Shown here in pieces: positions 1-64,000 of a stretch of DNA of 64,000 nt (position 1 is its first letter; each line of letters starts with the position of its first letter). A program made the position numbers and the translations under genes. Under the pieces are notes generated by a model. The model had not been told where the DNA came from. It worked only from the letters and a program-made list of their open reading frames with translations, and did not search any database. This DNA is from Anadara kagoshimensis (Eukaryota > Mollusca > Bivalvia > Arcoida > Arcidae). The stretch is from NCBI GenBank assembly GCA_021292105.1, contig CM037869.1:7066204-7130203 (forward strand), written 5' to 3'.

Positions 1-1
1 T

Positions 2-1429
2 GCATTTCTCAATCCTTTTACAATCTTTGACGCAACTGACGCTGTGTTAGAGGTACGAGATAGAGAAGCAAATCTAGCGAAATCAATTGTTGATCGTGAG
101 AAACTAGCCGTTGTATCGAAGTATCTTCCTCGACTTAAAAAATTCGGTAATCAACTTCAACCGAAGATAAAAGTAATGGCAAGTAAATTCCCTAGTATTA
201 ATAAATTAGTTAGGAAAGCAATGCGTCTTAACGTAACAGAACAAGATATTACTAAACTTTCATCTGCCTTTCTCAAAGAATATGACTCACATCGCCCTGC
301 TTTTGAAACTTCTACAATTAATGAATATGAGTCTTTACTGAGTGAAATTATTGACGAGTTATGTAACATAATTTACAAAGGAAGTTCACTGGCATCAGCT
401 GTAGCACAAGGGGTTGTTGCGTCTGAAGACACATGTTTAGCCACAAAGCTAGATGTCAGAAACTTAATGGGACTTTATAGAGATATGTATGATAAACAGG
501 ATTCTCTATTTCATGCCTTTGCTTCTGCTATAAGAACTACTATTGCTCGACAGAATGCTGCAAAGATCGAGGATATTTCCAGAAAAATGACTATGGGAGA
601 GTTTGAGATTTCAGAAACTAATTACAGAATGGCAGCACTCGAAATCATTGTAAACGCAGAAGTCAATACATTGTTTCTTATTCGTGATGCGTGTACCTTA
701 CTGGAATACAAAAACGCCGGTGTTACTCCGGAATATTGTAAAACTGCCATTGATAATCCAGTAGCTGGTTTATATAGCAATATGGTGATATCTTCAAAGT
801 TTGATAAAGACATGTGTGAGAGTGATCTTATTGAGAAATTTGTTTATATTCCGGCACAACAGCAGTCCGTTACTTCAAAAATACCACAAGGAACTATCGA
901 TTTAACTAGTCTATATCGTGGGTATGAAACTGCGTTTCAAATTCCCAATAACCAATGGTTAGTTGATAACAAATGGATTTATGAGAATGAGAAGAACAAG
1001 ATGATAGTTTTAAAGACGTTTCAATTATTTGTTCCTCATGATTTGAATTCTACTATTAATGTCAAGTCAACGATGAGATATTTATCACAAAATATTATAA
1101 AACCTGGAGGAAAGGTTTACTATTTTAACACTCCTAATTTATATCAGTATAATTTTCGGTACAGTCAGGGAGATGTATTTTGTTCTATGCCGACATTATC
1201 TAGGACTCCGTACGAATTACAGTCATGTCCAAAGCTTCCTCCAATTTGCATTTTATCTAGTGGAGACACAATTAACTCGGCTGCATATCCCTCTGTTTAT
1301 TCCAAGTTTGGAATTAAATTATCGACTGTCGGGAAAATACAAGAACCAAACCCGATAACAGACTTTTTCTTGATGGCTTTTGTCAAAATATGTATGATTG
1401 ATCCAGTAATAGGAATTAAAAACAAATAA
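2..1429 (+). CDS. Unknown conserved-looking protein, 3' part
   Basis: The reading frame is open from base 2, so the gene starts left of the window; the first possible start inside it is only a GTG at 44. The visible 475 residues are mostly helical-looking in the first half (many K/E/L-rich stretches). The second half is beta-like, with proline and tyrosine (around YYFNTPNLYQYNFRY). I see no signal peptide, membrane segment or catalytic motif. Intronless over 1.4 kb, it is probably a last exon. It ends just before a cysteine-rich tail in another frame (1443-1601), and the junction is A-rich (AAAAAC, AAATAAATT). The tail was therefore probably part of the same protein before an indel. Function unknown. 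Confidence 0.55.
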   Translation, partial: AFLNPFTIFDATDAVLEVRDREANLAKSIVDREKLAVVSKYLPRLKKFGNQLQPKIKVMASKFPSINKLVRKAMRLNVTEQDITKLSSAFLKEYDSHRPAFETSTINEYESLLSEIIDELCNIIYKGSSLASAVAQGVVASEDTCLATKLDVRNLMGLYRDMYDKQDSLFHAFASAIRTTIARQNAAKIEDISRKMTMGEFEISETNYRMAALEIIVNAEVNTLFLIRDACTLLEYKNAGVTPEYCKTAIDNPVAGLYSNMVISSKFDKDMCESDLIEKFVYIPAQQQSVTSKIPQGTIDLTSLYRGYETAFQIPNNQWLVDNKWIYENEKNKMIVLKTFQLFVPHDLNSTINVKSTMRYLSQNIIKPGGKVYYFNTPNLYQYNFRYSQGDVFCSMPTLSRTPYELQSCPKLPPICILSSGDTINSAAYPSVYSKFGIKLSTVGKIQEPNPITDFFLMAFVKICMIDPVIGIKNK

Positions 1430-1442
1430 ATTAAAAAGTAAA

Positions 1443-1601
1443 ATGAAGTCAAAACATTCTGTCTTGGAGAAATCAAACTGGAAACCAGCTACATGTTGTG
1501 GGAAATTAAATCAGTACTATGATATTTCTAGTACAAGTGAAAAGTGCAGACCCTGTCCAAATGGGTCTACTCCGAGAGTTGGAGGATACTACTGTGAATA
1601 A
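1443..1601 (+). CDS. Cysteine-rich tail, probably the frameshifted end of the preceding gene
   Basis: A short frame of 52 residues with the pattern CC...YY...C..CP.GSTPR.GGYYC just before the stop. The spacing recalls small disulfide-rich C-terminal modules of secreted or membrane proteins (GCC2/GCC3 or TNFR-like), but it is too short to assign. It lies in a different frame from the upstream ORF, 14 bases after that ORF's stop. I read it as the true C-terminus of that protein displaced by an indel in the A-rich junction. An AATAAATAATATT stretch about 25 bases downstream could serve as poly(A) signal. Confidence 0.4.
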   Translation: MKSKHSVLEKSNWKPATCCGKLNQYYDISSTSEKCRPCPNGSTPRVGGYYCE

Positions 1602-1904
1602 ATAGACAAAATCTATTGTAATTTAAATAAATAATATTAAATATATTTATATTTTTATTGATAATATATACATGTAAGGGTTGTTGATAAAGACGCTTAA
1701 TTTTAATCTAGTCACGTTTTATAGAACACTGCATGTTATACAAGTGGAAGGTTGGGTTCGTTATAAAATGAAACATAAACATAATATAGGGATAAATTCA
1801 TTTGCAGGAGCAAAAAACTGATTATAATTGTAAAAAAACAAACGGATTCTGAACAAAATATATTGAAAATACGATCAACAAAATGTTAGTTTTTGGTAAT
1901 ACGT

Positions 1905-2164
1905 GTATTACACATTATACCAGTTTTAATTTTACAGCACTAGACGGCCGTTTCGGAATACAATTCCTCAGCAGTAGTGCTTGGACCAAAATTATTTTGA
2001 AGATGTTGAAAAGCTACCCAAATGACCAAAATATATTTTACCAAATTAAGCTAAGGAAATACTTTGCATGAGGGAGTATACCTTAGTTTTTGAGAAATTT
2101 CAAATTTTAACTTGCAGCAAATTTAGACAATTATAGTATATTTCTGACAATAATACGAAATTAT
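1905..2164 (-). repeat. Hammerhead-type repeat, copy A
   Basis: About 260 bp nearly identical to 12,155-12,415 and recognisable, inverted, at 53,534-53,705. The shared block runs from TATACCAG to TTTCTGACAATAATACGAA. Its minus strand carries a hammerhead ribozyme fold (see 1936-1981). Repeats of this kind are known as retrozymes or as the pseudo-LTRs of Penelope-like elements; no RT is seen nearby. About 300 bases before it (1602-1904) hold nothing I recognise. Confidence 0.7.
1936..1981 (-). ncRNA. Type I hammerhead ribozyme, core-mutated
   Basis: On the minus strand: stem I AGCACTA/TAGTGCT, core CTGCTGA, stem II GGAAT-TGT-ATTCC, GAAA, then stem III ACGGCCGT and cleavage base C. All helices pair perfectly, but the invariant CUGANGA box reads CUGCUGA. 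The A-to-C change at a conserved core position should abolish or cripple cleavage. Compare the intact copy at 12,179-12,224. Confidence 0.75.
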
Positions 2165-2626
2165 TGCCTACTGAGTTTCCATCAAACAATCGGTATACCA
2201 ATGGGCTTGCTGAATTGTTTCTTTATTCTTATAAAGCAGAATTTATGCAGACCATTGCTAAATTTGGACAGAGGAACGTCGCCTAATCAATCAACTCCTC
2301 ATACAAATATGATATTCTGTCTCTAAATATTCCTAAATTTTGAGACTATGTGCATGTCATCTGTCCTATTGAGATTAAAATAGAAAATACGAGTGATTGT
2401 TGAAGTACTGTCTTATTTTTAGACTTGAACCTCAATGACGCCCACTAAAGGCTACATTTGATGGCTGTATGACAAACGTGATGACTTTATTTATTTTGTT
2501 TTTTAACTTTTTCTTTCTCTGCAGCGATATTTATGCTTCTCTTGCTTATAGTACATTTGTTTCACAATACACTATGGAAGAGCGTGTTCCCATTAATGCA
2601 ACTAAGCAATCTGCTTACAAATAAAT
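2165..2626. other. No gene seen
   Basis: AT-rich sequence with short frames only; nothing recognisable. Confidence 0.5.
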
Positions 2627-2902
2627 TGTTAAGTTTTATGACTCTCATCACAATATTGTTGATAAGTATGATTGATTACACTTGATATATTTGACGTCCA
2701 GTAGTTGCATGTTCATTTCGCTCAATTTTGATTTCATGTGTGGCGGGTGTAGCGAGCTAAACTAGAGGTATTTACCCTTCCGAAGTATCAAACCACACTT
2801 CCCTGGTGGCAATTCACGTGTTTTAACCTAATTGACAGTTTTAAAGTTTTTACCTTGTTTCTGGATTTTCATTTATACATGGATTAATAAGTTTGATTTT
2901 TA
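2627..2902 (+). repeat. Dispersed SINE-like repeat, copy 1 (diverged)
   Basis: Same family as 3609-3806, 10,771-10,830, 36,907-37,220 (minus) and 40,277-40,594. Shared landmarks are TTATG..TCATCACA.TATTGTTGATAAG, TGTGGCGGGTGTAGC, a hairpin module, CTTCCCTGGTGG, TTTGTTTCTGGATT and the end TTTGATTTTTAATT. In this copy the hairpin reads GGTATTT...GAAGTATC, with changes on both arms that keep pairing using G-U pairs. Confidence 0.7.
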
Positions 2903-2906
2903 ATTA

Positions 2907-3608
2907 AATGCATTTGTATATAAGTGGTATAGATGCCGTTCAACCAAAATACCACAACCACACCAGGGGGAGGGGTACTTAGTATCAATTTGTGTTTCAT
3001 GTTTTATAGATATGTCTTCACCGTCTCCCTAAAATAAACTTAAACGAGACAGATACGCATCAAGAAGCGTTTATATGCTGATAATAACGATCTAAAAAGG
3101 TGATATTAGCATAAACTAGGACATAGTATCTATGAATTTCGTTCGAACGACAAGTCGAAGGTAACCAGCTTTCATTACAGTGTTTGTGAAAGTACACAAA
3201 CAACATGTTACCGGTTCATGTCAAAACACAACCCCTAAAGTCAATGTTAAGTTTAAATTTTACTTTATGTCCATTTCTTTCTTTTTGGTTTGGGATTTGA
3301 TTTTAAGATAATAGTAGTTATAAATGCATTCGCTACTATGACACCTCCCCAAAATAAACTTCAACAACAAAACAGACGCTTATCTAGTTGTTATACGCTA
3401 ATGTTGATTTTATATGGCCGGACCAAATAAATTACATGATGTTTTTAAATGAGCTCCCATCTGGTTCAATCAACATAATTTTATTTGGTAATTGTGGAAT
3501 GCTCAGAAAAAATCTACCATATTCTAAATTGTAGCGGCTGAAAATAAATTTTGAAAATATTAAATCTAAAATAAATTAATAAATGATTAACGTAAATCTC
3601 ATTTAATT
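2907..3608. other. No gene seen
   Basis: AT-rich. Two imperfect copies of a segment containing CC(T/A)AAATAAACTT followed by ACGC and a T-rich tail occur near 3025-3120 and 3345-3420, suggesting an old duplication. No coding signal. Confidence 0.4.
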
Positions 3609-3806
3609 CCATGATCCTTTCACACAATTTTGATTACACATGTGGCGGGTGTAGCTAGTTAAACAGGAGGTGCTTACCCTTCCGGAGCACCCGGCCTCAC
3701 TTCCCTGGTGAAAGTTCACGTGTCTAAACTAACTTGTCAGTTCCAAAGTTTTTACTTTGCTTCTGGATTGTGATTCGGACATGGATTTGTATGTTTGTTT
3801 TTGATT
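3609..3806 (+). repeat. Dispersed SINE-like repeat, copy 2 (3' part)
   Basis: Contains CACACAATTTTGATTACAC, GGCGGGTGTAGCTAG, the perfect hairpin GGTGCT-TACCCTTCCGG-AGCACC, CACTTCCCTGGTG and the conserved end TATGTTTGTTTTTGAT. It lacks about 110 bases of the 5' end seen in the 40.3 kb copy. Confidence 0.75.
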
Positions 3807-4277
3807 AAAAGACAAAAAATCTTTAAATGCTGACATGAATTATGTAAAAAAAAAATAAATAAATCTAACCGGAATTCGGTAATTAAATCAGAAATACATA
3901 GATAGCATCTACTCATATTTAGAAAAAGACTTTACATAAACAAGTGTAATAGCTAAACTTACGAGAAATCGCCTATCTGGCATACCAGGCTCAAAGTGCA
4001 GTTACTGCAAGTGGACTCTACAGCTAGTCTGTATTCTTCAATAGAAATCCCTGCAAATGTATCTTATATATATATATATTATAAACTCATATAATTCTAG
4101 AACTTTAATTCGTCTTAATCGTACCGAGTGATCTACAATATATATCGTATTGACATAAAGCGCGTGCAAAATAAACGTATTGACATGAAGCGCGTAACGG
4201 TGTTCCAGACGTACGAGGAAATCACAGATTAACAGACAGTATAATTTTTTTCCAACATATAGTCCGGCTGCTTTGCG
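3807..4277. other. Upstream region with a 20-bp direct repeat
   Basis: Contains a short TA microsatellite (about 4064-4078). CGTATTGACATRAAGCGCGT appears at about 4147 and 4174, just 5' of the Crypton-like ORF, and may be part of that element's promoter. Otherwise featureless. Confidence 0.35.
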
Positions 4278-4831
4278 ATGGCTGAACGTCGTAGATTTGC
4301 GACCCTGTCAGAAGAATCAAAGGGCTTAATTTTAGTTTCGGTGGATACTGAAATCACTAAGGGAGCTACTAATACGGCAGTTAAGGCGTTAAGGAAATAT
4401 TTGTTTGAAAAGCAGTTGCCATCAGATTTTGAAACATTTGATAAACAGCAACTAGATGGACATCTTATACATTTTTATATAGAAATGCGCAACAAAAATG
4501 GGCAGATGTATGAAAAAATCCACCTTAATTTCATAAAGACATGGAAATCAGAGGCATCTTGAAAAACTACGCCCAAATGACAGGATTAACATTGTTAAAG
4601 GCGATGATTTTAAAACTAGTACAAAGCCATTCAAATGCAAACAAACAATTTAAGCGAAACGGTTTGGCTGTCGTTGACCATCATCCACCAATCACTCATG
4701 GTGATCTAGAGAAGGCATACACTTATCTGTGTATGGATAATCTCGAGTACTCCCAGTTGTTGCAATACAAAGGAAATTTGATTTATTCACCACGTCTGGT
4801 TTTCATTGTTGGTCTTCATGATGTAAATTGA
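4278..4831 (+). pseudogene. Crypton/KIAA1958-like recombinase-derived N-terminal fragment
   Basis: The first frame (94 residues, start MAERRRFATLSEES) has the organisation of the N-terminal domain of Crypton-derived tyrosine recombinase proteins (KIAA1958/ZMYM/QRICH1-like): a run of helices with FEKQLPSDFETFDKQQLDG and an IHFYIEMR block. It breaks near 4545. A short middle section continues in another frame (INIVKGDDFKTS), and the last part returns in the frame of 4541-4831 (AVVDHHPPITHGDLEKAY). That gives at least two frameshifts and no catalytic recombinase domain afterwards. Family assignment is from memory of motif order. Confidence 0.6.
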
Positions 4832-5687
4832 ATACCACCCACCCCACCCCCTTACAAATGTCTTCCGATCAATAATTGATCTTAAATGCAGTCTTTTAAT
4901 AAAAATTTTCTCTTCATGATTATGATAATATGGAATTAAGCCGCGCGCGTGTGTGTGAGAGAGAGCGAGAGACAGAGAATATAAAAAAATATGAAAAGTA
5001 AAAAAAATAGCATGCCAAAAATAATATAGAGTAATTTATGGAAGAGAGAGAGAGAGATTGCATCCAATATTTGACAATACGAGTTTTTATAATAATGCTA
5101 ATGGGATATCTCCTCAATTCGTCATACAAAACAAAGTTGGGCGTAGTTTGTTTAAGACTTAAAATCAATTTACAAAAACGTAAGTGCACTTTTTCTATAA
5201 CATCCAAGTTTCCAAAACCCCAAACTTCACAACTATACACTAAAATGGGTACTACAATTAAATCAAGTTGACAGTCTATAGATAAGTTAAACCTTCTGGG
5301 TTTTTTTTCAAACGCCATACATTGTTGCCTATTCGGCTAAATATTTTTTAGTATTAATAAAAGAACCATACCTAGTAAATACAATACCCAGATACGTATT
5401 CATTAACAATTTCTAGTGTATCATCATTAAATCACAAAATCAATATTTAGTTTTTTTACCTTTAGTAAAAATTACAACCTTGGTTTTGTTAACATTAACA
5501 TTTAATTCAATTGTGAACAATATCCAGAAAAACAGTTTAGCTGTTGTTTGAGTTCAGATGAGTTCATCTGCGTACAACAATAAAAACATTTTTAATATGT
5601 TGATAAATTGTCTTCTATTTCATTTGAAAGAGAAGATAGGCCAGACACATTATTACTAGTGAAAAAGTCCTGTAAATCGTTGAGGTA

Positions 5688-7058
5688 CACTCACAGGTCA
5701 AAAGTGTTTCCGCACAATGGCCGCCATTGTTTTTCTTAAAACAACATTTCAAAACTGCAAAGTTGAATATCAGGGAAATAAGAAAACTATGACGATTTCT
5801 TACCTCAGTATTTGGAAATGGATCCATTTGCCCTAAATACTTGACGGATTCTGTTTGGAATAGAGGCATACAATGATCGGATATAAGTTAAACTGATGGA
5901 GGCCCAGATTTCAGTAGCAGCATCAACCAGTTGTTGTCTGTTCCTAATGTTGTGCGCTCTTCTCTGCAGCCTGATTTTCATATACCTCCAAACATTTTCT
6001 ATTATATTTATGTCTGGACTTTGCGCAGGCCATAACATTGTAGGTATAGAGTTTGTCTCTTTGAAATGCATAGTATGCCGAGACCGGTGGGGGGTGGCAT
6101 TGTCATCTTGGAATATCCAGGGGCGGTTTTCAAAAACTTTAGCAACAACTGGCCACAGATTTTCGTCCAAGATAGTAGTATACTTTTCTGAATTAATGTT
6201 GCCATCTACTGCTACCAAAGTCCCTACACCATCGTAGGTGATACACCCCCAAAACATTACACTTGTAACTACCTGGGGGGTTCCATAACTGCTTTCACCA
6301 AGACAGTATGATGACCATTTTTCACATTCTTTGCGCCACACATGACACGTACCACTCTTGCCCAATACAATCTGAGTCTCGTCTGAAAATATAACTCTAT
6401 TCCAGTAGCTATTGACAGTTTTATGAAGCTGAGACCGACACCATGCCCTCCTCCTGAAACGGTTAGTCCTCGATATAATAGTTTTCTTTTTTACTATCCT
6501 TCTTTCGTATCCATAAAATGCCAAACGTCTTTTTACGGTTGATTCGCTTAATTTTACTGGTGTTGATTCATTATAAGTGTTTGTAATTTCCTTTAAAGTT
6601 TTCCTCCGATTTGTTTTCACTACACGTAAAATCTGCTTGTCAACTCGGTCATTGTATTTTGTTGGCCTTCCACTTCTACTTTCGTTTTCAACGTAACCTC
6701 TTTGTCCGTACCGTTTTAGAAATTTGTGAACTGTAGAAGGATTAATTTTCAAGGTCTCATCAATCTTTCGCCCACTGAAACCATCCTCGCTACAAGTTAA
6801 AATAGTTTGTTTCGTCTCGACTGACAGTTGTTTCCTGCGCTCAGCCATTGTTGCTAGCAGACGACATATAAACAAAAGAGAGATAACTCTAACAAAATTT
6901 TATAACCGGTGATCGCGGAAAAACCATCCGTTATAACCCTGAAAATTTTGCACGCTTCCGTTCGATATTAAATGCATTTTAGTGAAAAGTCAGATGTGAA
7001 TCGGGTGCAGAATTTTTTTTGGCGGCCATTGTGCGGAAACACTTTTGACCTGTGAGTG
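5688..7058 (-). mobile_element. Complete Tc1/mariner-type element (TIR 38 bp, TA target)
   Basis: Perfect 38-bp terminal inverted repeats (5688-5725 and 7021-7058, starting CACTCACAGGTCAAAAG) flank a 1371-bp unit, and both sides have the TA dinucleotide (5686-5687, 7059-7060). It carries one uninterrupted transposase ORF. The insertion disrupts the RT of an older minus-strand LINE. Perfect TIRs and an open ORF suggest a recent, possibly active copy. Confidence 0.93.
5805..6848 (-). CDS. Tc1-like DD34E transposase, intact
   Basis: 347 residues from MAERRK, chosen because homologous-looking Tc1 ORFs (including the one at 62 kb) begin here; nine more codons are open upstream. An N-terminal HTH (about residues 5-55, ending VHKFLKRYGQRG) and a second, GRP-linked HTH bind the element ends. 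The catalytic triad is visible: IFSDET, FQDDNATPHRS and PDINIIENVW, with exactly 34 residues between the second D and the E. It performs TA-targeted cut-and-paste transposition in the nucleus. No frameshift or stop, unlike its relative at 61,956-62,997. Confidence 0.92.
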   Translation of the reverse strand: MAERRKQLSVETKQTILTCSEDGFSGRKIDETLKINPSTVHKFLKRYGQRGYVENESRSGRPTKYNDRVDKQILRVVKTNRRKTLKEITNTYNESTPVKLSESTVKRRLAFYGYERRIVKKKTIISRTNRFRRRAWCRSQLHKTVNSYWNRVIFSDETQIVLGKSGTCHVWRKECEKWSSYCLGESSYGTPQVVTSVMFWGCITYDGVGTLVAVDGNINSEKYTTILDENLWPVVAKVFENRPWIFQDDNATPHRSRHTMHFKETNSIPTMLWPAQSPDINIIENVWRYMKIRLQRRAHNIRNRQQLVDAATEIWASISLTYIRSLYASIPNRIRQVFRANGSISKY

Positions 7059-8912
7059 TATATGGAAAACAAAAACGGGGATAAATTTTCCCCTTGGCGA
7101 ACACCCATTTCACACATGAAAAAATCAGAATATTGGCCATTATAACAAATATTCGACTTAATACCTTTATACATATTCATTAAAACTTTTAAACATTTAC
7201 CATTTATATTGTTACAGATTAATTTTGCCATAATGCTATCCTCCACACTTTATCAAATGCAGACTCAAAATCCACAATACAGTTTCTTTTTCATACATTT
7301 TAACAATTCAAAAATATTATATAATACAAAAATGTTATCTATAGTTTGGTATTGTTTCTAAATCCAGCTTGGTTTTCAGCCAATAACTAAACGCTGTCGG
7401 CATAACTATTCAATCTATTACACAGTACAGACGTAAATAATTTATCGATACAGCTGAGTAAAGTTAAAGGTCTATAGGTTTTACATGTATTAATATCACC
7501 TTTTTACATATTAGTTTAATATTACCTATTATTCAAGATTCGAGTATAATACCAGTGTCAAACACAACATTAAATAGCTTTACATATAAAGGTAACATAA
7601 CATGAACACTGTTAATTATATATTCATTTAAAAAATGATCATAACCTGGTGCTTTGTTATTTTTCAACAGTTTAACAGACGATAAAATTTCGTCTTCTGT
7701 AATAGTACCATTAACATAAGCGTTAATATTTATATCATCAGTAAAATCAACATTATTGACACTAGTATCATTACAGTCAGAGTTTAAACCCTTAAAAAAT
7801 TAAAAAAAAAATCAGTTACAGATAAATTTCATTTAGGTGTCCTTTTATTCAATTAGTTTAATAGTTTCCAATACTGTTTTGGATCCGTGGACGTAAGCGT
7901 TTTTTATTTGACTTTTAAATTGTCTCTCCGCTCCTGTATACTCCTGTTCATGACCTTTTTGTAATGTTTTTCATCGTCTACCATCTTTTTATATAAACTT
8001 TTTGATTTTCTACAATTCTTACGTGCTACCTTAAAATCATAATTAAACTATTCTTTATATTTAACATTACCAACCTTTTTTGAAACATATTTATTAAAAG
8101 TACCAAGTGTGTTCTTTGCAGCTGTTAATAAAATGTTTGATATAGCGTCATTAATATTATTAATTTTATCAACAGTATTTGCATCCACATATAAATCATT
8201 ATATACAATTTGTAGTTTCATAGTCAATATTTTCAGTAAAAACCCAGCCTTGGCAACATCCCAATGTCAAATCGATTCTACTTTCGGTACAGTAGTTTCT
8301 ACTTTTTCACTTACAATAGGCTTGGCTATCAATTCGCAAACCATTGGCTAACGTACATCAGAATATAATTTACTCAACTCAAAAATGCGAAAATTATTTA
8401 CGTGTTAAAAAATTCTACATTACTGACAAAATAATCTATAACGGTGTTCTTTACAGTAGTGTAATTACCAACACCACGGTCTTCACCAATACGACCATTT
8501 AAAATATACTTATTATTTGATTTACAAAAATTTGTGCCATCAGATAACTAGTCAATATCAGATTCATCAATTGCTAATTCAAATTCATTCAGTTCATGAA
8601 CTTCAAAATAATCCTTTAGATCTGACACTCTATAATTAAAATCTCCAGTTAAACATACATATATTTACTTGAAAAACTTAAATATTAATTTTCCATTTCA
8701 TTTACAGCTTCATTTGAAGTATAAAGTGTACCTTCTGGTGGTATATATACAATACCAAAAATTAAATCATCATCAACATTCATCACATAACCTGACAATT
8801 TAAACCAAAGTACATACTTACAGTCAGTAGCTATAGGATGTAAGCAATCCGATAACTAAACGTTTTCTTATATCCAGGAATAATCCCTCCTGTAACGCAT
8901 TTTGAAACAAGT

Positions 8913-9495
8913 TTGTCATTCTTCAACGAAAAGTTCGAAGAAAATACGACAGTTACCACAAAAATGAGTAGCAAAATTAATAAAATAGAAAGTGATTCTG
9001 AAATATTGTTTACAGAAACACAGGATCTTAAACATGAACTTTTGGAATTAAAAACAAACTATGCAACTCTTAAAGATAAAACTGTTGAACTACAAGCTAG
9101 GAGTATGCGAGATAATCTCATTTCTTCGGGAATAAACGAGACCAACGAGGAGGATGCTGAAAACGTTCTAAACGACTTTTTATACACAAAAATGGGAATT
9201 CCTAACATTGCATTCCACCGGGTCCATCGAATCGGAAAAAAATACTCGGTAAAAGCAGACCTATTGTCGCAAAACTTGTGAATTATAAAGATAGAGAACT
9301 GTTAGGAAAACGGCTAAAGTGGCATTAAATGATAAAGATTGTAAACAAAACGGCGTGAACGAACAATTCCCCAAGGAGGTAAATGAAAAACGTCGAAAAT
9401 TATATCCTTATTAAAAAACGGCTAAACAACAAAAGAAACTAGAAAAACAAAAAATACACCCTCCCAAAAACCCATCGGATCAAATATTTAAATAG
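8913..9495 (+). pseudogene. LINE ORF1-like RNA-binding protein fragment
   Basis: Coiled-coil-like N-part (heptads in residues about 15-60), then the L1-type ORF1 RRM-like signature (QARSMRDNL.SSGI, FHRVHRIGKK). A frameshift near 9265 moves the rest (AKLVNYKDREL..., KEVNEKRRKLYP) into another frame. This is L1-type ORF1 chaperone material, but on the plus strand head-to-head with the minus-strand ORF2 at 4.9-8.9 kb. Confidence 0.65.
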
Positions 9496-9539
9496 GAGGT
9501 GCACATCTACATTATATCACAAAGATTGTGAGAAACATT

Positions 9540-9670
9540 CATGAAAATCCATTGAAGGGTTTAGGAGGAGTTGCGGATAAGAGATAGGTACCCTTAGGTG
9601 TAACGGAAGGACGGACGGACGGACACCCCTATCACTATATACTCCCCACTTTTTAAGCGGGGGTATAATT
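9540..9670 (+). repeat. Element end with hairpin and GGAC repeat
   Basis: Contains GGACGGACGGACGGAC followed by an imperfect inverted repeat TATACTCCCC...GGGGGTATA ending at about 9668. This layout matches the 3' end of the Helentron-like element at 14.2 kb (GGACGGAC then a palindrome). Probably the right end of another such element. Confidence 0.4.
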
Positions 9671-9689
9671 AAACCTAAGTCTGAAATAT

Positions 9690-10347
9690 GTTCCCTACAA
9701 CATGTTGCTATAGTTGATTATATTACTGCATCACCATACCCATCTGCCATGTCCTGTTCACAAGTTACATCTGATGAAGGATTTGTCTCTCATTCATTAG
9801 ACCTAGATATACAGGTTGAGTTTGGTAATATTACTGAACAAACTCAAGAACAATTTAAACATTTTTTTTTAGATAATTGGAAAGGTGCTTTTTCAACTGG
9901 ACCATTAGACATAGGTAACACCAACCTCGTTCAACATAAGATTGAGTTGACTGATAACACTCCTTTTAAAATGCCTACCGTAGAATTCCACCAGGTATGT
10001 ATGATGAGGTGCGTCAACACGTCAAAGATATGTTGGATGCAGGTGTTATTAGGAAGACAGATAGCCCTTACTCATCAAATGTGGTTTTGGTAAGAAAGTC
10101 TAATCGTAGTCTCCGATTTTGTTTGGATATGCGTCGTTTGAATTCAGTAACACTCAAAGATAGTTATAATTTACCTCGATTTGATGACGTCATTGATACT
10201 TTGAGTGGTGCAAAGTACTTTTTAAAGCTTGACTTAAGATCGGGGTATTGGCAAGTAGAAATTAGAGAACAAGATAAAGAAAAGACAGCCTTCACGGTAG
10301 GTAAGTTAGGATCTTTTGAATGTGTACGCATGTCTTTTGGATTGATT
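9690..10347 (+). pseudogene. Gypsy-type reverse transcriptase fragment
   Basis: Two overlapping frames (9749-10,000 and 9997-10,345) give the linker and first third of a Gypsy RT: VQHKIELTDNTPFK, MLDAGVIRKTDSPYSSN, VVLVRKSNRSLRFCLDMR, LNSVT, YFLKLDLRSGYWQVE and FECVRMSFGL. Coding similarity stops abruptly at about 10,347, before the YxDD box. A frameshift lies near 9990. It is a truncated relic unrelated in orientation or position to the complete Gypsy at 23 kb. Confidence 0.8.
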
Positions 10348-10770
10348 ATGCATCATAATTTTTTCCGGTATTTAGAAACATACCATATTCCACTGTGCCA
10401 GTGTTTTCTCTTGGTCTCGAAATATTTGCCAGAGATTTTGCCACTATGTGGATATTTTGGCAGTATATGTCTCACTGTTGTTTTTGATATTTATATACCA
10501 TGAAAATTTAAAAATAAAATAAAAACATGTGATATAATATGAAATTCAAAATAAGTAATTAACTAGGCCTCACTTGCTAATAAAATCTGCTATATGCCCA
10601 TTCATGTCCAATAATGTGATGTCATGGGATGCATTTCATCATATTTTAGATTGTGCCAAGTCAGTGTTACAGTTAGATATCTTGGATATATGATGCATAT
10701 CAAATGGCATAATGTTAAAATAAAATACAATCTGGTTTTTTTAAAATTTATGTATTCAGATATTTTTTTA
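10348..10770. other. No gene seen
   Basis: AT-rich sequence following the truncated RT; nothing recognisable. Confidence 0.4.
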
Positions 10771-10830
10771 AAAGTTTTTACTTTGCTTCTGGATTATGAT
10801 TCGGACATGGATTAGTATGTTTGTGTTTGA
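10771..10830 (+). repeat. Dispersed SINE-like repeat, 3' fragment
   Basis: Only the last 60 bases of the family are present: AAAGTTTTTACTTTGCTTC, GATTCGGACATGGATTAGTA, TGTTTGTGTTTGATT. Confidence 0.6.
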
Positions 10831-10849
10831 TTATTTATTTGTATTTATT

Positions 10850-10950
10850 TTTTTTTTAATTTTGGGTCAGACTTGGCCAGTGATCAAACCCACAGCCTCC
10901 CAGTTACGGAACGAGCACTCTACTGAGATACCGCAGTGGTACCGTGTTTT
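10850..10950 (-). repeat. tRNA-headed SINE fragment
   Basis: On the minus strand, GCGGTATCTCAGTAGAGTGC resembles a pol III A box region, and GTGGGTTTGATCAC lies where a B box (GGTTCGANTCC) is expected. The tail is GGCCAAGTCTGACCC then A-rich. The copy at about 59,670 has the same GTCTGACCCAA tail, supporting a SINE family. 10,951-11,321 has nothing further. Confidence 0.5.
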
Positions 10951-11321
10951 TCTGAGATATAGTTGCTATGTCAGTACCAGTGATGTTTATTTAATATTCA
11001 ATGACTTGTACCAGGTGAAACCATTACTTTGGCTTCTTTTATATGCTAAAGCAATCATCCACCCCTTACATCATGATTCGGATCCCTAACTATGTATGGA
11101 CAAAGCAATATGGGCTTCCTGATACAACAAATAATAAAAATTCATATGATTGCATCCAGGGTAAATCTGTGAAACAAAACAATCACATATTCACTTAATA
11201 TTTACTAATAAATTTGCATATATTGCTAAAATTATGTTGGCAAATATTATATATACGGTGTCTGTCTTGTTCAGTCCCATCAAACAAGTTTTACTGAATT
11301 CTTTATTTTTTCCCTTTACAG

Positions 11322-11825
11322 CTGTCTATAAATGTGAAAGTCATTAGGCTACTGGAGTCCAAACCACAAAATGTTCGTGGAGAATTGATCAATTGCAGAC
11401 AGGCAATAGTTGCTTATAACACTGGTTTCATCACCTTAAATGTTTGGGATGACCAAGTCCACTCTTTAGAAGGAAAACGTTATACCATAACAGATATGGC
11501 TACCAGGCTTTTCAACAATAAATCATCCCTTACAACAACAAAAACAACCAAAATCTCACAAGTGAAAGCTGTTGTAAACACTGTAGACATCCCTGAAACA
11601 TTTCAAGACATTAGAACATTTACAGGCTCTGTCTTGCAAGTTGTTGTTAATTTAACAGCTAATTGTTCCAATTGCAAGATGAAAATTGAAAACTACAATG
11701 CCAGCAATTTCATTCGCTGCACAAATTGCAATATGAAACAAAAAACATCAAATCTTGGAAAGGTCATCATGCATGCTACAATAAATTTAATGACAAAAGC
11801 CGGTGTGAAAAAAATTAGTCTTTAG
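11322..11825 (+). CDS. OB-fold-like exon with C4 zinc ribbon
   Basis: A polypyrimidine tract and AG (TTTTTCCCTTTACAG) precede base 11,322, so this is probably a 3' exon rather than an ORF starting at an ATG. It shows an OB-like strand pattern (FITLNVWDDQVHSLEGKRY, ITDM) and two CxxC pairs (CSNCKMK..., CTNCNMK), as in single-strand DNA-binding RPA-type zinc ribbons. The frame closes right after an A7 run; an open frame continues with LNVLEDFLLE... to about 11,996, suggesting an indel. The role is probably nucleic-acid binding and could be transposon-derived. Family uncertain. Confidence 0.5.
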   Translation: MSINVKVIRLLESKPQNVRGELINCRQAIVAYNTGFITLNVWDDQVHSLEGKRYTITDMATRLFNNKSSLTTTKTTKISQVKAVVNTVDIPETFQDIRTFTGSVLQVVVNLTANCSNCKMKIENYNASNFIRCTNCNMKQKTSNLGKVIMHATINLMTKAGVKKISL

Positions 11826-12154
11826 AACTTTCCTTCTTAAAGAAAAGAAAGAATATCTTGCAAACAATAAACTTAAATGTTTTGGAAGATTTCCTCTTAG
11901 AAACAGAGCACTTAAAGATTACAGTGGTTGATGAGATGGATACAGAAATGTTGGCAGTTAATAATGCAACAAATGCGAACAAGCAGGATGCAAAATAAAA
12001 TAAAAACGGAAAACTTTCTACATTTTAAATAATTGTTTAATATATACCAGTTAAATAAAAAAAGACTGAAACATGTCAAGGAAAATTTAATAAACAGATT
12101 TGTATTTTTGTTCTCTGTAACAAAATACAACTGCTTTACATGCATAATAATTAC

Positions 12155-12415
12155 ATATTATACCAGTGTTATATTCACAGCACTAGACGGCCGTTTCGGA
12201 ATACAATTCCTCATCAGTAGTGCTTGGACCAAAATTATGAACCCTAAATTATTTTGAAGATGTTGAAAAGCTACCCAAAAGACCAAAATATATTTTACCA
12301 AATTAAGCTAAGGAAATACTTTGCATGAGGGAGTATACCTTAGTTTTTGAGAAATTTTAACTTGCAGGAAATTTAGACAATTATAGTATATTTCTGACAA
12401 TAATACGAATTTTTC
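12155..12415 (-). repeat. Hammerhead-type repeat, copy B
   Basis: Aligns along its whole length with 1905-2164, with a roughly 13-base insertion after the ribozyme (ATGAACCCTAAAT region) and a short deletion at the GAAATTT part. Copies A and B have the same orientation, 10.2 kb apart. Confidence 0.75.
12179..12224 (-). ncRNA. Type I hammerhead self-cleaving ribozyme, complete core
   Basis: Minus strand, 46 nt: stem I AGCACTA (12,224-12,218) pairs perfectly with TAGTGCT (12,185-12,179). Core CTGATGA is at 12,217-12,211, stem II GGAAT-TGT-ATTCC at 12,210-12,198, GAAA at 12,197-12,194, and then the palindrome ACGGCCGT followed by C (12,186), the predicted cleavage site. All invariant core nucleotides are present. 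The very short, loopless stem III is typical of metazoan retrozyme/Penelope hammerheads, which are thought to work best as dimers. Confidence 0.85.
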
Positions 12416-13079
12416 GTCAACTGAGTTTGTGATATCCATCCTCGGGGCAGGACCACCAGCAGAGATATCTAGATGCATTTAATATTTAGCTCTAATATTA
12501 TGTGTTTTTTGTTATTTTTTAACACGTATCTTTAAAAAGAACCTCAATAGATAGGAAACAATAATTTGAGTAAGAAAAAACAATTTTCAGATTATGTATT
12601 TTGGGTGAAAATTTAACTACATGTATGCACAGTTAGTGTTCTGCTAAAAGGCAACAATCATAAAAAACCAGTTGTGTAACCTTCTAAACATGGTATATTG
12701 TATGTATTTTATTGGAAAGAAACATATTGTTTGATAAATGTGAATGCTTTTCATGTTAGTGAATGCCTGTCATTAACATTTCATATTGTTTTTCTTCCCA
12801 TGGCATTTTTTAATAAACAAGAAGTGTAATGATTATCAAACAACAAATTGCAATATGTTTCAGAAAAATTAAAGTCCAATACATGTTGACTACATATTGT
12901 ACTTGTATGTCTTTATTAAAAAGTACCTGTATTTTAAACTCCATACTGGAAAATAACAATGCTAAGACTTCATAAAGGCAGAAAATTGTCGAGTATCACT
13001 GATTTATATCTATACAATTTATTACTTATTTATTTTTCTGGATATAATTTTAGCGTTAAACTCAATATAAACTTTTTAA
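12416..13079. other. No gene seen
   Basis: AT-rich (poly-T/A tracts), with no ORF or repeat I can name. Confidence 0.4.
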
Positions 13080-14290
13080 CAAGAGCACCGCCGATCGGAG
13101 CATTATACGCCCGTGTTATATTGATCGAGTAGTACTATTTACTGAGAAGTATAAGTACAACTAGGATATATGTATGTAAAAATATATTACCAACTCCGTG
13201 TTCGGGCCATAACTCGTAACCCAAAAACGTTGTAATTCAAATTTGCACGAGATATTACCATGATTAAGGTGTACCTGTATAACAAATTTTATTTAAATCC
13301 ATGGTTGTATTGTCTTCTGACTGGAATACAAACCACATGGTCATACATACAAAAATTTCTAAGTTAAAAAAGGGGCATAACTCCTCCAAAAATAATCTGA
13401 AAAAGTTGTAATTCGAACTTGCACCAGATATTAACATCGTAAATGTGTATACCAAATGTACAACAAATTTCATTTAATTTCATGTTTGTATTGTCTACTG
13501 AATGGAATACAAACCACATGGTCATACATACAAAAATTTCTAAGTTAAAAAAAGGGCATAACTCCCCCCAAAATAATCCGAAAAAATTGTAATTCGAACT
13601 TGCACCAGATATTAACATCGTAAATGTGTATAGCAAATTTCATTTGAATCCATAAATAGTTGTAGGCTCTAATGATCGGAAACCACATGGTCATACATAC
13701 AAAAATTTCTAAGTTAAAAAAGGGGCATAACTCCTCCAAAAATAATCCGAAAAAGTTGTAATTCGAACTTGCACCAGATATTAACATCGTAAATGTGTAT
13801 ACCACATGTATAACAAATTTCATTTAAATCCATGTTTGTATTGTCTTCTGAATGGAATACAAACCACATGGTCATACATACAAAAACTTTTAAGTTAAAA
13901 AAAGGGCATAACTCCTCCAAAATAGTCCGAAACAGTTGTAATTCGAACTTCCACCAGATATTAACATCGTAAATGTGTATACCAAATTTCATTTGAATCC
14001 ATAAATAGTTGGAGGCTCTAATGATCGGAAACCACATGGTCATACATACAAAAATTTCTAAGTTAAAAAAGGGGCATAACTCCTTCAAAAATAATCCGAA
14101 AAGTTGTAATTCGAACTTGCACAAGGTATTATCATGGTACAGCTGTATACCAAATTTCATTTGAATCCATAAATGTTTGTGGTCTCTATTGAACGGAATA
14201 AAAATTGTTAACAGACGCCCGCCCGCCCGGACGGACAGCACCGTAACATACATGTAATACGTCCCGTCATATGACGGGCGTATAAAAATC
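13080..14290 (+). mobile_element. Helentron-like (HINE/pearl-type) non-autonomous element
   Basis: 5' end AAGAGCACCGCCGATCGG, then TTATACGCCCGT (13,103-13,114). The 3' end has its exact inverse ACGGGCGTATAA (14,274-14,285) overlapping a perfect 16-bp palindrome CCCGTCATATGACGGG (14,263-14,278). Between them is a tandem array, and before the palindrome comes a CGCCCGCCCGGACGGACAG tract. Subterminal inverted repeats plus a 3' hairpin plus core tandem repeats is the design of Helentron-associated elements (CvA/pearl/DINE-1). The element is non-coding. Confidence 0.7.
13195..14175. repeat. Tandem array with alternating 181/169-bp units
   Basis: The mark GGGCATAACTCC recurs at about 13,375, 13,556, 13,725, 13,906 and 14,074, giving spacings of 181, 169, 181 and 168. 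Long units share GTTTGTATTGTCT.CTGAATGG; short units share CATAAATAGTTG.AGGCTCTAATGATCGG. The array is therefore an alternating dimer of about 350 bp. First and last units are the most diverged. Long minus-strand frames across it (up to 179 codons) are by-products of the repeat. Confidence 0.85.
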
Positions 14291-14773
14291 TTAACTTTTA
14301 ATTCCGTGAAAAATTGCCGGTCTTGTATTTAAAGGCAGCACCCATTTTGCATGATGTCCAGTTAGTAGCTTGTTCAGATTGATTCAATTGAATTTATTCT
14401 AAAGTTGTAACAAGTGATTATTAATTTTTCGGAATAAATAATACTCATAGTCGTAGTGTACATATTGTTATTTCAAGGCTAATATTCAGAAATTTTGGTT
14501 GCTTAGGTTTCCACTCGGTCTGTTCATCCGTCAGATTTGTCCGTATCTGGCTCGAATAAATACAACTTCAATCCAATTTTGCGAGTTTGTCTAATTATTA
14601 CTCAAATAATGATAAACAACTAACATATATAGATGCACATCAAACTTATTACTTTCTTCTACATTCATCTGTATCATATGTCAATACATCAGCAGTATTT
14701 CTACTACTCGCCATGTTAAATACTACTGTTACTAATCACACATAGGTAAATCTCAAAATGGGTTGTTTCATTA
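14291..14773. other. No gene seen
   Basis: AT-rich; no supported feature. Confidence 0.4.
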
Positions 14774-14935
14774 TGTCCACAAACTGTTCTATATAGTGTA
14801 CCACATGGTTACATATCATGTCCATAGTGTATCACATGGTTACATCTCATGTTCAGAAACTGTTCTATATATAGTGCACCAAGTGGATACAAACCATGTC
14901 GATTGACTGTTCTATATCATGTTCACAAACTGTGA
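14774..14935. repeat. Short tandem repeat, about 50-bp unit, 3-4 copies
   Basis: Degenerate copies of CTGTTCTATATAGTG.ACCACATGGTTACAT.TCATGT with the variants CATAGTGTATCACATGG and ATATAGTGCACCAAGTGG. Immediately upstream of the MULE relic. Confidence 0.6.
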
Positions 14936-15036
14936 CAGGAGAGGAATTGAAATAAAAAGTTACGAATCTTGTATGTTTTCTTTAAAAAACCGCATGGAAC
15001 TTAGCTTCGGCATCAGCAGTATTCTTTGCTGTTTCA

Positions 15037-15942
15037 GGTGTATTGATTACGCTGTCCCTGAAAATGCCAACAGAAGGGTTAGGCAGCTCCAGCTCGATGA
15101 CCTGACAGTAAAACTGAGAATTGGATCTATCCAGGCAAAAACAGTTATAATTGTGAAATTACCATTAAAAGGAGCACAAGAAAATATCTTCTGACAATTG
15201 AAAGTGGTTTCTCCAAATCTATGAACTCAACATTAAGAAGAGTATATTAACCACCATGTGCAAATGGGAGTAACATCAGTCCCCTATATCAGAAAACTCC
15301 TAAGTTTCATGTACAACATAAATTAGCCCATACAGAAATTAGGGATATTAATAACTGTGTCCATGCAGCATTGGTGGCAGGAAGGTATTCAAATTTCGAT
15401 CAAGAAATGTTTCTTTGAAAATAGAGAATTAGCGGAAAGAGAAGAGTGATGATTTTTTAAGACCAACATCTGGAGAAAAGGCTACAACTGAGCAGATTAA
15501 AACAATCCCATCTGGTTTAAAAACTCTGAAATTGATGAAGATATGAAGACTTCGAGGTTCAAGTGAAAACCAATTCAAATGCCTTCCTGTTTGTACATCA
15601 GTCAGAGACAAAACAAATTGCTGAAAAAGTATGGTGAGATGGTACTGATAGATGCAACTTACAAAACCACAAAATATGCATTGCCACTATTTTTGGTTGT
15701 AGCAAGAACAAATGTGGGATATGTGCCAGTTGCAAAATTTGTAACAGAAAACGAAAGGACCGAGTCCATCGAAGAGGCATTAATTATCATCAAGAACTGG
15801 AATCCAAACTGATCCCCAAAATATTTCATGATGGACTATTCTGATGCCGAGTACCAGGCCACCCACCATACTTTTCCAGACAGTGAGAAGTACCTTTGTT
15901 ATTTTCATGTGGAACAAGCATGGACTCGTTGGACGAGACAGA
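15037..15942 (+). pseudogene. MULE transposase-domain gene, 5' exons, decayed
   Basis: A plausible acceptor (TTTGCTGTTTCAG) precedes 15,020-15,040 and a good donor (GACAGA|GTAAGTAAT) follows 15,942. The recognisable part is the MULE core: VLIDATYKTTKYALPLFLVV, ARTNVGYVPVAKFVTENE and, after a stop or frameshift near 15,810, MMDYSDAEY...FPDSEKYLCYFHVEQAW. Several frameshifts lie between 15,190 and 15,580. The gene continues at 20,270 after an intron enlarged by a LINE. Mutator-like proteins in animals may be transposons or domesticated genes; this copy is broken. Confidence 0.65.
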
Positions 15943-16027
15943 GTAAGTAATAGACACTTAAAAAAATTACACAACCAATTTTTGTTAATGCGAAATTAGA
16001 TTCATGTAAAATTAAATTGATTTTCAC

Positions 16028-19000
16028 CACAATTTTATCAACGAGTTATGGATAATATTAGTATTTTTTTAATAATACCGCAATAATTTTAGGTGGAGAT
16101 TTAAATGTGGCACTTGACTACCAGGCAGACACCACTAATTATGTCCATAAGAATAATCCAAAAGCTCAGCAAAAAATACTCGAAATTATGAGCGAATTCG
16201 ATCTTGTAGACGTATGGAGAGAACTAAACCCTAATGTGAAAAGGTATACCTGGAGGGGTCCAAAAGAAAAATATCAAAAAATGGGTAGATTAGATTATTT
16301 TTTGATTTCCTTAGATGTTCAAGGTTTTTTGGTAAATGCTGATATAGACACTTGTTATAAGTCCGACCATTCACCTGTTACAATAGAACTTAAATTTTCA
16401 GAACATGAAAAGGGGAGGGGTATTTGGAAATTTAATAATGGTTTACTGTATGACCAAGAATATATAAATATTGCAAAAAAATCAATTAAAGAAACATGTA
16501 ACCAGTATCTGATTAACCCGGTTAATAATCTAACAGAATATTCAATAAACGACCAACTACTATGGGAAATGATTAAATTAAATTTACGAGGAAAAACAAT
16601 TTCATATTCATCATATAAAAAGAAAATTAATATTGAAAAGGAATTTAAATTAGAAAATGAGCTTAAAAATCTTTACGAAAATGAAGCCATATCATCTCGA
16701 GACGAAATAGAAAATGTAGAACATGAATTAAAAACTTTAAGGGAAGATAAAATAAGAGGATTAATAATGAGATCGAAAGCAAAATGGTTAATAGAGGGGG
16801 ATAAAAGCAGTAAATATTTTTGCAATTTAGAAAAAAGACAATATCTGGAAAAAAACAATACCAAAATTGATTCTTGATAATGGTACAGAATTGGATAGCC
16901 AGTCTGATATAATAAATGCCCAAAGAGATTTTTACAGAACCTTATATACATCCCAAAACCTTCAGATCAATGATAAAAATCACATATTCTTTGATAAAAA
17001 TAATGCCTTTTTAAATCAACTTGATGAAACACAGTCAGTGGCACTTGAAGGGGAACTATCAGATCTCGAATGTACAAATGCTTTGAATTTTATGAAAAAC
17101 GGAAAATCGCCAGGTATGGATGGATTTACAATCGAATTTTACAAATTTTTTTGGAATGATATTAGAGAATTTGTTGTCAAAGCATTAAATTATGGGTATA
17201 ATAATGGTAAATTCTCTATTACACAAAGGCAGGGGGTGATCACATGTATTCCTAAGGAGGGAAAGTCAAAATTTTACTTAAAAAATTGGAGGCCGATTTC
17301 CTTACTGAATGTAGATTATAAAATTGCATCAGCAGCAATTGCTAGCCGAATTAAACCAGTTCTTAATACAATAATAAGTGAATCACAAACAGGCTTTATA
17401 AAAGGGAGGTTTATTGGGGAGACAAGTAGGTTGGTATATGACATTTTAGAAAAAACAGAAACAGAAAATATTCCAGGTATTTTGCTTCTTCTTGATTTTG
17501 AAAAAGCTTTTGATTCCATAGAATGGTCTTTTATTGAAAATTCACTTAAATTCTTTGGTTTTGGGAACTCAATCATCAAGTGGTTTCTTGCTTTTTATTC
17601 AGATATAACAAGCTGTACTCAATACAACGGTCACTGTTCTAGTTTCTTCCAGATTCAACGGGGTGTCAGACAAGGTGACCCACTTTCCCCTTATCTTTTC
17701 ATCATATCCGCTGAGTTATTAAGTGCAGCAATTAAACAAGACCCTAAAATAAAAGGCATCACAATAAACGATTCTGAATATCTTATAGGACAGTATGCAG
17801 ATGATACCAGCCTTATGCTGGACGATGACTCTGAATCTCTTAACTCTGCTATTAAAATAATTGAAGATTTTGGCGACTGTTCTGGTTTGAGAGCAAACTT
17901 TGAAAAAACCGAGGTTGTGTGGATTGGGGCCAGGAGGGGATGCATTGAGGAATTGCAAACTAAAAAGTGTTTAAAATGGAATCACAGTGGATCTTTTAAA
18001 CTTCTAGGGCTAAAATATAATTTACAAGCAGACTCGATATATATCGAGAATTACACTGAAAAGGTTACCTCTTTTAAAAACGTTCTCAAAAACTGGTCTT
18101 ATAGAAATTTGTCCTTAATGGGAAAAGTCACAGTGGTGAAAACAATCGCATTACCAATATTGATTCAAACTTTCATGGCACTTCCAGATCCCCCTAAAAG
18201 AATAACAGATGAAATACAATCACACATTTTTAACTTCATCTGGAATGGCAAAGTAGATAAACTTAAACGAAATATTATGTATAACGACCTGGAACATGGC
18301 GGACTTCGGGTGCCTCATATACAATCTTTTTATCGAGCACTTAAAATGACATGGATTAAAAAACTAATTGACCCTCTGAATAACTCATCTTGGAAATGTC
18401 TTTTGTTAGATACGCTTGAAAAAATCGGAGGAGATAAAATACTTTTCCTACAGGAAATTGGCATATCAAAATGTTGTGCAGGATTCAATTCTTTTTGGAT
18501 AAATGTTTTTCAAAATTGGGCAAAATTAAACCAATCCCTCACTGCATCCCCGAATGACATTATTTCCCAACCTCTATGGTACAATCCCGAGATTAGAATT
18601 GATAAAAAAATGGTATTTTTCAAGAACATGGTCGATTGTGACATTTATTTTATTAATGATATTATTGACGAACATGGATTTTTCTTGAACTGCGGAGAGT
18701 GCAACGAAAAATACGGCTGTTCAATAAATCATGTGAGTTACGCGGGTCTAGTAAATGCTATACCAAAACACTGGAAAAATATCTTAAAAAATAATTTGTT
18801 TAATAAAGAAATTAAAAATGTTAATATACAATATTTAAAACGGAAAGACAAAGTTTCAAAAATATTTTACAACATGTTCTTAAAATCGGTTAAAAAGGAC
18901 CCTTTTAAAACACAAGATTTTTTTCATACACAACTTAACACTAGTATCCACGAAATAAACTGGAAACAGATATATAAATCGCCTTTTATTATTACCAGTG

Positions 19001-19574
19001 ATTCAAAGTTGCAGTCTTTGCAGTTCAAGATCAATCATAATATAATTTTTACAAATGATCGATTATTTAAGTGTAAACTTTCAGAAACAGAACTGTGTTC
19101 TTTCAAAAGAAACATTGATTCACTTATTTTATGAATGTAGTTACAGTCGATCGGTTTGGTTTGGTCTTTTAGATGACCTTTACAATAGTTGTGGTTTATT
19201 TATTGACAAAAACATACGACATTTTATTCTTGGTTTGACAAATCATCCAAACAAACATATAATTAATCTCTGTTTTCTGATCATCAAAAATCACATATAC
19301 TTATGTAAATTGAGAAAGACCAGGCCAAACTATAAAATTGCTTTACAATCAATCAAAGATTACAGAAAATTAGAACTGTTCTCTCTATATATGTTAAGTC
19401 CCAAAATAGCAAACAACATAAGACAATCATGGAATATTATTAATTTACTTTTAGATAGAAATGGATGAATTTATAATTTGTATATTTTTCTCTGTTAAAG
19501 TGTGTATTTATATATTAATGAAATGATTATGTTTAATGTATGGAAGATGGAATAAAAACTATTAATACCAAAAA
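16028..19574 (+). mobile_element. LINE of L1/Tx1 type, 5'-truncated, with 20-bp target duplication
   Basis: A 20-bp direct repeat, AAAATTAAATTGATTTTCAC, flanks the insert (16,008-16,027 and 19,575-19,594). The insert ends in AATAAAAAC..., a short A run, then the duplication. It begins inside the endonuclease domain, the normal 5' truncation of a LINE. The perfect duplication indicates a young insertion into the intron of the MULE gene. Confidence 0.9.
16107..19468 (+). pseudogene. LINE ORF2 (endonuclease C-part, RT, zinc region), two frameshifts
   Basis: Frame 1 (to 16,877) holds the endonuclease end: GGDLNVALD, GRLDYFLIS, SDHSPVTIEL. Frame 2 (16,867-19,134) holds the RT: KSPGMDGFTIEFYK, NWRPISLLNVDYKI, LLLDFEKAFDSIEW, GVRQGDPLSPYLFI, the catalytic QYADDTSLML and a thumb GLRANFEKTE. 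Frame 3 (from about 19,100) holds the C-terminal KETLIHLFYECSYSRSVWFG, typical of L1/Tx1 ends. The first break is at an A7 run (about 16,853), the second near 19,100. Apart from these it has no stops over 3.3 kb. Confidence 0.88.
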
Positions 19575-20269
19575 AAAATTAAATTGATTTTCACATGAAA
19601 TTCAATATAATTCACATGAAATTCTTCTATTGAATTTCATATAAATTTGACATGAAATTCACGTGAACAAAAATATGGCTGTGTAGAAGGAAAAGTACAA
19701 TAAAATTCCTCAAATGTATATTATGGAAGGTTAAGCGAAACAGATAATACCCACAGTTTGTTTGAAACTATGGGCCACTATGAATTAAAAAATTCTTTCA
19801 AAATCAAGTTTTTCCAATTTGTTTTACACACTGGCTGTAATTATACACCACAAAATATTGATAATTTATTATGTAAATATGTAGCATGAAGGAGAGAAAA
19901 ATGCAAGGTCGGATTAATGACTGAATCTATGGATGAGTGATCTACCAACTGGTCTACCCATAACAGCTACATATGTAATGGTGGCTTAATATATATGGCA
20001 TGCAATGATGTTTTTAATGCTTAAAGTAACATCTACTGGATATGCGTTATTCAAAACCATCCATGCGACTTGTAGATCACTTTTTAAAACTTATATAGTT
20101 AAGTAGCGAGTATTGTTTCTACATTAAGTTATTTGATTCCATTATCTTCATTGCGATTTGCCAAATAAATAGGGGCAATAACTGTAAAACATTTGTTCGT
20201 CATTATGAAACACATTTCTTGTAAACTAAATGCAAGTATTTTACAATTATTGTTCAAATTTTTTTGTAG

Positions 20270-21545
20270 AGAAGAATGACCTATCTGATTCAGAGAGAGA
20301 ACAACTGATGACTATGTTAAGGAAAATAGCAAATGCACCAACAAGACTTAGGTATGACAGTGCCATGGAAGAATTGAAAAGTTCCATCATATACAGAAAT
20401 AACAACACAGTTAAATCATGCATAGATAACTTCTGTCTGAATATACTAGAGGTAAGCTAAAATTTTCTCTTATCTTTCCCAGCTGATTTACTATTTGAAA
20501 TATCCAACAATCAAATTCAATCTATTTCATTTTAATACCCCTTAAAATTCAGTTAAAATTTCGACATACGAGCATATATACAATTTTAAGTTTTTCTAAA
20601 TCTAGTTTTCCTGATACTATGCAGATTTTATGGATCATAATTACCCATCATATGAATGAATTTTCTCAAACAATATTTCTGACACTGGCTTTCCTTTATA
20701 AGATCTTTAAGTGAATGAATATTAAGATTCTAAATGATAAAAACATTCATAATTGTTAACCAATCTTTTATTCCAAATGTGGTTTGCACATAAAATTTAG
20801 ATGGTGTTCTGTTATCCAGTTGGATTTAATTCTAATTTTTCAATTTAATTGCATCATTTAATCATAGATTGAATTATATTTGTAAAGATGGTGCAGAATA
20901 TTTTTTTAAGAATGGCTTCCACTGAAATGCCACTACAAATGGCGTGGAAGCATTGAATAATTCCTTGAAGAAATTTTATCTGAAGCTGACATCAAATGGT
21001 ACTCTGTCATCACTCATTGACATAATTGTCAATGATTTCATTCCTGACCAACTAAGAACATATACACAAATGAATTACCAGTACTGCAGCGATTATAAGA
21101 AATATAACCAATATGTACCAATTTTTTAGGCAACAAACCAAGAAATGTGGTAAAACATTGTTTGCCAAGATATACAAGTGCTGAAATGTATACGTCTGAA
21201 GATATTGATGCCATTAACAATAAAGTGTTTCTAGTTAAGAGTGAAACAAGATCAAATGAATTTTACAATGTTGACCTTGGTTCACTGTCAAGATTACCAT
21301 CATGTTCTTGTGCTGATTTTGTAAAAGATTACCTTCCATGTAAGCACATGTTTGCAGTTTTCCGCAACACAAGATTCACATGGGATGACCTTTCATCTGT
21401 ATATACATCAAGTCCATACATGAACCTTGATGACAATTTTTTGTCTGCAAGCACTTCTTATGACATCAGTGCCACTTCCGATAAATCTGGTGACTTACAT
21501 GTAACACCTTTATCTTTCAATACACAGGAACATGAAAATCAGTAA
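20270..21545 (+). pseudogene. MULE gene, 3' exons with SWIM zinc finger
   Basis: The first exon, 20,270-20,451, has an acceptor TTTTTTGTAG and donor CTAGAG|GTAAGC, with a helical peptide (DSEREQLMTMLRKIANAPTR). The last exon, from about 20,888, contains the MULE hallmark TNGVEALNNSLKKFY and an in-frame TGA at about 20,921. After a frameshift near 21,127 it holds the SWIM finger CSCADFVKDYLPCKH (CxC...CxH). It follows the transposase exons at 15.0-15.9 kb in the expected order and strand. 19,595-20,269 is intron with TGAAATTCA repeats. Confidence 0.65.
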
Positions 21546-22840
21546 CATGATACATCAAAACATTGGAATCTTTTGTCTACATGTTCTGACACATTACTCC
21601 AAGTTAACCTCAAGTATGTAAACTAATAAAAATATTGAAGTCAACTGTAGACAAAGAAAACGACTGAGTTGGGTTGATTATAGACAGTTAATTCTGATTA
21701 CTGATCACACTGATTTTACACTTGCGGGACAATATTAAGATATGTGGCTTCATCTTACATCGTGAACTAAATCGATCAAAAATTCAAATTGACAATACAT
21801 TAGGCTTGTCCGTTTTTGGTAAAAAAAATAAACGACCGATTTTCAATTCGGCGTTCGGTGATTTATATCCGATTTTGGCGATTTGTGGGACCGTGCTTTC
21901 AGAACCAGAGTATTAGCCTCTTATTAACAGATTAATTATCAAGTGACCATCAGAATTTTTATAAATGAAATTGGTAAGTTTTATCGTAACACCTGGGTTG
22001 AAACTATTATTTTTATCACCTGATCACTATGGTTAGATTTTATGGTTTCTTAAATTATTTTTTGATGAGCGATTTGTTTCCGAGAATGGCATGACCGTTC
22101 CAGACAATAATTTTTTTTCCAATCGGGCGGTTAATTGTTAGGGTGTCCTCTGACTGCCATTGGCAGGTTGTGTTATATACGCAGGTGATTTTAGGCTAAT
22201 GTTCTTATTAAAAAGCTTCTACTCTAACAAATTTAAATAAGTTTTAATCAAACTGTCCGGTTTGGCAGAGATCATATTCATGATATAAAAAGATATTAAT
22301 CTAAGACTACAAAATGCCCATGTGTTGGTAATTTACAGTTTCACGACACAGGTGTTATCAATGAACACCAGCTTCGGCGACACTCGGCCATGTCTACTCA
22401 ACCGACAGAGGAAGTAATCTATATTTAGAATCTAAATTCTGATTAGCTGAGATCGTCTTATTGACCCAGATCTCGATATGTGTTACTAGTAGATGTCATT
22501 AGTGAAATTGAACAAAAGTATAACATACCATCCAACATAAATTCAAGTCAATGAAATTATTTTGAATGCCTTATTTTAACTATACATCTTTATTTTGTCA
22601 TCAAATATATCAACTTACTGTTTGAATGTTTACATCTGAAACGTATATCAAGAGAAAAAGATGTATGTATATTTTTTTATTTACACATCCGCTAATCTTC
22701 AACTTTAATCACTTTAAAGAAGTCTGTAAATTACATGGATTTTTGCGGTGCTTTTTCTAAAAAACATTTTTTGAGACATTACAAATAAAGATATCTGTGT
22801 ATTAATTCTCAATTGTCCCATGATTTCTTGGGTGTATTCC
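21546..22840. other. No gene seen
   Basis: AT-rich; no coding or repeat structure recognised. Confidence 0.4.
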
Positions 22841-22965
22841 TTATACGGAAGAAATTGGACGTAGACAGACACGACCGAGTAGTACCGTTCGGCGAGTTTT
22901 CCTTATATGGAGGAAATCGGAAGTACACAGACACAATCGAGTATTACCGTTCGGCGAGCTTTGTA
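22841..22965. repeat. Two tandem copies of a 65-bp unit
   Basis: TTCCTTATA.GGA.GAAAT.GG then GACACGACCGAGTAGTACCG / GACACAATCGAGTATTACCG and TTCGGCGAG, in direct order. 22,966-23,247 is featureless. Confidence 0.6.
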
Positions 22966-23247
22966 GCCAATAAATAATGATCAAGGCAGATATCATAACT
23001 GCCCCGCGACATAACTTGTTCAATGATTTTTTCAAAATAATCGTTTTTTGTTTCCATTTCTGATGTACGAGACGAGCGAGATATCACCCCATATGGAGCT
23101 CACTTCCTGTCGATTTGATCGCTTCAATGACTTTGAGAAAAGTGGTGCACACGATGCGTCAAATGAATTGGACGTATGGTCCATGCTATTTTTCTATGAC
23201 GTCATGTACGTCTAACCTATAGACGGGAAATTCCCGGCGCTTTTCCG

Positions 23248-23512
23248 TGTTGTGACGCTGTGTATTTCCTGGATGAATGGTATGGGAACGAGGTTACTAC
23301 GTCAGCAGATGACTGGTGTCCCGCATGAGAGTTACTAGAGCATGAACCGCGGGAAATAGTGAGAAGAATCCCTGACGTTGAATAGAATAGACGTGTTGAG
23401 ATATTATAAAGAACAGACGAAGATATAGACTACTTCGGTGAGTGACAATTTCTGGTTTTTCTATTTAATTACTAGTACTTTTATACATTGAGCGTTGAGG
23501 GGAAACACAATA
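23248..23512 (+). repeat. 5' LTR with TATA box and splice donor
   Basis: TGTTGTGACG...ACACAATA. A TATA box is likely at TATAAAG (23,405-23,411). About 30 bases later lies CTTCG|GTGAGT (donor at 23,438), so the first exon of the transcript would be very short. The primer-binding site begins right after the LTR with TGGCGACGAGG (from 23,514), TGG being the complement of a tRNA CCA end. Confidence 0.9.
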
Positions 23513-24328
23513 TTGGCGACGAGGATTAAAAAGGATAGAGAGTTTTCGGACTTGGATTTTGTTTTGAAACGCGGCCTCGTTTTGAACATTTTCCATCAAG
23601 GCCGAATTTTCTGCACGCTCTAGCTACCTTGAAAATTTTTTCACGATAGTGAAATAAAGTACTGTCAGTTTTTAAATTGTCGGGTTGTTAAAATTAAAAT
23701 ATATTGCACTAAGGACTGGTTGTTCTTTGTGTTTAATGTATTTCTAACAACATTTAACCAGAAATTTTGACTTTGTCAATCTTGAGACAGTATATTGGTT
23801 TATGCCAGTTTTAACTTTTGTCAGTTCATAGGGCAATATTTCGTTTTTGTTCTATGTAAGTTTTGACTATAGTGTTTTCTTAAGTCAATATTTATGTCTC
23901 ATGACATTAGTCGTATCTTAAGACTTATATGTTTTATGTCATTTTTTCTTAAGTGCAATGAGCATTAATCATTGTATCTTATGTCAGTCCTTAGAACATT
24001 TATATAGTCTTATGCCAGTTTTCTGAGATCAATTTTATTGATTTCTGTCAGTTCTTAAGACAACTTTGTCTTATGTCAGTTTTTTCTTAAGTTTAACTTG
24101 AATATTTTCAGTTGAATTTATGTCAGTTTAAGGACTCACCTTAGTGGTTTTCTGTTGATTGAGTCAACAGTAATTATTAAATTTTCTACTGTATGTTTTA
24201 CGTGGAAATTTGATATGAAAATATAAATTATTTTGTTGTATGCTTTACACAAAAAATTTACTACAGCTATTAGTTTTTTGTTGTATGTTTTACACAAAAA
24301 ATTAGTATACATCTATTCAAAACTTAAA
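23513..24328 (+). promoter_or_regulatory. Untranslated leader with repeated TATGTCAGTTnTTAAG motif
   Basis: After the primer-binding site, 800 bases without a gene. The motif TTATGYCAGTT(T/C)(T)TTAAG recurs about seven times in degenerate form (near 23,802, 23,817, 23,987, 24,013, 24,046, 24,072, 24,119). Two 28-base direct copies of TTTTGTTGTATG.TTTACACA lie at 24,231 and 24,275. A packaging or translation-entry role is possible but unproven. Confidence 0.55.
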
Positions 24329-26068
24329 ATGGATCCCGTTAATATAAGAATCAATATTAACACTGCACCAGATGAAGATTTAAGATTAATACCAGGAGTT
24401 GGTCAGAAGAGGGCAAATGAAATTATTCGATATAGGGTAAAATATGGGTCAGTGCCTCCAAATATTTTAGAATATATCATGAATGGTTTGACACAGGAAG
24501 TACTAAATATTGTGGATTTCAGTATTCCTACTAAACTGTCCTTTGCACAACAACTTAAATCTGAATTGGAGGCCACAGGACAAGCTATGAATGAATTGCT
24601 AGCAAAAAAGGAAAGTGAATTGTTAGCTGCAGAGAAGGATATTATGTCTACTTACCCTAATGTTCCTAATTTACCAAAAAAGTCATTTACCAATGATTCT
24701 GATTTAATGTTATCTGATGGAAGTTCTTTTATTGGTAAGACAGAACTTCGACTTTCTAAAATTAGGTCGGGGGTAGATGCCATTGAAACACCAAGGAAGA
24801 AATTAATTTTTGCTCCGGAATCTGATACATTATCTGAGAAGGGTTTGGAGTCGGTTCGACACAAACCAAGTCAGGTAAAACCTGTATTTAAAGAACAAGA
24901 CATGGGTCAGAAATTGAAAAGTGTTGTCGTGAAGAAATCCACAATGAGTGAAAAACCAGTTCAGGCGAGAAAAAGTAAGTATCAAAGGTCAAGGTCAAGC
25001 TCATTATCTGTAGAAGAGGAACATGATCCTAGATCATATAGACGGTACAAGGAGTATTCTTCTTCAAGTGATGAAGAGTACTATCGACCTAGAAATAGGA
25101 GTACAGTAAAGAAGAGCTTAAGTAAAGGTAAGTCTCTTCGTTACGATTCAAGCTCCAGCTCACCATCACCTATCCGTTCTAGAAATGTACCTGTGTACCA
25201 GGATTATTCTGATGATGAACGTGAACACAGGAGTGCAAAAGGAAAACGGGGGAATCCTAAAAAGATGCCCAAGAACCTACGATACGATGGTAAGAGTAGT
25301 TGGTTATCATTTAAGCAAAAGTTTGATAGTTACAGAGCAGTGCTTAAATGGAGCGAATCAGAGTGCAGTGATTACTTGACTTGGAGTCTCGAAGGTAAGG
25401 CTCTAGATTTTTTAACACTTATCACGGAGATGCATGATAAATGTAGTTTCCGTCGATTGATGAAAAAGTTGGAGTCCAGATTTGGTTCCAAGGAGCTGAG
25501 TGAGACTGCTAAAGTCAAATTCCAACAGTCCAGCCAAAATACAGATGAAAGTTTGGAGGACTGGTCGGATCGAGTGATGACTTTGGCTGCAGTTGCCTTT
25601 AAAGATCTACCTGATTCTTACCGGAAGCAGGAAGCAATATCTAAATTTTGTCAGGGTTGTTGTGACAAAGAAGCAGGTAAACATGCTTGTTTTGAGAGAC
25701 CACGAAGTATGCAAGCTGCCCTGGATGCCATACGACATTTTCAGTATATCTCACAAGCAGTGGACTCAAAGAAACCAAGACGTCCAAGGGAAGAGTATGC
25801 TGTTAATGCAGTTAGCTATGCAACAGAAGCTCGGGTGGAGGCAATGATAGCCAAAGCTATAGACAATCTGGCAAACAAACTCCAAAGACTGGATAAAGAA
25901 AAACCGTCTAAGCCGGAAGTACAAAGTGAAACTCCTCCAGCTTCGCCCTCAACGAAATGCTACTTCTGTCGGCGTCCAGGTCATGTGAAAAAAGATTGTT
26001 TCCGATATAATAAATGGAAGCTGAAGAAAGATCGGAAAGCAGCTGAAAAACAACCACCTTTAAACTAG
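24329..26068 (+). CDS. gag: Gag with N-terminal helix-hairpin-helix domain
   Basis: 579 residues from MDPVNIRI; 32 open codons upstream come from the leader repeats and are not used. Residues about 8-50 form a ComEA-type helix-hairpin-helix (INTAPDEDL, IPGVGQKRANEIIRYR, KYG). A serine/arginine-rich linker (about 200-330) precedes the retrotransposon Gag capsid fold (RYDGKSSWLSFKQKFDSY, LLTLITEM-like region, ETAKVKFQQSSQNTDESL). One CCHC knuckle lies at about 544-557 (CYFCRRPGHVKKDC). Capsid and RNA packaging are the expected jobs; a DNA-binding HhH at the front of Gag is unusual. Ends in TAG immediately after a slippery heptamer. Confidence 0.88.
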   Translation: MDPVNIRININTAPDEDLRLIPGVGQKRANEIIRYRVKYGSVPPNILEYIMNGLTQEVLNIVDFSIPTKLSFAQQLKSELEATGQAMNELLAKKESELLAAEKDIMSTYPNVPNLPKKSFTNDSDLMLSDGSSFIGKTELRLSKIRSGVDAIETPRKKLIFAPESDTLSEKGLESVRHKPSQVKPVFKEQDMGQKLKSVVVKKSTMSEKPVQARKSKYQRSRSSSLSVEEEHDPRSYRRYKEYSSSSDEEYYRPRNRSTVKKSLSKGKSLRYDSSSSSPSPIRSRNVPVYQDYSDDEREHRSAKGKRGNPKKMPKNLRYDGKSSWLSFKQKFDSYRAVLKWSESECSDYLTWSLEGKALDFLTLITEMHDKCSFRRLMKKLESRFGSKELSETAKVKFQQSSQNTDESLEDWSDRVMTLAAVAFKDLPDSYRKQEAISKFCQGCCDKEAGKHACFERPRSMQAALDAIRHFQYISQAVDSKKPRRPREEYAVNAVSYATEARVEAMIAKAIDNLANKLQRLDKEKPSKPEVQSETPPASPSTKCYFCRRPGHVKKDCFRYNKWKLKKDRKAAEKQPPLN

Positions 26069-26103
26069 AAAGGACTGAGCGACCAGGTCACTTAGTTCAG
26101 TCC
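26059..26103 (+). promoter_or_regulatory. -1 ribosomal frameshift signal, gag to pro
   Basis: Heptamer T TTA AAC (26,059-26,065) reads X XXY YYZ in the gag frame and is directly followed by the gag TAG. A 6-base spacer leads to a 7-bp perfect stem, GGACTGA (26,072-26,078) with TCAGTCC (26,097-26,103). The -1 frame is open through this site into the protease ORF. Confidence 0.88.
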
Positions 26104-27003
26104 AACACTAATAAGGTAAGTGGTGACCAGAAACTTAATTTGAATAGTGCGACTGTTTGTCCACAAGTGGAGCAAATTAAGAAATCAGGTATGTCTGCTG
26201 CAGCTGTTAGTCCACAAACATCAGAATTAGATCAGGTAAATAGATCCAGTACATTGTCTGCTGTGGCTGTTAGCTCACAGACAACAGAATTAAACAGGGT
26301 AGAAAGATCGAGTAATTTGTCTGCTGCAGCTGTTTGCTCGCAGACTGAGGAAATATCAAGAAATGGAGATGGTATTTCTGATAATCCACATAAAATTCCA
26401 GTTGAACAGCTGGATAGTGCGAATGTTTTTCCACTTTCAACTAGTTCAAATTCCAGTATAGTTACAGCACCCCAGTCAGTTAATTCGAATGATTTTCTAT
26501 CATTGACTGATAAATCTAGGTCAATCCTCAGAGATGGTTATGCAGATCCATTAGTGAATCAAGAGTTACCTTGTGTTCAGGTTGTGCGTGCTGGTTCTTC
26601 CTTTGTTCCAATGATTATAGGGGGTAAGAAGATTAGTGCTAGGATTGATTCTGGCGCTGAAATTACTATTCTGTCAGTGCAAGTATATAACCAATTGCAG
26701 AAAAAGCCAGAAAAGATACAGGATGTGGTGATGAAAATGGCAGATGAAAAGAACAGTTTAAAAGGGTTTATTATAGAACCAATCCCTTTGCAATTGGGTA
26801 CACAAACATTTTGTGAAAGAGTATATGTAGCGCCTATCTCAGATGAAATGCTATTAGGCCATGATTTTTTACAACACCTTGGGGTACTCTTAGATATGCA
26901 TACTAATATGCTATTGGTAAATGGTGAAACAATTCCATTGCAAACTAGTTTTAAGGATGGCAAACCGACAATAGCAAGGGTGACTTTGAAAGCAAAATAT
27001 TAG
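26069..27003 (+). CDS. pol: Pro: aspartic protease region
   Basis: Read by -1 frameshift from gag. The first 150 residues are a low-complexity linker with four copies of an alanine-valine motif (ATVCPQ, AAVSPQ, VAVSSQ, AAVCSQ). The protease follows: ARIDSGAEITILS (active-site DSGA), a flap region, and LLGHDFLQHLGVLLD near the end. It cuts the Gag-Pol polyprotein. The frame closes at 27,003 after a run of four A's, while the homologous continuation (VPPNSVVRT) lies in the next frame, so a one-base loss is likely here. Confidence 0.85.
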
Positions 27004-30000
27004 TTCCTCCTAATTCAGTGGTCCGAACTCAGTGTAAACTAGATACTGAATTAAATAATTATTATATGGAAGATAGTGGTACTTTGGCTAAGAAGGGAAT
27101 TCTGATGCCATACATTCTAAGGGGCAATAGGGAAGAGCCAGTAGTTTGTTTAGTCAATCCATCGGATAATTATAAGGTATTCAAACGGCAAGAAGTAATT
27201 GCTAATGCGTTTGAAATAAAAGATGTAATGGATGAGTTCAAAGCAGACCGAGTTAATTTGCAATGTTGCAATGCTTCATTGAATGGTCCAGATGATTTAA
27301 TAGAGGTCCCAGATCACCTAAAAGGTGTATTTAACGAATCGTTGAGTCACCTAAATGCAAAACAACAAAAACAATTAGCTCATGTTTTGACTAATTATAG
27401 TGATGTTTTTGCAACTAATGATTTTGATCTGGGTAGTTTTACGGCAATTGAACATGAAATTGATACTGGATCTGCAAGACCGATTAAGCAAAGTATGCGG
27501 AGAACTCCTGCATGTTTTGTGGGGGAGGAGGAGGCACATTTGAAGAAAATGTTAGATGCTGGGGTTATTCAGGAATCTATGTCAGAATGGGCATCATCGC
27601 CAGTTTTAATAAAAAGCGAGATGGTTCAGTGAGGTGGTGCATAGATTATAGAGCCTTGAATAATGTAACTGTAAAAGATACATTTCCATTACCTCTAGTG
27701 GAAGACTGCTTGGATACACTAGAAGGAAATGTTTGGTTTTCTAAGTTGGATGCAAATTCAGCTTATTGGCAGGTAAGAGTGAAAGAGGAGGATAGAAAGA
27801 AGACTGCTTTCTTGACAAAGTTTGGCCTGTTTGAACATGTGAGAATGGGGTTTGGCTTAACAAATGCTCCAGCTACATTTTCAAGGGTTGTTAATTTAAT
27901 TTTGAGAGGGTTAACATGGAGAACAGTTATGGCCTTTTTGGATGACATCCTGGTTATGGGTAAAACATTTGATGATCATTTGAAAAACTTAGCTGAAGTA
28001 CTTGGCAGGTTTCGTCAGCATGGGTTAAAGTTAAAACCGAGAAAATGTATCTTTTTCCAAAGAGAGGTTGAGTTCCTGGGTAGGATTGTAAGCGGGAATA
28101 CCTTATCCATGACAGCAAAAGATACTGAAACGGTAGCTAAATGGCCATGTCCAACGTCTTCTAAAGATGTGGAGAGATTTTTAGGTTTGGCCAATTATCA
28201 TCGCTCGTTTGTGAAGAATTTTGCGGAGATGGCTCAACCCTTATATAGTTTAACTGGTAAAAATAAGTTTAAATGGGACGAGACTGAACAAACAGCTTTT
28301 GATGAATTGAAAATGGCATTGACAAGTCCTCAAGTTTTATCGTTACCTAATAATATAGATCCTTTCATATTAGACGTGGATGCGTCAGATACAGCGATTG
28401 GTGCTGAGTTACTCCAAGTACAAAATGGTCAAGAAAGAGTTGTAGCTTATAGTAGTTTTTCTCTTACCCCAGAACAGAAACAATATTGTACTACTAGAAA
28501 GGAATTATTAGCAATAGTTCGTTTCACAAGGCAATTTCGATACTATCTGTTAGGGAGAATATTTACAGTTAGAACTGATCATTCTAGTCTTACTTGGTTG
28601 CTTAGATTTAAGGAGCCACAAGGACAATTAGCTAGATGGATTGAAGAGCTATCGCAATATCATATGATAGTGAAACATCGTGCTGGCTCTAAACACGGAA
28701 ATGCGGATGCGCTGTCTAGGATACCAGATCAGTTAACACCGTGTTCAGAGTATTTGGCAGGATTGAATCCTACAGATTTGCCTTGTGGCGGTTGCCGTTA
28801 CTGCACTAGGGCACATGACCAATGGGCTCGGTTTACGGAAGAAGTAGATGATGCTGTTGGTTTAGCTTGGACTAAAAGTAAGACTAGTGTGGTTAGTAAG
28901 GAAAACTCAACTGTAAATTGTGTCAATAAATCGGATAACATACGAAACAGTAGTACAAGTTACGGACTCAAGGGTATCACACGTCTGTTTGACGGTGATC
29001 CCGAGACAGTTAAAGGTAATACAAGATGTACATGCTCAGGTGATACATGTCTGTTTGACTGTGATTCTGTGGCAGTACAACTAGATGAGATCAGAAGAAA
29101 TTCATTGGACCTAATAACGACTATAGACACTGTTGGAATGAATGGCAGTGAGTCGCACTTTGATATTGTGACTACAGGACAAATTAGCGTAATTGAGGCG
29201 TGTTCTGTACGTTTATCCACAAATAATTCATCTTCAAGATTGGCATGTTGGGGTTATACTTTTCAAGAACTTAAGAATGAACAGTCCAAAGATGATGACT
29301 TAAAATTAATTCTGGCCTGGCTAAGGGATAAGGAAACGCCAACGGATGGTCAACAGTTTTTGGCTAGTCCGGAATCTAAATTTTATTGGTTGAATAAAGA
29401 AGCCTTTACTCTGGTGGATGGAGTGTTATTTAGGAAGAAACTTGGTGTTGAAGATCAAGATCTCTTATTAGTTATACCAAAAGGTTTAAAAGACTCAGCT
29501 TTGCTTCTGCACCACGATATTCCATCTTCAGGACATCAGGGGGTAGCTAGGACCAAAATTAAGCTAAAAGAGAAGTTTTTCTGGGTTGGTCTTTCAAAAG
29601 ATGTTGAAACGTATGTTCTCTCTTGTAGTGTGTGCAATAAGAATAAAAAAGGTAAACACTATGGGAGGGTTCCATTAACAGAGTTCCATGCAGGGGCACC
29701 AATGGAGCGGGTACATATTGATTTTATGGGTCCATTACCTAAGACACCAAATGGAAACGAACATTGTTTGATGATGGTGGATCAGTTTACAAAATGGATA
29801 GAATGTGTACCATTGCCTTCTCAAAAGGCCGAAGTGGCAGCTAAGGCGGCAATAGATGGTTTCTTTGCTCGTTTTGGTTTCCCGTTTCAGCTCTTTTCAG
29901 ATCAAGGGAAGAATTTTGATGGTAAATTGTTTGAAACTGTTTGTAAGGCATTACATATCCATAAATCTAGAACACTCCATATAGACCATCTTCAAACGGC

Positions 30001-30774
30001 CAAGTTGAACGCTTCAATCGCACCTTAATGGATGCAGTAAGGTGTTTTATAGGTAAATCTCAAGATAAATGGGACCGAGATATACAGCAAATAGCAATGG
30101 CTATTAGATCCGCGGTTAATCGGAGCACGGGTTATACCCCTAATATGTTGATGCTAGGAAGAGAAATCAACACGCCTGCTCAACTCATGTTCCCTAATGT
30201 GAAGCAAAACCAAGCGGAGGACTATGGGGAATATGTAGTTGGACTGCAACAAAGTTTATACCGTGCACATGAGGTTGCACGTAGTACCCTTAGAACGTCA
30301 CTCAAACGGATGAAAAGAAATTACGACCTTAAAATACTTCTGAGACCTTATGCAGAAGGTGACGTGGTCTACTTGTTAGACACGGCAGTTGTCAAGGGAA
30401 AGTGTAAAAAGTTGAGTGCACCTTGGAAAGGTCCGGCCGTAATTTCAAAGAAGTTGTCTTCTTACTTATATCGGGTTAAGTTAAAGAATTCCATCTTTGT
30501 AGCGAATCACGACAGGATGATGCCATGTAAGGATCGCAATATACCCACATGGATTAAGAAGTTCAAGGAGTCTTTGAACAACAATGTTCCATGTTCAAAT
30601 GGGAATACAGACAGGGAAGTTTATTGCTTCTGTAGGAAACCCTGGAATGGAAGATTTATGATCCAGTGTGATTATTGTGAAGAATGGTATCATGGATCCT
30701 GTATTAACGTGAGTGCATCGGATGCGCTTGATATGGACAAATTCAAGTGCAAGAAATGCAAGGAAAGGAATTAG
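27000..30774 (+). pseudogene. pol: Pol: RT, RNase H, integrase with C-terminal PHD finger; frameshifted
   Basis: Frame 27,018-27,632 holds the RT N-part; frame 27,512-30,028 holds the rest of RT (WCIDYRALN, FSKLDANSAYWQV, VRMGFGLTNAPATF, catalytic FLDDILVMG), RNase H (DVDASDTAIGA, YCTTRKELLAIV, RTDHSSLTWL) and integrase HHCC zinc (HHDIP...SGHQG...CSVCNKNKKG) with HIDFMGPLP and FSDQGKNFDG. Frame 30,028-30,774 carries the integrase end. The catalytic glutamate region lies at the third break (about 29,970). Breaks at about 27,607 (A run) and 29,970. The last 50 residues form a PHD finger: CFCRKP..., CDYCEEWYHGSC, CKKC. Confidence 0.88.
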
Positions 30775-30795
30775 AAGTATAGACTTAACGGGTAT

Positions 30796-30811
30796 TCTTT
30801 CTATTTTAGAA
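30796..30811 (+). promoter_or_regulatory. Splice acceptor before ORF3
   Basis: TATTCTTTCTATTTTAG is a pyrimidine-rich acceptor ending two bases before the ATG of ORF3 (AAATGG). Paired with the GTGAGT donor in the LTR it would give a spliced ORF3 mRNA, as retroviral env is made. Inference from sequence only. Confidence 0.5.
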
Positions 30812-33607
30812 ATGGCTTTGAGTAAGAATTTGAAGAAATTCCAGAGTGTGCTGGATGATTGCCTTTTGCGGAATCAGCTATATCAGCCAGCAGATTTGTT
30901 GATATCCAACTTAACATTGCTGTTCCGAGGACAAACCCAGGACATTCTGGAAGTCGTCATAAAGATGGTGGATATCGCCAAAACTAAAAGCCAGAAGATA
31001 AGAAAAAATTGGCTAAAGGAAGCAGCCAGGGCTTTGGATTCGTTCCAGGTGGTGGATCGCTCTTGGATTAACACAAACGTGTTCACCCTACCACCACTTC
31101 CAGTACAGAAGGAGCAAACCTTTGACTTAGAAGCGTGTACCAGGGACATAAGGTATTACCCGTCACGCAAGGAGTCCGACGTACTGGAGGTGGAAGACCT
31201 GACCAGGGAAGAGGAGGACCGTTTGTTGGGTATTTCTACAATGGAAGTTGATCCCCCATCAAAAACATCCAGAGTCCGGTTCAACATCTCCCCAGATGAT
31301 GCGGCTGTTTGCCAATCCTCTGAGGGTGAAGTTGCTTCGAGTGAGGCAGATGCGGCTGGTTGCCCATCTCCCAGTAAGAAGACATATAGTTCGATACTAA
31401 AGTCCGCCCTTAAGAAACCGGAGTCAGCTGTTGGTACGGCTGTTTGCTTACCAACACTGACACTCTCGGTAGGAGAAAAGCGGAGTAAAGATAAACCCAC
31501 TTCTGGTGAGAAGACCGGGGATATGGCTGTTAGCCTATCCTCAGTTCTTCCAAATAAAGAAGGAGAAAAGTCGTCAGGTTCTCTTAAAAGAAAAGATCAT
31601 AAACAGGCTGAAAAAAGTGGTCGAGACAGAAGTCATGAAAGAAGAAGTAATGATAGAAGTAGAAGTCAAGATGGTCTGAATCATGATAGGAAAGATGATA
31701 GGAGGAAGGATGATAGAATGAAAGATGATAGAGATGAATACAGCAGGAGAAGAGATGTCAGGAGGAGAGATAGAAATGATGATTATCGCAGGGATAGAGA
31801 TAGCAAGAGGAGAGATGATAGAAATGATAACAACAGAGAAGTGATGATAGTAGGAGGAGAGATGATAGAATGATAACAACAGGAGAAGTGATGATAGTAG
31901 GAGGAGAGATGATGATCATGGCAGAAGGCAGGAAAGTAGAGAAAGAGGACCAGAAAGTAAGAGAACTCAAGTCAGCCAAAGAGATCGTAAAGAGAAGGAG
32001 AGACCTGGTGACAAGAGACAAGAGAAACCAAAAGAGAGGAGTGCAACAGTTACGTCTGACGCGGCTGTTTACCCGTCGACAGTTGCATCCAATATTATTT
32101 TGGAAGTTGATACCAGTATCCCAGATAGGCGGAGAGTGACGATGGGAAGAGGTATTACAATTGAAGGGGAAGACCATTTAGCTGTTCCACCCCCTGGAGT
32201 GAAAATGACGATTTCATCGCAGCAACGCCCAAGTGAAATTGTGCAATCTTTCCGGGAGAGCAGGAAGGTGTCCAAGAGGCCCAGGATATGTTGGGTGCCT
32301 GGATGTAAAGAACCGAATGCGTTTCCTAAGGCACATGCCTTTAATTACCATGTTCCCGAGATCTTCTTGGATCGTTTACCTCCGACCAATGAACAAGTGC
32401 TCAGAGGTAGAACCCGAGCTTTGCGGGAAGCAGCATGTTGGTTATTGGGACGTCCTGCTACATTGGAGGAGCTCTTGTTACATATCCAAATGCAACATGT
32501 GCTGTCAGCAGTTGACAATTCTGTGTTAACTCCTAGACACATAGAAGCCATGACAGCCATGTGCGGATTTAACAATTTACCCGTCCCAGCTCAATTCAAG
32601 TTATTCCCTCCAGAGTCTCCAGCAGTGTTAATCCATTGGAAAGTCGTTCTCTTGATTTCGGCCTGTTTGGACGATCAAGAGAGACGATATTGGATGGACC
32701 ATTTCCCTGTGCCTGCTGGCCTAGAAGAGGAAGACGACAAGATGGAGGCCGAATCAATGCAGCCAGAAATCAGTTATCCAGAGGCATTTGATTCTCATTT
32801 CCACCTTGATCGTTTACTGAGAGAATGTCAACTGCCAGAAGATAGCGGTTTATCCAACATATTGGCAAGGAATACCATACCTCCAGAAGAGAGAGTCAAT
32901 TTAGTTGGAACCTTAGCTGTATTCTGTGATCCCAGAACATATCCCTCTGTGGAACGGCTGGTTGCCTTCCCGGAGGATATGTCGGTGGCAGTTGGAATTC
33001 ATCCAAAACATAGCAGCTTGAGCCGGGAAGCATTGGATGAAAGTTTGAAGCAATTGGCTACTTTGTTGGAACATCCCAAAGTATGCGCCCTTGGGGAAAT
33101 CGGGCTGGACCATTCAGTCAGTGTAGGAGAATGGCACCGTCAAGTGGAGCTCCTGGAAAGAACCTTACAGTTAATCAAAGAAGACAAAGTTCTTGTATTA
33201 CATTGCAGAGGAATGCAAGGCGACTGTGGGACGGAAGTATACTTCTTATTGCTACATTTTTTGAGAAGACATCTGGTCCCCAGTCAACGAATACATCTGC
33301 ATTGTTTTACTGGGAACACGTTCGTCCTCCAGGAGTGGCTACAGGCTTTCCCAAGGAGTTACTTTGGTTTTACGAACATAGTGCAACGCTTTTCTGAGTC
33401 CCAGATCAAGGCCCTATGTAGTGTTGGGGAGGCCGTTTGCTGTTGGAGACAGATGCTCCTTATTTTCCACCTAGAGGGAGTAGTCATTCTTCACCAGACC
33501 AACTGTATACAACAGCAAAATTGGTAGCAGACCATAGAGGGAGCAGTCCAGAATATATCCTGGAAATTACATCTGTTAATGCCAAGCACCTTTATTGGAA
33601 TGCCTAG
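30812..33607 (+). CDS. ORF3: SR/RD-rich protein with TatD nuclease domain
   Basis: Begins MALSKNLKKFQSVLDD. The helical N-part is followed by repeated A(A/T)VC motifs and an RD/SR-rich stretch (about 31,600-31,860). A frame change at about 31,870 leads to more RE-rich sequence, then a CxxxC...H-type patch (CWVPGCKEPNAFPKAHAFNYH), a helical region, and a TatD-type metal-dependent hydrolase: DSHFHLD (HxH), VGIHPKHS, CALGEIGLDHS (E), VLHCRG (H), IHLHCFTG (H). After a second frame change at about 33,430 comes ETDAPYFPPRG (D). All metal ligands of TatD DNases are present. It resembles TATDN2. Role in the retroelement unknown; nucleic-acid processing is plausible. Confidence 0.82.
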
Positions 33608-34140
33608 ACACTGCATAGAATCTAGTTTAGAGTAGATTGTTAATCCTCTATACTGGGATTCAGGAAACCGTTTCTCCATAGCATTATATAGAGTTGATTG
33701 TTAATCCTCTATGTTTTGTTTATCGAGATATATATATTTATTTATGCGGCTGTTAGTCCATAAATAATATTTGGTGGGATGGAGCAGCTGAATGGAAAAA
33801 ATATGGTTATGGTCCAGTGGTATGGTTAACCAAGATGAGCATGGAGAAGTTTTCCTATTTTATTAATACATTCCATTGATATGGTTGACCAAGACGAACC
33901 TAAAGATGAATTTCTTGAAGATTTATATTAGTACTCCAGTACTATTTTTATATATGGAAATGACTGTTTGTCTTTCCATATTGTAGTTTTAATTGAGATG
34001 ACTGGTTGTCTCTCATGTTAAATTGAAATGGTTAAATCATTTCTAAAGTTCCTGTACCAAAAGGGAATGAGTTGAATTCCAGAGAATGATACAGTATAAT
34101 ATCCCCGGATTGGCTGAGGACCAGCTCAATTCAAGGGGAG
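33608..34140 (+). other. 3' untranslated part and polypurine tract
   Basis: No ORF. It contains two copies of a 35-base segment (AGAGTTGATTGTTAATCCTC at 33,690; AGTAGATTGTTAATCCTC at 33,632), and GCGGCTGTTAGTCCATA (33,746), matching the repeated coding motif of pro and ORF3. AAGGGGAG directly before the right LTR is the polypurine tract. Confidence 0.7.
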
Positions 34141-34405
34141 TGTTGTGACGCTGTGTATTTCCTGGATGAATGGTATGGGAACGAGGTTTCTACGTCAGCA
34201 GATGACTGGTGTCCCGCATGAGAGTTACTAGAGCATGAACCGCGGGAAATAGTGAGAAGAATCCCTGACGTTGAATAGAATAGACGTGTTGAGATATTAT
34301 AAAGAACAGACGAAGATATAGACTACTTCGGTGAGTGACAATTTCTGGTTTTTCTATTTAATTACTAGTACTTTTATACATTGAGCGTTGAGGGGAAACA
34401 CAATA
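34141..34405 (+). repeat. 3' LTR
   Basis: 265 bp, one mismatch to the 5' LTR. Followed by TCCG, the target duplication. Confidence 0.93.
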
Positions 34406-35319
34406 TCCGTATAAAACATTGCACTGTGAAAGGTTTTGTGTCTTGTGGCCCTCTTGAAATCAAATTTTATATCTAAAGCATGGTCAGATCGTGCATCGGA
34501 TATTCATATTGTGCGAGTCTTGGGACGTGTTGGGTATATCACATGTACGAATTATAGTCATTTCGTACCATGACCATTTTGTACCATCCATTTCGTACCA
34601 TATCAACTACCATTTCGTACCATATTTTTAGCATTAATAAAGCCAAAATGTTTAATGTATTGTGATTCTATTTTTTGTACTACAGTGTGTTACCAATTCG
34701 TACCATGAATTTGTATCAAAATATGCAAATAATATCTAGATGTGATGTAATTCTGTGTTAATTACGCGGTATTAACTTCTTTACTCGTTTGTATGTAATG
34801 TTTATTGTATATTGCCATAACCAATCTGAGTTTGTGAAATAAAGTTAATAAAGTAAATTATTATTATTCATGATGATGATGTTGATAATTATAATAAATT
34901 CCAAATTTCATAGCGAGTCTCTCTGATAACTCACAAATAATGTATCGAGAACTTGTCTTTTTGTTCACAGGTCAAATTTATAATAATCGTCTCAATTTAA
35001 TAATCCCAATGGCTTGGTTAGAAGGAATTAGATCATAAAAACGTAATTGAATACACGCGCTATGTATCGGTATTAATTAAAACGTATGCACGCCGAACTT
35101 AGATTATGTACAATGATCTACCCAGGCTTGGTCGTATTAAGAATAGTAATGAAATCAACGCTTGTTTATACAATGGATAAGGACGGCGTCCAAGTGAGCA
35201 CTATTTAGCTTGGTATTGGCAAGTGGCTTGGTTTTTTAAAAATTTCTAGGATCTATATATGACTGAAAATCTTGACTTTCACATATATGCAATTACTGTG
35301 ATAGTGATAAGATTTAAAT
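34406..35319. other. Gene-free stretch with a CATTTCGTACCAT array
   Basis: Between 34,556 and 34,706, ATTTCGTACCAT or close variants occur five to six times with irregular 10-25 base spacing. The reverse complement of the same motif forms an array at 60,640-60,790. The rest is AT-rich and featureless. Confidence 0.55.
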
Positions 35320-36663
35320 ATGGCATACGGAAAGACACTTATTCTTGGACACAGTTTTATTCACAGATTGAAAAAGTGGATGAAAGACAATGATAAGATG
35401 TCATACCTGTCAAGTCTCACGCATTGTGCGTGAGAGTCACGCATTTTGATATTTAATCACGCACACACGCACACCACTCACTTTCTCCCGCATATTTGCA
35501 AAATAACCTTTTGTTCAAAATTTCATACAAATTATTAACGATAACTGCCGATATATTGATTATTATTCAAACTTTTTTTAACTTTTAACTGATCTTTAAA
35601 AAAATGTAGAAGAATCACGACTTCCTATTTGACGATTTCCGGACCTTTGGTAATCCGATTTCTTTTCTGTATTTTACCTTTCACAAGTTTTTTTCCTGTT
35701 TGTTAAATATGGATAAACGGAAGGCTGCTAGCGGTGACGAATCACCAAGTCACAAGAAAACAAAGAAATTTACTGGTGCTGCCATTTATAAAACCAAATT
35801 TGACACTGAATGGATGCGTAAATATCCAGTTAAACGGTCAGCAATTTCAGACATTCAGTTTTACATTAAAAACAATACAACTACAATTTACAATGTAAAT
35901 ATTAAATAATTAAAAAATAGCACATGAATTTTCATAAGATTCAACAACAACAATGCACTATCTTGTCACCAGATAAAAGTCTAAATCCAAAAATTGTATT
36001 TGATCATGTTGTGGGTACATATTTTATGAAAAATTTCTGAGGTTTTAAATGTTTAGTTTTGTTCTTAGAATGCAGGAAATTGCATATTCTTACTTTGATT
36101 TTTAAAATCCCCCTACAGTGGATGGCACATTTCTCTCACTCTTTTCTTCAAATCACCCTTGACAGCTATGAGATGTTCATCAGTGATGATATATATAGTG
36201 ATGTACATGGTATTGGAGGTAGAACTGTTGAAAAAATTAGGAGATATGATCTAAGTTGTGTTAGACATACAAGACCAGATGTGTTTTTTTGCAAATTGGT
36301 GGAAATGACATTTCTGTTGAATTAGGTGCCCAAGAAATTGCAAATGATATTATGGTATTGGCCGAAGATCTTCATAAAATAGGAGTAAAGAAAGCTATTA
36401 TTGGATCTGTTTTCAGGAGACTGAATCCCAGAAATATGAGTATTTCACAATATGACAGGAAGAAAAAGAACATTAATAAGATTCTCCACAAATCATTGGG
36501 AAATTTCGTGACTAGTGCCCGTGGTTCAGCAAAACTGCTTTTGTTTTTTTAACATAGATTCCCAAAGTGCAAGCATTTTCTGTCTGATGGTGTTCATGTC
36601 AATGAAGTTGCAAAAAAAGAATTGTACTTTAGCATAAGAAGTGTGTTGTTAAAGGTTTTGTGA
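35320..36663 (+). pseudogene. SGNH/GDSL hydrolase-like gene split by a transposon
   Basis: Starts MAYGKTLILGHSFIHRLKKW (block I GHS), then is interrupted at 35,405 by an inserted element and resumes at 36,169 in the same frame with YSDVHGIGGRTVEKIRRYDL (block II GIGG). After a break in a T7 run (about 36,277) come LQIGGNDISVELGA (block III GGND), VKKAIIGSVFRRLNP and, after another T run (about 36,545), FLSDGVHVNEVAKKE (block V DGVH). All SGNH blocks are present. Such small hydrolases occur as accessory ORFs of Ngaro-type retroelements and as free genes; context does not settle which. Confidence 0.75.
35406..36166. mobile_element. TA-flanked DNA transposon remnant, 761 bp
   Basis: TA dinucleotides lie at 35,404-35,405 and 36,167-36,168. 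Termini are inverted (CCTGTCAAG left; CTTGACAGC right). Leaving out the insert and one TA rejoins the hydrolase frame exactly. The left end has a perfect hairpin CTCACGCA-TTG-TGCGTGAG. Inside, 35,709-35,909 encodes MDKRKAASGDES... FDTEWMRKYPV, like the N-terminus of BED/hAT-type or related zinc-finger proteins, truncated. The TA target argues for a Tc1/mariner-like end, so the ORF and the ends may have different origins. Confidence 0.6.
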
Positions 36664-36906
36664 CATTTGCAAACATATTTCTGTTGTATTTATGTTCCAT
36701 AATTAGTATTAGCTTATCTATCAATAAAACCTAACATAATGACATGCCGTGTTTAGTTTTGTAATTCTATGCTGTAATACATGGATATCCATATTCCAAA
36801 TTCACACGCTTTCCACATTATCTTCGATTTTTATTAGCTTATCATTTAAAGGTGCGAAACTATATAATAGTAATAATTATAACAATAACTTGAATATATA
36901 TATTTA
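36664..36906. other. No gene seen
   Basis: AT-rich downstream flank of the hydrolase with a possible AATAAA signal at about 36,723. Confidence 0.4.
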
Positions 36907-37220
36907 ATCAAAAACAAACATACTAATCCATTTCCGAATCACAACCCAGAAGCAAAGTAAAAACTTTGGAACTGACAGGTTAGACACGTGAACTTCCACC
37001 AGGGAAGTGAGGCCGGGTGCTCCGGAAGGGTAAGCACCTCCTGTTTAGCTAGCTACACCCGCCACGTGTGTAATCAAAATTGTGTGAAAGGAACATAGAA
37101 CTATGAGACGTTAAATATATCCAAGGCAATCCTGGACACAGAAACATCAAACTTATCAACAATACTGTGATGACGGCCATAAAACTTTTTGAGGGTCTTG
37201 ATAAGCCTAGGTTTGCAATA
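36907..37220 (-). repeat. Dispersed SINE-like repeat, near-complete copy
   Basis: Minus strand from ATATTGCAAACCTAGGCTTA to TGTTTGTTTTTGAT, about 314 bp, with the perfect hairpin GGTGCTTACCCTTCC GGAGCACC. Closely matches the 318-bp insert in the Polinton integrase, showing that both are full-length family members. Confidence 0.8.
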
Positions 37221-37359
37221 TGAATGATAGACACTTAAGAACTGTTAAATAGCTAAAATTACTGATGCGACGCTTAGCATCATTTCCACACCAGCCACAT
37301 CAAAACTTTAACGACAATGACATGCGAAAAAAGGAAGATAAATCAACATTAACAGTCAC

Positions 37360-38438
37360 CTTAACGGTATAAGTGTATCCGTTGATGTCTGCCAAATTCC
37401 TCTTGTTTCTGTTGGAACCCTGGTCCTCTACGTGGAACGTGAGATCATTTGCTGAAGTTACCTCTAGCGGAGGTGGATCTTGTATTGATCTAGAAAATAA
37501 AATTAATATTTTATCCTCTCAATATCCCATACATAGTGTAATAAAAACATATTACACAAGCGTAAAAATAATGTTAATTGTATAAAAAATATTGAACTCG
37601 TTTAACAAATTTACTATTATTCATATACATAAATATTGTATATTAAACTAATATCTACTGTTCAACAACTGCATCTGGGACTTCAAGTGATAGTCTGTCA
37701 ATGTTGAATGATGGTGAATTGGGTTCGTCTATAATGGTATCCGCTAAATATTCGGCCTCGCATGCATCGCGATTTCTTGTTTTTGAACCATTGTCACTAC
37801 AATAACATAATCATATACCGTATTAAATATCAACAAATATTAACACTGAATAAAAACTACATTGTCTTGTATAAAATGTTAATTTTGCTCAATTTAAACA
37901 ACCATAATTATTTATTTTACCAAATGAGTTACATTTTATGTTACCCAGCATATTCAATACGGATTAACAATAAAAAAATAATAATAAAATGGGTAATAAC
38001 TTAAACTTATAGTATAATAGTAATTTATTATCATAATACCTGTCCGAGTCATAGGATAGCGGAATAACTGATCTTCTTGGCAAAACCAGAGAAGTATTTG
38101 AGGAATACTTGTATCTATTGGTAGCACTGAAAATCAATCAAAAAAAGTAAAAGTAAAAAAGAAAAAGAAATAAAAATATATAAATGGGTAAAATTATATC
38201 TCAATTTTTTAAAATATCAAGCAAAAAGATTACAAATAATTAAAAATAAAAATTGAAAAAAATTAATTAAAATTATCTATCAGAAAAACAACTTTACAGC
38301 TTTTATTTCACCCGTGGTCTAAATGTATCTTTTAAACATTGAACCATTTCCAACTATTACTCTGGTAATATATATATATATATATATGGTTTATCATGAA
38401 GATAAAAACTTACATGGACAGCCTAGTGCTCTCCCCGA
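37360..38438 (-). CDS. PHD-like/FLYWCH gene: rest of exon 2, exons 3, 4 and FLYWCH exon
   Basis: Minus strand. The end of exon 2 is 38,438-38,414 (donor CCAT|GTAAGT). Exon 3 is 38,126-38,040 (acceptor ATTTTCAG, donor GACAG|GTATTA). Exon 4 is 37,796-37,655 (acceptor TATTGTAG, ending in a TAG stop). A further exon at 37,489-37,360 (acceptor TATTTTCTAG, donor TTAAG|GTGACT) encodes DPPPLEV...FHVEDQGSNRNKRNLADINGYTYTV-type FLYWCH sequence. Codons join in phase across 1/2 (TG|G), 2/3 (AT|T) and 3/4 (AG|T). Exon 3 also joins in phase to the FLYWCH exon (AG|A), so exon 4 may be an alternative terminal exon. The gene continues from 57,707-58,242, beyond the Polinton. Confidence 0.65.
38433..38438. repeat. 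Polinton target-site duplication, left (CCCCGA)
   Basis: CCCCGA directly precedes the left TIR and directly follows the right TIR (57,707-57,712). Six bases is the known Polinton target size. Confidence 0.95.
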
Positions 38439-38661
38439 AGTAGTAGAAGAATGTCTGGTTCTGGGAGGGGTACCGGGTACCCAGGTACCCCTGAGGATTC
38501 CAGGGTATTTAGATACCTAGCATTCCTTAGATACAAGATGGTTGACATTCTTGAGATTACAATATGGCTGACATTCCTTAGATACCAAAGACATTCCTTA
38601 AATACAAAGATGGCTGACATTCCATAGGTACCCCCACATTCCATAGATATTTAAATATTTC
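38439..38661 (+). repeat. Polinton left terminal inverted repeat
   Basis: 223 bp matching the reverse complement of 57,484-57,706 with one mismatch (GGGTACCC against GGGTGCCC). Internally it is made of degenerate 25-30 base units, (G)ACATTCCTTAGATAC.AAGATGGCTG, five to six times; a stray unit lies at about 38,908-38,938. Confidence 0.95.
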
Positions 38662-38706
38662 ATTAGAATCATTTTAAAAGCATTGACAATAATATCAAGA
38701 CTAAAG

Positions 38707-38891
38707 ATGGATAAACTTGATGCAGATCTTACGGATTTGAAAAGTAAATTAAAATACATAATAGAAGAGCATTACGGAAAAGAAATAGTGTTCGAAATTT
38801 ATTAGAAATCAAGAACATTGACGATGAAACAGAGACATTACATGTTGATTGGCGTACTATTGTAACTAAATGGAATTCAGATTTGGATTAA
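38707..38891 (+). pseudogene. Small Polinton ORF, about 60 residues, frameshifted
   Basis: ATG at 38,707 opens MDKLDADLTDLKSKLKYIIE, ending at a TAG at 38,805. Another frame continues to TAA at 38,891 with IKNIDDETETLHVDW. Amphipathic and acidic, no known domain. First gene position inside the left TIR. Reality uncertain. Confidence 0.3.
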
Positions 38892-39011
38892 CACGTACAT
38901 TTCTCAGATTTAAGATGGTGAACATTCCTTAAATTATTCTAATTTATTAACATATTTTGATGTCTTTATAAACTGAGGTTTTCGGTTCGATTTCACCACA
39001 ACTGTGTTGGC

Positions 39012-39494
39012 TTGCTTAGAGACATGATTTATGACATAGACGAATTCATGAGCAAAATGAAACAAGTTATGGTAGACGAGGATTCAGATGTAGACAACAC
39101 CAGAAGATGTCTAAACCTATATAACTTTATATATAGTGTGGAGATTGAAAAGAACTTATTTCTCACAGCCATGGAGAATTGTTATGGCTGCCAAATTGAC
39201 CATGGTAGTCAAAAACAGCATGACTGTATCATGTTAGATCGGGAGACTCAGTTGGATCTATATTTTGAACAAACTCTAGACAGAGTGGATGAGTTTGATG
39301 TGATAGAGGACTGGAATATAGCAGTTAGGTGTACAAATATACCCGACTGTTTTATAGATAACTTCGTTCTTTTTCTACAAAATGATGTTTGGCGGAGGGA
39401 GCATTTACCCAAAACCCAAGAATGGAAAGATAAACAACATGAAGCAGTGAGAAGATTGATTCAACTAAAACGTGTTGTTGGTGATGGACATTAG
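39012..39494 (+). CDS. Polinton hypothetical protein, 160 aa
   Basis: Acidic, helical protein starting MLRDMIYDIDEFMSKM, with a possible metal-binding patch CYGC...HGSQKQHDC in the middle (about residues 57-72). The ORF lies between the TIR and the integrase, same strand. A frame-compatible weak donor (GTTG|GTGATG) near 39,479 and an acceptor (TCACTTTACAG) at 39,706 would splice it onto the integrase start; this is only a possibility. I cannot assign a function. Confidence 0.5.
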   Translation: MLRDMIYDIDEFMSKMKQVMVDEDSDVDNTRRCLNLYNFIYSVEIEKNLFLTAMENCYGCQIDHGSQKQHDCIMLDRETQLDLYFEQTLDRVDEFDVIEDWNIAVRCTNIPDCFIDNFVLFLQNDVWRREHLPKTQEWKDKQHEAVRRLIQLKRVVGDGH

Positions 39495-39706
39495 ATGTAT
39501 TTTAAATTATGATCTCGATGAATTTTAAGTGGAGAAACTTTTATACAAACTATCTAATGAGAAACTTTTGAAAGATTTGTTTTATCTCAGTGAAATTATT
39601 TAAATGGAAAACTTTTGAAAAACTTGTCAGTTGAAATTTGACAGTGTAACTTATTACTGTATCCAAATACTACTTCATCTATTCATTCATTCACTTTACA
39701 GATAAC

Positions 39707-41157
39707 AGAAACAAGAAAACACAGAAAGTTAATAATTTACTCGAAAAATTATATTACAACACATCCAAAGCCGCTGCTTATTCTGGACCCGATAAATTAC
39801 ATAAAGTTCTGAAAACACAAGGTGTTAAAGATATTGGTAAACATGCCATACGTCGTTGGTTACACAAACAAGATGATTATAGTCTCCAGAGGTATTCACG
39901 AAATAAGTTTAAAAAGGCAAGAGTCATTGTCTCTAACATTGATGAACAACACGATGCTGATTTGGCTGATTTGCATCCTTGTCCAAATGGAATGATGGAG
40001 TGAAATACATTCTAGTTGTCATTGACATCTTTTCTCGCTTTCTATGGGTAGAGCCTCTGAAAAACAAAACAGGTCGAGATATAGTCAATGCATTAAAGAA
40101 GATATATGCTAAAGGACGTAAACCAAAGAAATTTCGGTCTGATAAAGGTGGAGAGTTTACATCAAAACTAACAAAAGACTATTTAAAATCACAAGATATT
40201 TACCCATTCACCACCCAAAACTCTAATACAAAGGCTAATTATGCAGAATCTGAAAAAAAATGATACTCAGGGATATTGCAAGCCTAGGCTTACCAAGGCC
40301 CTCAAAAAGTTTTATGGCCGTCATCACAGTATTGTTGATAAGTTTGATGTCTCTGTGTCCAGGATTGCCTTGGATATATTTGACGTCTCATAGTTCCATG
40401 TTCCTTTCACACAATTTTGATTACACACGTGACGGGTGTAGCTAGCTAAACAGGAGGTGCTTACCCTTCCGGAGCACCCGGTCTCACTTCCCTGGTGGAA
40501 ATTCACGTGTCTAACCTAACTTGTCAGTTCCAAAGTTTTTACTTTGCTTCTGGATTGTGATTCGGAAATGGATAAGTATGTTTGTTTTTGATATATCGTT
40601 ATTTCACCAAAAATAGAACACATCGTTATGTAGATGTATTACAATCATTAGTTGACAGTTACAATACAACACCACATAGATCTTTAGATAATATTGCACC
40701 TAAAGCTGTCAATAAAAACAACTCTGCCGATTTATTTGCTTACATGTACCTTCAACCTCAAAAGCAAATTAGGAAAAAAGCAATACGTTTTCGATATAAA
40801 AAAGGAGATTTGGTCAGAGTTTCATACACAAATTTTACATTCAAGAGGTCATTTGATGAACAGTTTAGTCGTGAAATATTTAAGATCGATAAACGTTTTC
40901 GTATGCAAGGTATTCCAATGTTTAAACTGATTGACTTCTTAAATGAACCAATCAAAGGTAATTTTTATTCCAATGAATTATTAAAAGTGGATAAAGATGA
41001 AGATGCATTATGGTTTATAGAAAAACAAATACGTAAAAGACGTCGTAATGGTCAAATTGAATGGCTTTGTAAATTCGAAGGCTGGCCCAACAAATTTAAT
41101 CAGTGGTTACCAGAAAAAGATATCAGTGATACTTTGTCAACTGAGAGGAGAACATGA
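39707..41157 (+). pseudogene. Polinton integrase with chromodomain, disrupted
   Basis: The N-terminal zinc/HTH-like part (LLEKLYYNTSKAAAYSGPDK, HAIRRWLHKQDDY) precedes the DDE core: DADLADL, then after a frameshift near 39,975 YILVVIDIFSRFLWVEPL and RSDKGGEFTSKL. The glutamate region is followed by a TGA at 40,261. A 318-bp SINE-like insert with target duplication GATAT then splits the gene, and the rest resumes at 40,595 (RYFTKN, DVLQSLVDSYNTTPHRS). A C-terminal chromodomain (WFIEKQIRKRRRNGQIEWL, KFEGWPNKFNQWLP) targets integration in related elements. Three lesions make it non-functional here. It ends by ATGA overlap with the penton-like gene. Confidence 0.9.
40277..40594 (+). repeat. SINE-like insertion in the integrase gene
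   Basis: Full-length family member (ATTGCAAGCCTAGGCTTA to TGTTTGTTTTTGAT) with GATAT at 40,272-40,276 and again at 40,590-40,594. It arrived after the Polinton and is the youngest event in this locus. Confidence 0.85.
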
Positions 41158-41564
41158 GTTTATATGTTACATTTAGTAGTGATAAATCTTTGAATTTTTT
41201 CCCACAAAATAAGTCATATAATTTTAAAACACATCTGAATACCCCATTATTTTTGGAGGGTATGTGGAAAGTAGCACTGGTAGACATAGACATATCATCT
41301 TCATCTCAAAAATCAGAAAGATTGTACCTGTTTTCCAGCATATGTGGTGAATCAATTGTCGAAGGGGAGAAGAAACCACTTCTACGTCGTCTAACATTAG
41401 AAAAGTCAAACACTGTACTTCAACACCTACATTATGTTCCTGTAAAAATCAATACAATTTATGATATAGACATCTATATAAAGGATAGAAACAATGATTT
41501 TGCTTCATTTCTCAATCAACCAGCAACGATAACACTTCACTTTAAGTCATTTCCATTTTTTTAA
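41154..41564 (+). CDS. Penton-like minor capsid protein
   Basis: 136 residues beginning MSLYVTFSSDKSLNFFPQNK, then FLEGMWKVALVDIDISS and a terminal ITLHFKSFPF. The YVT...PxN...LEGxWxVAL opening and the LHFK ending are the pattern of the small Polinton capsid protein found beside the core and major capsid genes (single jelly-roll, penton). All beta, no membrane segment. Overlaps the integrase stop (ATGA) and is 3 bases before the core gene. Confidence 0.65.
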   Translation: MSLYVTFSSDKSLNFFPQNKSYNFKTHLNTPLFLEGMWKVALVDIDISSSSQKSERLYLFSSICGESIVEGEKKPLLRRLTLEKSNTVLQHLHYVPVKINTIYDIDIYIKDRNNDFASFLNQPATITLHFKSFPFF

Positions 41565-41566
41565 AA

Positions 41567-42049
41567 ATGAGTTTTAAACATTTATATATTCCTAATCCTC
41601 AAAAGTGGGTGAAATATTATGAAAATACAGGAAGTGGCAAACATAATCCATATGTACAGCATATGAGTGGTAGAGGATTAAGTCATCAAACTGGAGGTTC
41701 TATCTCTACAAATTCTAGAAGGTTTATGGTTCCGATAGATCAGCATGTCTCAGAAGTTACACCAAACAACATGTCTGACAAGGTGACACTCCAGATGGTT
41801 TCACCAACACAACAAACAATTGATCAAGCTAAATCTGAAATTCATCGACACAAGAAGGGTATAAAAAGAAAAACAACTACATCAAGAGGTAGTTCAACGA
41901 AAAGACGTCGAACAGTCAAGAGGTCTCCTAAACCACATAAAAAATCTCTGAAGAAAAGACCAGTAAAAAAAACTAAAAAAACCAAGTCAAAATCTGTAAA
42001 ACGGAAATCTAACAAGAAAAGAAACTCATTGAAGGAAATTTTTGTATAG
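41567..42049 (+). CDS. Basic core/genome-associated protein
   Basis: 160 residues. The N-part has IPNPQKWVKYYENTGSGKHN, QHMSGRGLSHQTGGSI and MVSPTQQTIDQAKSEI. The last 65 residues are extremely basic (about half K/R, runs such as KKRPVKKTKKTKSK) and serve as both nuclear signal and DNA-condensing tail. Position between penton-like and major capsid genes fits a virion core protein, analogous to adenoviral V/VII/X in role, not necessarily in descent. Confidence 0.65.
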   Translation: MSFKHLYIPNPQKWVKYYENTGSGKHNPYVQHMSGRGLSHQTGGSISTNSRRFMVPIDQHVSEVTPNNMSDKVTLQMVSPTQQTIDQAKSEIHRHKKGIKRKTTTSRGSSTKRRRTVKRSPKPHKKSLKKRPVKKTKKTKSKSVKRKSNKKRNSLKEIFV

Positions 42050-42051
42050 TC

Positions 42052-43380
42052 ATGGCAGCATTAACAACGGAACAGTTTCAAGAAGCACAACCAAGCAGTC
42101 TCAATTTATTTTCACTCCCTCCAACACAAACTGCCATAGAAAAGGTTTATTTTCAAGAAGTTAGACCCATTTCACAACTAACAGGAAACAATACTCCGAT
42201 AGAATTCATCATAAGTGGACAGAATGGAATGGAGTATATTGACATGAAAAGATCGAAAATATATGTGAAAGCAAAAGTTCAACATTCTGATGGAAGTAAA
42301 TATCTTTCCACTGAATTTGTCGGACCTTCAAACTTGCTGTTACATTCCATGTTTTCACGATGTGACGTCACTCTTCAAGGAAAAACTATAACCTCGACAA
42401 CAAGTCATTATCCATACAAAGCCATGATTCAGACATTATTGAAATATGGTTCTCAAGCAAAAAAGTCGCAATTAACATCACAATTGTGGGTAAAAGATAC
42501 ACCGGGACATATGGATGATAACGACGTGGAAAACGGTAGCAATACAGCTCTATATGAACGTGCACAGCTATTTAATGGTGGGAAATCAGTGCATATGGAA
42601 GGACCCATTTTACATGACTTATTTAGTTTGGATAGGTATCTGCTAAATCAAGTGGCTGTGAGTGTGAAGTTTTACAGATCGAAACCAGAATTCTATTTAA
42701 TGACAAGTGAAACATCTCCAGACTATGAGATTTTTATAGAGGATATCTGTCTGAAAGTCTGCAAAGTTCAAGTGAATCCAGCTGTTATTTACGGTCAAGC
42801 AGAAGTGTTAAAGCAAACTAATGCTAAGTATCCATATACTAGAACTGAAATAAAACAAATTTCAATACCAACTGGACAGATTTCTTGTGCTTTTGACAAC
42901 TTATTTCAAGGTCTTAAACCAAACAGAGTAGTCATTGCATTTGTTAAATCTGAAGCAGCTGCCGGGTCATATGCTTTAAATGGATATAACTTTCACCACT
43001 TTGATTTGAGTCAAATCGGTCTATTTGTGGATTCTATTCCCGTATCCGGCAATGTTATGAAACTAAGTTATGATGCAACCTCTGGAGAAACAACCATACC
43101 TGCCTTCATACAAATGTTTGAAGCAACTGATAAATGGTTATGTGATACAGGAAATCAATTAGACAGACATGATTTGGCTGGTGGTTATGCACTGTATTGT
43201 TTTGAATTGGAACCCAGTTTTGGCGAAGGCGGTGACTATTTAACCTTATTAAAGCAAGGCAATGTGAGACTAGAAGCACAGTTTAGCAAACCACTACCAA
43301 CGCCAACAACGTGTATCATATATGCAGAATATCCTGGGTATTTTGAAATTAACAGTGTAAGAGATATTATAGTAGAATGA
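42052..43380 (+). CDS. Major capsid protein (double jelly-roll)
   Basis: 442 residues, intact, beginning MAALTTEQFQEAQPSSLNLF. Blocks I associate with the Polinton capsid family (C. elegans F54H12.2-like): LTGNNTPIEFIISGQNGMEY, LHSMFSRCDVTLQGKTIT, YPYKAMIQTLLKYG, GRAQLF-like region ERAQLFNGGKS, LHDLFSLDRYLLNQV and the ending IIYAEYPGYFEI. Predicted to form hexon-like trimers of an icosahedral shell. It begins 3 bases after the core stop and shares ATGA with the protease. Confidence 0.85.
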   Translation: MAALTTEQFQEAQPSSLNLFSLPPTQTAIEKVYFQEVRPISQLTGNNTPIEFIISGQNGMEYIDMKRSKIYVKAKVQHSDGSKYLSTEFVGPSNLLLHSMFSRCDVTLQGKTITSTTSHYPYKAMIQTLLKYGSQAKKSQLTSQLWVKDTPGHMDDNDVENGSNTALYERAQLFNGGKSVHMEGPILHDLFSLDRYLLNQVAVSVKFYRSKPEFYLMTSETSPDYEIFIEDICLKVCKVQVNPAVIYGQAEVLKQTNAKYPYTRTEIKQISIPTGQISCAFDNLFQGLKPNRVVIAFVKSEAAAGSYALNGYNFHHFDLSQIGLFVDSIPVSGNVMKLSYDATSGETTIPAFIQMFEATDKWLCDTGNQLDRHDLAGGYALYCFELEPSFGEGGDYLTLLKQGNVRLEAQFSKPLPTPTTCIIYAEYPGYFEINSVRDIIVE

Positions 43381-43850
43381 ATACCTTACAACTTAATTGT
43401 GCAATAAATTCAGACAGACACATGAAGATATCAATTAAAGGTGTTTATGCAGCTGATGAAATCAACAAATTATTGTTATCAAGATCGGAAGGAATAATTG
43501 TAAATTCACAAACACATTATTTTTATGGTGAACATTGGATTGTCATATATATAAATGAATTTAATGTATTAGAATATTTTGATTCCTTTGGAAAACATCC
43601 CAAATATTTATCTTCTTTGATTTGGAACTTTGTGAAACAATATTCAAAGCGTGTGATTAATGATCAAAGAATTCAAGGTACAGAATCAACTGTATGTGGA
43701 CAATATTGTCTGTTTTATTTAATGTGTCGGACAAGAGGATACACTATGCAAGATATTGTTAAAACATTTTCTAACGATTACACATCTAATGACACATTTG
43801 TATATAAATTTATTGATGAAAGATTTTTGTATTGTTTGAGTCATTTTTAA
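43377..43850 (+). CDS. Adenain-like capsid maturation cysteine protease
   Basis: 157 residues. Catalytic His53 in GEHWIVIY, Asp69 in EYFDSFGKHP, a glutamine near 100 and the nucleophile Cys111 in CGQYCLFYLM: the order and spacing of adenovirus-type (ULP1/C5) proteases. It cuts capsid precursors during assembly. Length slightly short of adenain (about 200). The start overlaps the capsid stop. Confidence 0.88.
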   Translation: MNTLQLNCAINSDRHMKISIKGVYAADEINKLLLSRSEGIIVNSQTHYFYGEHWIVIYINEFNVLEYFDSFGKHPKYLSSLIWNFVKQYSKRVINDQRIQGTESTVCGQYCLFYLMCRTRGYTMQDIVKTFSNDYTSNDTFVYKFIDERFLYCLSHF

Positions 43851-44030
43851 TTATTGTAAAATAAAACTAAAAAGTCTTATGGTTTAATAAAATGCTTATT
43901 TTAGAAATTTAATTTTTAATATTTTTATTTAAAGTGGGAGCAAACAATTATAAAACTTAATTTTGAAAGATAGAATAAATATAGAATACCTTTCACTTTA
44001 AAGTCATTCTCTGTTATTCATTCAACAAAC
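43851..44030 (+). promoter_or_regulatory. Gap and likely promoter before the ATPase gene
   Basis: 180 AT-rich bases, the first real gap after five tightly packed genes. A TATAAAAC box lies at about 43,949 and AATAAA-like sequences follow the protease stop, so this is a probable transcript boundary. Confidence 0.4.
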
Positions 44031-44702
44031 ATGGATGCTTGGTGGCAGCAAGAAAGTCTGTTAAAATTTGAATCTCCAACTAGCATCTTTGTTGTGGCTC
44101 CAAGTAATTCTGGAAAAACTGTTTTAGTGAAAAAGATGTTAGAACAAGCTGATGGTGTGTTTAAATCACCACCAAAAAAGATTTATTTTTGTTACAGTGT
44201 TTGGCAAAACATTTACACTGAAATGGAGCAAGACATTTTAAACATACAATTCCACAAAGGTTTACCATCAATGGAAGAACTCACTGAATGGGGGAGTGAG
44301 GAAGGTCATAAAATCATTTGTTTTGATGATTTAATGACGGAGTTAGCAGATAAAGAGGAATTGGGACATATTTTCTGTGTGGGTTCTCATCACTATAATT
44401 TCACAGTAATACACATTTTACAAAACATGTTTCAAAAAGGCAAGTCCATGAGAACTGCTTCTCTAAATTGTCATTATTTCATTTTATTTCGCAATTTTCG
44501 AGATCAGCTACAGATACAAACCCTTGGAAAACAAATGTTTCCCGGCAATGTGAAATATTTCATGGATGCTTACCGTAAAGCTACCGAAAAACCATATACC
44601 AGTCTTCTAGTAGATTTAAACCCACACAGCAACAAATTGTATCAGTTGCGATCCAACTTCCTACCTGGACAGGACACAATAGTATACCAACCCCTAAAAT
44701 GA
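44031..44702 (+). CDS. A32/FtsK-HerA-type genome-packaging ATPase
   Basis: 223 residues. Walker A APSNSGKT (about 23-30), Walker B IICFDDLM (about 93-100), a sensor region with HILQNMFQKGK and DNA-packaging family block HYFILFRNFRDQLQIQTLGK. It powers DNA entry into the capsid. The length is typical for Polintons, intact. Stop overlaps the next start as ATGA. Confidence 0.88.
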   Translation: MDAWWQQESLLKFESPTSIFVVAPSNSGKTVLVKKMLEQADGVFKSPPKKIYFCYSVWQNIYTEMEQDILNIQFHKGLPSMEELTEWGSEEGHKIICFDDLMTELADKEELGHIFCVGSHHYNFTVIHILQNMFQKGKSMRTASLNCHYFILFRNFRDQLQIQTLGKQMFPGNVKYFMDAYRKATEKPYTSLLVDLNPHSNKLYQLRSNFLPGQDTIVYQPLK

Positions 44703-45007
44703 AGAGAAACATTCACAGAAGTTTCATTGAATTCCTAGCTTCAGCAACGTCACAACAGACTGGACATATATTGCAAATGACAACAAAAGGTCAGTTACAA
44801 ATGCTAACTGAAATTGTTTACAATGTGCTCAACGGTGTCTGCCACATTTCTACAAGAGATAAAAATATACTGAGCAAACACAAAAATGCCATTCGCAAGG
44901 TGGTGTCAAGAGGGATAACATTAAGTCAGCGAAGGAAGTATCTTGTTCCATTAAACTATAGTTCATTATTAAAGTTCCCATCTATAGTTCCCATATTTAA
45001 GATATGA
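44699..45007 (+). CDS. Conserved small Polinton protein, 102 aa
   Basis: Helical and basic. TTKGQLQMLTEIVYNVLNGV and KHKNAIRKVVSRGITLSQRRKYL resemble a small ORF commonly placed after the ATPase in animal Polintons, function unknown. ATGA overlaps on both sides. Confidence 0.5.
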   Translation: MKRNIHRSFIEFLASATSQQTGHILQMTTKGQLQMLTEIVYNVLNGVCHISTRDKNILSKHKNAIRKVVSRGITLSQRRKYLVPLNYSSLLKFPSIVPIFKI

Positions 45008-45402
45008 GTCGGGAGTTAATTCTGATACCGAAAGTGAAGTGGGAACAGATGATGAAACAAATTGATAACAAAGAGGATACACCGTCAGAATCAAAACAAA
45101 CTAAATCCTATACGGACGAGAAGTATAATGAAGACAAAAGTCAACAAGACAAAACCAATAATTTAGAAAACAATTGTGAGGTGACAAGAAAAAGTACCAA
45201 AACACATGAGAAAACAACACAAGACATGGATATAGATGAAAATGAAAAGAAAAATTTTAATGTGAATGAAAGCAAAGCTGATAATATGCAAACAGGAAAA
45301 GGACAGTCGTATGTGCAGATGAAACCAAAAACATTTCTGAAATTAAAGGACAAACATAAAATGACATATAAAAGAAAAAAATGGTTATCATTTCCATTGT
45401 AA
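45004..45402 (+). CDS. Hydrophilic Polinton protein, 132 aa
   Basis: Starts MSRELILIPKVKWEQMMKQI, then a long disordered K/E/N/T-rich middle and a basic end (FLKLKDKHKMTYKRKKWL). No domain recognised. Last gene of the ATPase cluster. Confidence 0.45.
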   Translation: MSRELILIPKVKWEQMMKQIDNKEDTPSESKQTKSYTDEKYNEDKSQQDKTNNLENNCEVTRKSTKTHEKTTQDMDIDENEKKNFNVNESKADNMQTGKGQSYVQMKPKTFLKLKDKHKMTYKRKKWLSFPL

Positions 45403-45831
45403 TTACTAATTATACCAGTATTAAGTTTAAATTTGTATTTATATGATTTGAGAATTTGCTAATGTAATTTTTGTAAATAAATTTATGAAAAATTATGTTG
45501 TTTTGGTTTAATTTGATATGTATGAACATAAATTAATAACACAGAACTCACATATTTAGAAGTGTTATGGATAACCTGTGGAATAATACACATTTTAAGA
45601 ATGGAATGTGAATATCACATACCTGACATATTTACATGACTTAAGAATGGAATGTAGATCTTGCATACCTGACATATTTACATGACTTAAGAATGGAATG
45701 TAGATCTTGCATACCTGACATATTTACATAACTTAAGAATGGAATGTGAATATCACATACCTCACAGTTTCGTAACTTATAAATAAAAGTTTACAACACA
45801 ATTTATTTGATTCCATGAGTGTACTTTCATC
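45403..45831 (+). promoter_or_regulatory. Polymerase promoter region with four 46-bp tandem repeats
   Basis: From 45,595 to about 45,768 the unit TTAAGAATGGAATGT...CATACCTGACATATTTACATGAC repeats four times at exactly 46-base spacing. Two variants, GTGAATATCACAT and GTAGATCTTGCAT, are arranged A-B-B-A. A TATAAATAAA box follows at 45,779, about 53 bases before the polymerase ATG. Probably an upstream activating array. Confidence 0.65.
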
Positions 45832-48800
45832 ATGGCAGATAGGTTTGTTGACCATCTGAGAGAGGAATATCCAAATGGAAACCTTAAATTAGAAAATGAA
45901 CTCCGACGTCTGAAATCAGCCTTGGACATTTATGATAGTGAAAATGAACAAAAACCAATTCATGAAAATATGGAAATTGACCAAATTGAAGCAGACCCTT
46001 TCAGTGAATGTGATGAAGAAATGCTCTGTGAGGTAGCTGCTAAGACTGAAGCTGAATATTTCAAGGGAAAAAAGTCTAAAAATAGTGGATTTAAATGTAT
46101 GCTTTGTCAAAAAATATACAAGTCAAAGAAACAACAGCATCGCCATATGAAAACACATTGCTTGTCTTACACTTGTTCATCTTGTAATAAGACTTATGCA
46201 AAAAAGTGTTCATTGAAAACTCACCAAAAGCAGTGTAAAGCTTCAAATAATACTTCCGATGGTGAAAATTCAAGAAACTTAATTTGTAAGCATTGTAAAT
46301 TACCTTTCATGGATTATACATCCTTATTTGATCATGTGGTGGAAAATCATCCAATTCAATCAGGTGGAAACATCTCCAAGAAACCAACACATGAAAAGAC
46401 AAAAACATCTGTCACAGAACCTTCTGCTATAAATGAAGAAACAAATACATCAACCAATCAAGATTACAAGGATATAAAACAAAATAAAACTTCTTCTACA
46501 TCAGCTTTAAACAATAATGCAGAAATAATAAGTATTTACCCAAATGATACACAAAAGTATGACTTGTTGAGATTTTATGCAGATTTAAAGCCAGATATCT
46601 TGTTTATGTTAAGACAAAAACGCCAAAAATTTCGTCAAATAAAGTGGTACTTTAATACAAGAATAAGAATGGTGCGTGACTTAGAAGATGGAACACAAAA
46701 TCGCATCACAACTCATTTTCGGAGTAAAACATACATTTCATTGGAATCGGACAATAATGAACATAACATAAATGAAGCTATGCAAAAAATGAATGCTAGT
46801 ATGGAAGAATTTATTCATAAGGGATCAAACTGGATCATGGATAGGGTAGAGCACATAGAAATATGTATTTTACCATACTCACCATTACATGGATCTAGCT
46901 ACATGGAATTGCCCTACAGAATTAAAAATGCCAAAGGTGTTATCAACATCAAAAACAACGACCAGAAGTGTTTCTTATGGAGTATTTTGGCTGCTATACA
47001 CCCTGCAAAAAATCATCAAGAAGAAATTTATCATTATAGACAATATGAAAATGAACTGAACATGAACAATATTGATTATCCAGTACCATTATCAAAAATG
47101 GACTTGTTTGAGAAATTAAATCCTATGATTTCACTCAATGTGTTTGGTTATGAAGATAATGAAGTTTTTCCTTTGTATTTATCAAAAAACGGTGATGGTA
47201 TCTATGAAATAGATCTACTTTATTTGAGTGCTGACAGTAAATCCCATTACTGCTATATCAAAAACTTAAATCGATTTCTTAGTGTGACAAAACCAACTGT
47301 AAATAAACAAAGATATTTTTGTCGTCGCTGTCTGCATGGATTTACAAGACAGGATTTGCTCAAGGAACATTATTTGTATTGTAAAAAATTTGATTTTCAA
47401 AAACTGAAATTTCCAGAAGAAGGAAAAAATGATTTGTTAAAATTCAGTGATTACCATAAGCAAATCAGAGTGCCTTTTGTCATTTATGCAGATTTTGAAG
47501 CTTTGGCTACCAAGTATGACTCTTGCTTGCCTAATCCAAATAAATCTTCTACTACACATCAAACCATCTTTGATCCATGTGGTTATGCATATCAAGTTGT
47601 TTGTGCAAATGATAAATATTCAAAGCCACCAGTTGTCTACAGAGGATTAAATGCTGCAACACATTTTATAGATCAAATTATGGAGGAGGAAATTTATATC
47701 AAAGAGAAACTTTCAAATCCAGAGCCTTTGATAATGAATAATGAAACCGAATTTCATTTTCAAAATGCTAAAAACTGTCACATTTGTGGAAAAGTGTTTA
47801 CTGCAGATGATATTAAAGTTCGAGATCATGTTCATATAGGGTTGAATGATGATATAAATTCACCTCTATATTCAAATTATAGAGGTGCAGCTTGTCAGGC
47901 ATGCAATTTAAATTTGAAAGAGCCAAATTTTATTCCTGTTATTTTTCACAACTTGGTTGGATTTGATTCTCATCCTTTGGTTTTGGCTTTGTCCAAATAC
48001 AAAGAGAAAAAATTGAACTGTATCGCCAAAAACATGGAAAATTATATATCATTTTCACTTGGAGATTTGCGTTTTATTGATTCTTATCAGTTTATGAGCA
48101 GTTCTTTGGAATCCTTGATTTCAAATTTGTCCAAAGATGGACTTGAAAACTTTCAACAATTTCGTAAATTTTTTACCAATGATGAAGCAAGACTTTTATT
48201 ACGGAAAAATGTTTATTGTTATGATTACATTGACAGTTTTGAAAAATTCAATGAAACTCATCTACCACCCAGAGAAGGTTTCTACAATAAACTTAGAGGT
48301 GAACCTATATCAGATGAAGATTATCAACAAGCTTGTGATGTTTGGAACACTTTCAATATGAAAACACTAGGTGATTTTCATGATCTTTATGTTCTAACTG
48401 ATACTTTATTATTAGCAGATGTATTTGAAAAATTCAGAACTATGACACTGTCTTATTACTCGCTAGATGCATGTTGGTTTCTGACAGCGCCCGGTCTGAG
48501 TTTTTCAGCTGCCATGAAGAAAAGTAATGTGACACTGGAACTGTTAACTGATCCTCTCATGTACAACTTTTTTGAATCATCAATGAGAGGAGGAATAAGT
48601 GTTATTAGTAAAAAGTATGCAAAAGCAAATAACCCTTACATACCAGAATCCTACAACTCTGAACAACCAACATCATATCTTATGTATTATGATGCTACGT
48701 CATTGTATTCAAGTGTCATGGGAACACAAAAATTACCAACAGGATTGTTTAGGTGGCTGAATCATCAAGAAATGGACAGTTTTGATGTTAAAAACATACC

Positions 48801-51161
48801 TAAAGATGGAGACAAAGGATACTTTTTAGAAGTGGATTTGATGTATCCAGAATATCTTCATGATGCTCATAATTCTTATCCATTAGCACCAACTCACAAG
48901 ATTGTTAGTGATGATGAGTTATCTCCTTACAGTGACAAGTTATGGAAACAGTTATTTGGTAAACAAAGAAGAGTAAAAACATCTAAACTGATTCCAACAC
49001 TACAAGATAAACCAAATTATATTTGTCACTATAGAAATTTACAGCTTTATTTAGAACTTGGATTGAAAATTAAAAAAATCCACAAAATATTGGAATTTCA
49101 CCAAAGTGCATGGTTGAAAGAATACATCGACTTTAATATTGAAAAAAGAAAAGAGGCCAAAAACGATTTTGAGAAAGATTTTTTCAAGCTCATGTGCAAT
49201 TCGTAAGTACAATGTCATACATTTATTTTTGAAAAGCTATTACTTGTTTTCAATAGACTCAGAATTTATGAATTAAATACACAGCATAGCTTAAAATATT
49301 AGTCAAACAACTTAGTGTTTAACTTAACCATCTTACCAGGTTAATACATTGCTGAAAACTCGTACAATACTCTCATTTCGTTGTCATTTCCATTATCTTT
49401 GACTTTGCAATAACGGCTGCATTCGTCCTTCTTTCTATCCGGAAGTTGTGGAAAAGTTGTATTGGAAACGAAATAACCCGGAATGAAGGAAATCCCTCCA
49501 ATTTTAGAGCACCGCTTGTATGTTACACCTCACTGTTGCGATATTCGACAGCATGTATTTACAAAAACTTATACAATTTTATTTTTCAGTGTTTTTGGTC
49601 GAACCATGATGAATTTGAGGAACAGGGTTAATATCAAACTAGTCAATAATGAAAGAGCACTAAAAAAACTGGTAGCCAAGCCCTCCTTTGAGCGATTCCA
49701 GATTTTCACTGAAGATATGGTTGGCGTGGAAAATAAAATGACGACGTTATTTATGAATCAACCAATATATGCAGGTAATTAAATTATGTTCATTGCTAGA
49801 AAAATTTATTTTGCAGGTTATATGGAGGCTGTTTAACCAACTAAAGATAAAATGAGACCGGGATTCGAATCCGAAATTATTTTTGCACTAAGTGTCTTAC
49901 AAACTGACACAAGTATTATACAGAGAAATTTTCTTATTCATATTCTATGCAATATTTTCAGTCTTTGTAAAATTTTACTGGAACGTTAGATCATCCAGTT
50001 AGCACGTTAGTAGCTTTACAATTCAATTTACATTTCAGGTGCCTCAATTTTGGAATTGTCAAAAGTCAACATGTACGAATTCCATTACAAAGTGATGCAA
50101 CCAAAATATGGATGGCAGAACATTAACGTTCTTTTCACAGATACGGATTCTCTCGCATACGAAATTTTTACGGAGGATGTGTATAAGGACATGATGACAG
50201 ATGGACATTTATTTGATTTTTCGAATTATCCAAGAGATCACATGCTGTATGATGCAACTAACAAGAAAAAATTATGTACATTTAAAGACGAATGTGAAGG
50301 TATGTATTAAGATAACAACTTAGAATTGGGTTAATACTAAAACTTTATTCATTTGTAAAATGTTACAATCAGATGTAAATATCTTCATAAGTTCGACATT
50401 AATATTTAACAAACAATCATATCCTTTATATAAACTCCGCATAATTAAAATATCAAAACGCAAAAATGTCCACGAATAATTTGAAAATTGTGCAATTTAG
50501 AATTGAAGTTGAAACAGTTGGAACTAAATTTATGTGAATTTTTATTTGAATTACATCTGTCATTTTTAAAAGTAAAAGTTAAAAAAAAATAGTGTGACAT
50601 TTTTGTGTTTTCTTCAAAATACATAAAAGTATATAAATTCCAATATATGTATTGTATATAAATTCCAATATATGTATTGTATATAATCAAAATGTTAAAA
50701 TGTATATAATATATAATTACATAATTATGAAATCATGTTTTGATTTGACAAAATGTTGGACAATAATATGTCCTTCGGATAGATTCCTATATTATAATCA
50801 GAAAAACAATATTTTCAAAATGACAAAACTTTTATGTATTTTAGGAAATCCTATCAAAGAATTTCTTGGCCTTCGGAGCAAGATGTACTCCTTAGTGTTT
50901 GCCGGAAATAAACAGAAAAATACAGCAAAAGGAATATCTAAATCAGTGATTAAAAAATCTTTGAGACATGCCAAATATCGCGAATGTTTATTTCGCAAAA
51001 AAGTGAAAAAAAGTGTAATGAATTTAATTCGGTGTAAAAATCACAAGCTTTACATGGACTGTATTGTGAAGACTGGATTATGTGCTTTTGATGACAAGCG
51101 TTATGTGAAAAACAATAAAATAGAAACAATGGCTTTCGGGCACTTTAGAATAAAAAATTAA
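45832..51161 (+). CDS. Protein-primed DNA polymerase B, four exons
   Basis: Exons 45,832-49,202, 49,590-49,774, 50,039-50,299 and 50,845-51,161 (1377 residues). All three introns are GT-AG and keep phase (TC|T, G|GT, G|GA). The N-terminus has three C2H2-type fingers (about residues 85-175) and another at about 497. The exonuclease has YADFEAL (about 553), HNLVGFDSH (about 706) and TDTLLLADVF (about 858). A zinc-bound HNH-like insert (CHICGKVF...VRDHVH...RGAACQACN) sits at about 650-690. Polymerase motifs are A DATSLYSS (about 955), B CNSVFGRTMM (across intron 1) and C TDTDSLAYE (about 1219). It replicates the Polinton DNA. Unspliced, it would look like four broken ORFs. Confidence 0.9.
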
Positions 51162-51166
51162 AGATT

Positions 51167-51202
<36 letters not shown>

Positions 51203-51468
51203 TTCTGTCTATTTGTAAATTTCTTATCTTCTCTATCTTTCAATCTTTCTCCTATTCGGAGACAATAAAAATAAGGAGACTTTTATCATTTATATCGAGA
51301 GTTGTCTTTTGTTTGAGATATAAACCATATACAATGTGCCAGTCGACATTTGTCATCTTATATATTTGAGAGATATCAGTTAACATTTATCTCGAAATCT
51401 CCAATAAAGTTCTATTATCAGTCACCATCATACTACAAAATGCACTACCAGTTAAACATAAAAACTGT
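51162..51468. other. TA microsatellite and terminator region
   Basis: About 16 TA repeats at 51,168-51,200. AATAAA at about 51,264 can end the polymerase transcript. Confidence 0.5.
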
Positions 51469-52256
51469 TTAATATGGTACAAGAAATTCTGACATAAAGT
51501 TATACTCCTCTGACAACTTTGACTTCTTACAATTCTCCACTGGTTCCGATTTAACGGGACGTCTAAGGGTAGAAGACACAGAGCTACATGATGCAGAACT
51601 ACATGTAGATGGTGTAGAGCTAGATGGTTGATATGGTGGAGGTGGTGTTTCCATTGCATTGACTGACTGAGAGGGATTTTCATAAAAACTGCAAAATTCT
51701 TCCCTTTTATCCAATCTCTAAAATAAACGTAGGAAAGCGTACGTTTTATATTCAAATGGTTTAGACAAACGTAAATGACTGCTAGCAAAAATTTCACGAT
51801 TAACGACAAAGCAAAATTTATTTGAACCTTATAATTATTTTTTAAAAATGTTTACGGTTCTTTTATGGAGTATGATATTTGCGCAATGTATTTCAAAGGA
51901 TAAGGATTTTCTCACAATTGTATATGATCAAACTTAATTCCTGTTTTTCATTTTAAATGTCTTATATAATATTTACGATTTAGGAAGAAACTGGTTTGAT
52001 TTACCTCATTTATTCTTTCCATCCCCATTTCCAGAGTAGGTCTTAAAGCTATCAATTCGTCAAGTTCATCAAGGCCTAAGCCAATCCTCGCCGTGCTTCT
52101 CTTCCCATTTATTGTTGAATTGTCATAAATATTTACAAAAAAGTTATTTTTACCCTTTACTAAAACCCATGCTTTGTTCCGTCCGAAGTTACTTCTCATT
52201 TCAATTTTTTTTCCATCACTTTTTTCAATAAGAATTGGAAGTTGAGCTTGAGCCAT
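51469..52256 (-). CDS. Polinton cargo gene, two exons, PPPPY motif
   Basis: Minus strand: exon 1 is 52,256-52,005 (start MAQAQLPILIEK; donor AATGAG|GTAAAT) and exon 2 is 51,717-51,469 (acceptor TTTATTTTAG), phase 0, 166 residues. The first 75 residues (AWVLVKGKNNFFVNIYDNST, RIGLGLDELDELI) have the strand-strand-helix layout of PC4-like single-strand DNA-binding coactivators, a weak resemblance. Residues about 105-135 are Ser/Pro/Thr-rich with PPPPY, a motif that binds WW domains and acts as a late-budding signal in enveloped viruses. Function unknown. Confidence 0.65.
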
Positions 52257-53076
52257 AGTGAATCGTGAGAATTTATAGAATAGCAAAAATCTAACTTGAT
52301 CAATTAGAGAGCACAATATGCAGACTGATAGCAAAAATCTAACGTGTTAAGCCTGTATTAGATTTACTGACCAATAAAATTGAAGGATTTTGGCGCTTTT
52401 TCTACCATAGAGAAAGCACGTGGTTTTAAGAGTGTTCTTAGTCATTCCCACGTAAATGAGGATGGCTAAGTTGTTGTCAATCAAATTTAAGAACGTGTTA
52501 GGTATTAATTTGTGAATTTATCTGCTATTATGGCCTTGAACGTTTACATTACGCATTATCTACGATTATGGCCTTGAACGTTTACATTACGCATTATCTA
52601 CGATTATATCTACGATTATGACTTTGAACGTTTACATTACTATGGCCCTGAACATGAAAACAATATTGCAAAAGATGAATATGAAATTTCTAAATATGTT
52701 GCACATAGTATGCTTGCATTTAATCTTTTAAACTTTTGTTTTTAAATTTGTCAATAAAAAAAAACCAATGACACACCACCTTACACCTTTTTGTTGACGC
52801 TGACCTAGCTAACCTTACAATTAAATATTTTTTTTTTTAAAATGAACAGGTAAATAACTTAAAACCAGAAGTCCATTAACTATAATGGACTTCTTTTAGG
52901 TAATATTTATATATATTTATATATATATATTTATATATATCCTATATCTTTTTAATCACACACACACACCCACACACGCTCTCTCTCTCTCCTCTCTCTT
53001 TTAACCCGAATCACTCATAACTGAGCACTGGTTCCCTCCCTTTGATAAAGTTGACCTTTGTACTTTCTGAGTGTGC
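52257..53076. promoter_or_regulatory. Divergent intergenic region with tandem repeats
   Basis: Lies between the starts of the minus-strand gene and the plus-strand membrane gene. CCTTGAACGTTTACATTACG with CATTATCTACGATTATGG repeats in tandem (about 52,530-52,640, three copies, about 39-base unit). A TATA-rich tract (52,908-52,940) and CA/CT repeats (52,961-52,998) precede the membrane gene. Confidence 0.5.
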
Positions 53077-53458
53077 ATGATGGCGGCAATCGTTGTTTTG
53101 ATTTTAATGCTCAGTTTGTTACAGGTCACTTGTAACAAACTGGACTTACACACTTGTAAAGAGGAATTCCATGTCATAAGATTGTTTTGTCGTTTCAACG
53201 GAGGTGGACTTCATGATTTCAAAGGAAATGGGAGATGGGAAAATGTCACGTCTTTGTTTCTCGATCGTTTAAATGAAAGTAGTGTGATGATGGCAGAGGG
53301 AAAAGCATTAGCAACAATTGCGATAGAGACCGGGACTGTTGATCTTTGTGGTAGAGTTATTTGCAAACCTGAAGTAAGAGTAACGATCGGAGGGAAGCTT
53401 TGTGTAAGATTTTTTACGAGTCTTCAAATGGACTATTCCAGTAATACTCTGAAAGCTA

Positions 53459-53499
<41 letters not shown>

Positions 53500-55060
53500 A
53501 AAAGTTAAAATTTTGAAATTCATCCAAAACTAAGGTATGCTGCCTCGTGCAATGTATTTTCTTAGCTGGATTGGTAAAATATATTTTTAGTCCTTTGGAC
53601 AATTTTTTTTAATCTGCTTAAAAAAATTAGGTTTCTACATTTTTGGTCTGAGCACTACTGACGAGGAATTGTATTCCGAAACGGTCGAATTAAAACGGGT
53701 ATAAATAAAATACATGTATTTATAAGCATTAATCATGAAACTATCAGTATGTTTTGACTATATAGTAAGTCATTTTCTACACACTACTAATTATTATTTT
53801 GATTATTTTATAGTCTACACGTCAATCGATTATACCAGATAATCAAAACACCAAACAACAGAACCCTAACAATAAGAAGACAACTTTGAATCAACTAACC
53901 ACAGAAAGAAATATTTATAGATCTACTACTAAATCATTTGGTATCTCCCTTGCTACTTTCTTGAATTGGACAGCTAATGATAACGATACTACAACTACAG
54001 TTACAAGAAAAACATATGAGGTATTATAACATTCAAGTTATGCATCATGTTACATTCAGTATGCTAATTGAGATTAGTGAATGTAAAATACCGGCGTACA
54101 AATTTTGCTTACACCATTATAGCAATCTCCAACAATAAATGTTATATACACCACTTGATTAAGATTTTTAATCACATTAAAATGTTTCTCCACACGTGTG
54201 TGTACAGGTTTAAAAATATTCAACATTCTGTTGTTACTCATATTGCATTTGAATATCCCGAGTTTGGTGGGGGTGTGCAGGGTGAATGTGGTTCTTCAGC
54301 AACTTCACTTTCTTCATGACCACTTTCATCCTGGAAGTTATCATCCGAGTCATCATCTGATTCTTCATATGACTGGTATTGGAAGTTTCTTTTCTGAAGT
54401 TCCATCCTATAAAGAAGTTTATTTATTTATTTATTCATGTTTTTTTTATTGTTCCCAGAAACTAAAAAAAAAGGGGGGGGGGTAAGTCAGATGCCAAATT
54501 ATTTATTTATTTAGCATTTGCACTCGAGTCATAAGGAACAAACATTGATACAAGTGTGAAACAATTGTTAAAAAGAAATAATACAAAATGTAATACAACT
54601 GCGTCCAATACGAAAATCACATAATCGGTGATATCTAAAGTTAAAATATTTTTGAGTATGAGCAAAGATTTTAATTTTATGAATGTCTATTGTTTTTTCA
54701 GACTTCAATGGAGTCATGGTTTAAGTGGATTTATCCAGTACTAATTGTGATTGCAGGTAAGAAAACTAACATAATTGCTTACTTCAGTAAAGATTATATT
54801 GTGAAATATGTAATGGTTAAATAAGGAAGTTATTATAAGTAAATAAGAAAGTTGTTATAAGTATTACAGTTGTATCATGAAGTTTTCCTAATTTATATCG
54901 ACTAAAGCGAATAACAGTTTGATTCTCTCTTTCAGTGTTTCTAATCATCCTAGCCGTTTTTTACATCTACAAGTGTAGAAAGGGGAGAAAAACTACTTCC
55001 TTAACACGAGCCATCCAGCTGAGTGAAATTTCCATTCAACCACATCTTCATAGTTCTTAA
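53077..55060 (+). CDS. Type I membrane glycoprotein, four exons (isoform a)
   Basis: Exons 53,077-53,403, 53,814-54,020, 54,702-54,756 and 54,936-55,060; all GT-AG, phases 0, 0 and 1, 237 residues. A signal peptide (MMAAIVVLILMLSLL) is followed by an ectodomain with six cysteines after the signal region, N-glycosylation sites (NVT, NES) and a Ser/Thr/Asn-rich stalk (exon 2). A membrane helix spans the exon 3/4 junction (WIYPVLIVIA + VFLIILAVFYIY) and is followed by a basic tail (KCRKGRKT). Topology suits a surface receptor-like or envelope-like protein. No fusion peptide or known family recognised. Two further last exons follow. Confidence 0.75.
53112..53142 (+). repeat. Perfect 12-bp hairpin in the signal-peptide codons
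   Basis: CAGTTTGTTACA, a 7-base loop, TGTAACAAACTG, inside exon 1 just after the hydrophobic core. Confidence 0.7.
53534..53705 (+). repeat. Hammerhead-type repeat, copy C, in intron 1 of the membrane gene
   Basis: Plus-strand, diverged copy of the 1.9/12.2 kb repeat. Stem I 5' strand AGCACTA, core CTGACGA, stem II GGAATTGTATTCC and GAAA are intact (53,651-53,681), but the 3' strand of stem I and part of stem III are deleted, so self-cleavage is not expected. A run of about 33 T's lies just upstream (53,463-53,495). Confidence 0.7.
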
Positions 55061-55815
55061 AAACTGAAATTTTTATTTTCAATATATTTCAGTGCTGGTG
55101 GTGATTTGTTGTGCTTTGATTATTTACAAAAACAGACTTCGAATACAACTTTTCACTAGACTTTTCACCATGTTGTTTTACAGATAACATAATTTTTGAT
55201 ATTAGAATAAGAGACACTGAATTATAACTATTTCAGGTATTGTGCAAATTATCATCATCATAAGGATTGTTAATGTGATACACATAAGAATTTACCAACA
55301 ACGTGAAAACCCTGTAGTTGTTCCACCTCATGTTCCTCCTCAACCTACCACCCCCTCAACACCTATACAATCCAGCAAGCCTACTTCTTCTATGCCATGT
55401 AGGGAAGTACATCAAAATTTAAGAAGATCTCAGCGTACAAGGAGAAATGTGGATAGATTTTCATATTAATATTGAACACTTACCGTTTTTTCATGGTATT
55501 TTTGACCAGTGCCAAGACTTTCATTCCATATCTTCTGTTTGTAGATCGGATATTCTTTGCAATTGCATATAGCTTTTTTAGCACAAGACTGGTTTTAAAC
55601 CAAAGCACTAATTTTGCTTTTGACATTGATAAATGTACTATGGCATGGTAAGTGCTTATTATGTCATCTCTCAAATCTGTACATCTTCCTGGATATTTTC
55701 TGATTTCTTCATACAAGGCTAAAATTTCAGAGTGAAGGTGGACATCCTGGTAACAAAGCTTGCACTCATATTCTAAAGGATTAAAATAATTGAAGCTGGA
55801 TACCGAAAAAGACAT
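54238..55815 (-). CDS. Antisense cargo gene interleaved with the membrane gene
   Basis: Minus strand: exon 1 is 55,815-55,484 (start MSFSVSSFNYF; donor AACG|GTAAGT) and exon 2 is 54,406-54,238 (acceptor TTCTTTATAG), phase 2 (CG|G), 166 residues. Mostly helical and basic (YEEIRKYPGRCTDLRDDI, KLYAIAKNIRSTNRRYG), then an acidic tail (ESDDDSDDNFQDE) and proline-rich end. Exon 2 sits inside intron 2 of the plus-strand gene, and that gene's three last exons sit inside this gene's intron. No family recognised. Confidence 0.65.
55093..55469 (+). CDS. Alternative last exons b and c of the membrane gene
   Basis: Exon b is 55,093-55,187 (acceptor ATATATTTCAG) and exon c is 55,237-55,469 (acceptor ACTATTTCAG). 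Both join the exon 3 donor in the same phase as exon a, and both begin with a hydrophobic segment that completes the membrane helix (VLVVICCALIIY; IVQIIIIIRIVNVI). Tails differ: b is short and basic (KNRLRIQLF), c is 60 residues with VVPPHVPPQPTTPSTP and RRSQRTRRNVDRFSY. Each ends in its own stop. Full isoforms would be 227 and 273 residues. Confidence 0.7.
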
Positions 55816-57483
55816 TTTTTCTCAACTGATTCTTTACATATTTCAGTTCAGTTTTAACCCTCCCCAGTTGGATCTTAAAATCTCTACCCTTGATGTCTTT
55901 ATTTAATTTTGTATTTAAGTGATAGGTCATGACAGTTGAGGGGGTTTGGTCTCCACGTTTATTTGTATATATCATTATTCATGTGTAGAATTTACTGTTT
56001 ATTTAGTAAGTATCTAAAAGTTACTTCAGTTGTTGGATTTTTATTGTCATTTTTAGTTATCTTTTTTCTCCCATCCTTATATGCAACAAATGTGTTAACA
56101 TACAGTATAAATTTTGTATCAGTTATATTTAGTGCAATTTTTCAAAAGTGTCAGTTATTAGTTTTTTTTTTTTCTGTTTGATGTGTTTATTCAGGAAGTA
56201 ACAAAAAGTTATAATTTAGTTTTTAATATCATTCATGTATCTAAAAACCTATTTTGGAAAATACACTCAGATAATGTTTTATAAGACTTTAACATATTCA
56301 CTTCACTTGTCATTTTTATGTCTTTGACTAATGATTACATGTATAATGTACCTGTATATCGTATAAAGCTTTAAGCTTTTGTAAATGAAAATACTCGGTA
56401 TCAATATAAATGCTCAATGATTTACATACTCAGGGAATCAGTATCAGTGTAATGCTCAATGTTTTACATATTCAGGGAATCAGTTTCAATGTAAATGCTC
56501 AATGTTTTACATACTCAGGGAACAGTCCTATATGTTCTATCAGTCTTATAAATGCATTCCATTACATAACACTGTTGTTTATGTTGTATTAGATAAAAAA
56601 ATTATAAATGCGAATTGTTGAAAACGTTGTCCTTTGTTATATATGTGTAGCTATGTAATTGTTATAGTTTTTATGAAAATATTTATGAATCAGAATGATG
56701 CAGGTTTTATTAATTTATTGTGATTTTTGATGATTTATAGTTCAAGTTTTGAATAAATAAAGAATTTGTTATAAATAGGAAGTCGTTTCTTTACACTAGC
56801 AGAGTCTTGAAGTGACTGATAAAGCCATGTTTACTCTTAAGCTTATTTCATGTTTATGTCATGGAGTTATCTTTGAAATTCTCCTAGTTAAAGCTTTATC
56901 AGTTTAATTTCCCACAGTTTAATACCAAATCTATCTTGTTTCTCAAAATTTAATATTTAACATTATATTGAAAGTAAACTTATGCTTCCTACTTTGAGGT
57001 TCTCCAATTCTAAATTGCCTTTATTATAGAATGCTTTACATTTACCTTACTTAGTTTGTTAGTCTTGTAATTATATATTGTGTTATATCAGAAATATACC
57101 AGGGCAAGACCTTTTGATGTGTTGACATTGGACAGAAATACATTTGTTATACACCGATTAAAATTGGTCAACCTCCCAAAATGGAATCACATTTAATATT
57201 TTAATGTCTCAGTTAAGAATTTCTCACTTATATTGATATGTTACAAGCTGAAAATGAAAGAAAACATAGAATACAATCTTAAAATGGGAGAAAGCAATTA
57301 ATTACTGCATAGTTTTAAGTTTGAATTTATGTAAAATCCATTAAAGTATTTTTCAACTTGACCAGATCTTGTTTCACAAAATTCACTAACAATAATATTG
57401 TTAGTTTTTATCACTCCCACTCAAAATGATCCTAAATTAAATTTAAATACTTTGGAATTCCAACAATTTCCTATGCATTGTGC
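55816..57483. repeat. Right end of cargo zone; three 50-bp tandem repeats
   Basis: ATGCTCAATG.TTTACATA.TC AGGGAATCAGT.TCA.TGTAA repeats three times at 56,408-56,525. AATAAATAAAG at about 56,752. Otherwise AT-rich, no gene seen up to the right TIR. Confidence 0.55.
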
Positions 57484-57706
57484 GAAATATTTAAATATCT
57501 ATGGAATGTGGGGGTACCTATGGAATGTCAGCCATCTTTGTATTTAAGGAATGTCTTTGGTATCTAAGGAATGTCAGCCATATTGTAATCTCAAGAATGT
57601 CAACCATCTTGTATCTAAGGAATGCTAGGTATCTAAATACCCTGGAATCCTCAGGGGTACCTGGGCACCCGGTACCCCTCCCAGAACCAGACATTCTTCT
57701 ACTACT
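57484..57706 (-). repeat. Polinton right terminal inverted repeat
   Basis: 223 bp, ending ...CATTCTTCTACTACT, followed at once by CCCCGA (57,707-57,712), the second copy of the target duplication. Confidence 0.95.
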
Positions 57707-58242
57707 CCCCGATTGGTTCCTGGTCGATTATTGATTCTGCAATCTGCCATACCAGTGCAGAAGCCCACATCCTTTCATTGTGTCCCAATACATCTGAACA
57801 TCTATGCCTATATAACATACATAAAGACAGAAAGAAGGAATGACTAAGAAAGAATGGAAAATTACTCAAAAACAAACTAAAAAAAGTTATACTGAACATC
57901 ATATATAATGTTAACAGTTAGGCATCCTGGTCTAAAACTTGTTATACTTATAAAGTTGTGCTTGGATTCAAATATTATTTAAAAATCAATAATAATAATA
58001 ATAATAATATTTTGTTATATACTATGGATAACAATGCACAATATTTCAGTTTACCAACATAGTATTATTTTGTTATTATAATCTTTAAAGGCGCATAAAA
58101 ACTTGACGCTGATAAATAAAGATAACAGATCTTACCAGTCCCGCAAGTTTTTGTGTTGCCATCTGCTACAGGAGTCACAACAAAGTGCATGTTGTTTTGG
58201 TTTTACTGTCTTCTGACAAGCGATGCACCCGTTTCCAGGCAT
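57707..58242 (-). CDS. PHD-like/FLYWCH gene: exon 1 and first part of exon 2
   Basis: Minus strand: exon 1 is 58,242-58,136, starting at the ATG of MPGNGCIACQKTVKPKQHAL and containing CDSCSRWQHKNL, a PHD-like CxxC...CDxC..W.H zinc pattern; donor GACTG|GTAAGA. Exon 2 starts at 57,807 (acceptor GTTATATAG, phase TG|G) and runs into the Polinton insertion point; its remaining 19 bases lie at 38,432-38,414. This gene structure (N-terminal zinc module, then FLYWCH) resembles MULE-related proteins. The insertion separates exon 2 halves by 19 kb. Confidence 0.72.
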
Positions 58243-58844
58243 TGTAGAAAACTGTGAGTGAATGTCTAAATTCGCACGCCTTTATAGGGAAATTTCATAG
58301 TTATTTGTTAAAAATGCTGTTCGGCAATATTTCTGTTGTTTTTTATCATTAAAGACTTCAGTCGGTAAATCTAAAATTCTGAATAGGCCTATAGACTGAT
58401 AGACGCGCTGAGATTTAGGTCTTCATGTCTTCTGAAAACCAGGCGGTGACACGAAGACATGAAAACCAGGCGGTGACACATGAGTATTAGTGGTAATTAT
58501 AATAGCTAAGTACTTAGGATAACATCCTAAAAAAGAGAGTGATTGTTTTATAATTCACACTTGTGTGTTTATTCCGAATGACAGCAAAGTGTCAAATTCT
58601 TCAATCGGAGTTTAATCTAACCGGCAAATACTATCTTATAACGGGAAAAATTATCACATCAAAATGTTTTATTTCACGCGTGTTTGAATAAAAATAGCAT
58701 TATGTTAAGATTGCATTTGACATTAAGAAAAATATAAAGAATTATATGTAAAATATTTTCAATTTTTATTCTATTTTCATACAGAATTTTCAAAATGTTT
58801 TATTTCACGCTTATTTGAATAAAAATTAATAAGATTGTATCCAA
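58243..58844. other. Upstream region of the disrupted gene, with direct repeats
   Basis: GAAAACCAGGCGGTGACAC occurs twice (about 58,434 and 58,462). A 45-base segment with CAAAATGTTTTATTTCACGC and TTTGAATAAAAAT occurs at about 58,660 and 58,792. Promoter of the minus-strand gene would lie here; no core element identified. Confidence 0.45.
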
Positions 58845-60567
58845 CAGTGGCGGATCCAGCGGGGGGCACAGGGGGCCCGTGCCCCCCCCCCCAGTTGCCC
58901 CGACCTTCCCCCTCTCTCACTGCTAATTGTCAATCAACCAGCGTCATGACCAGTTAATTAGTGGCACTGATTAATTAATTTGTGTACACAGGTAGGAAAT
59001 TGCAATCAGGTGATGATGTAATTTACCAGTTCGCTGAAGCATGAAAGAATCCAGGTAGTACTGACCAGTCTTAGGTGATAATGTTATTTACCTGATCGTT
59101 GAGGCGTGAAAGAAACCAGGTAACCAGTAGACAACGTTAATTAATAATACTAATTAAGAGACTTCCATGAAGAGTGATTCCATTAATCATACGTGAATTC
59201 ATTTAATTTACAGATATGGCCAAGAGAGAGAGAGAGAGAGATCTAGAGAAAACTGATTTTTAGCACACAAGATTATCTTTTTTGTATATGTTTATAGCAC
59301 GATGTTCTATTTCCATATAAAAGTCCAAATTTTTGTACAATTTTTATACATTTTTTAATTAGTTTTAATGGGAAAAATCTGTCTCATTTGACTTTTTATT
59401 CTATTCGCCCGTTTATCGGCTTTACGGAACAAATCCGTCTAAAATAATCAGTGTTTTTTTTTTTTTTTTTTTTTTGCTAGTGACAAGATTCTTGTGTTCG
59501 GTTGCACTTTTAATGCGCATTATGCAATGGAGAAACTGACTAACCAGTCATTTTAAAACTAATTAAATAATAAAATTAACTCGAAAGTCCAGATGGATGT
59601 CATACAGTTCATTTTAAACAAGTGTGGAAAGGGGGTAGTGGTAGTAGGAGACCTACCCCTTCGGTACATGTAGCGGGCAGGTCAGTTGGTAGAGTGCTTG
59701 CTCCGTAAGTCAAGGAGGTCGAGGGTTTAGTCTCTGGTCAGGTCTGACCCAAGAATTGAAAAAGTGTAGTGACTGTTCGCTCGGCATTAAAAATGAATGC
59801 AGGTCTTTCGGAAAAACCTTAAAACTCGAGGCCCCTTGTCACGGTAGGCGTGGCAAGATAAAAAACCTTCACTGCATAATGCCACCACCGCAAAGCACAG
59901 ATATTTCTGCACCTACACCTATAGCTGGTGACGTCTCGATATAAGTGAAATATTATTGACTTAAAAGTTAAACCCCATTAATCAATGATCAATCAAACTT
60001 GGGACCGGGATTCAAACAGAAAGACTCAAGTTCCACTGATGAGCTTGATTTATCAACCCAACTGGATCACCCAGACCACTTTCATCCATTTATCGACCAA
60101 ATTAAATCAAAACACTGGTATCCCTCTGATGGATCAATTTCCAAAGGTTGAACAAACTCCTTTAATATAACGCAAAAAAGCGTCGGTCTGGATCTGGGGT
60201 GCACAATTACACCTCGACAGATAAAAAGGACGACAATACAAGTTACCGACGGCGACAAATTTTAACAGCACAGTTGATAGACGATATTATGAACTCGCCG
60301 ACACTCGTAGCCACCAGCGTCAATATTATTTTTATTTTTTTTTAAATAAGCTAAACTGATTAGTTCTTTGACTGGTTTAGATCCACTTTGAATGTGAGGT
60401 AAAAAGGATGCTCGACAGTGTTCAAGATGCAGGAAATTGCACCATTTGTACTGAAAAAAGCAAAATTTTTCTGGGGAAGCATGCCCCCAGACCCCCCTAA
60501 TAGGTCGCGCCTTTGCCGCATACTTGTGCCCCCCCCCCCATTCACCAAGACTCTGGATCCGCCCCTG
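58845..60567. mobile_element. TIR-bounded non-autonomous DNA transposon (hAT-like ends)
   Basis: 15-bp inverted ends CAGKGGCGGATCCAG (58,845 and 60,567), next to G- or C-runs. A direct repeat ATCCAA (58,839-58,844; 60,568-60,573) can be extended to 8 bases, ATCCAACA, if the left CA is counted in the duplication. CAG...GG ends and an 8-bp target suit hAT, but no transposase is present. Carries a tRNA-headed SINE inside. Confidence 0.65.
59668..59900 (+). repeat. tRNA-derived SINE
   Basis: GTCAGTTGGTAGAGTGCTTG (A box) and GGTCGAGGGTTTAGTC (B box) are about 35 bases apart, then GGTCAGGTCTGACCCAAG. The body has CGAGGCCCCTTGTCACGG and AAAACCTTCACTGCA. 59,901-60,470 shows no gene; a GACCGGGATTCAAAC tRNA-like scrap lies at about 60,002. 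Confidence 0.6.
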
Positions 60568-60639
60568 ATCCAACATTATGAAAAATATAACGAAATATAT
60601 ACAAATATTTTTTCTTTTTATTAAAGAACCCTTTCAGCG

Positions 60640-60790
60640 AAAAAATGGTACAAAATGGTAGTATTTTTAATTAAATTATAACGGGGAAAAATGAAATTCG
60701 GGTACGAAATGGTCATATAGGATGTCGAAATGGACAGAGTTGGGTACGAAATGGTAAATTTGGGTACGAAATGGTCAAGGTACGACATGA
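60640..60790 (-). repeat. GGTACGAAATGG array, inverse of the 34.6 kb array
   Basis: GGTACGAAATGGT occurs about five times (for example at about 60,702, 60,741, 60,759). Reverse-complement relation to 34,556-34,706. Up to 61,123 nothing else is recognised. Confidence 0.55.
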
Positions 60791-61123
60791 CTAGCTTTGA
60801 CATGTATGATATTGTACAAGGCGTGGTCGTTCCATACGAATTGTGTGTAGTCAACTCGTCCCTCATTATTTACCCAGACTTGGACTCTTATCACGCCCCA
60901 CTTAAAGCAACTCGGTCCACTTTAAGCTGTTATCGATATTGATACATTTGAGTTCAATTCAATATTAAATGAAATAAACTCTGCTGTATAATATGCCCTA
61001 TCTTAAAACTGCAAATACAGGTGCATACAAAGACAATAGCTCGTTTCGGAGATCTAAATACAAGAATGATCTATCGCGTGACTTTCATGCCCAAGTATCA
61101 AATTTCTGGCATATTTTTTTCAA

Positions 61124-61529
61124 AATGGCGGACGGACAACACAACAAGACATTTGCAAAGTTGAAAGAATTTCTTTATGGCAGGGATATGACGGCGTCAT
61201 CATACAAAAAAAGAGCACCTCAACATTTAGCAGAAGCTGCATCCGAGTTGGAATTAGAGACTGTGACAGCAGATGATGACGAGGAATACTCAACAGATCG
61301 GTTTAAAAGAACTGTAGAGGTAAGGGTTGGCGGTGGTGTTAAAACGGTTATTTTGTTTGATGTCCTGTCTATATCTGATTGGCAAGGAAACGTAACGGAC
61401 TTACCGAATCTTGAAACGGGAGACATAGGTAGGAAAATTCAAGTGAAAACCATTTGGTTGAAAAGCGTGAAAGAGGGGTACAATTATGAAATTACCTACA
61501 CAAGTGTGAAGATTTATAAAGAAAAATAA
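61124..61529 (+). CDS. Unknown intronless protein, 134 aa
   Basis: I start at MADGQHNKTF (AAAATGG context); 43 open codons upstream look unlike protein. The basic/helical N-part (FAKLKEFLYGRD, KKRAPQHLAEAASELELE) is followed by an acidic linker (ADDDEEY) and a beta-rich C-part (RTVEVRVGGGVKTVILFDVL, VKTIWLKSVKEGYNYEIT). AATAAA overlaps the stop. It could be a small nucleic-acid-binding gene; no family recognised. 61,530-61,847 is featureless. Confidence 0.5.
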
Positions 61530-61847
61530 AGTAGGATTATCAATTTTAAAATATTTGTTGCATTTTTTAAAGGAAATAGTGCAAAAATACACGTGTTGGA
61601 AAAAATAGTTTACACCTTGTATAACGAATTAATTTAGAAAAATGAAAAGATACTAATATAGTCAACGTTATAGAGCAGTGCAAAGGGGGCGAAGTTTCTT
61701 AAAGAAATACGAGGTTTTTGAAAACTCAACAATTTACGGTTGAGGTTTTATATGATCTGTCCAAGAAAGAACAGCCATACAGAACATGAATGTTAATGGA
61801 CATAAATCCCACAATAAAAGCTGGTTTGCACATGGGATGCGTAAGTA

Positions 61848-63205
61848 CAGCATGGTGACATAAGTTTTTCCGTTTTCGGCCATTTTGAATTCACCTGAAA
61901 AAAAATCAACAGGAACTAATTTAAAGACTTACCTGTTGTTCTGTATACGTATGCTTTAATATTTTGTAATATAGCCCTTTGACCTTATTACTTTCTGTAG
62001 GCGTCTGGAAATGGATGAATATAGGTTCTGGATGTAATTTAAATTAAGAGATCTCCAGGTGTGAAGCAAAACGGCTTTAAGATCATCGACATGCCGGATA
62101 GTTTGAATTTGTTTTTTCACATGATTTTTCATGACAAGCCAGACATTTTCTATTATATTCAAATCCGGTGACTGAGCAGGCCAGGGAAGACACGGGAATT
62201 AAATTTCTTTCCTTCCAGGCTTTTGTAGCACGGGAGGCATGACACGGAGCATTGTCATCCTGGAATAAGTATGGTCTATTAGGCAAATGTTTCATTACAA
62301 CCTGCCATAAATTGTCATCAAGTGTCTCAATATATTTTTCACTTTTCATGTTACCATTTACAAATGTCAAAGGTCCAACACCATAAAATGTAATGCATCC
62401 CCAAACCATAATAGAAATACGTTGACCCCTGTACTGCTGAATATGGCCTATACATTCTGGAAGGTAGGCTTCGTTTTTTTTCCTCCAAATTTTTACAAGT
62501 CCATCTCCACTAACAATTACCTTCATTTCATCCGAAAAAATTACATTTTTCCAATTATTGTTAACTGTCCATCTTAATCTGTTTTTACACCAATGAACAC
62601 GTCGAACCCTGTTAACCTGCCGGACCCCCAATTTTTTACGAATGGAGCGCTTTCTCAGACCATTAGCGTGCAAAACTCTCTGAATTGTCCTTTTACAAAC
62701 ATTCACCGTACTCACATGATTAAAATTGTTAGTAATATCAAGAAGTGTAGATGTACGATCCTCCCGAAGTACCCGTTCTAAGTGTCTAATATTCCTGTCA
62801 TCCATTTTTCTAGGCCTCCCACTTCTCGGCAAATTTTCTGAAGTTTGGCGCTGTCCGTGACGTTTTAAAAATTTCAACAGTGTGGAATAATTAATTCCTA
62901 AAAAATCTGCAATTTGTTTTTTTGAAAGGCCCGTGTTAAGTAGCTGGACGATATTTTGTTTCGTCTCGGATGACATTTCCTTCCCCCGGTTGGCCATTGT
63001 TTACAAACTGTCGCTTCCTGTAGAAAGCAGGCGAGACCTAAACATCCGGTTGATAAGTAGGTCAGTGGGTGCCGTAGTTACTTTTAAAAACGCCCCACTT
63101 TTTATTTTTCATTAAAACGGCGTAAATTTTTTGATTTATAAAATCAAAGTGAAAACAATAAAATTCAAAATGGCTGAAAACGGAAAAACTTATGTCACCA
63201 TGCTG
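61848..63205 (-). mobile_element. Second Tc1-type element, 44-bp TIRs, TA target
   Basis: TIRs 61,848-61,891 and 63,162-63,205 with one mismatch (outer end CAGCATGGTGACATAAG), TA on both sides (61,846-61,847; 63,206-63,207), 1358 bp. Different TIR sequence from the 5.7 kb element, so a sister family. Confidence 0.92.
61956..62997 (-). pseudogene. Tc1-like transposase with one frameshift
   Basis: MANRGKEMSSETKQNIVQLL opens a paired HTH region (LLKFLKRHGQRQTSEN, GRPRKMDD). VIFSDEMKVI and LFQDDNAPCHASR hold the two aspartates. Near 62,193 the frame shifts one base, just before the third catalytic residue, which is found in the following frame (NIIENVWLVMKNHVKK). The rest ends GYITKY. One lesion in 347 codons, not in a homopolymer, so probably a true inactivation. 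Confidence 0.9.
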
Positions 63206-63223
63206 TACTTTGACTACCTGTCA

Positions 63224-64000
63224 ACAAGAGGCCCATGGGCCTTAACGCTCACCTGAGGCAGAGTACATATCTTAACCAAAGGTTCAATGGTCAATGACAT
63301 TAATAAAAGAGTATATCAAAATTTTCAGCAGTAAGGGCCAATAATATGCAAGTATTTTGGCAAATTAATTATAATAATTATTATATAAGGATGCTATATA
63401 TAATATATTTAAAGTCTAGCTACAATATATAATATAAACAGCTAAAACATCTGTATATTAAAATGTGCATTAGGCCAGTACCTACAAAATTCCAATATAC
63501 ATGCCTATACAAAGAGTTTATAGTTTTTGAGATAATTAACCATTTAAGTATTCTTTTGCATCTATGACCTTGACCTTTGAACCTATGACCTTCATTCATA
63601 TATCAAAATGACCGTTGTGCAAATGCCTACAATATTCCAATATACATGCCTATAGAAAAAGTTTATAGTTTTTGAGATAATTACCCATTTAAATATTTGT
63701 TAAATTCTATGACCTTGACCTTTGAACCTATGACCTTCATTCATATATGAAAATGATCGTTAGGCCAATACCTACAATATTCCAATATATATGCCTATAC
63801 AAAAAGTTTATAGTTTTTGAGATTATTAACCATTTAAGTATTCGTTTGCATCTATGACCTTGACCTTTGAACCTATGACCTTCATTCATATATCAAAATG
63901 ATTGTTAGTCCAATACCTACAATATTCCAATATACATGCCTATACAAAAAGTTTATAGTTTTTTAGATAAATAACCATTTAAGTATTCGTTTGCATCTTT
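63224..64000 (+). mobile_element. Tandem-repeat element, left end (Helentron-like), runs off window
   Basis: Begins ACAAGAGGCCCATGGGCC (a 12-bp palindrome GGCCCATGGGCC) and CTCACCTGAG, matching the layout of the 13.1 kb element's AAGAGCACCGCCGATCGG start. From about 63,455 a 145-bp unit repeats: TCTATGACCTTGACCTTTGA recurs at 63,561, 63,706 and 63,851, with a fourth starting at 63,996. Each unit carries adjacent AGGTCA half-sites on the minus strand. Confidence 0.65.

What the first reader, a model, noticed from the sequence alone, without database searches (positions are those of the whole stretch)
53077..55469. Polinton-borne membrane glycoprotein with three alternative last exons
Four phase-consistent exons give signal peptide, cysteine-bearing glycosylated ectodomain, stalk and membrane helix. 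The donor at 54,757 can join any of three acceptors (54,936; 55,093; 55,237), all in the same phase. Each acceptor exon supplies its own second half of the membrane helix, a different cytoplasmic tail and a stop. A surface protein with interchangeable tails in a Polinton suggests a receptor-like or envelope-like function with tail diversification. I know of fusogens captured by nematode Mavericks, but not of this design.
Basis: partly seen in the sequence, partly recalled or inferred. Interest (0 to 1): 0.88.

Follow-up and report, generated by a model that had tools for sequence, protein, structure and literature searches.

The report
Polinton surface protein with three tails
A virus-like jumping element in what is probably a clam-like animal carries a gene for a small cell-surface protein whose inner tail seems to be chosen from three alternatives by RNA splicing, and the same three-tail design is kept in distant relatives of the gene.

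Summary
The exons, phases and three acceptors are in the sequence as described, with corrections. The gene sits at the right end of a Polinton (223-nt perfect TIRs, 6-bp target duplication). The host genome has 28 places matching the ectodomain exon; 26 were read. Between lineages the ectodomain is only 25-52% identical, yet the order ectodomain, half membrane helix, tails a, b, c recurs: 14 of 26 copies keep all three tail exons recognisably, several damaged. In the least saturated pair with all exons, each tail shows purifying selection (dN/dS 0.41, 0.20, 0.26). So the tails are not chance frames. Corrections: exon 1 ends at 53403, not 53373; ectodomain sequons are not conserved; tail b of the window copy is out of frame distally. 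The gene and its antisense neighbours form a right arm that is replaced between elements whose cores are 91-99% identical in DNA. The ectodomain model is a small, weakly LRR-like solenoid; nothing fusogen-like was found. Splicing itself is unproven: no transcripts were available. Best reading: an adenovirus-E3-like host-interaction protein with tail switching.

The parts
38433..38438 (.). target-site duplication CCCCGA, left
38439..38661 (+). left terminal inverted repeat (223 nt, 100% complementary to the right one), starts AGTAGTAG
39970..40260 (+). integrase core (rve, PF00665 E 1.3e-12); followed by a dispersed repeat at 40273-40592
40576..41154 (+). integrase C-terminal part with a chromodomain match below cut-off (PF00385 E 1.3e-4)
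42013..43377 (+). open frame in the place of the major capsid protein (by gene order only; no family match)
43353..43847 (+). adenain-like protease (PF00770 E 0.009, below cut-off)
43974..44699 (+). packaging-type ATPase (AAA_22 E 0.029, below cut-off); 96-98% identical copies next to L011, L012, L013
45811..49203 (+). PolB, main frame with N-terminal C2H2 finger; further pieces near 49583-49778 (DNA match), 50014-50307 and 50637-51158
51390..51851 (-). right-arm minus-strand open frame; overlapping frame 51472-51717 carries PPPPY
51951..52346 (-). right-arm gene, antisense and upstream of the glycoprotein; same arrangement at 12 of 16 places
53077..53403 (+). exon 1: signal peptide and ectodomain with four invariant Cys; donor GTAAGA at 53404, phase 0
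53814..54020 (+). exon 2: Ser/Thr-rich stalk, phase 0/0
54702..54756 (+). exon 3: juxtamembrane residues and first half of membrane helix; donor GTAAGA at 54757, phase 1
54936..55060 (+). exon 4a: second half of helix, short basic tail; family ends in IHSHSS
55093..55187 (+). exon 4b: second half of helix, tail b; family motif around FDxR is out of frame in this copy and L009
55237..55469 (+). exon 4c: second half of helix, Pro-rich tail, basic C-terminus
54238..55815 (-). antisense gene: exon 55484-55815, donor at 55483, exon 54238-54406; its intron contains exons 3, 4a, 4b and 4c
57484..57706 (-). right terminal inverted repeat
57707..57712 (.). target-site duplication CCCCGA, right

Best explanation
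The right arm of this Polinton is an exchangeable host-interaction module. Its plus-strand gene encodes a small type I membrane protein: signal peptide, a roughly 85-residue Cys-bearing, weakly LRR-like ectodomain, a Ser/Thr-rich stalk and one membrane helix. One donor after the first half of the helix is spliced to one of three downstream acceptors. Every isoform keeps the same ectodomain and outer half-helix but receives its own inner half-helix and cytoplasmic tail. The proximal tail a has the strongest acceptor and is probably the default. The likeliest use is adenovirus-E3-like: the ectodomain binds a host surface or immune ligand, and the tail decides where that complex goes or what it contacts (membrane, endosome, virion or budding machinery). 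Shown by sequence: exon anatomy, conservation of the triple cassette, purifying selection in the informative lineage pair, module exchange. Inferred: that all three junctions are used, the topology, the sorting role and the host target.
For: All three tail exons are recognisable in order in 13 of 17 places of the first search and 14 of 26 places read, at ectodomain identities of 25-52% between lineages. AG at the homologous phase-1 acceptor: a 13 of 14, b 13 of 14, c 9 of 13. A GT donor ends exon 3 in 15 of 15 copies, GTAAG in 14. Leave-one-lineage-out profiles: tail a is the top hit above the shuffles in 6 of 6 lineages, exon 3 in 5 of 5, tail b in 4 of 5, tail c clearly in 3 of 5. dN/dS for L022-L023: exon 1 0.22, a 0.41, b 0.20, c 0.26; Fisher p 1.6e-8, 0.048, 2.9e-4, 2.7e-5. 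The cores of L011, L012 and L013 are 91-99% identical in DNA to the window in 250-nt steps from 47.25 to 51 kb, apart from the step at 49.75 kb (68% in L011 and L012, 87% in L013); past 51.27 kb almost nothing aligns before the TIR, while the right-arm proteins are 34-57% identical. By my reading of titles, LRR proteins fill about 31 and 39 of the 50 listed structural matches of the two models.
Confidence: 0.6

Rival explanations
1. Virion envelope or attachment protein: the protein sits on a membrane-wrapped Polinton particle, and one tail (for example the basic, Pro-rich tail c) docks it to the capsid or budding machinery while the others serve trafficking.
For: The element keeps virion-type genes (adenain-like and ATPase frames). 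A candidate envelope glycoprotein in an adintovirus is mentioned in PMC11071296 (passages), and a putative fusogen in nematode Mavericks in PMC10680173 (passage). Tail c of L011 and L012 contains PTAP and a neighbouring frame contains PPPPY; both are short motifs that chance can give.
Against: The folded ectodomain is about 85 residues, far smaller than known fusogens (recalled). Apart from an HIV Env 26 peptide fragment at E 4.0 and a chain of an HCMV gH/gL/gO complex entry at E 6.3, both noise level, no spike or fusogen is listed among the matches shown. PTAP is seen in one lineage only.
Confidence: 0.2
2. Only one tail (probably a) is used; b and c are relics of older exons or terminal exons of minor noise transcripts.
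For: Tail a is the best conserved in leave-one-out tests (6 of 6) and has the most pyrimidine-rich acceptors; tail c has the poorest. Tail b is broken in the window copy; L022 has lost the acceptor AG of b, L020 and L021 that of c.
Against: In L022-L023 tails b and c show stronger constraint than a. Order and phase are kept in six lineages with motifs at each C-terminus.
Confidence: 0.12
3. A host receptor gene family captured as Polinton cargo and still working for the host, or a domesticated remnant.
For: Copies read are confined to three contigs, 16 of 26 on C3, 9 on C13, 1 on C16. LRR-receptor resemblance. Nine of the 25 other copies show no Polinton neighbour in the stretches read.
Against: Ten of the 25 other copies have PolB, 50637-frame, adenain or ATPase pieces alongside, an eleventh (L042) shares those of L017, and five more have right-arm neighbour genes. 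For L042-L050 only 7 kb each was read. No intact stand-alone copy was recognised, but none was sought systematically.
Confidence: 0.08

Closest known systems
Adenovirus E3 membrane glycoproteins (CR1 family, E3/49K)
   Same: Membrane proteins from an accessory region of a DNA virus; E3/49K is a surface transmembrane protein that binds CD45 (PMC11321000, abstract in the listing). That E3 is spliced and variable is recalled.
   Different: No CR1 domain match at E<=5; E3 is, from recall, a set of separate genes, not one ectodomain with three alternative last exons
Fusogen of nematode Mavericks (Widen et al.; seen only as a passage of the meeting report PMC10680173)
   Same: Membrane-acting protein carried as an extra gene by a Polinton/Maverick
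   Different: That protein is described as structurally similar to viral fusogens; this one has a small solenoid ectodomain and no such match was listed
Vertebrate Mavericks (PMC8097293, passages)
   Same: Same element class with TIRs, 6-bp duplications and two gene modules
   Different: Intact vertebrate elements are stated to be intronless; here the glycoprotein gene, PolB and an antisense gene look split
GPIb-alpha, TrkA, VLR and other LRR receptors
   Same: Weak fold similarity; LRR ectodomain on a stalk with a membrane anchor (stalks and topology of these recalled)

Membership tests
Polinton/Maverick | long terminal inverted repeats | tested here: met
   223 nt, 100% complementary, element of 19.3 kb
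Polinton/Maverick | 6-bp target-site duplication | tested here: met
   CCCCGA on both sides
Polinton/Maverick | retroviral-type integrase | tested here: met
   rve PF00665 E 1.3e-12
Polinton/Maverick | family-B DNA polymerase of Polinton type | tested here: met
   best 120 of 3036 matches: 45-63% identity over 65-100% of the query, some named DNA polymerase or bearing PF03175; protein priming not tested
Polinton/Maverick | adenain-like protease and packaging ATPase | tested here: inconclusive
   PF00770 E 0.009 and AAA_22 E 0.029, both below cut-off
Polinton/Maverick | double jelly-roll major capsid protein | not tested
   frame at 42013 in the expected place, no fold run
Adenovirus E3 CR1 proteins | CR1 immunoglobulin-like domain | tested here: not met
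   no Pfam family at E<=5 for the window's exon 1 (filters drop most matches above about 0.1)
Adenovirus E3 CR1 proteins | type I membrane topology | tested here: inconclusive
   leader, stalk, one split hydrophobic segment, basic residues after it, judged exon by exon; not measured
LRR proteins | LRR sequence repeats | tested here: not met
   no Pfam match at E<=5 for the window's exon 1
LRR proteins | LRR solenoid fold | tested here: inconclusive
Viral fusogens (Maverick type) | fusogen fold | tested here: inconclusive
   no convincing fusogen row among listed fold matches
Alternative last exon genes | transcripts with each of the three junctions | not testable with these tools
   no RNA data

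The most novel reading that the evidence does not exclude
Polintons carry a tail-switching surface protein: a swappable arm in which one diverging ectodomain is joined by regulated 3' splice-site choice to three anciently maintained cytoplasmic tails, so one virus-encoded receptor is sent to three cellular fates. The exon choice may be tuned by the antisense gene whose intron spans all three acceptors.
Probability: 0.35. Interest if true: 0.87.

Novelty: new variant of a known kind. Interest (0 to 1): 0.74.

Why it matters
It would be a conserved, spliced membrane-protein system in a self-synthesising transposon, outside the intron-free picture given for vertebrate Mavericks (PMC8097293, passages). 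It points to a host-facing contest at the cell surface in Polintons, whose viral particles had not been observed when PMC8097293 was written (abstract). The triple cassette gives a direct test of whether these elements are infectious: which tail enters particles, and what the ectodomain binds. Nine paper searches listed no title or abstract describing such a gene; only the top 10-20 papers of each were shown, and most subscription papers are not in that library.

Tried and rejected
Rejected: chance open frames; the donor at 53374 as the main end of exon 1; tails a, b and c as recognisable duplicates of one another (profile comparison: a-b 32% probability over 14 columns of hydrophobic and basic residues, the other two pairs nil). 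Led nowhere: exon 1 in the 5.8-billion protein set found nothing. The alignment A1 (8 of 17 copies; near-duplicates and broken or partial ones left out) found only P0121, an 89-residue match from a 3.3-kb contig that equals the lineage C exon read on into its intron. PDB sequence search of exon 1: none. Viral contigs with the capsid frame, PolB and L012 exon 1: none. Bacterial and archaeal contigs with PolB: one hit, 45%, in a Spirochaetes MAG contig, probably animal contamination. The idea that two places with the 51951 gene but no ectodomain hit would hide a glycoprotein was not borne out. A scan of 8 copies for the acidic second exon of the antisense gene printed none. Of the two extra fragments, one lies inside L047 on the other strand and was not examined, the other (C13:7269855) was not fetched.

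Full report
Setting. The window is G000:C13:7066204-7130203 of a 1.115-Gb animal genome. That the host is a bivalve is an inference: the animal names among the best 120 PolB relatives are Mytilus, Pinctada, Mizuhopecten and Pecten; a few others are named as bacterial MAGs. Positions 38439-57706 form one element with 223-nt perfect terminal inverted repeats and a 6-bp duplication CCCCGA on both sides. Inside are an integrase core (PF00665 E 1.3e-12), an adenain-like frame (PF00770 E 0.009, below cut-off), an ATPase frame (weak) and a PolB with 45-63% identical relatives. This is a Polinton. PolB is in pieces at 45811-49203, about 49583-49778 (DNA match only), 50014-50307 and 50637-51158. The gap before the 50014 piece is 811-905 nt in L009, L011, L012 and L018, which suggests introns rather than damage. 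The integrase frame is interrupted by a dispersed repeat.

The observation. All stated splice sites exist and the phases agree. The ectodomain exon matches 17 places in the genome with the window query, 23 with the L018 query and 25 with the L023 query, 28 in all, as lower bounds. I read 26 places, the window included: 16 on contig C3, 9 on C13, 1 on C16. Identity between lineages is 25-52% in exon 1. In 9 of 17 copies a GTAAG donor follows the last conserved Cys codon in phase 0, which puts the window donor at 53404 and not 53374. Four Cys are invariant in ten aligned copies. Predicted sequons occur in 2 of 8 exon-1 sequences examined, both of the window lineage.

The cassette. Searching each copy with single-exon peptides shows exon 3, a, b and c in this order. 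All three tails are recognisable in 14 of 26 places: the window, L009, L011, L012, L013, L016 to L023 and L044. Several are damaged. Tail b is out of frame distally in the window and L009. Tail a is interrupted in L012 and altered at its end in L021. L013 has frame breaks in exon 3 and tail c. L016 has a stop in exon 1, no AG before a, and only part of c. L017 has lost the exon 1 donor. L019 has a truncated b. L020 and L044 have a stop in b. L020 and L021 are shifted in exon 1 and have lost the AG before c; L022 has lost the AG before b; L044 has lost the AG before a and the end of c. Open frames for all three tails are seen in L011, L017, L018, L022 and L023. The other 12: L010 has a and a truncated b; L045 has exon 3, a and by scan a c-like exon; L014, L024, L048 and L049 have exon 3 only; L015, L042, L043, L046, L047 and L050 show exon 1 only. 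AG at the homologous phase-1 acceptor: a 13 of 14, b 13 of 14, c 9 of 13 copies (for L013 the tail c match begins inside the exon). Exon 3 ends at a GT in 15 of 15 copies, GTAAG in 14 and GTAGG in L023. C-terminal motifs recur: IHSHSS-like for a, FD[ICV][RQ] for b, and a basic ending such as RRSxRxRRxPDRLSY or RYPRRARxxxDRxNL for c. Tail c's ending resembles, from recall only, C-termini of LTR-retrotransposon polyproteins; within the window that pattern hit only this exon.

Tests. (i) Profiles trained without the lineage under test, against 20 shuffles of one copy: tail a is the top hit in 6 of 6 lineages; exon 3 in 5 of 5, though L018 alone falls below the shuffle score; tail b in 4 of 5, failing in E (7.2 bits against 13.4); tail c clearly in lineages W, F and G, in lineage C only for L013 (18.8 bits against 9.8; L011 and L012 7.4), and not in E. 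The window itself scores 31.6 (exon 3), 22.7 (a) and 18.7 (c) against 14.1, 9.1 and 7.4. Tail b could not be trained or tested on the window lineage because of its frame break; a tblastn match of the distal part exists in another frame (E 2.7e-6). (ii) Many pairs are saturated at silent sites. In L022-L023, the least saturated pair with all exons, dN/dS is 0.22, 0.41, 0.20 and 0.26 for exon 1, a, b and c, Fisher p 1.6e-8, 0.048, 2.9e-4 and 2.7e-5. Other pairs with a computable value and real divergence give 0.20 to 0.72, the weakest being tail c of window-L011 (0.72) and tail b of L011-L016 (0.53). Near-identical pairs rest on a handful of changes and reach values around or above 1, as expected for decaying copies. 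(iii) Scan control: 2 hits in 0.5 kb against 6 in 114 kb elsewhere, c not caught. (iv) Stalk exon: a scan ranked by S/T/N/P/Q content found phase 0/0 frames in the window, L009, L013, L017, L019, L020, L021 and L023; in L011 and L012 only shorter ones; in L010, L018 and L022 none convincing. The five stalks examined have S+T of 30-41%, a figure helped by that ranking.

A swappable arm. L011, L012 and L013 belong to elements whose ATPase is 96-98% identical to the window's. Their DNA is 91-99% identical in 250-nt steps from 47.25 kb to 51 kb, except the step at 49.75 kb (68% in L011 and L012, 87% in L013); for L012 and L013 it falls to 82-84% in the step at 51.0 kb and stops aligning at 51270-51271 (the L011 piece ends earlier). 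Beyond it nothing aligns except 66-71% patches in the two steps that hold tails b and c, and the TIR in L013. In this arm the encoded proteins are 34-38% (ectodomain), 42-57% (51951 gene) and 40-41% (55486 gene) identical. Block replacement explains this better than fast mutation, since introns and spacers have changed completely too. L009 is about 95-100% identical throughout. The 51951 gene was found at 16 places: at 12 it lies antisense and upstream of a glycoprotein copy (0.5 to 4 kb), at 2 (near L042 and L043) it lies on the same strand about 1 kb after the ectodomain exon, at 2 there is no glycoprotein. The intron of a second antisense gene (donor 55483, second exon from 54406; phases agree) contains exons 3, 4a, 4b and 4c. 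Its first exon has relatives at 29-41% identity in L011-L013, L017, L020-L023 and L044; its acidic second exon was found only in L009.

Mechanism. The simplest reading is competition of three acceptors for one donor. Pyrimidine counts are highest for a (11-14 of 15), slightly lower for b (10-13) and lowest for c (6-12), so a would be the default and c the regulated choice; this is inference. No AATAAA or ATTAAA lies between the window's a, b and c exons, the next ones being at 55780 and 56752, so one 3' end could serve all three; L017, however, has an AATAAA between a and b. The ectodomain is shared; only the inner half-helix and tail change. I judge an E3-like, host-facing role more likely than an envelope role because the ectodomain is small, the gene lies in an exchangeable arm apart from the virion genes, and nothing fusogen-like was found. 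The tails' functions are unknown; PTAP in L011 and L012 tail c and PPPPY in a neighbouring frame are leads only.

Literature seen. PMC8097293 (passages, and abstract): intact vertebrate Mavericks are intronless; particles not observed. PMC11071296 (passages): candidate envelope glycoproteins in one adintovirus. PMC10680173 (passage): putative fusogen in nematode Mavericks. PMC11321000 (abstract start): adenovirus E3/49K binds CD45. PMC10294476 (passages): Mavericks present in the molluscan genomes analysed.

Noticed in passing
23247-34406: LTR retroelement with 100% identical 267-nt LTRs that contains, besides gag, protease, RT and integrase, a PHD finger (29971-30774) and a TatD-type DNase frame (31869-33527, E 4.6e-25).
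   Followed up: no
G000 contigs C3, C13, C16: Glycoprotein copies are confined to three of 36 contigs (16, 9 and 1 of 26 read), while the 150 scored ATPase homologues of the wider class lie on many contigs.
   Followed up: partly
54238-55815 (-): Antisense gene whose intron spans exons 3, 4a, 4b and 4c of the glycoprotein gene; acidic C-terminal exon.
   Followed up: partly
51472-51717 (-): Minus-strand frame with PPPPY, a PPxY-type motif (motif class recalled).
   Followed up: no
L044:6588-6857: A second, decayed tail a + tail b pair downstream of the first cassette, apparently a further lineage.
   Followed up: no
upstream of L010, L014, L015, L024: TIR-like sequence a few kb upstream of the ectodomain exon with no core gene detected in the stretch read: possibly internally deleted elements that kept the glycoprotein arm.
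   Followed up: no
near L042 and L043: The 51951-type gene lies on the same strand, about 1 kb after the ectodomain exon, and no helix or tail exons were found: a different arrangement.
   Followed up: no
L041 (JAKSBL010000194.1): Contig of a Spirochaetes MAG encodes a Polinton-type PolB at 45% identity, probably animal DNA in the bin.
   Followed up: no
5805-6899, 16831-19134, 62083-63000: Tc1/mariner-type transposase frames and a reverse transcriptase frame flank the Polinton.
   Followed up: no
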